Virus record (IMG/VR): IMGVR_UViG_3300048672_000075
Location: 1 to 27,190 of that record
Length of the DNA: 27,190 nt
Source of the DNA: a virus
Strand: one strand, 5' to 3'
A program made the position numbers and the translations under genes. Shown here one piece after another: positions 1-27,190 of the stretch (position 1 is the stretch's first letter; each line of letters opens with the position of its first letter). The notes below the pieces were generated by a model. It saw nothing but the letters and a program-made list of their open reading frames with translations. It was not told where the DNA came from and did not search any database.

Positions 1-1884
1 ATTAATAACAATGATGTATTGGTTACTAAATCATCTTGGGACAAAATTGTTGTTAAAAAATCTATCACAGATAATATCCATTTGACTTTAGAAGAAAGAA
101 AAGCTGACAAAAGTAATAAATTGAATTTCATAATGATAACACCACCTGAAAAATTCAAATCATTTTCTAAAACTACAATTATGGGTGCTGATTTTGAAAC
201 AAGACTACTTTATAAAGTTTATACAAATTTGTATGAAACTACTTTCTTACCAAGCAAAGATATTACTAAATTCAGATATACTACTCATACAAATGGTAAA
301 AGATTAACGTTAGTATCGATGCAACCTAAACCATTTAGTATTAGTCAAGGTGAAAAAAGTTATATATTTAATGGTGACGAATTCCCAATATCAACAACCC
401 AGCATTATGTAAATACCTGTATGAAACACATACCAGAAGAATCTGAAACTTTATTGATTACGAATAATAAATTATTTGAAAAAGAAGTTGATAATACAAA
501 GATTCGTATGTTAGACATCGAAGACAGTGTTGAAAAAATCAGCATGATTAATATGGGTGAAAATAAGTATTCACATTATAATTACGGTATTATCATTGCA
601 GCATGTAATGCTTCTCCTGATGAAAAAAACACATTAGGTTTATTAGGATTATCAACTGAAGATATTGACAACGATAGAATGTTTTCAAATGCTTATCAAA
701 CTATGTGTCGTTCTTCATTAAGAGACCCAAATGCTACTGATGACGTAGTTTGGTTTGTCGCAGATGATAAAACAAGAGATGCATTAGCAAAGAAATTCCC
801 AGGATGTAAAGTTAAATCACTACCACCATCATCACCAGTAACATATAACCGTAATGAATCTAGAGACCAAAAAGCTTTGGAAACTAAAATTGAAAAAATG
901 ATAACCAAAGCTGATGATAAAGTGGAAAAAAACTATATCAATATGCAAGTAAATTTGTATGAAGCAATGTATAGTACAAAACCATTTGATAATTGTTTAA
1001 GAACCCCATTCTCAGTTGATGAATTTTTAAGAACAAAACAAGATAAAATTATCAATGGTAAATCAGATAATAATTTATTCAACGCGACTATTTGGAAAGA
1101 TGATATTATCTTAAAAGGTAGAAATAAAGAAAATGTATTAGGAGCTACAGCTGTTATTTTAGATATTGATGATGGTGATATGAGTAATGAAGTTTGTTAT
1201 GAAATTCTTAAATCAAATAATATTGCCTTTACATTATATAGTACAGCAGGTGCTGATTTAATGCATGACAAATATAGAGTAATAGTTTATGTAAATGAAT
1301 TTATGGATATTGAAGCACATAGTAAATGTTTTGATTATCTATTAAGCTTAATTGAAAAAAATGGTTACTATACGTTACCTTTAAACGGAACAACAAAGAA
1401 GAAAGAAGAAATATTATCAAAATATCCAAACGCTAAATTTAGTGGTATTGATATGAGTAAAAAAGGATTACAATCATTTTTCTACTTACCAGCTACTGTT
1501 AAAGGAAAAGAAGAATTCGTTACTCATAAATCAAATGGATTATCTTCAAAAGCTAAATTAGCTTCAACAGTTATGAAAGTATCTGAAATAATTAAATTAG
1601 ATATTAAATTATTGGAAGAATTCCAAGACGAAGTAAAAGTATATACTAAGACTGAATATGTATCTTCATCAAATACTGATTTCAAAGAAACTCATAGTTA
1701 CAAAAACGTTTTGAAATTAGTTGATAGTTTAACTCGTGGTGAAAGAAGTTATAATACTTGCAGAATTGGTGGAATTATTAAAGAATGGGATTTAACACAT
1801 AAGATTGATATTTATAATATGGTTTCAATGAAAGGAGCTGATAAAGCAGCATTACAAAGTTTTAAAAAATACGCTAATATGTAA
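1..1884 (+). CDS. Helicase C-terminal part fused to AEP-type primase (5' partial)
   Basis: The frame is open to the left edge, so the gene begins outside the window; the TTG at 19 is only the first possible start inside it. Numbering from that TTG, residues 225-237 (AYQTMCRSSLRDP) look like helicase motif VI of phage SF2-type helicases. Residues 381-387 (LDIDDGD) fit the acidic motif I of archaeo-eukaryotic primases. Residues 407-425 (from YSTAG to the DKYRVIVYV strand) fit motif II, and GIDMSKKGLQSFFYLP near 477-492 fits motif III with its Asp and the usual 'FYLP' end. The last 60 residues are helical and resemble a PriCT-like tail. The likely role is unwinding and priming at the phage fork. 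The usual motif II His is not clearly placed (a His lies in MHDK), so polymerase activity is inferred. It is the last replication gene before the virion module. Confidence 0.6.
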   Translation: MNNNDVLVTKSSWDKIVVKKSITDNIHLTLEERKADKSNKLNFIMITPPEKFKSFSKTTIMGADFETRLLYKVYTNLYETTFLPSKDITKFRYTTHTNGKRLTLVSMQPKPFSISQGEKSYIFNGDEFPISTTQHYVNTCMKHIPEESETLLITNNKLFEKEVDNTKIRMLDIEDSVEKISMINMGENKYSHYNYGIIIAACNASPDEKNTLGLLGLSTEDIDNDRMFSNAYQTMCRSSLRDPNATDDVVWFVADDKTRDALAKKFPGCKVKSLPPSSPVTYNRNESRDQKALETKIEKMITKADDKVEKNYINMQVNLYEAMYSTKPFDNCLRTPFSVDEFLRTKQDKIINGKSDNNLFNATIWKDDIILKGRNKENVLGATAVILDIDDGDMSNEVCYEILKSNNIAFTLYSTAGADLMHDKYRVIVYVNEFMDIEAHSKCFDYLLSLIEKNGYYTLPLNGTTKKKEEILSKYPNAKFSGIDMSKKGLQSFFYLPATVKGKEEFVTHKSNGLSSKAKLASTVMKVSEIIKLDIKLLEEFQDEVKVYTKTEYVSSSNTDFKETHSYKNVLKLVDSLTRGERSYNTCRIGGIIKEWDLTHKIDIYNMVSMKGADKAALQSFKKYANM

Positions 1885-1898
1885 TTGATTTTATAAAA

Positions 1899-1923
1899 AA
1901 GTGGGACTTAAAACATCCCACTT
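1899..1923. terminator. Hairpin at the replication/virion module boundary
   Basis: A perfect 8-bp stem, AAGTGGGA (1899-1906) with TCCCACTT (1916-1923), and a 9-nt loop, lies 15 nt after the stop of the primase gene. On the + strand it is followed by ATAAATAAAAG, not a T run. On the - strand it is followed by six Ts (complement of 1895-1900). By sequence it is therefore a better terminator for leftward transcription, although no leftward gene is seen here. It may work in both directions or as an mRNA 3'-end stem. Confidence 0.5.
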
Positions 1924-1930
1924 ATAAATA
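1923..1930 (+). promoter_or_regulatory. T4-late-type promoter box TATAAATA (copy 1)
   Basis: Exact TATAAATA whose first base is the last base of the preceding hairpin. If used like the T4 late promoter box (positions -13 to -6), transcription would start near 1936, upstream of the gene at 1981. A second copy follows 13 nt later. Inferred from the match, from its intergenic place and from recurrence elsewhere in the window. Confidence 0.45.
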
Positions 1931-1935
1931 AAAGA

Positions 1936-1943
1936 TATAAATA
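1936..1943 (+). promoter_or_regulatory. T4-late-type promoter box TATAAATA (copy 2)
   Basis: Second exact TATAAATA in the same intergenic gap. The predicted start is near 1949, leaving a leader of about 32 nt with the GGAGA ribosome binding site at 1970-1974 before the ATG at 1981. The spacing is typical for a compact late promoter. Confidence 0.5.
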
Positions 1944-1980
1944 AATGTAAAATAGAAATATAATTAAATGGAGAAATAGA

Positions 1981-2277
1981 ATGGCGTATTTAAAAACATA
2001 TTATGATTATAACGATAATGAAATAGAATATGATGAAGAACTTTGGTCTTTAGAAAGAGTATTAAGAGATTATAATCGTAAATTGAAAGAAGCAACTAAA
2101 GCAAAAGAAGAAGAATCTATCATCACATACTATACTTCAAAACGTGATGAAACATATCAAAAGTTTGTTACTCGTTTAAAAATATTACAACGTAAAGAAG
2201 AAATTATGGATGAAAGAGAAAGGGAATTGAAAAACATTTATAATGAACTAGAAAGATATGGTGATTATTATTGTTAG
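1981..2277 (+). CDS. Hypothetical coiled-coil protein, 98 aa
   Basis: Not recognised. The N-terminus is rich in Tyr, Asp and Glu (MAYLKTYYDYNDNEIEYDEE). It is followed by a long charged helix from about residue 22 to 92 with Lys/Glu/Arg/Leu heptad character, so a helical or coiled-coil protein is likely. There is no signal peptide or membrane segment. The ATG has GGAGA six bases upstream and lies just behind two TATAAATA boxes, which makes it the first gene of the late module. Its place upstream of the terminase genes does not tell its role. Confidence 0.7.
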   Translation: MAYLKTYYDYNDNEIEYDEELWSLERVLRDYNRKLKEATKAKEEESIITYYTSKRDETYQKFVTRLKILQRKEEIMDERERELKNIYNELERYGDYYC

Positions 2278-2293
2278 AATTAGGAGAACTAAA

Positions 2294-2458
2294 ATGAAAA
2301 CAGAAGAAAAACAAGACCCAAAAAGTAAAGCATATTTTTTCAACCAAAACAAATACTATATGATGGATTTGAACATAATTAATCTTGGAAGACATACTTC
2401 AGATTATTATTATATAGAACCATCCAAAGATTCCATCATAAAGAAGAAATCAAAATAA
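2294..2458 (+). CDS. Small hypothetical protein, 54 aa
   Basis: Not recognised. The open frame reaches back to an ATG at 2258 inside the previous gene, but the ATG at 2294 has TAGGAG at 2281-2286 at good spacing and starts after the previous stop, so it is preferred. The product is basic at both ends (MKTEEKQDPKSK and KKKSK) with a central stretch rich in Tyr, Asn and Ile. A strong terminator begins 6 nt after its stop, so it closes a two-gene unit with the 98-aa gene. Confidence 0.6.
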   Translation: MKTEEKQDPKSKAYFFNQNKYYMMDLNIINLGRHTSDYYYIEPSKDSIIKKKSK

Positions 2459-2463
2459 ATATC

Positions 2464-2498
2464 AAAAGTCTTCAGATAAATAATCTGAGGACTTTTTT
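2464..2498 (+). terminator. Strong intrinsic terminator
   Basis: A 14-bp stem (2464-2477 with 2483-2496, one G-T wobble) with a 5-nt loop AAATA runs directly into six Ts (2493-2498). The stem reads AAAAGTCTTCAGAT against ATCTGAGGACTTTT. This has all the features of a rho-independent terminator and ends the small unit 1981-2458 before the next TATAAATA box. Confidence 0.85.
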
Positions 2499-2525
2499 AA
2501 TTAAATAAATATTTTTTAAAAGCAG

Positions 2526-2533
2526 TATAAATA
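2526..2533 (+). promoter_or_regulatory. T4-late-type promoter box TATAAATA (copy 3)
   Basis: Exact TATAAATA 27 nt after the strong terminator and 26-37 nt before the first start codons (ATG 2559 or 2570). The predicted start is near 2539. A terminator followed at once by this box is what a restart of transcription ahead of the packaging genes would look like. Confidence 0.5.
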
Positions 2534-2569
2534 AAACTATATTCATAGAGATAATAAAATGGTGAAATT

Positions 2570-2644
2570 ATGATTAAGAAACTAATGAAATTTAGACCAA
2601 AATTAACAGAATCTCAGAAACAACGTTTAAAGGAAAGAATATGA
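2570..2644 (+). CDS. Tiny ORF, 24 aa, overlapping the next gene (ATGA)
   Basis: Reads MIKKLMKFRPKLTESQKQRL and ends KERI. Its stop TGA (2642-2644) overlaps the next start ATG (2641-2643), and its 3' end contains the AAAGGA that serves the next gene. It is a basic, probably helical peptide. It could be a leader that couples translation, or the true N-terminus of the next protein if a -1 frameshift or a sequence error lies near 2638. The upstream ATG at 2559 gives only four codons. No homology is recognised. Confidence 0.35.
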   Translation: MIKKLMKFRPKLTESQKQRLKERI

Positions 2645-2841
2645 CAGAACATATCAAAAAAGAACATGGTAGTAAAGGTAAAAACAAATCTGAAGAACAT
2701 AAAACAAATATGTCATTAGCTTCAAAAGGAAAATCAAAGTCAGCATCCCATAGATTAGCAATGGCTGAATCACAACAAAAAAGACGTGAAAGAGAAAGAT
2801 TATTAAAGGAGATTAAGAATGAACAAGGAAATGTATTATGA
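2641..2841 (+). CDS. Small basic protein with NUMOD3-like repeats, 66 aa
   Basis: Residues 13-27 (GKNKSEEHKTNMSLA) and 30-46 (GKSKSASHRLAMAESQQ) resemble two copies of the NUMOD3 motif, the small helix-turn-helix-like DNA-binding module seen in phage homing endonucleases and in some small phage proteins. There is no HNH or GIY-YIG catalytic part, so a DNA-binding protein or a remnant of a homing endonuclease are both possible. It is highly basic with a charged C-terminal helix (KRRERERLLKEIK). AAAGGA lies six bases before the ATG. It overlaps the next gene by 23 nt and sits just before the terminase genes. Confidence 0.6.
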   Translation: MTEHIKKEHGSKGKNKSEEHKTNMSLASKGKSKSASHRLAMAESQQKRRERERLLKEIKNEQGNVL

Positions 2842-2980
2842 TAATAAAGGACAATTAATAACAGGTAGCATCAAAGGCACAATGCTTTATGACAAGAGTG
2901 GAAATTTTAAGGCATTTAATCCTATTGATAAAACTAATAGTGATTTATTCAAAAGATTAACAGGACTAAAAAAGGTATAA
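2819..2980 (+). CDS. Small hypothetical protein, 53 aa
   Basis: Reads MNKEMYYDNKGQLITGSIKG onward and ends TGLKKV. The start has GGAG at 2808-2811, seven bases upstream, inside the previous gene, and the stop is 5 nt before the small terminase gene. The central part (TGSIKGTMLYDKSGNFKAF) alternates polar and aromatic or aliphatic residues like a short beta-sheet. No family is recognised. The good ribosome binding site and the tight fit between neighbours argue that it is real. Confidence 0.55.
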   Translation: MNKEMYYDNKGQLITGSIKGTMLYDKSGNFKAFNPIDKTNSDLFKRLTGLKKV

Positions 2981-2985
2981 CAACT

Positions 2986-3402
2986 ATGGAAGAATTTATT
3001 TTAAATAAACCAAATATGACCAGAGAAGGATTAGAAAGAGCTTACGAAAGAAGAACAACTAAATCCAGAATACCAATTGATCTTGATGAAATTAAAAAGT
3101 TAGCTAGTATTTCTATGTCACAACAACAAGTGGCAGATTACTTTGGTATTGGTCTTACTACTTTTGGACATAATCAAGATTATGTAGATTCATTTAATGA
3201 AGGTAAAGCGTGTTTTGCTAAATCAATTTTAGAGAAACAAGTAGAAATAGCCTTAGATGATAAGCATAAACAACAAACTAAACTTTTAATTCATTTAGGT
3301 AAAGTTGCATTAGGACAAAGTGAAACTCAAAATGTCAATAATAACATATCAGCTAACTTTGAAGACCTTTTAACGTTGAAGAATAAATTAGATGACCAAT
3401 AA
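2986..3402 (+). CDS. terS: Terminase small subunit
   Basis: 138 aa, a usual size for small terminases. Residues about 34-60 (LKKLASISMSQQQVADYF-like helices followed by GIGLTTF) form a helix-turn-helix of the kind that binds the packaging site. Residues 70-105 (AKSILEKQVEIALDDKHKQQ and on) match the helical oligomerisation region common in phage TerS proteins that end in 'kLLIHLGK.xLGq'. The role is to recognise phage DNA and regulate the packaging motor as a ring. It lies directly upstream of the large subunit and overlaps it by 11 nt. Only a weak AAGG lies upstream. The call rests on the HTH plus position. Confidence 0.75.
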   Translation: MEEFILNKPNMTREGLERAYERRTTKSRIPIDLDEIKKLASISMSQQQVADYFGIGLTTFGHNQDYVDSFNEGKACFAKSILEKQVEIALDDKHKQQTKLLIHLGKVALGQSETQNVNNNISANFEDLLTLKNKLDDQ

Positions 3403-4903
3403 TCTACTAACTACTATCTGGAATAAAATCAAAGATGATTTAGTTAATTATTCTAAAGTATGTTTAAAGGTTGTAACTAATTCAGGTGAATTGGCTGATT
3501 TTAATCTTAATAACCAACAGATACTTGTCCATCAAAAGATTGAAGAACAACTTAGAAATGAAGGTAGAGTTAGAGTTATTATCCTTAAATCAAGAAAGCT
3601 TGGTATTTCAACCTATTCAGCAGCTAGATTTATTCATAAAACATCTACTAATCCTCATAAAAGGGCAGCAGTAATTACTCATGTATCTGATTCAACGTCA
3701 GCTATATTTAGAGTTTATAAACGTTTTTATGATAATTTACCAGATTATTTCAAACCTAAGATTAAAGCTAATAATGCTAGAGAATTAGAGTTTCAGAATT
3801 TAGATAGTAGTATTGTAGTAGCAACAGCTGGTTCATCTAATACTGGTAGAGGTGATACAATACATTATTTGCATTGTTCAGAGATTGCATTTTGGCCTAA
3901 CTCAAGAGAAATTGCTTCAGGTTTAATGAGAGCAGTTGCAGATGTTGATGGAACCGAAATAATTATTGAATCAACCGCTACTGATATTTCCACAATGTTT
4001 TACGAAATGTGGATAGATGCAGAATCAGGGACTAATGGCTATCTGCCAATTTTTATTCCTTGGACAGTTGACCCATCTTGTACCACAAAAGTGCCTGATA
4101 ATATGGTATTTGAAGATGATGAATTAGAATACCAAAAACTTTATAAATTATCTGATGAACAATTACTTTGGCGTAGATTAACTATCAGACAATTAGGTGA
4201 AAAGAAGTTTAAGAATGAATATCCTATTTCTGCAACTGAAGCATTCTCTGGATATGATACTGATTCATTCATACCATCTGAAACGGTAATAAATGCTAGA
4301 AAGAGAAAGATTGATGAGCATTTATATTATTCATTCCCTCTTATATTAGGGGTTGACGTTGCCTCAATGGGAAATGATAAGACTTGTATAATTTGGAGAA
4401 GAGGTGATTGTATATACAAGTATAAACTATTTGAAAAGATGAAAAATGAAGAAGTAGCTGACCAATTGATAAATATTATTAACCAAGAGAAACCATCAAA
4501 GATATTCATCGATGCTACAGGTGGATATGGTGCTGGTGTTGCGGCTATATTAAGATTAAGAGGTTATCAATCGGAAGAAATAAACTTTGGTAGTAAAGCT
4601 ACTGATAACAAATATGCCAATAAACGTTGTGAAATGTATGCTAATCTAAGAGATTGGTTAGAAAGAGAAGTATCAATTCCTGATGAAGACATAGTTGAAT
4701 CGGATTTAATATCATTCGGTTACAAACACGATTTAAATGGTAGACTATTATTAGAATCCAAAGTAGATGTAAAGAAACGGTTAAAACGTTCTCCAGATAT
4801 TTCAGATGCTATGGCACTTACATTTGCATACGAAATTGGAAACGATTTTATTGATAATAACTGGGATAAATTAAGGAACAGAGATGGAGATTATGGGTGG
4901 TAA
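3392..4903 (+). CDS. terL: Terminase large subunit (packaging ATPase/nuclease)
   Basis: 503 aa, typical TerL length. The ATPase half has a variant Walker A LKSRKLGIST (residues 65-74), Walker B with catalytic Glu in YLHCSEIAFW (159-168, E164) and the coupling motif ESTA (193-196). The nuclease half has the RNase H-like acidic residues D322 (GVDVAS), D374 (FIDATGG) and D472 (PDISDAMAL). It would pump DNA through the portal and cut the concatemer. The start overlaps the end of terS by 11 nt and its own end overlaps the next gene by 20 nt, so it is translationally linked to both. All expected catalytic residues are present. Confidence 0.95.
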   Translation: MTNNLLTTIWNKIKDDLVNYSKVCLKVVTNSGELADFNLNNQQILVHQKIEEQLRNEGRVRVIILKSRKLGISTYSAARFIHKTSTNPHKRAAVITHVSDSTSAIFRVYKRFYDNLPDYFKPKIKANNARELEFQNLDSSIVVATAGSSNTGRGDTIHYLHCSEIAFWPNSREIASGLMRAVADVDGTEIIIESTATDISTMFYEMWIDAESGTNGYLPIFIPWTVDPSCTTKVPDNMVFEDDELEYQKLYKLSDEQLLWRRLTIRQLGEKKFKNEYPISATEAFSGYDTDSFIPSETVINARKRKIDEHLYYSFPLILGVDVASMGNDKTCIIWRRGDCIYKYKLFEKMKNEEVADQLINIINQEKPSKIFIDATGGYGAGVAAILRLRGYQSEEINFGSKATDNKYANKRCEMYANLRDWLEREVSIPDEDIVESDLISFGYKHDLNGRLLLESKVDVKKRLKRSPDISDAMALTFAYEIGNDFIDNNWDKLRNRDGDYGW

Positions 4904-5297
4904 AATTAGATACGGTGATTTAAATAATTCAGAAGATTTAAGAATACTTTTAAACTCACTAGAGATTGTAAAGAATAAAGGTAAAGAACGTTGGAATCCA
5001 GTTGATATTATCAATGCTATATATACTGGAACAACTGCCTTTCTCATTGGAGATAATAACAAATATTGTCTAACTTTTTATACTAAATGTGAATACGGTA
5101 TAAATATATTTTGGGCATGGACTGTTTATGGAGATGGTTCTAATATGGGTGATAAATACATGGACGATATTAAGGATCTTGCAAGATCATTAAACTGTAC
5201 AGAAATGAGGTGGGCTAGTAAGAGAAAAGGATATGCTAAGACAATAAGTAAAGTTCAAGGTGAAGTTCACCAAGTAGAATATAAAATACAACTATAG
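4884..5297 (+). CDS. Acetyltransferase (GNAT)-like phage protein
   Basis: 137 aa. The central and C-terminal part (FWAWTVYGDGSNMGDKYMDD, then a helix, then MRWASKRKGYAKTI) resembles the small GNAT-fold proteins that many podoviruses carry near terminase and portal, including the T7 gp13-like group, where a helix of the 'lAr..gc..irw.s.R.Gy' type follows the central strands. The acetyl-CoA loop is not clearly visible, so a catalytic role is uncertain; a structural or assembly role is as likely. The ATG at 4884 has GGAA upstream; an alternative ATG at 4893 has GGAG close by. It overlaps terL by 20 nt. Confidence 0.5.
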   Translation: MEIMGGKIRYGDLNNSEDLRILLNSLEIVKNKGKERWNPVDIINAIYTGTTAFLIGDNNKYCLTFYTKCEYGINIFWAWTVYGDGSNMGDKYMDDIKDLARSLNCTEMRWASKRKGYAKTISKVQGEVHQVEYKIQL

Positions 5298-5306
5298 GAT
5301 AATAAG

Positions 5307-7637
5307 ATGGCAAAGAAAATTACTGCCGATTCATTGGTTCAATATATTGATAGAGAACTTTCTCAATCAACTAATTATAATGATAAGATTTCTGCTGAAA
5401 GAACCAAAGCATTAAAGTATTATAATAAACAACCTTACGGTAATGAAAAGAAAGGTAGAAGTACATATGTATCTTCAGAAGTATTTGAAACAATCTCTTG
5501 GGCATTACCACAGATTATGAAAATATTTTCAACATCTGATACTATCAAATTTGATGCTAGTAAACCTGAATATAAAGAATCAGCAGAGATGGCAACAGCA
5601 TATGCAAACTATGTTATTAACAAAGAGAATCCTGGGTTCTTAATTCTTCATGACTTTTTCCAAGATGCTCTATTACAGAAAAATGGTTTCTTAAAGATTT
5701 ACTATGATAAATCAGATTCATTTGAACGTGAAGAGTATAGTGATTTAACTGATTTAGAATTAACTTTATTGGTTCAAGACCAAAATGTAGAAGTATTAAC
5801 TCACGACGAAACAACAATAGTCGATCCTGTATCACAACAACCTATTTCAACTAAGCACGACGTAACAATTAAAAGAAAACTTAAATCAACAGGTGGTTCG
5901 ATTAAGATTGAAAATGTTCCTGTAGAAGAAGTAATTGTTTCTAAATTATCACGTTCATTAAATTTAGATGATGCACCATTCGTTTGTCATAGAGTAAAGA
6001 AAAGTATTAGTTGGTTAAGACAACAAGGTTATAAGATTCCAGACGATATTAACGATGGATCAGATGCTCCAACTGATTATTCATCAGAAAAATTAACAAG
6101 AGATTATCAAGATGGTAATTACTCATCCGCCAACGATGATGAAATTAATGCTGATCCTTCAACTAGATTAGTTTGGGTAACAGAAGCATATTTTAAAGTA
6201 GATTTCGATGGTGATGGTATTGCTGAACAAAGAAAAGTAACGAAAGTTGGTAGTACAGTTTTAGTAAATGAAGAAGTACATATTCAACCATTTGTTACAA
6301 CAAGTCCATTCCCTCAATCTCATAAGTTTAATGGTATTTCAATGGCAGATATTGTCACTGATTTACAATTATTAAAGTCTATGTTAATGAGAGCTATGTT
6401 GGATTCTTATGCCTTTAATATCAATCCATCTAAAGCAGTAGATATTTCTAAAGTAGTTGACGTAAATGATTTATTAGATACAAACCCTGGTAACTTTATT
6501 AGAATGAGAAGTTCACCAGCTGAATCTATTATGTCCTTACCATCTTCTGGTATTGGTGATTCAACCTTTAATCTTTTACAGTACGTTGATGATATTGCAG
6601 AATCAAGATCAGGTGTTAGTAAAATGACACAAGGTATTGATAAAAATGTATTCAATAAAACAGCAACTGGTACACAAGCTATTATGTCGGCATCACAAGA
6701 GAAACTAGCATTGATTGTTAGAATATTTGCTGAGACAGGGTTAGCGAATTTGTATAAGAAGATTATTCAATTAGCTTCTAAGTATTCAGATGGTCCTGAA
6801 TTGATTGAGATGCATTCACAATTTGTTGAAGTTAATCCGATGGATTGGAAACACCTTAAAAATATATCAGTTAATGTAGGGACAGGTAGTCTTGATTCAG
6901 CTCAGGAAATGAATAACCTTAATAATATTTTAAGTATTCAAGAGAAAGTAATGTCGTCACAGAATCCTTCATTAGTTTCTATGATTGACCCTTTGAAGAT
7001 ATTCAATAGTATTAGTGATTTAACGAAATCAATGGGATATTCAAATCCTTCTGTGTATTTTAATAAGCCAGGTGGACAAGAATATACACAAATGGTTCAA
7101 TTTATGCAATCTCAAGTACAACCACCACCTATTGATCCTAATTTAGCATTAGTAGAAACACAAAAACAAGCTAATGAACAAAATATGTTGATTAAAACTG
7201 CTGAATTTGAATTAGATAAGTTGAAAGCTGATAGAGAGTTTGAATTGAAAAAATATGAAATTCAACTTAAATATGAATTAGAGTTAGCTAAATTGTCAAA
7301 TATAGACAGTGGAGCTGTTATGGCATCACAAATAGCTCAAGTTGGTAATTTAAATCCAAGTAGTGAATTATTATCAACATCTGAAATAAATAACTTAACT
7401 AAAGTATTGGATGAAAATCAAATGAACAATGGACAAACTTCATTATATGCACAACTTATTAGTAGAAGAGAACAAGAAAATGCATTCTTAGAACAAGAAA
7501 GACAAAAACAGAAAGAACAAAGTGATAATATGTTAAGTATGATTCATGAATTAAATTCTAGAATAAATAAACCTAAAAAAGTAGTAAGAGATGAAATGGG
7601 TAGAGTAATTGGTTTAGCTATTGATGATGGAGCATAA
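5307..7637 (+). CDS. Portal protein, P22/SU10-like
   Basis: 776 aa. Near residues 50-125 it shows the portal signature of podoviruses: a helix with ETISWALPQIMKIF, then Asp-rich segments and DFFQDALLQKNGFLKIYYD. Residues 299-308 (DFDGDGIAEQ) form a loop that recurs in this portal group. About 618-663 is a long charged coiled-coil, which would lie in the crown or barrel, and the tail is Gln/Glu/Lys-rich. It would form the dodecameric ring at the head vertex that docks terminase and later the adaptor. It follows the GNAT-like gene by 9 nt with AGGAT before the ATG, in the expected TerL-portal order. Confidence 0.88.
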   Translation: MAKKITADSLVQYIDRELSQSTNYNDKISAERTKALKYYNKQPYGNEKKGRSTYVSSEVFETISWALPQIMKIFSTSDTIKFDASKPEYKESAEMATAYANYVINKENPGFLILHDFFQDALLQKNGFLKIYYDKSDSFEREEYSDLTDLELTLLVQDQNVEVLTHDETTIVDPVSQQPISTKHDVTIKRKLKSTGGSIKIENVPVEEVIVSKLSRSLNLDDAPFVCHRVKKSISWLRQQGYKIPDDINDGSDAPTDYSSEKLTRDYQDGNYSSANDDEINADPSTRLVWVTEAYFKVDFDGDGIAEQRKVTKVGSTVLVNEEVHIQPFVTTSPFPQSHKFNGISMADIVTDLQLLKSMLMRAMLDSYAFNINPSKAVDISKVVDVNDLLDTNPGNFIRMRSSPAESIMSLPSSGIGDSTFNLLQYVDDIAESRSGVSKMTQGIDKNVFNKTATGTQAIMSASQEKLALIVRIFAETGLANLYKKIIQLASKYSDGPELIEMHSQFVEVNPMDWKHLKNISVNVGTGSLDSAQEMNNLNNILSIQEKVMSSQNPSLVSMIDPLKIFNSISDLTKSMGYSNPSVYFNKPGGQEYTQMVQFMQSQVQPPPIDPNLALVETQKQANEQNMLIKTAEFELDKLKADREFELKKYEIQLKYELELAKLSNIDSGAVMASQIAQVGNLNPSSELLSTSEINNLTKVLDENQMNNGQTSLYAQLISRREQENAFLEQERQKQKEQSDNMLSMIHELNSRINKPKKVVRDEMGRVIGLAIDDGA

Positions 7638-7639
7638 GA

Positions 7640-9433
7640 ATGATTACATTTAGAGATAGATATAAGACAACAATAACTAATGCTCCTTCAACTTTAGGTG
7701 ATTTTGTTATTTCGACGGCTTATTTGGATTATCAAACCTTTGATACTAATGATAATGGTTTGTTATTTGACGTTGTAATTACTGATGGACCTACAACTTG
7801 GGAAATTAGAAAAGCTTGTACTTATAATCATTCAACACACACTTTAAGTAGAGGAACATTTAGTGATAGTTCTTCAGGATTACCAATTGATTTAACAAAT
7901 AATGCTATATTAGCTGTTACTTTATTAGCAGAAAGAGCATTACCTGTAACTATTACTAATCCTGTATTAGATCAAACTATTGTTTTTAATGGAACTGACT
8001 TTGTAAATGCTCCAGCACCACCATCTTCTTATACACAAGTTTTAAAACATTTGGTTAAGAATGATTCAGGTATTGCATTGACTAAAGGACAAGCAGTTTA
8101 TATTTCTGGAGCTAATGGAACTAATATATTAGTAAAGTTAGCACAAGCAAATACTGAATTGACTTCAAGTAAAACCATTGGATTATTAGAAACTGATTTA
8201 GCTGTAAATGGAATTGGGTATGTTGTTGATCATGGTTTATTAACTGGAACAGGTGGTGTACCTTTAAATACATTAGCAGCAACAATTGGTGATGCCGTTT
8301 GGTTAAGTCCAACAACTGCTGGTGGATTATTATTTGGATTAGCAAATAAACCTCATGCACCAAATCATTTAGTATATTTAGGTGTTGTAACTAGAGTACA
8401 TGGAGTAAATGGTGAAATAGATGTAAAAGTTCAAAATGGATTTGAATTAGATGAATTACATGATGTAGCTATAGTTACTCCAACTAACAATGATTTTTTA
8501 GTTTATGAAACTTCTACAACTTTGTGGAAAAATAAACAATTGACATCAAGCAACGTAACAACTGCATTAGGATATACACCATATAATAGTACAAATCCAA
8601 ATGGTTATACAACAAACGTTGGTACTGTAACAAATACATCAGGAACTGGACCAATTTCTGTTGCTACAGGAACAACTACACCTGTAATTAGTATTTCACA
8701 AGCTAATTCAACAACAAATGGATATTTAAGTTCAACCGATTGGAATACATTTAATAATAAACAAAATACTTTAAGTGCTGCTAATTCAACTACAAATGGA
8801 TATTTAACAAGCACTGATTGGAATACCTTTAATAACAAGGGTGCTCCTTATACATTACCAACTGCATCTAATACTGTATTAGGTGGAATTAAAGTAGGTA
8901 CTAGTTTATCAATCACAGCAGGTGTATTAGATGTAAATAGTGTAACTTCAGCACAGATTATTACAGGATTAGGATATACTCCTTATAATAGTACAAATCC
9001 TAATGGTTATACAACTAATGTAGGGACAGTAACTAATGTATCTGCATTAACTTTAGGTACAACTGGCACAGATATAAGTTCAACTGTAGCAACTGGAACA
9101 ACAACTCCTGTAATTACATTGAATATTCCGACTGCAAGTGCAACTAATAGAGGAGCTTTATCTTCAACTGATTGGACAACATTCAACAATAAACAAAACA
9201 CCTTATCTGCCGCTAATTCAACAACAAACGGATATTTAACTAGCACTGATTGGAATACCTTTAATAATAAAGGAGATCCATACACTTTACCTACTGCATC
9301 TAATACAGTATTGGGTGGAATTAAAGTTGGTACTGGATTATCTATCGACGTAAATGGAGTTTTAAATGCTTCAGGTGGTGGCGGTGGAATTGATTTACCA
9401 ACACTTCATACATTAACTTTAGGATATTACTAA
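7640..9433 (+). CDS. Fibre-like virion protein with tandem repeats, 597 aa
   Basis: Residues 1-110 match the N-terminal region seen in many phage head or tail fibres: 'RDRYKTTITNAPSTLGDFVI', a WEIRK strand and TLSRGTF. A beta-rich middle follows (about 120-280). The C-terminal 290 residues hold two copies of a 134-residue unit with the phrases LGYTPYNSTNPNGYTTN, NGYLSSTDWNTFNNKQ and TASNTVLGGIKVGT, then a poly-Gly hinge and a short end LGYY. Repeats of this kind are common in trimeric fibres. Sitting between portal and scaffold it could be a head fibre or a tail fibre. It starts 2 nt after the portal stop with GGAG upstream. Confidence 0.65.
   Translation: MITFRDRYKTTITNAPSTLGDFVISTAYLDYQTFDTNDNGLLFDVVITDGPTTWEIRKACTYNHSTHTLSRGTFSDSSSGLPIDLTNNAILAVTLLAERALPVTITNPVLDQTIVFNGTDFVNAPAPPSSYTQVLKHLVKNDSGIALTKGQAVYISGANGTNILVKLAQANTELTSSKTIGLLETDLAVNGIGYVVDHGLLTGTGGVPLNTLAATIGDAVWLSPTTAGGLLFGLANKPHAPNHLVYLGVVTRVHGVNGEIDVKVQNGFELDELHDVAIVTPTNNDFLVYETSTTLWKNKQLTSSNVTTALGYTPYNSTNPNGYTTNVGTVTNTSGTGPISVATGTTTPVISISQANSTTNGYLSSTDWNTFNNKQNTLSAANSTTNGYLTSTDWNTFNNKGAPYTLPTASNTVLGGIKVGTSLSITAGVLDVNSVTSAQIITGLGYTPYNSTNPNGYTTNVGTVTNVSALTLGTTGTDISSTVATGTTTPVITLNIPTASATNRGALSSTDWTTFNNKQNTLSAANSTTNGYLTSTDWNTFNNKGDPYTLPTASNTVLGGIKVGTGLSIDVNGVLNASGGGGGIDLPTLHTLTLGYY
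8567..9345 (+). repeat. Two-copy in-frame repeat of about 402 nt in the fibre gene
   Basis: Unit 1 starts at 8567 and unit 2 at 8969, exactly 402 nt (134 codons) apart. Both begin with codons for LGYTPYNSTNPNGYTTN and end with TLPTASNTVLGGIKVGT. Inside unit 1 the phrase NGYL(S/T)STDWNTFNNK occurs twice, so there is a shorter repeat within the longer one. Synonymous differences are many, so the duplication is not very recent or the copies are kept alike at protein level. Confidence 0.85.
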
Positions 9434-9434
9434 T

Positions 9435-9851
9435 ATGGCAAAAACTTATACAGCACCAATGGCACAAACCATTAACAATTCAACAGCAGTTTTAACTACA
9501 GCTACTGGTGGTATTACGACTGATAGTCCAACTAATGCTTTACTTCTTTTTACAGCAGGTGTAGAGGGTTCTATAGTTACAGCAATCGGAGCATTACCAA
9601 GAGCAACGATTACAGCAACAGCTTTATACTTATTCAGTTCTGAAGATTCAGGAACAACTTTACGTTTAATTGATTCTGTACTTATCCCGGCATATACTTA
9701 TGCAACTACAACAGCAGTACCTGAAACATTCTTTACAAGTTATTCTGAGGATTATCCTTTAAGATTAAGTGCAAATGAACGTTTATATGTAGCTACATCA
9801 GTTACTTTAGCATCAGGAATTGTAGTAGAAGCAAGAGGAGTAGATTACTAA
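9435..9851 (+). CDS. Small beta-rich virion protein, 138 aa
   Basis: Not assigned to a named family. The composition is Thr/Ala/Ser/Val-rich with alternating strands. The C-terminal half (LYLFSSEDSGTTLRLIDSVL, then YPLRLSANERLYVATSVTL) resembles small jelly-roll-like accessory proteins found beside phage fibre genes. No signal peptide or membrane helix is seen. It lies one base after the repeat fibre and its stop overlaps the next start (TAATG at 9850-9853), so it is probably made together with the two fibre proteins and may decorate or anchor them. Confidence 0.6.
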   Translation: MAKTYTAPMAQTINNSTAVLTTATGGITTDSPTNALLLFTAGVEGSIVTAIGALPRATITATALYLFSSEDSGTTLRLIDSVLIPAYTYATTTAVPETFFTSYSEDYPLRLSANERLYVATSVTLASGIVVEARGVDY

Positions 9852-12289
9852 TGAGAAGTAACTTACCAGTTTTAAAGAAAGAAAAAAAGAATGATTATTA
9901 TTGGGCTAGAGATTTATTAGTTAATGGTATCACTGTTGGTAGAGGTGGTGGTTGGTTACGAAGTACAGCAATTGGTGAGATGGCACTTGGAAATATTATT
10001 GGTAGTAAGGTTACTGCCACTGATTATACGGCAATTGGGTATTCAGCTCTAAGATATGCAAATAGTAACTATCCTGGTAATACAGCAGTAGGGTCATATG
10101 CCCTATCAGTATGTGCACAAGGAAATAATACAGCAGTTGGAAATGGTACTTTAAAATCCTGTGTAGGTGGAAATAGTAATACAGCAGTTGGATCTGGTAG
10201 CTTACAAACTAATGTATCAGGATCAGCAAATACTGCTTTAGGTGCATTTACTCTATCCAGTGCTACTTCAGTAAATAATACAGCTATTGGGTACTATTGC
10301 TTGGGAGCAACCACATCAGGAATTGGTAATACTTCTGTTGGTAGTTATTCAGGTTATTCAAATACAACTTCATCATATAATATATTTTTAGGAGGTTACG
10401 CTGGTTATACAGCTACGACCGGCGGAGCTAACTCATTCATAGGTTATTATTCTGGTGCTTTAACTACTGTTGGTGCTGGAAATACAGCGTTAGGTTATTA
10501 TTCATTTTACTCAAATACAACGGGTTCAAATAACTCATTCATAGGTTATTATGCTGGTTATAACCAATTAGCAGTTTCAAACCAAGTAGGTATAGGGTAT
10601 GAAGCACTTAAAGGTTCAATTACACCGGCAAGTAATACAGGAACTAATAATACAGCTGTTGGTCATCAAACTTTATTTAGTAACTCATCAGGTGGTAGTA
10701 ATACGGCATTAGGATATGTTGCCCTAAAATCAAATACAATTGGAAATAATAATACAGCAGTAGGTTATTCTTCTCAATTTGCAAATACTACTGGTGCTGG
10801 TAACGCATCTTTAGGAACAAATACACTAGCTTCAAATACTACCGGTGGTAGTAATACTGCATTAGGGTATGGAACACTTTACTTAAATACTACTGCTAGT
10901 AGTAACACGGCAATAGGTGCTTTGTCACTTTACAATAATACAGGATCAAGTAATACAGCTGTAGGTGCTTCATCACTTTATATAAATTCAACAGGAAATT
11001 ATAACACTGCATTAGGATATGGAGCTCTTTATTCAAATACGACTACAAGTAGCAATACAGCTGTAGGTTATAGTGCCCTTTATGCAAATACAACAGGCGG
11101 TAATAACGTATCTGTAGGTTATAGTGCCCTTTATGCAAATACAACAGGTGGTAGTAATACAGCAATTGGATCAAGTGCTCTTAATGCAAATACAACAGGT
11201 TCAAGTAATACAGCTATAGGTACTGCAGCACTAGGATTTAATATAATTGGTAACAATAACACAGCTACTGGTTATAATGCCTTAAATGTATCAACTGGAT
11301 CTAATAATACTGCCAATGGATTTTTCTCACTTAAAGCAACTACAACTGGTGGATTCAATGCAGCATTTGGTGATTATTCTTTATATTTTAATACAACTGG
11401 AACACAAAATACAGCATTAGGTTCTGCATCATTAAGAGCTAATACTTCTGGAAATAATAATGCAGCCGTAGGATATTTTTCATTATATTCCAATACTACT
11501 GGTTATTCCAATACAGCAGTAAGTTATAGTTCCTTATATTCTAATACAATTGGTATAGGTAATACAGCCGTAGGTAATAATTCTATGATTTCTAGCGTAT
11601 CTGGAAATAATAATGCTACTATAGGTGATGAATCATTAAGATCTAACACTACTGGAAATGATAATGCTGCTTTAGGATCAAATGCATTAAGATCTAATAC
11701 TACTGGTATTAGTAATACAGCAGCTGGTAAATTTGCATTATATTCTAATACTACTGGTAATTATAATATTGGATTAGGAAATAATGCTGGTTTTAATATT
11801 TCTACTGGTGCAGCGAATATAGTAATTGGTGATTTAAATTCTACTGGTGTTTCTGCCCCAGCATTTAATATTACAACTCAAAATAATTACATTAGTATGG
11901 GTTCAACAGCTGTAACAAATGCTTATATTCAGGTTGCTTGGACAGTTGTATCTGATGCTAGAGATAAAATGAATTTCAAAGAAGTTCCTCATGGTTTGGA
12001 TTTCGTTAATAAATTAAAACCTATTCAATATCAATTTAAGATAAATAGAGATATTGAGGAACCAACAGGTGATATTCATTATGGTTTCAAAGCACAAGAC
12101 ATATTGGAATTAGAAGGTGATAATTCAGTTATTATTGACACTAAAGATACTGATAAATTACGATATAAATCAGATAATTTAATACCTGTATTAGTTAAAG
12201 CTATTCAGGAACAACAATCTTTGATAGATAGCCAGAAAATTTTAATAGATAGTATAAATAAACGATTAGAAACTTTAGAAGGAAAATAA
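9851..12289 (+). CDS. Fibre/spike protein with NTAVG repeats and C-terminal S74 chaperone
   Basis: 812 aa. After a short N-terminus that is possibly for attachment (about 1-35), residues about 40-670 are tens of imperfect repeats of about 17 residues of the form NTAVGYSALYANTTGGS. This pattern predicts a trimeric left-handed beta-roll as in YadA-type heads. The last 112 residues are an intramolecular chaperone of the endosialidase type (Peptidase_S74). SDARDK at 701-706 supplies the catalytic Ser701 and Lys706 at the usual +5 spacing, and the protein ends in a coiled-coil. The chaperone should drive trimer folding and then cleave itself off just before Ser701. Translation is coupled by TAATG to the gene before it. 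The ligand is unknown. Confidence 0.85.
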   Translation: MRSNLPVLKKEKKNDYYWARDLLVNGITVGRGGGWLRSTAIGEMALGNIIGSKVTATDYTAIGYSALRYANSNYPGNTAVGSYALSVCAQGNNTAVGNGTLKSCVGGNSNTAVGSGSLQTNVSGSANTALGAFTLSSATSVNNTAIGYYCLGATTSGIGNTSVGSYSGYSNTTSSYNIFLGGYAGYTATTGGANSFIGYYSGALTTVGAGNTALGYYSFYSNTTGSNNSFIGYYAGYNQLAVSNQVGIGYEALKGSITPASNTGTNNTAVGHQTLFSNSSGGSNTALGYVALKSNTIGNNNTAVGYSSQFANTTGAGNASLGTNTLASNTTGGSNTALGYGTLYLNTTASSNTAIGALSLYNNTGSSNTAVGASSLYINSTGNYNTALGYGALYSNTTTSSNTAVGYSALYANTTGGNNVSVGYSALYANTTGGSNTAIGSSALNANTTGSSNTAIGTAALGFNIIGNNNTATGYNALNVSTGSNNTANGFFSLKATTTGGFNAAFGDYSLYFNTTGTQNTALGSASLRANTSGNNNAAVGYFSLYSNTTGYSNTAVSYSSLYSNTIGIGNTAVGNNSMISSVSGNNNATIGDESLRSNTTGNDNAALGSNALRSNTTGISNTAAGKFALYSNTTGNYNIGLGNNAGFNISTGAANIVIGDLNSTGVSAPAFNITTQNNYISMGSTAVTNAYIQVAWTVVSDARDKMNFKEVPHGLDFVNKLKPIQYQFKINRDIEEPTGDIHYGFKAQDILELEGDNSVIIDTKDTDKLRYKSDNLIPVLVKAIQEQQSLIDSQKILIDSINKRLETLEGK
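11061..11148 (+). repeat. Recent 51-nt unit duplication within NTAVG repeats
   Basis: A 37-nt stretch at 11061-11097 recurs without change at 11112-11148, a spacing of 51 nt (17 codons, one protein repeat). Other repeats in the gene match at protein level but differ in synonymous positions, so this pair looks like a recent expansion by slippage or recombination. Confidence 0.85.
12253..12260 (+). promoter_or_regulatory. TATAAATA box at the end of the S74 fibre gene
   Basis: Exact TATAAATA inside the last codons of the fibre gene, 30 nt before the ATG at 12291. The predicted start near 12266 would give a leader of about 25 nt containing the AAGGAA ribosome binding site. Its coding position makes chance occurrence more likely than for the intergenic copies, but the distance to the next start codon is the same as theirs. 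Confidence 0.35.
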
Positions 12290-12290
12290 A

Positions 12291-12491
12291 ATGGAAGCAA
12301 CTGAAATTAAAAGACACTATGATTCAACAATGGATTCAGTTAATCTATTATCTAAAGGGAAACCTGTAGATATGAATGATACTGAATGGGCTGATTGTGT
12401 TCAAAGAAATAAAGAACATATTAAAATTATGTTAGCAAAGGATTTTTGGACAACAGAAGATTTAACTCCTTTTGAAACAGCTATCTTATAA
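12291..12491 (+). CDS. Small phage protein of fibre-adjacent type, 66 aa
   Basis: The ending EWADCVQRNKEHIKIMLAKD then FWTTEDLTPFETAIL follows a pattern I recognise from short uncharacterised proteins next to phage fibre genes ('EW...V.RN..Hl.iMl.kd.Wt.eDltp...AI'). The function is not known. It is acidic to neutral, helical and has no membrane segment. It starts one base after the S74 fibre stop with AAGGAA upstream and overlaps the next gene by one base (TAATG). Confidence 0.7.
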   Translation: MEATEIKRHYDSTMDSVNLLSKGKPVDMNDTEWADCVQRNKEHIKIMLAKDFWTTEDLTPFETAIL

Positions 12492-13000
12492 TGTTCGCAA
12501 CCTTCACATTTGCTGATACTACATTTGCCTGCTCTGAATTGGAAACGATTCAGAAAGCAGGGATGTATGTAGTAAAGAAAAAGAAAAAAATATATACTAT
12601 TTTTGGTAGGCAATTCCATCTAACAGAGAAAGAGTATCAAGCATATTTAGCTCAGAAAAAAGCCTATGAAAATAAGGTAAAATACGACGATATTAAAGAA
12701 GTTGTCACTGATTATAAACTAAATAAAATAAATTTAGATGATATTATAGAAAAGCCTGTCTTCAGTATAAATAAGTTAGAAATACCTTTAACTGATTATA
12801 AAGAAGATTACCAATTATTAGATTCTGCTATTAAAAGATTAGTTGAAATAAATAGACAAAAAGAATTTAAAAGAGCACAACAATTAGAGAAACAAAGACA
12901 AGAAGCAATATATAAAGCTGAACTATTAGAAAAACATAGACCTCAGAATATAATTGATGATGAACTAATTATTGAAATGCTTTTATTATCCACATTTTAA
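12491..13000 (+). CDS. Hypothetical protein, 169 aa
   Basis: Not recognised. The N-terminal 25 residues are mixed hydrophobic (MFATFTFADTTFACSELETI). A very basic patch KKKKK comes at about 29-33, then FGRQFHLTEKEYQAYLAQKK. The C-terminal half is a charged helix rich in Gln, Lys and Arg (about 110-150) ending in a hydrophobic IIEMLLLSTF. No clear signal peptide cleavage site is seen. Translation is coupled to the 66-aa gene by TAATG. Its place between the fibre and scaffold genes suggests a virion or assembly role, but nothing in the sequence fixes it. Confidence 0.6.
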   Translation: MFATFTFADTTFACSELETIQKAGMYVVKKKKKIYTIFGRQFHLTEKEYQAYLAQKKAYENKVKYDDIKEVVTDYKLNKINLDDIIEKPVFSINKLEIPLTDYKEDYQLLDSAIKRLVEINRQKEFKRAQQLEKQRQEAIYKAELLEKHRPQNIIDDELIIEMLLLSTF

Positions 13001-13014
13001 TAAATGGAATAAAT

Positions 13015-13293
13015 ATGATAGATTTAGAAGGGAATCGTTTGAGAAAGATTATCGAAGAAGGTAAATTCTTTAAAGAAATCTTTGATAATGAATTATTTAC
13101 TAATAAAATAAGAGAAATACAAGAGAGGAATTATTTAGAATGGCAAACACAACAAAATCCAGAGCAACTACAAACACTGTGGCAGAAGAATCAGGGATTG
13201 ATTCAGTTATTGACGGAATTGAAAATACCGATAACACAGATGCAACAAGCGGAGTTGGAATTATTACGGAAAATGGAAGACCAACAGGAGTAA
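13015..13293 (+). CDS. Hypothetical helical protein, 92 aa, overlapping the next gene
   Basis: Not recognised. It is helical throughout, with the second half Gln/Leu/Glu-rich (LWQKNQGLIQLLTELKIPIT and on), like a coiled-coil. Residues 43-92 are encoded in the same DNA as the first 51 codons of the next gene, in another frame. By my count G or C at third positions rises from 9 of 41 codons before the overlap to 23 of 51 within it, so the tail does not follow the genome's codon habit. The gene may have grown into its neighbour, or its true end may be altered. The start has TGGAA upstream, a modest binding site. Confidence 0.5.
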   Translation: MIDLEGNRLRKIIEEGKFFKEIFDNELFTNKIREIQERNYLEWQTQQNPEQLQTLWQKNQGLIQLLTELKIPITQMQQAELELLRKMEDQQE

Positions 13294-13433
13294 AACCTAT
13301 TGGTAATTTTGAAGCAACACCTATTGGTTATTTTGAAGATATGCAACCAATCTTTGACGTAGAAATTACATATCAAACTACATTTGTTGGTCTTCAAGGC
13401 GATAAAAAGATTTATAGACACGTGAACAAGTAA
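13140..13433 (+). CDS. Hypothetical protein upstream of scaffold, 97 aa
   Basis: Not recognised. It starts MANTTKSRATTNTVAEESGI, a polar, flexible N-terminus typical of virion-associated proteins. It is then Gly/Thr/Asn-rich, with two echoing phrases KPIGNFEATPIGYFEDMQPI, and ends in a basic YRHVNK. Third codon positions in the overlap are 11 of 51 G or C, matching the rest of the genome, so this frame is the better constrained of the two overlapping ones. AGAGGA lies about ten bases before the ATG. It lies 28 nt before the scaffold gene. Confidence 0.6.
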   Translation: MANTTKSRATTNTVAEESGIDSVIDGIENTDNTDATSGVGIITENGRPTGVKPIGNFEATPIGYFEDMQPIFDVEITYQTTFVGLQGDKKIYRHVNK

Positions 13434-13461
13434 TTAAACACTCACAAAATAGGAAAATAAA

Positions 13462-14382
13462 ATGGAAAATGAATTTTTAGATACAGAAGTATCAAATGAT
13501 GAATATAATGAAGATGCTATTACTGAATCTATTAGTGGTTTATTAAATAATCCACAGCCTGAAGAAACTGAAGAAACAACAGTTGTTGAAGCACCTGTTG
13601 AAACTGAAACTGCTTTACCAACTGATTACAAAGTAAAAGTTAAGGTAAATGGTCAGGAACAAGAAGTTACGTTAGATGAATTGAAAAATGGTTATCAAAG
13701 ACAATCAGATTATACTCAGAAAACTCAAGAGGTTGCTCAACAAAAACAAGCATTATCTCAACAAGAAAGTGAATATAATCAATATCTTCAATCTATTCCA
13801 ATGTTGGCACAGGTAGCACAAGCAAATATTCAAGATGCTACTAATAGATTATATGATCCTGAATTCACTAAATTAGCAACTGAAGATCCAGCACAATATA
13901 TTGCTGAAAAGGCTAAATTAGAAAAGATTGTGAATCAGAACCAAGTAGCTGCACAGAATATGGTTCAACAATATAATCAATATCAACAACAAGAAATTCA
14001 AAGACAACAAGAGGATTTCAATAGACGTTTAGTTCATGCTAACGAAGTATTATCTAAATCAATTGAAGGTTGGGATGATGGTTCAGCATTAAATGCTTTG
14101 AGAGACTTTGCAACTAAAACCATTGGTTTTGAACCTCACGAACTTAATGGTTTAATTGATCCTAGACAAGTAATTGTTCTTGATAAAGCAAGACGTTATG
14201 ATGAGTTGATGAAAAGTAATACTATTACTCAGAAACAAGTGGTTTCAAAACCTTCTAAAACATTGAAACCTGGTACTGCAACAACTACAACTGAACAAGA
14301 TGAATTTAAAGCTAAACAAAAACAAGTATTATCTCAAGGTAATGACCGAGATATTGCTGCTTTAATGGCTCAATTACTTTAA
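13462..14382 (+). CDS. Capsid scaffolding protein
   Basis: 306 aa, lying directly before the major capsid gene. An acidic, disordered N-terminus (1-50, rich in Glu, Thr and Val) is followed by the hallmark of phage scaffolds: KVKVKVNGQEQEVTLDELKN and then GYQRQSDYTQKTQEV (residues about 57-92). A long Gln/Glu coiled-coil (about 92-185) comes next, then a helical C-terminal part with Lys-rich segments (QKQVVSKPSKTLK) that would contact the capsid protein. It would guide procapsid assembly and then leave or be degraded. There is no protease motif, so any cleavage must come from elsewhere. AGGAAA precedes the ATG. Confidence 0.85.
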   Translation: MENEFLDTEVSNDEYNEDAITESISGLLNNPQPEETEETTVVEAPVETETALPTDYKVKVKVNGQEQEVTLDELKNGYQRQSDYTQKTQEVAQQKQALSQQESEYNQYLQSIPMLAQVAQANIQDATNRLYDPEFTKLATEDPAQYIAEKAKLEKIVNQNQVAAQNMVQQYNQYQQQEIQRQQEDFNRRLVHANEVLSKSIEGWDDGSALNALRDFATKTIGFEPHELNGLIDPRQVIVLDKARRYDELMKSNTITQKQVVSKPSKTLKPGTATTTTEQDEFKAKQKQVLSQGNDRDIAALMAQLL

Positions 14383-14386
14383 GTAG

Positions 14387-14394
14387 TATAAATA
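14387..14394 (+). promoter_or_regulatory. T4-late-type promoter box TATAAATA before the capsid gene
   Basis: Exact TATAAATA five bases after the scaffold stop, in the 209-nt gap before the major capsid gene. With T4-late geometry the start would be near 14400, four bases before a 12-bp hairpin. The 209-nt gap (14383-14591) has no gene; it holds this box, the hairpin 14404-14441, an AT palindrome and the capsid ribosome binding site AAAGGAA near 14579. Confidence 0.5.
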
Positions 14395-14403
14395 GTGAAT
14401 ATC

Positions 14404-14441
14404 AGGATTAGGAGAACCCTTTTGGATAATCTCCTAATCCT
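14404..14441 (+). promoter_or_regulatory. Perfect 12-bp hairpin in the capsid leader
   Basis: AGGATTAGGAGA (14404-14415) pairs without mismatch with TCTCCTAATCCT (14430-14441) around a 14-nt loop. It is followed by AAAATAATA, not a T run, so it is not a normal intrinsic terminator. It would stand at the 5' end of an mRNA from the TATAAATA at 14387, where such stems can protect against 5'-dependent decay. An alternative is an RNase III-type processing site between scaffold and capsid messages. Confidence 0.7.
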
Positions 14442-14442
14442 A

Positions 14443-14480
14443 AAATAATATATTATTTACTTCTCTAAAATAATGTATTA
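14443..14480. repeat. AT palindrome and direct repeat in the capsid leader
   Basis: AAATAATATATTATTT (14443-14458) is a perfect 16-nt palindrome. A 15-nt segment at 14441-14455 recurs at 14466-14480 with one change (TAAAATAATATATTA and TAAAATAATGTATTA). TAATGTA also occurs at 14471 and 14520. This could be a protein-binding or promoter element, or simply low-complexity AT sequence. Confidence 0.4.
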
Positions 14481-14591
14481 ACGTAATAGAATATAAGTAA
14501 AGGATAACCATCTGGACCCTAATGTACTATATTATATTATCTTAGTAGAGAAAATAACTTAATTATTTTAAATTTATAAAAGGAATACACA

Positions 14592-15563
14592 ATGGCACTT
14601 CAAGCTGCAACACATACATATAACGAAATTGGTACAAGAGAAAATTTATCAGATTTGATTGCAAATATCTCACCTACTGATTGCCCATTAACTAACTTAT
14701 TGAGAAAAGATTCAGCTACTAATACATATACTGAATGGCAAATGGATGCATTAGCACCAGCTGCCTCAAATGCTCAATTAGAAGGTGATACAGCTCCATC
14801 TGCTACATTTGGTGCTACTACACGAGTTGGTGGTTATACTCAAATCTTTGCTAAATCAGCTACTGTTTCAGGTACTGCACAAAATACTACTAAAGCAGGT
14901 AGAGGCAAAGATGAAATGGCTTATCAATTAACGAAGAAAACCAAAGAGTTGAAACGTGATATTGAATGGGCATTTTTAAACAATGCTACACAAAATGCTG
15001 GTAATACAACAACTGCTCGTCAAACAAGAGGTTTAAATGGTTGGGTTGATTCTAACTACTCAATTGGTTCTGGTGCAACAATGCCAGCATATTCAACCAA
15101 CACAGCTCGTACAGCAGCTGGTAACAGAGCTATCACAGAAACTTTATTGAAATCAGTAATTCAACAAGTATATTCTGCTGGTGGTGATCCTGATATTATT
15201 ATGGCAAACCCAATTCAGCGTCAAGCAATTTCAGGGTTTAGTTCATCTAATACAAGATTTCAGGATGTTTCTAACAAAACATTGGTTTCAACTATCTCGG
15301 TATATGAAAGTGATTTCGGTACATTGAAAGTTGTTTCTAATAGATTCCAAGATTTAACATCTGGTTCAACAACTTATACTGCTAACCAAGGTACAGTTTA
15401 TGTATTAGAATCAGGTAAATTGGCATCAGCATTTTTGAGAAACTTTACCGTTAAAGACCTAGCTGTTACAGGTGACTATGAAGCTAAAGAAATCATTGCA
15501 GAGGTTGCACTTAAAGTAGATGCAAATAATGCAAATGGTTCTATCAGAGATTTAACACAGTAA
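14592..15563 (+). CDS. Major capsid protein, SU10 type (HK97 fold)
   Basis: 323 aa. It shows the pattern of the SU10 major head protein family: an N-terminal TYNEIGTRENLSDLIANISP, then the TPL-like 'DCPLTNLLRK', EWQMDALAPAASNAQLEGD, an E-loop region rich in Gly and Thr (GGYTQIFAKSATVSGTAQ), a long helix (ELKRDIEWAFLNN) and the strand-rich A domain with GGDPDIIMANPIQRQAIS near 197-214. It assembles the icosahedral shell around the scaffold. Codons are regular, the ATG has AAAGGAA upstream, and the gene has its own long leader with promoter-like box and hairpin, as expected for the most abundant virion protein. No protease or delta-domain is visible. Confidence 0.93.
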   Translation: MALQAATHTYNEIGTRENLSDLIANISPTDCPLTNLLRKDSATNTYTEWQMDALAPAASNAQLEGDTAPSATFGATTRVGGYTQIFAKSATVSGTAQNTTKAGRGKDEMAYQLTKKTKELKRDIEWAFLNNATQNAGNTTTARQTRGLNGWVDSNYSIGSGATMPAYSTNTARTAAGNRAITETLLKSVIQQVYSAGGDPDIIMANPIQRQAISGFSSSNTRFQDVSNKTLVSTISVYESDFGTLKVVSNRFQDLTSGSTTYTANQGTVYVLESGKLASAFLRNFTVKDLAVTGDYEAKEIIAEVALKVDANNANGSIRDLTQ

Positions 15564-15574
15564 TCTAACTTAAT

Positions 15575-15608
15575 ATGAATCTCTGATATGACGATATTGG
15601 GGATTCAT
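15575..15608 (+). terminator. 15-bp hairpin after the capsid gene
   Basis: Positions 15575-15589 pair with 15594-15608 (12 Watson-Crick pairs and three G-T wobbles) around the tetraloop GACG. It starts 11 nt after the capsid stop and is followed by only TTATC, so it may be a weak terminator, a 3'-end stabilising stem or a processing site. It separates the capsid gene from the Cys-rich small gene. Confidence 0.6.
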
Positions 15609-15629
15609 TTATCAATATAGGAGGCTATA

Positions 15630-15752
15630 ATGGCTAAAGAAAAAGAAACAAAAAAACAAGAAACTAAAGAAAAGAAAAAGAAAGGTACATGTCTAAAACG
15701 AGGTGAATGTCCTGGATGTGATGGTGGTAGTTCTTGTGCTTGTGCTGAATAA
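15630..15752 (+). CDS. Lys-rich, Cys-rich mini-protein, 40 aa
   Basis: Reads MAKEKETKKQETKEKKKK and then GTCLKRGECPGCDGGSSC, ending ACAE. The first 18 residues are almost all Lys, Glu, Thr and Gln. The last 20 carry five Cys (21, 27, 30, 36, 38), with CPGC as a metal-knuckle or disulphide-type core. The ATG has a full AGGAGG (15619-15624) five bases upstream, the best ribosome binding site in the window, so strong translation is likely. It stands alone between a hairpin and a terminator, right after the capsid gene. The function is unknown; a zinc-binding or capsid-associated peptide is a guess. Confidence 0.65.
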   Translation: MAKEKETKKQETKEKKKKGTCLKRGECPGCDGGSSCACAE

Positions 15753-15775
15753 CATAAGTATTTAAACTTATCAAT

Positions 15776-15798
15776 AAGGGGATTAAATTCCCCTTTTT
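15776..15798 (+). terminator. Intrinsic terminator after the Cys-rich gene
   Basis: AAGGGGA (15776-15782) pairs with TCCCCTT (15789-15795), loop TTAAAT, and the T run extends to 15798. It is a compact GC-cored stem with a T tail, a standard rho-independent terminator. It would end the capsid message or reduce read-through into the head-completion genes. Confidence 0.8.
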
Positions 15799-15822
15799 AA
15801 CTAATAAAATAAAGGAAATAAA

Positions 15823-16131
15823 ATGGCTAATTTAGATGATGCTATAAAAGTAACAGTTGATGGTATTACCGTAACATCTGGTGCAGCTTCAGCAAGATCA
15901 GCACTACCAGTTAATGCTGCTGGAACAACTGCTAGAGTAATTAGAGTTAAATGTTCAGATCCTGTAGGTTATGCATATGTATTGCCAGGTAATTCATCAG
16001 TAGTAGCTACAACAGCTAGTTTATCAATTGGTAATTATGCAGAATATTTAGATGTAACAGGTTGTACTCATATTGCTTATATTCAAGGTTCAGCAGCAGC
16101 AGTTATTAATATTGTTCCAGTGGAGTGGTAA
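15823..16131 (+). CDS. Small beta-rich virion protein, 102 aa (possible decoration protein)
   Basis: Not assigned to a named family. It starts MANLDDAIKVTVDGITVTSG and is Ala/Val/Thr/Ser-rich with alternating strands, ending INIVPVEW. Two Cys (in VKCSDP and VTGCTH) are present. The pattern resembles small beta-barrel proteins encoded just after the capsid gene in many podoviruses, which decorate the shell or sit near the head-tail joint. AAAGGAAA lies before the ATG. It follows the terminator at 15776-15798 by 24 nt and precedes the next gene by one base. Confidence 0.6.
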   Translation: MANLDDAIKVTVDGITVTSGAASARSALPVNAAGTTARVIRVKCSDPVGYAYVLPGNSSVVATTASLSIGNYAEYLDVTGCTHIAYIQGSAAAVINIVPVEW

Positions 16132-16132
16132 T

Positions 16133-16453
16133 ATGAAATTGATGGGTACAACTATGAATGAAGATGGAATCATAACAAAAACATATTATGACCCATCAAC
16201 AGCTACTTTTACTGATAGGATGTCAGTTGATTTAAAAGATTTAATGGAACGAAATCAATACGAAAGAAATAATTCAAGTAATGGATTTACTAAAGAAGGT
16301 GATATGAGAAAGATTGCCGAATTAGATATGCTTACAGTCCATAAATTGAAATCAGAATTTAATATTGATGTATTTAATAACGATGATATGCCTAGACTTA
16401 AACGTTGGTTAAAAGACAATAGAGGGTTTATGACTGTTAATGGTGGATTCTAA
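16133..16453 (+). CDS. Conserved-type small podovirus virion-region protein, 106 aa
   Basis: The start at ATG 16133 is chosen over the longer open frame from 16073 because it follows the previous stop by one base and has GGAG at 16122-16125. The product has the layout 'RNQYERNN....EGDMRKIAELDMLTVHKL', then 'LKRWLKDNRGFMTVNGGF'. I recognise this arrangement from small proteins between capsid and adaptor genes of podoviruses, with no established function. It is mostly helical and charged. Its stop overlaps the adaptor start (TAATG), so the two are probably made together and may act together at head closure. Confidence 0.65.
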   Translation: MKLMGTTMNEDGIITKTYYDPSTATFTDRMSVDLKDLMERNQYERNNSSNGFTKEGDMRKIAELDMLTVHKLKSEFNIDVFNNDDMPRLKRWLKDNRGFMTVNGGF

Positions 16454-17673
16454 TGATTACAACTTATGCTGAGTTAAAAACAAATATTGCTGACTTTATG
16501 CATCGTTCTGATTTGACAGGTGTAATTCCTACATTTATTCAATTAGCAGAATCAAAGATAGCAAATAATATTAAAGGTAGAAAATTAACTACAGTTTTGA
16601 CAACTACTTTGACAGCTAATACAGAAACTTTATCATTACCAGCAGATTATGTATCTATTCACTCAATTGTTGTTTTATCGACAACTAATAGTGTATGTTC
16701 GTTGATTTCTGATACTAAACTATCTGAATATAATGCTAAAGGTGATAAAGGGATTCCAAAATATTTTAGTATTGTTGGTGATACTATTAGATTTTCAGCT
16801 ATTCCTGATAGTGGTTATACTGTAAAAATAACTTATGAAGCAAATTTAATTAAATTAACTGATGTTGTGACAACGAATTTTATTCTAACTAATTTCCCAT
16901 ATTTGTATTTGTATGGTGCTTTAATTGAAGCTAGTATTTATTCAAATGATCCAGACCAAGTTCAATTCTACCAACAAAAATATAATGAAGCAATTGCTGA
17001 AGTTAATGCTAAATTTGATGAACAAGTATTACCACCTAATATAAATAGTAGTAAACTTACTAATTACACTGAATTAAAATCAAATATTGCTGATTTTATG
17101 CATCGTTCAGATTTAGATGATATTATCCCTACATTCATTCAATTAGCAGAATCAAAGATAGCAAATAATATTAAAGGTAGAAAATTATCAACTAGCTTGA
17201 CAACTACATTGACGGCTGGAGTAGAAACTTTAGCATTACCATTAGATTATGTATCTATGCAATCAGTAGTTATTTTATCTAATCCACAAGTTGTATGTGA
17301 GTTGATTTCAGACCATCAATTAGCTAATTATAATTCATTAGGAACAACAGGTATTCCACAGTTTTATAATATAATCGGTGATAATATCTATTTCTCATTG
17401 AAACCTGATTCATCTTATAGTGTAAAACTAACGTATGAAACAAAATTAGTTTCATTAAGTAACTTAGTACCAACTAACTTTATATTAGATAACTATCCAT
17501 ATCTTTATTTGTATGGTGCTTTAATTGAAGGTAGTATTTTTGCTAATGATTTAACACAGGTTCAATTATATCAACAAAAATATGATGATGCAATATATGA
17601 AGTTCTAAGAAAGTTTGGTGAAGAATCATGGTCTGGAAATGTCATGAGAAGTTTTAGTGATTATGTAGTATAA
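16453..17673 (+). CDS. Head-tail adaptor, internally duplicated
   Basis: 406 aa made of two copies of one domain of about 200 residues. Copy 1 (1-200) starts ITTYAELKTNIADFMHRSDL, and copy 2 (201-406) starts TNYTELKSNIADFMHRSDL. Each has FIQLAESKIANNIKGRKL, a LPxDYV strand segment, and near the end FPYLYLYGALIE or YPYLYLYGALIE plus a QQKY helix. The single domain matches the SU10-type phage adaptor family (about 200 aa), which forms the ring under the portal. Here the two copies are fused in frame. The ATG overlaps the previous stop (TAATG). Each copy keeps all the conserved blocks, so both are probably functional. Confidence 0.82.
   Translation: MITTYAELKTNIADFMHRSDLTGVIPTFIQLAESKIANNIKGRKLTTVLTTTLTANTETLSLPADYVSIHSIVVLSTTNSVCSLISDTKLSEYNAKGDKGIPKYFSIVGDTIRFSAIPDSGYTVKITYEANLIKLTDVVTTNFILTNFPYLYLYGALIEASIYSNDPDQVQFYQQKYNEAIAEVNAKFDEQVLPPNINSSKLTNYTELKSNIADFMHRSDLDDIIPTFIQLAESKIANNIKGRKLSTSLTTTLTAGVETLALPLDYVSMQSVVILSNPQVVCELISDHQLANYNSLGTTGIPQFYNIIGDNIYFSLKPDSSYSVKLTYETKLVSLSNLVPTNFILDNYPYLYLYGALIEGSIFANDLTQVQLYQQKYDDAIYEVLRKFGEESWSGNVMRSFSDYVV
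16453..17673 (+). repeat. In-frame tandem duplication, period exactly 600 nt
   Basis: The two halves of the adaptor gene align at a constant offset of 600 nt (200 codons) over the N-terminal and middle parts. A 51-nt block at 16537-16587 is identical at 17137-17187, including synonymous sites, while flanking regions differ more. The identity could reflect a moderately recent duplication or later gene conversion within the gene. Confidence 0.9.
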
Positions 17674-17689
17674 CAAAAAGGAATAAATT

Positions 17690-19171
17690 ATGGCTTTAGA
17701 AACAGCACAATATATCAATCAATTAAACCAATTAAACCCTGCTGGTGCTGATTTAGTTAGTACAGCAGATGACCATATTAGATTGATTAAATCAACTCTT
17801 AAAAATTCATTTCCTATGGTTTCAGGACCTGTTACTATTTCAAATGATGCACTTAATTCTTTAGAATTTTTAGTTGATATTGGAACAGCAGATACTTATG
17901 TTGTAAATCCTATATTGCCTTGGGCAGCATATGCTTCTGGTAAATCATTTACATTTAGAGCAAATAACTCTAGTTTGACTAAAAGTCCTACAATCAATGT
18001 AAGTTCTTTAGGTGCTGTACTACTAAAGGATTGTAATGGTAATCCAGCAATAATTAAGGCAAATGGAATTTATAATCTTAGTTATTATGGTACTTATTTC
18101 ATAGTTAAAAATTCTACATGTGATTTTATAACAGATACTATTAATTATACACCTAGTACATCAACAAAGGTTATGATAAGAAGTACAGATGGATTATCTT
18201 TATCAGCTGGTTCAGTTGAAAGATTAACTATTGATTCAACAGGTAAATTTGGTTTAAATACTACTACTCCAGCATATGATTTAGATATTGTAGGACAAGA
18301 TATAAGATTACAAAGTAATACAGCAAATTGTTTTTTACATATTGGTCCTCAAACTTCTCCAGGTGTATTTTATGGTAGAGGCTCAACAATGGGATTTTAT
18401 AGTACCTCATCTAATTGTGAAGTAACAGTTAGTAAAGATGCCACAGATCCATATGTTAATATTATTTCTGGTAATGGACTAACTAGTAAAATTAATTTTG
18501 TTGTTAATGGGGCAGTAAGATCTGTTATTGATGAAAGAGGTAGATTACAAATAGGTTATACTACTGGTTTAGCTACTGTAAATATTTCTAGTAAAGATGA
18601 TCCTAGTGCTGGGTTAGCTACTTTTATTGAATTAAAAAACACTTCTACTGGTGCAACTAATATTAAAAAGTATGTTAGAATGGATGCTACTGGATCATTA
18701 GAAATAAGAAATTCAACTAATGATACTACGTTATTTAAAATTTCAGATGCTGGAATTATAACTACAGTGCCAGGGGCTATTTCATCAGCTTCTTTAGGTT
18801 CAAGTACATCAACTGCTGTAACTCAACCAATAAATGATAAATCAACTAAAATTGCTACAACTGAATTTTGTAATAGAGATTCTAATACATCGATTGTTGA
18901 TTCAAACTATTGTTGGTTTATGTTACCAAATGGGGCTATTATGTTATGGGGAACACATGCACTTGGTGGATTACAATCTTGGTCTATAGATGTATCTACT
19001 ATTAATGCTGCTTGGGTTGGTAAGACTGTAGTGAATGTTACTGCAAGTCATAAAGGTCCAGAAATATTAGCTTATTCTGCATTAAAAGTTGATTATATCA
19101 ATTCAACTCTTACGTTAAGAAACACTTATAATGCAGTAACTACTGCATGTTTCCAAGCACTAATAGTATAA
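17690..19171 (+). CDS. Tail fibre protein, 493 aa
   Basis: The first 50 residues carry the common fibre-anchor pattern 'YINQLNQLNPAGADLVSTAD' then DHIRLIKSTLKNSFPMVSG, used by many podo- and siphovirus fibres to attach to the tail. The middle (about 150-390) is beta-rich with the phrases VERLTIDSTGKFGLNTTTP and DPSAGLATFIELKN, typical of trimeric shaft segments. It includes STAVTQPINDKSTKIATTEF (about 375-395), a widespread fibre motif. The C-terminal 90 residues (from NYCWFMLPNGAIMLWG) look like a small receptor-binding tip domain. There is no S74 chaperone. AAGGAA precedes the ATG. It lies between the adaptor and nozzle genes. Confidence 0.8.
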   Translation: MALETAQYINQLNQLNPAGADLVSTADDHIRLIKSTLKNSFPMVSGPVTISNDALNSLEFLVDIGTADTYVVNPILPWAAYASGKSFTFRANNSSLTKSPTINVSSLGAVLLKDCNGNPAIIKANGIYNLSYYGTYFIVKNSTCDFITDTINYTPSTSTKVMIRSTDGLSLSAGSVERLTIDSTGKFGLNTTTPAYDLDIVGQDIRLQSNTANCFLHIGPQTSPGVFYGRGSTMGFYSTSSNCEVTVSKDATDPYVNIISGNGLTSKINFVVNGAVRSVIDERGRLQIGYTTGLATVNISSKDDPSAGLATFIELKNTSTGATNIKKYVRMDATGSLEIRNSTNDTTLFKISDAGIITTVPGAISSASLGSSTSTAVTQPINDKSTKIATTEFCNRDSNTSIVDSNYCWFMLPNGAIMLWGTHALGGLQSWSIDVSTINAAWVGKTVVNVTASHKGPEILAYSALKVDYINSTLTLRNTYNAVTTACFQALIV

Positions 19172-19180
19172 AGGATATTT

Positions 19181-20734
19181 ATGATAGTATCATTCAATAA
19201 CTTAGCTGGAGCTGGTCTTGTAAAGGATGTCAATAGTGAATTATTACCTGTTGATCCTTTTGTATGGACTGAAGCAACCAACGTAAGATTTAAAGATGGT
19301 TCAATTAGGAAGATAAATGGAAGTGAGGAAATTGTATCAACTCCAATTCCTCCACATTATATTGCATTCATATCTCCTAATAATGAAATGTATTTTATTT
19401 TAGTTTTTAGTAGAACAGAGGTACAATGTTATTATTCTGGTGCATGGACAAATATAACTAGAACATCTGGTAATTATCAGTATTCAAATGTTAATTGGCA
19501 ACATACAGTTATCAATACATTTCCAATATTTAATAATAATTATGATAGACCACAAGTTTGGAAACCAGCAATGCCTGGAACACCTTTAATAGATTTACCA
19601 TCATTTCCAGACAATATGTATTGTGGAATTATTAGAGCATTTAAATCTCATTTAATTGCTGGTAATATTACTGATAATGCCACTAATTATCCATCAAGAA
19701 TATTATGGTCTGGAAGTGCTTTGCCAGGTGAATTACCGACAACATGGGACATTTCTGATATTACAAATGATGCTGGTTATATGGATTTATCAGATACGCC
19801 TGGTGAAATCATTGATATGAAGTTATTAGGTGACAATCTAGTAATCTATAAGAAAAAAGCTATGTATCTAATGTATTACATCGGTGGAAATAATATATTC
19901 AGTATCAAACAGATATTCAATAACGTTGGTGCTGTTTCTAAAGATTGTGTATGTGATGTAAAAGGTGGTCATTTGGTAGTTACAGAAGATGACATTATTA
20001 TACATGATGGTAATAGTTATAAATCTATTGTTGACCAAAGATTACGTCAAACAATATTTAATAATATAGATCAAATATCATTTAGTAATTGCCATGTAGT
20101 TCCTAACTATAAACAGAATGAAGTTTGGTTATGTATTCCAACTTTTAATGCACTTATAACATCTGTTTATATATTTAATTATGAAACAAATGTTTGGACT
20201 ACAAGAACAGTATTACCAACTGAATGTTTATCAGTTATGCCTTTAGATATTTCAACAGCATCTGAATTTAATTTAAATCCTGATACTTTTAATAGTGCTT
20301 CTTATATTTACGATACTTCTAAATACTATAAAAATAAGTATTTTATGGTAGAAGCTGATTTAACTCATTGGAAATTAGTTTTATTAGATTCAACCAGTAA
20401 TCAAGAAGTTGGAGTTAATATGCTTTCAACTGTTGAACGTAAGAATATCAATTTATCAGATGATGAATCTATTAAGATTGTAAAAAGGATTTATCCAAAG
20501 ATGAGTAAATTAAGTGGTACAAGTAATATTGTAAATTTTTATATTGGAACACAAATGATGAGAAATGAACCTATTATTTGGTCTCCAGCTATGCCATTTG
20601 ATATTGTTACTGGTTATAAATTAGATTTCTTTGCTACAGGCAGATGGATTAGTATTAGAATTGAATCAACTACTGATATTGAATGGACTATGGAAAATTT
20701 TGAACTTGAAATTTCAAGTGGAGGTAAATGGTAA
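19181..20734 (+). CDS. Tail nozzle-like protein, 517 aa
   Basis: The N-terminus (NNLAGAGLVKDVNSELLPVD, then WTEATNVRFKDGSIRKINGS) and the repeated short strand blocks with W/Y-rich turns (NVNWQHTVINTFPIFNNNYD) fit the beta-propeller tail proteins of podoviruses, the group of P22 gp10 and the nozzle of SU10-like phages. The block DNLVIYKKKAMYLMYYIGG, then VGAVSKDCVCDVKGGHLVVT, is the usual core of this group. It would form the distal tube below the adaptor. AAGGAT is upstream. Its stop overlaps the next start (TAATG), coupling it to the large S74 fibre. The exact family is inferred from pattern, not from a search. Confidence 0.72.
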   Translation: MIVSFNNLAGAGLVKDVNSELLPVDPFVWTEATNVRFKDGSIRKINGSEEIVSTPIPPHYIAFISPNNEMYFILVFSRTEVQCYYSGAWTNITRTSGNYQYSNVNWQHTVINTFPIFNNNYDRPQVWKPAMPGTPLIDLPSFPDNMYCGIIRAFKSHLIAGNITDNATNYPSRILWSGSALPGELPTTWDISDITNDAGYMDLSDTPGEIIDMKLLGDNLVIYKKKAMYLMYYIGGNNIFSIKQIFNNVGAVSKDCVCDVKGGHLVVTEDDIIIHDGNSYKSIVDQRLRQTIFNNIDQISFSNCHVVPNYKQNEVWLCIPTFNALITSVYIFNYETNVWTTRTVLPTECLSVMPLDISTASEFNLNPDTFNSASYIYDTSKYYKNKYFMVEADLTHWKLVLLDSTSNQEVGVNMLSTVERKNINLSDDESIKIVKRIYPKMSKLSGTSNIVNFYIGTQMMRNEPIIWSPAMPFDIVTGYKLDFFATGRWISIRIESTTDIEWTMENFELEISSGGKW

Positions 20735-23610
20735 TGGATAAAGGTAATATATCTTATAATAATCTTCCTGTTCCATCAGATGCAAATGCTTTACCATCAT
20801 ATTTGAACAATGAGTTGGTAACTATTGGTAATACTATTGATTTAATTAATCAAGCAACATCGGGGCTTACTAACAGTCAATCAGATGCAGTAGCAACTTA
20901 TAACAATAAGATGACTGAAATTGATAATAGTTTTAAAGTAACAAATACGGTTGTATCAAGAACTATTGCTAGTGTAGAAGAGGTAAATGCTTTATTAAAT
21001 ACTTCATTAACAAAGATTGATACATCTTTAACTAATGTAACGGCTTTATCAAAACAAGCAATTGAATCAGCAGATAAAGCTAATCAAGATATAGCTACAA
21101 TATCAGATGATGGATATATTGCTCAATATGAAAAATCAAACTTATTTTTGGATTGGTTGACAATTTATAAAGAGTATCCTGATATTATTGCTAAGGCATC
21201 ATTATATAAAGCTAGTGCAGATGCTTATACGTCTGCGTATTTAGTATTAGTTAATTATTTGACATCATATCCGATAGAAATAGACCAAATACCAACTACA
21301 GGTGTTGAATGGATAGCAAATCAATATAATATTCCAGTTGATAGAGTTTATTTTAGAAGTGTTTTTTCTGATTATTATAATAAAAGACAAGAATTATTTA
21401 ATTCTATAACTGAAGAAAATAAAACAGATGCAAAATTACTTGCTAATAAACAAATTACTTTGAGTACAGATATAACAAATATTTTAGATTCAATATCAGT
21501 TATTGTAAGTGATAATATCATTTCTCAAGGTGAAAAAAATACGATATTTATTGATTGGAAAACAATTTATGATGAAAAAAATGGTATTGTAGCACAAGCA
21601 TTTGCTTCTAATGTATCTAGTGTTGATTATGAAGCATCTTATGCTACGTTATCTGCTTATTTGATTGCTTCTCCGATATTGATTGAGAATCCACCAACTA
21701 CAGGTAATGCTTGGTGTTCAGATCCTTCTAATATTTCAATTGATGGAACTGTGTTTAGAAATAATTTTACTGATTATTACTACAGAAGACAGGCATTATT
21801 AAATGCTATTGCTAATGCTGCTCAAACATCTGCTAATACTGCTTTAGATAATATCAATTATATTTCTAGTGATGGTTTTATTACACAGGATGAAAAACCA
21901 GCAATATTTGTTGATTGGAAAACAATTTATGATGAAAGAGCTGATATTGTAAGTAAAGCAACTGGTGCAGGTGTATCAAGTACTAATTATACTAATGCAT
22001 ATAATACATTAGCTAATTATTTAATTGCATCACCTATATTGATTGAGAATCCACCAACTACAGGAAGTGCTTGGTGTTCTAATAGTAGTAAAATAACCAT
22101 AGTAGGAACTACATTTAGAAGTAATTTCACAAATTATTATAATGAAAGACTATTATTATTGAATGCTATTGCTAATGCAGCACAAATAGATGCAGATAAT
22201 GCACAAGCATCTGCAAATAGTGCTTTAACAAATATCAGTTATATTGTCAGTGATGGTTATCTTACACAGGATGAAAAACCTTCAATATTTATCGATTGGA
22301 AATCAATTTATAGTGAAGCACAAGATAATGTAAATAAAGCTATTGGTGCTGGTGTATCAAGCACTAATTATACTACAGCATATACTACATTATCAAATTA
22401 TTTGACTTCTTCACCAATATTAATTGAGAATCCACCAACATCAGGAAATGCTTGGTGTTCTGATAGTAGTATTATATCGATAAATGGTACAACTTTTAGA
22501 AATAACTTCACAAATTATTATAATGAAAGACAATTATTATTGAATAATATTACAAATGCAGCTCAAAATGCCGCAGTAAATGCTCAAACTACTGCTAATG
22601 CAGCTAATAATGCAGCTGCAGATAGATTATCAAAATCTGTGAATAATATATTATCTGGAACTGGGGCAATTATTGCTGGTAACTTAGTTATTAATAGTTC
22701 TGGTCAAAGAACATCTGGTAATGGTGTAGCTATGACATCTAATGGATTAGTAGGTTTTACATCAGCTGGTGCATCAACATTCGCTATAGATACTGCTGGT
22801 AATGCTACTTTTTCAGGTACATTAAGTGCAGCAACTGGTAATTTTGCTTCAAGATTAAGTAATAATATGAGGATTACTATCAATGAGAATAATTCTCATG
22901 AGATTCAATGTTATTCAACTGCTATACCATCATCTCCTTTTTTAACTATTGGAGAACAGTATGTTGGTGCTGATACTGTGGGTATTTATAGTAATTTAGT
23001 TAATTCTGGTATTAAATACGGTAATTGGGTACAATTACGAAGATTTGCTGCTACTGAGGGTATGGTTGTATCTGGTCAGGGTTGTACATTACATTTAGGT
23101 GTACAAGATGCTAGTGATAACTTTACAACCCTTAGTAGTGCTTATAGTACGGGTAGTTTTTCTATTGGTGTTTCTAATGGTTCTTCAGCTGCATTTACTC
23201 AGAATGCTAAGAATGTTACAATAAATAATGCTAGTTATGCTATTCAAACTACTGGTGATGTATATGTTTCTGGAGCAATTACAGCTACAGGAAATGTAAC
23301 AGCTTATTCAGATAAACGATTGAAGACTAAAATTAAAGCTATTACTGATCCTATAACTAAATTAATGTCTTTAAGCGGTAATACTTTTAATTGGAAAAGA
23401 AAGTTCGCTAATAAGAATAATATGTCAAAAGAAGGTATAGGTACAATTGCTCAAGAAGTCCAAGCTATTTTCCCTTCTTTAGTTCAAGAGGACAAAGATG
23501 GTAATTTAACAGTTGCTGAATCTAAATTAGTACCTTTACTAATAGAAGTTTGTAAAAACCAAGAGTTAAGAATTAGAGCTTTGGAGAAAAAAGATGACTC
23601 TGCCAAGTAG
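20734..23610 (+). CDS. Large tail fibre/spike with four repeat modules and S74 chaperone
   Basis: 958 aa from ATG 20734, chosen because it overlaps the previous stop (TAATG) and has GGAGG at nine bases; an ATG at 20728 is an alternative. The N-terminal 120 residues are helical or coiled-coil (QKxAxESADKANQDI-like). Residues about 123-620 hold four copies of a module marked by 'SDG(F/Y)(I/L)TQDEKPxIF(V/I)DWK' at its start and PILIENPPTTG, AWCS and FTxYYNERxLLLN at its end. A beta shaft follows (GNLVINSSGQRTSGNGV, ATFSGTLSAATGNF). The last 100 residues are an S74 intramolecular chaperone with SDKRLK (Ser859, Lys864), which should release itself after trimerisation. The protein overlaps the fibronectin-III gene by 17 nt. 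The role is host binding. Confidence 0.85.
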   Translation: MDKGNISYNNLPVPSDANALPSYLNNELVTIGNTIDLINQATSGLTNSQSDAVATYNNKMTEIDNSFKVTNTVVSRTIASVEEVNALLNTSLTKIDTSLTNVTALSKQAIESADKANQDIATISDDGYIAQYEKSNLFLDWLTIYKEYPDIIAKASLYKASADAYTSAYLVLVNYLTSYPIEIDQIPTTGVEWIANQYNIPVDRVYFRSVFSDYYNKRQELFNSITEENKTDAKLLANKQITLSTDITNILDSISVIVSDNIISQGEKNTIFIDWKTIYDEKNGIVAQAFASNVSSVDYEASYATLSAYLIASPILIENPPTTGNAWCSDPSNISIDGTVFRNNFTDYYYRRQALLNAIANAAQTSANTALDNINYISSDGFITQDEKPAIFVDWKTIYDERADIVSKATGAGVSSTNYTNAYNTLANYLIASPILIENPPTTGSAWCSNSSKITIVGTTFRSNFTNYYNERLLLLNAIANAAQIDADNAQASANSALTNISYIVSDGYLTQDEKPSIFIDWKSIYSEAQDNVNKAIGAGVSSTNYTTAYTTLSNYLTSSPILIENPPTSGNAWCSDSSIISINGTTFRNNFTNYYNERQLLLNNITNAAQNAAVNAQTTANAANNAAADRLSKSVNNILSGTGAIIAGNLVINSSGQRTSGNGVAMTSNGLVGFTSAGASTFAIDTAGNATFSGTLSAATGNFASRLSNNMRITINENNSHEIQCYSTAIPSSPFLTIGEQYVGADTVGIYSNLVNSGIKYGNWVQLRRFAATEGMVVSGQGCTLHLGVQDASDNFTTLSSAYSTGSFSIGVSNGSSAAFTQNAKNVTINNASYAIQTTGDVYVSGAITATGNVTAYSDKRLKTKIKAITDPITKLMSLSGNTFNWKRKFANKNNMSKEGIGTIAQEVQAIFPSLVQEDKDGNLTVAESKLVPLLIEVCKNQELRIRALEKKDDSAK
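21100..22600 (+). repeat. Four in-frame modules of 120-134 codons in the large fibre gene
   Basis: Modules start at about 21100, 21502, 21862 and 22243, each at the codons for (I/V)SD(D/N/G). Module 1 is the most divergent and modules 3 and 4 are the most alike. The same codons for ILIENPPT occur in modules 2-4. The end near 22600 is approximate, where an Ala-rich helix begins. Confidence 0.85.
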
Positions 23611-24286
23611 TGGACCTATATCTTTATTAGACGTAAGAACTGAATTAGGTCTTAGTGGAACTATATCTTTAAATGATACAGCCGTTAGGAATCTATTAGG
23701 TAAGGTGAGTGGTATTATATCATTATTTGATGCGTATGGTAAAACATATATACCACCTCCAGGTGTTCCAGGCGATCCTTACTATACTTCAGTAACACAA
23801 ACATCGGCTACCATTAACTGGACAGCTGGTAGTAATGCTACAAGTTATGAGGTTTATTATTGGTGGAATGCTACTTGGACTTATCTTGGTTCTTCAACTG
23901 TTTTATATTATTATGTTTCTGGACTTTCATCTAATGCAGCCTATTATTTTAAGATACGTTCTGTTAATGCTAGTGGAACTGCTGATTCAAATTTCACTAC
24001 TCTAAATACATTACCATATGCACCTGGCGTACCTGGAACTCCAACATATACAAATATAGGACGTTCAAATGTTACGATAAACTGGACAGCATCTTCTGGT
24101 GTTGTAGATTATTACTATATAATGAGATGGAATGGTACTACATGGGTTTATGAAGGTACTTCTATTGCTACCAATTGGACAGATAATTTGTTGACTCCAA
24201 ATACCACTTACTATTTTTATATTGTAGCTTTTAATGCTGGTGGAAATACTGCTGGTTCTTGGAGCTCTGTTACAACTTTACTATAA
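23594..24286 (+). CDS. Virion protein with two fibronectin type III domains, 230 aa
   Basis: Residues 1-50 (MTLPSSGPISLLDVRTELGL, then VRNLLGKVSGIISLFDAYGK) are an N-terminal region common in phage tail proteins of unknown role. Two fibronectin type III domains follow, about 57-143 and 144-230. Each starts with PGVPG and has the core TINWTA, a SYEVYYWW or YYYIMRWNG strand, and a Y-F-Y-x-V/I strand before the end (YYFKIRSVNASG and YYFYIVAFNAGG). Such domains on phage particles are thought to bind carbohydrate or cell surfaces. It starts within the end of the S74 fibre gene with GGAG upstream, so it is coupled to it. Confidence 0.82.
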   Translation: MTLPSSGPISLLDVRTELGLSGTISLNDTAVRNLLGKVSGIISLFDAYGKTYIPPPGVPGDPYYTSVTQTSATINWTAGSNATSYEVYYWWNATWTYLGSSTVLYYYVSGLSSNAAYYFKIRSVNASGTADSNFTTLNTLPYAPGVPGTPTYTNIGRSNVTINWTASSGVVDYYYIMRWNGTTWVYEGTSIATNWTDNLLTPNTTYYFYIVAFNAGGNTAGSWSSVTTLL

Positions 24287-24295
24287 GGATTTTTT

Positions 24296-24571
24296 ATGAA
24301 ATATATTTACTTTACTACACCTTTGAAAGCATCTATTATCGAATGGGATGGGATTTCAATAGAACCACAACATATAGCTAGATTTGACTTCTTAGGTAGT
24401 TACTATGCCGATAGATATATCTTAAATGATACTACATTAGTTGATAAATATGTAGGTATGACTGATTCAGAGGCAATGATAGCTGATTTAGGGATTATTA
24501 GTCCTAATCCTCCAATTACACCGCAAGGCAATATATCACCTCCAGTGATAAATACTAATGTAATTATATAA
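24296..24571 (+). CDS. Hypothetical protein, 91 aa
   Basis: Not recognised. It reads MKYIYFTTPLKASIIEWDGI at the start, has a Tyr/Asp-rich middle (FDFLGSYYADRYILNDTTLV) and a Pro/Ile/Asn-rich end (ISPNPPITPQGNISPPVI). A beta-rich small protein is likely. AAGGA lies before the ATG at 8-9 bases. It follows the fibronectin-III gene by 9 nt, and its last codons overlap a TATAAATA box that would start a new message. An accessory role in fibre assembly is possible but not shown. Confidence 0.6.
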   Translation: MKYIYFTTPLKASIIEWDGISIEPQHIARFDFLGSYYADRYILNDTTLVDKYVGMTDSEAMIADLGIISPNPPITPQGNISPPVINTNVII

Positions 24572-24574
24572 ATA
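24567..24574 (+). promoter_or_regulatory. T4-late-type promoter box TATAAATA before the ejection genes
   Basis: Exact TATAAATA overlapping the stop codon of the 91-aa gene. The predicted start near 24580 gives a very short leader of about 15 nt holding GGAGA before the ATG at 24595. TAATGTA lies just upstream at 24556. This is the cleanest promoter-leader-start arrangement in the window. Confidence 0.5.
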
Positions 24575-24594
24575 CTTAAAAATGGAGAAATAAT

Positions 24595-24804
24595 ATGCAA
24601 ACTCATGGTGGAAAAGGTAGTACACAAAGACCTACTGCAAATAGAAAACAATTTGAAGATAATTGGGATAGGATATTTGGTAAGAAAAAGAAAGAATCAG
24701 ATATTTTAAAACAAAATGAAATTGAAATAGTAACTAAGCATTTAATTGAAACAAATAAATTGAATGATGATTTGAATGAATTAAATTTATTAGGAGAAGT
24801 ATAA
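24595..24804 (+). CDS. Small conserved-type phage protein, 69 aa
   Basis: The start MQTHGGKGSTQRPTANRKQF, then NWDRIFGKKKK, follows a pattern I recognise in short podovirus and siphovirus proteins ('GGKGS..RP....F..nwd.IFGKK') near the late genes; its function is not established. The C-terminal half is a charged helix (IVTKHLIETNKLNDDLNELN). GGAGA lies upstream, and the stop overlaps the next start (TAATG). With the two following paralogs it forms a unit behind the TATAAATA at 24567. Confidence 0.75.
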   Translation: MQTHGGKGSTQRPTANRKQFEDNWDRIFGKKKKESDILKQNEIEIVTKHLIETNKLNDDLNELNLLGEV

Positions 24805-26045
24805 TGTCATTTGGTGGAGGCGGAAGTCAACCAGCTCAAACAACTGTTGAAGATACAAAAACAAATCAGACACCATATGCTCCTGCTATTCCGTATTTAA
24901 TGCAGGCAATGAAAGATGCTGCTAATATCTATTCACAAGGATCACAAAAATATACTCCTTGGTCTCAAATAGCTGGATTTACTCCTGAACAATTAGCTGC
25001 TCAAAAAGGTATTACTGATTATGCCAATAGTCCTGAAACTCAACAGTTTATTGGTAATACACAAAATGCTGTAAGGAATCAATTAACTGGTGGAAATAAT
25101 CAATATGGTCAATTAGCTAATCAAGCTGGTAGTGTATTGACTGGATTTGTTGGTAATAATAATCTTCAAGATAATGCTGGTGTATTAAATAACTTTGCTT
25201 ATGGAGATACATCAAATCCATATAGTGATGCTAAAGTAAATAGTTCTATGCAAGAATTATCAAATAGTTTTATGGCAAATACATTACCTACACTTAGAAG
25301 GGCTGCTATTGGTCAAGGTACTTATGGTTCTAGTAGAAATGCTTTAGCTGAAGGTAGTGCATTAGGTGCATTAGATGCTCAGATGCAAGGTGCTGCTAAT
25401 AACGTTTATATGAATGATTATGCTAATACTGAGAATAATAGATTAGGTGCTTTAAATCAAATTGCTATGCAACAAAATGCTCAAGCTACAAATGCAGGTA
25501 ATTTATATAATCAAAGTGCTGGTAATAATTTAACAAATATTGGTTATGGATTACAGAATTATAAGAATGCTTTAGCAATGCCATTAGATATGATGAATCA
25601 AACTTATCAAGTAGGTAGTGATATTTATCGTCAAAAACAAGCAGAATTATCTGATGCTACTAATAGATGGAATTATGAACAGAATGCACCTTGGGATAAT
25701 ATTTCAAGATTTAAACAGTTAATAGATCCTACGTCATCTTTAGGTGGTTCAGGTACATCTAATTCTACTGCATCTCAATTTGCACCAAAAACAAGTATGA
25801 CTGGTAATATTATGGGTGGATTATTACAAGCAGCACCTATGGTATTTGGAATGATGGGTGGTGGTAGTTCAGCTCCAAGTGGATCAATAGGTTCAGGATT
25901 TTCCGGTGCTTTATCTCCTTCATCAATGGGAATTAGTAATGCTAGTATTCCATCTGCTCCAGCAATTGGTGGTAGTAATTTTGGTGGTGGAATTATGAAT
26001 AATACATCTTGGGGTATGCCTTCATCATTCGGATGGGGTGGTTAA
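24804..26045 (+). CDS. Putative DNA-ejection (internal virion) protein, paralog A
   Basis: 413 aa, rich in Gly, Asn, Gln, Ala and Ser and without Cys. It begins MSFGGGGSQPAQTTVED. Near residue 46 it has GSQKYTPWSQIAGFTPEQLA. The middle is helical with NNNLQD and TYGSSRNALAEGSALGAL segments, and near 279 it has the block QAELSDATNRWNYEQNAPWD. The C-terminal 100 residues are Gly/Ser/Met-rich with a hydrophobic stretch (GNIMGGLLQAAPMVFGMMGG). Proteins of this composition and with this WxxEQNAPW-type block lie in the ejection-protein position of short-tailed phages and are thought to enter the cell with the DNA. The TAATG start is coupled to the small protein before it. Confidence 0.6.
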   Translation: MSFGGGGSQPAQTTVEDTKTNQTPYAPAIPYLMQAMKDAANIYSQGSQKYTPWSQIAGFTPEQLAAQKGITDYANSPETQQFIGNTQNAVRNQLTGGNNQYGQLANQAGSVLTGFVGNNNLQDNAGVLNNFAYGDTSNPYSDAKVNSSMQELSNSFMANTLPTLRRAAIGQGTYGSSRNALAEGSALGALDAQMQGAANNVYMNDYANTENNRLGALNQIAMQQNAQATNAGNLYNQSAGNNLTNIGYGLQNYKNALAMPLDMMNQTYQVGSDIYRQKQAELSDATNRWNYEQNAPWDNISRFKQLIDPTSSLGGSGTSNSTASQFAPKTSMTGNIMGGLLQAAPMVFGMMGGGSSAPSGSIGSGFSGALSPSSMGISNASIPSAPAIGGSNFGGGIMNNTSWGMPSSFGWGG

Positions 26046-26075
26046 ATATGAATTTTAAATTAATAGGAGTAATAT

Positions 26076-27161
26076 ATGTCATTTGGTGATAGTGGTGGAA
26101 CTCAAACAACACCAGTAAGTAAAACAAATACTAACGCACCTTGGACTGCGTTACAACCTTATATAAATGAAGGTTATAAAGAAGCTACTAGGTTGTATTC
26201 AGATGGTACACAAAAATATACTCCTTGGTCTCAAGTAACAGAATTAACACCAGAACAAAAAGCTGCTATGTCAGATGTTTCATCTTATGTAAATAGTCCT
26301 GAATTACAACAGGCTATGCAAGGTGGACAAGATATAGTAAGTGGTTTAATGAGTGGAAGATCTAATCCATATAGTAATGTATTGAATCCAATGAAAAGTA
26401 ATGTATCTGGCTATTTAGGTAATAATAATCTATATGATCCTTCACAAGGTATCAATAGAATGATGTATCAGAATACTCAAGATCCTAATCTGACGAGTAA
26501 TATTGCTAGAGGTAATATATCAACTAATCCTATGTATTCACAGTTAAAAGGTCAGTTACAGAATCCTTCGTTATCAGGAGGTATAGCAGATAGAAGTAGA
26601 GCAATGAATACTGCTTCACAAACTACTGATATGTTAGGTAGGGCTTATGATTTCCAAAATCAAAATAGAATTAAGGCATCACAATTAGCAAATACTATAA
26701 ATCAGAATAAATACAATTTAAGTTCTGGATTATTAAATGCTGCTAATACTTATGAAACTAATGCTGCTAATTTAGGTATTGGAAATGCTAATCAGATGGC
26801 TAATATGCCTATTGGTATGATACAATCATTGAATCAAATGGGACAAATGCAACAAGGACAAAATCAAGCACAATTGACTGATGCCACTAATAGATGGAAT
26901 TTTGAACAAAATGCCCCTTATGCTAACTTAACAAGATATAGAAACTTAATCAATCCAAATCCAGCTTGGGGAACTACAAGTCAAACAGGTACTCAAACGA
27001 CAACAACATCTGGTGGTAATGGTGGTGGTTTAGGACAAATATTAGGTACATTAGGTGGAGCAGCAGCTGGTTTCTTCTTAGGTGGTGGACCACAAGGTGC
27101 TATGTTAGGTGCTTCATTAGGTGGAACTGCTGGTGGTGGTATTGGAAGCCAATTCCATTAA
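26076..27161 (+). CDS. Putative DNA-ejection (internal virion) protein, paralog B
   Basis: 361 aa, homologous to the preceding protein. It shares the MSFG start, the block GTQKYTPWSQVTELTPEQKA near residue 43, and QAQLTDATNRWNFEQNAPYA near 266, with the same order and spacing. The C-terminal 50 residues form a glycine-zipper-like hydrophobic segment (GQILGTLGGAAAGFFLGGG, then GAMLGASLGGTAGGGIG), which suggests insertion into or passage across a membrane. TAGGAG lies before the ATG. The 30-nt gap before it holds no gene. It is likely to act with paralog A in the virion or during DNA entry. Confidence 0.6.
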   Translation: MSFGDSGGTQTTPVSKTNTNAPWTALQPYINEGYKEATRLYSDGTQKYTPWSQVTELTPEQKAAMSDVSSYVNSPELQQAMQGGQDIVSGLMSGRSNPYSNVLNPMKSNVSGYLGNNNLYDPSQGINRMMYQNTQDPNLTSNIARGNISTNPMYSQLKGQLQNPSLSGGIADRSRAMNTASQTTDMLGRAYDFQNQNRIKASQLANTINQNKYNLSSGLLNAANTYETNAANLGIGNANQMANMPIGMIQSLNQMGQMQQGQNQAQLTDATNRWNFEQNAPYANLTRYRNLINPNPAWGTTSQTGTQTTTTSGGNGGGLGQILGTLGGAAAGFFLGGGPQGAMLGASLGGTAGGGIGSQFH

Positions 27162-27185
27162 AATTAATTAAATAAAGGAAATAAT

Positions 27186-27190
27186 ATGAG
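27186..27190 (+). CDS. Start of another gene, cut by the window edge
   Basis: An ATG at 27186 follows AAAGGAA (near 27174-27180) at the usual distance and lies 24 nt after the previous stop. Only five bases are inside the window, so nothing can be said of its product. The pattern suggests that the late operon continues. Confidence 0.4.

Follow-up and report, generated by a model that had tools for sequence, protein, structure and literature searches.

A duplicated and fused adaptor gene in the neck module of a short-tailed phage

The window is the whole stretch of DNA that we analysed, positions 1 to 27,190 of the IMG/VR virus record IMGVR_UViG_3300048672_000075 (27,190 nt). It carries the module of an uncultured short-tailed phage, in the order terminase (3392-4903), portal, capsid, a 106-aa gene, adaptor, fibre and nozzle. 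Two further contigs serve for comparison: L001 (IMGVR_UViG_3300021438_000150), which has the same 406-aa adaptor fusion with 89% protein identity to the window, and L004 (IMGVR_UViG_3300043410_001305), which has one 206-aa adaptor, the same gene order, and a capsid protein 85% identical to that of the window. The nearest solved tail by sequence is that of Pseudomonas phage Pa223, with matches to portal, nozzle, fibre and adapter. The genes in question are these:

5307..7637, + strand: portal protein (SU10_portal), 776 aa against 775 aa in L004; matches Pa223 9nwm (E 1.7e-94)
14592..15563, + strand: major capsid protein (SU10_MCP, by Pfam)
16133..16453, + strand: 106-aa gene just upstream of the adaptor gene, whose start it overlaps; also in L001 and L004
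16453..17673, + strand: double adaptor gene, 406 aa, one open frame with two PF24175 domains; fusion also in L001
16453..17052, + strand: copy A, residues 1-200, a four-helix bundle plus beta dock domain, its own C-terminal tail replaced by a linker (from Pfam, AF2 and the alignment to L004)
17053..17673, + strand: copy B, residues 201-406, a whole adaptor with C-terminal tail, its old start codon now AAA (Lys) (from Pfam, AF2 and the codon alignment)
17690..19171, + strand: fibre gene just downstream, 493 aa here and 493 in L004; its first 59 residues match the Pa223 tail fibre 9nxk (E 1.4e-12)
19181..20734, + strand: nozzle protein, 517 aa in both window and L004; full-length match to the 6-copy protein of 9nwi (9nwi_Y, E 9e-66), and to VP1/SU10 nozzles in part

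A sequence-only reading of this DNA had described an SU10-type adaptor present as two complete copies in one polypeptide, with a 600-nt period and 51 nt fully identical, and both descriptions hold. The Pfam family SU10_adaptor (PF24175) matches the whole protein with 193 bits, copy A with 107 and copy B with 91 (cut-off 27); coverage is 1-184 of the 194 model positions for copy A and 1-182 for copy B, so that both copies lie above the curated cut-off across nearly the whole model. They also match PHROG 2941 (virion structural protein, head-and-packaging class). The sole NCBIfam result, an arylsulfatase model, was sub-threshold and was set aside as a chance match. The gene context is likewise of SU10 type, with the adaptor inside a portal, capsid and nozzle module whose order is identical in L004. 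One domain per chain, as in all other members collected, is found in neither the window nor L001; two domains per chain is a departure in architecture, with the fold not lost. A profile search found no further adaptor match elsewhere in the record, which may be incomplete.

A repeat search returned a direct repeat 600 nt apart (16457-16756 vs 17057-17356, 77% identical). Compared in full (600 nt, 200 residues, no gaps), the copies share 73.2% of their nucleotides and 63.5% of their amino acids, and their nucleotide differences fall 53, 41 and 67 on the first, second and third codon positions. The doubled adaptor in 16453-17673 is far beyond chance, and the observation is real. The longest exact run between the copies occupies:

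16537..16587, + strand: 51-nt identity tract in copy A
17137..17187, + strand: the same tract in copy B, at an offset of 600

This tract corresponds to codons 29-45 (helix 2 and just beyond) and is part of the match only. Codons ~20-45 have unusually few synonymous differences between the copies (permutation p 0.009 for the window, 0.0001 for L001), and this points to gene conversion or constraint acting locally; because synonymous changes are rare in codons 29-45, the 51-nt identity would reflect homogenisation or constraint more than recent duplication.

A possible objection is that the double gene is an assembly or sequencing artefact, or in truth an unfused gene pair. Nothing beyond the repeat itself speaks for this, and we regard it as very improbable indeed. 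L001, an independent contig with ~88% DNA identity over the region (83% in copy A, 93% in copy B), has the fusion in the same frame, with the same junction and a linker of identical length, and differences specific to each paralogue are common to both contigs; assembly error is rejected on this ground. As to an unfused pair, the junction has no start codon: the codon alignment places AAA or AAG at the former start of copy B in the two fused-form phages, which also excludes a separate start of copy B at that codon.

Relatives with one copy and with two, for which the sequence-only reading had proposed a search, were both found, in L004 and L001. The L004 adaptor is 52-55% identical to each window copy and is the closest single-copy relative among the matches listed. 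We collected 259 distinct near-complete adaptor ORFs, a sample drawn from IMG/VR, GTDB genomes and a few phage records; 257 are single-domain and two, those of the window and L001, are two-domain. No other fused adaptor was seen among the IMG/VR or GTDB loci listed in the sample, nor in the 152 phage records with a match, where the listed places are single-domain in length; each phage-record adaptor examined individually is one domain, about 205-225 aa long. Among the adaptors collected, the fused form is rare. One further candidate for a double-adaptor phage was rejected, the 61.9-kb contig IMGVR_UViG_3300025570_000015 (loci L252 and L270), which has two adaptors but also two portals, with one capsid match and different, unequal spacings, and is probably two phage genomes joined.

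Two other features of the relatives are recorded here in passing. Between its scaffold and capsid genes L001 has a 193-aa ORF (2286-2867) that by eye resembles a homing endonuclease, and the window is without it. In another virus contig, IMGVR_UViG_3300033688_000038 (125 kb), positions 4600-10914 hold at least five genes for SU10-type major capsid proteins in tandem.

MAFFT placed single-domain relatives as one block on the fused chain, never split across the halves. In the maximum-likelihood tree the four copies from the window and L001 form one group (100/97) whose sister is L004 (100/100); within it the B copies pair (100/100), and so do the A copies (94/71). This topology implies a single duplication and fusion, later than the split from L004 but earlier than the divergence of window and L001. 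The comparisons thus point to tandem duplication and in-frame fusion of a single-copy adaptor gene in the ancestor of both phages. There are 43 residues at which the two A copies agree and differ from the two agreeing B copies, and none with the reverse pattern; at the nucleotide level, 78 sites have the paralogue pattern, against 4 and 3 with the other patterns. A very recent duplication is excluded by these site counts, and the event predates the split of window and L001.

Between window and L001, copy A has dN 0.108 and dS 0.58 (dN/dS about 0.19), and copy B has dN 0.027 and dS 0.30 (dN/dS about 0.09). These values indicate purifying selection on both copies, stronger on copy B, with the protein of copy A evolving ~4x faster. 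Thirty-five columns are conserved in at least 80% of single adaptors, and each copy retains 28 of them; R18, D20 and L21, in the alpha1-alpha2 loop, are among those retained by both, and this loop has no fixed difference between the copies in window and L001. The fourfold higher dN of copy A would be in keeping with a nearly neutral fusion, where one copy fills the ring position and its partner serves as a tethered spare or as a docking domain for another fibre. We think this distinctly unlikely, since both copies are under purifying selection and retain family-conserved residues, and since the 51-75 nt of exact identity between them should favour deletion, yet two copies stand in both phages.

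The halves meet at a short linker (AF2 boundaries):

17020..17064, + strand: linker EQVLPPNINSSKLTN, residues 190-204 (15 aa), connecting helix 4 of copy A with helix 1 of copy B

The linker is 15 aa in L001 as well. It stands in place of the C-terminal tail that the single L004 adaptor has and copy A lacks; the tail of copy B is present, and identical in window and L001. The lost tail of copy A, as read from these alignments, is the one clear asymmetry between the copies.

We ran AF2 twice on the fused chain as a monomer, the alignment depth lying on copy A in one run and on copy B in the other. Mean pLDDT was 85-86, and both halves were predicted as adaptors, each a helix bundle with an inserted beta dock domain. 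Copy B matches the Pa223 adapter 9nwi_A with Z 19.9 and rmsd 2.6 over 202 residues; the copy A region gives Z 19.3 but rmsd 5.1, and the same model also gave matches mixing both copies. With pTM of 0.56 and 0.51, AF2 leaves the placement of A relative to B undefined.

The portal of a tailed phage is 12-fold and has to be joined to tail parts that are 6-fold. Identical adaptors bridge this step in solved tails such as that of T7, through two alternating conformations. Each nozzle platform of T7 is bound to two adaptor monomers; their alpha1-alpha2 loops contact the nozzle in two alternating conformations, and the portal is embraced by the C-terminal helix of the adaptor (PMC6702177). Adjacent SU10 adaptors have different docks because a pair binds one fibre trimer (PMC9509320), and in P-SCSP1u paired adaptors bind the fibre trimer unequally and make unequal nozzle contacts too (PMC10575957). 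Given such asymmetry between neighbours in T7, SU10 and P-SCSP1u, the adaptor ring already consists of six pairs. T7 gp11, KP32 TTPA and P-SCSP1u gp22 have a helix bundle plus fibre dock, as the window's adaptor does, but their subunits are identical and differ in conformation or contacts, whereas the window has two different domains, covalently paired. SU10 gp11 (PF24175; 7z47) and the Pa223 adapter (9nwi) show full-length homology with each half (family profile E about 4e-24 and 2e-24, respectively) and have neighbours of like kind (portal, capsid, fibre and nozzle); they have one domain per chain, against two diverged domains here, with copy A tailless.

We favour, with a probability of roughly one half (0.52), a neck in which six fused chains make up the usual ring of 12 domains, placed between 12-fold portal and 6-fold nozzle, so that the two unequal positions seen by the fibre trimer and the nozzle subunit are paired in advance. 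The A-B linker would join ring neighbours, and each chain would be, ready made, the pair to which one nozzle subunit and one trimeric fibre bind unequally in T7-type tails. With the pair held covalently, the A/B alternation would be permanent, where ordinary adaptors attain it by switching conformation, and the two fibre docks would be free to diverge; the tail corresponding to the portal-embracing element would remain in copy B alone. We prefer a single ring on four grounds: the length of the linker, the presence of nozzle-side and conserved residues in both copies, the unchanged partner genes, and divergence centred on the dock. Since in T7 the embracing C-terminal helix is directed towards the portal and the alpha1-alpha2 loop towards the nozzle, the two ends of an up-down bundle should both be on the portal side; a linker of 15 aa spans up to about 60 A, which should be ample to reach a neighbour in the ring. 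The lengths of portal, nozzle and fibre are nearly unchanged beside the single-copy L004 (776/775, 517/517 and 493/493 aa). Several points tell against a ring of six fused chains, among them the pTM values given above and the lineage share of the dock excess described below. Six of the twelve portal-embracing tails would be lost, which the portal would need to tolerate. In addition, PDB 9nwi, from the closest solved relative by sequence, contains 24 adapter chains and 6 nozzle chains, and the Pa223 tail may thus be other than a single 12-ring.

The divergence of the dock was examined over the following segments:

16576..16860, + strand: dock domain of copy A, residues about 42-136, containing 25 of the 43 fixed-difference residues
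17176..17460, + strand: dock domain of copy B, residues about 242-336, the counterpart of the copy A dock

Fixed differences affect 25 of 95 dock residues but 7 of 84 in the helix bundle (Fisher p 0.0017). The dock/bundle divergence ratio between copies A and B is 1.86 and 2.3, whereas 175 single-single adaptor pairs of similar divergence have a median of 1.23 and a 95th percentile of 1.70; when codons 20-45 are left out it is 1.70 and 1.77 vs 1.63. Measured against L004, the ratio is 1.9 for copy A and 1.27 for copy B. The dock excess is thus partly a lineage trait, and since the ratio of copy A to L004 is likewise high, the signal is only suggestive.

The same fused chains could be arranged otherwise. 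Twelve of them might form two stacked rings, one copy sitting on the portal and the other on the nozzle, which would make the neck one ring longer; stacked rings were the second option in the sequence-only reading, next to a ring of six chains. There is precedent in crAss001, where five 12-fold rings of adaptor-fold paralogues are stacked and R4 and R5 come from one gene (PMC10172136). Both crAss001 and the window have duplicated adaptor-fold proteins whose copies diverged; R1-R5 are encoded by separate genes in stacked rings, with 15-31% identity (PMC10172136), whereas the window has one fused gene with copies 63.5% identical, and not the several paralogous ring genes of the crAss type. The 24 adapters with 6 nozzles in 9nwi also fit stacking, as does the C-terminal tail being lost in copy A and retained in copy B. 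However, one ring height comes to about 46 A, if the ~23 nm barrel of five rings in crAss001 is representative, and to bridge that distance the 15-residue linker would have to be near full extension. Stacking should moreover make the axial faces diverge most, and we find a nozzle-side loop without fixed differences and equal numbers of conserved columns in the two copies. With the linker almost fully extended and the axial faces lacking clear specialisation save for the copy A tail, we rank stacked rings second, as a possible but doubtful arrangement. Given the alpha1-alpha2 loop, we do not favour the earlier suggestion of one copy specialised for portal contacts and one for nozzle contacts.

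Another arrangement starts from an ancestor that already had 24 domains in two rings, as 9nwi may have; fusion within each ring would then give 12 chains, six per ring. The 24:6 chain count in 9nwi agrees with such an ancestor, and the linker geometry favours joining in the plane of a ring, but T7, SU10, P-SCSP1u and DEV have 12 adaptors each, and we hold this course of events to be unlikely.

The adaptor protein itself is known, and the fused two-domain variant is what is new; the functional build of the neck we infer. The neck may plausibly be of a new build. If six fused chains do form the ring, this might well be the first covalently paired neck adaptor described in tailed phages, with a 12-fold homomeric ring turned into six hetero-pairs and the 12-to-6 step written into the sequence. 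The fused A-B adaptor and its close single-copy relative form a before-and-after pair, which bears on which residues distinguish the two positions, on whether covalent pairing allows the fibre docks to diverge, and on whether duplication leads to pairing within a ring or to stacked rings like those of crassviruses. On the practical side, the fusion suggests that adaptor rings tolerate covalent linkage.

Other genes of the window are also repetitive or duplicated. Within the head module, from portal to scaffold, 7640-12289 holds long repetitive fibre-type genes, as does L004; one of them encodes an 812-aa protein with a run of NTALG-type repeats and a chaperone-like tail at its end. Downstream of the nozzle gene, the protein encoded at 20728-23610 (960 aa) has four modules in tandem, each about 120-134 aa, within 21108-22575, spaced 402, 360 and 381 nt apart; the region after the modules ends in DKRLKTKIKAITDPITKLMSLSGNTFNW and by eye resembles a fibre chaperone domain. 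Finally, the genes at 24804-26045 and 26076-27161 are adjacent paralogues (36% identity over 315 aa, E 1e-42), the former matching PHROG 4287 (DNA ejection protein), which makes the pair the window phage's second case of a tandemly duplicated structural-type gene, here unfused.
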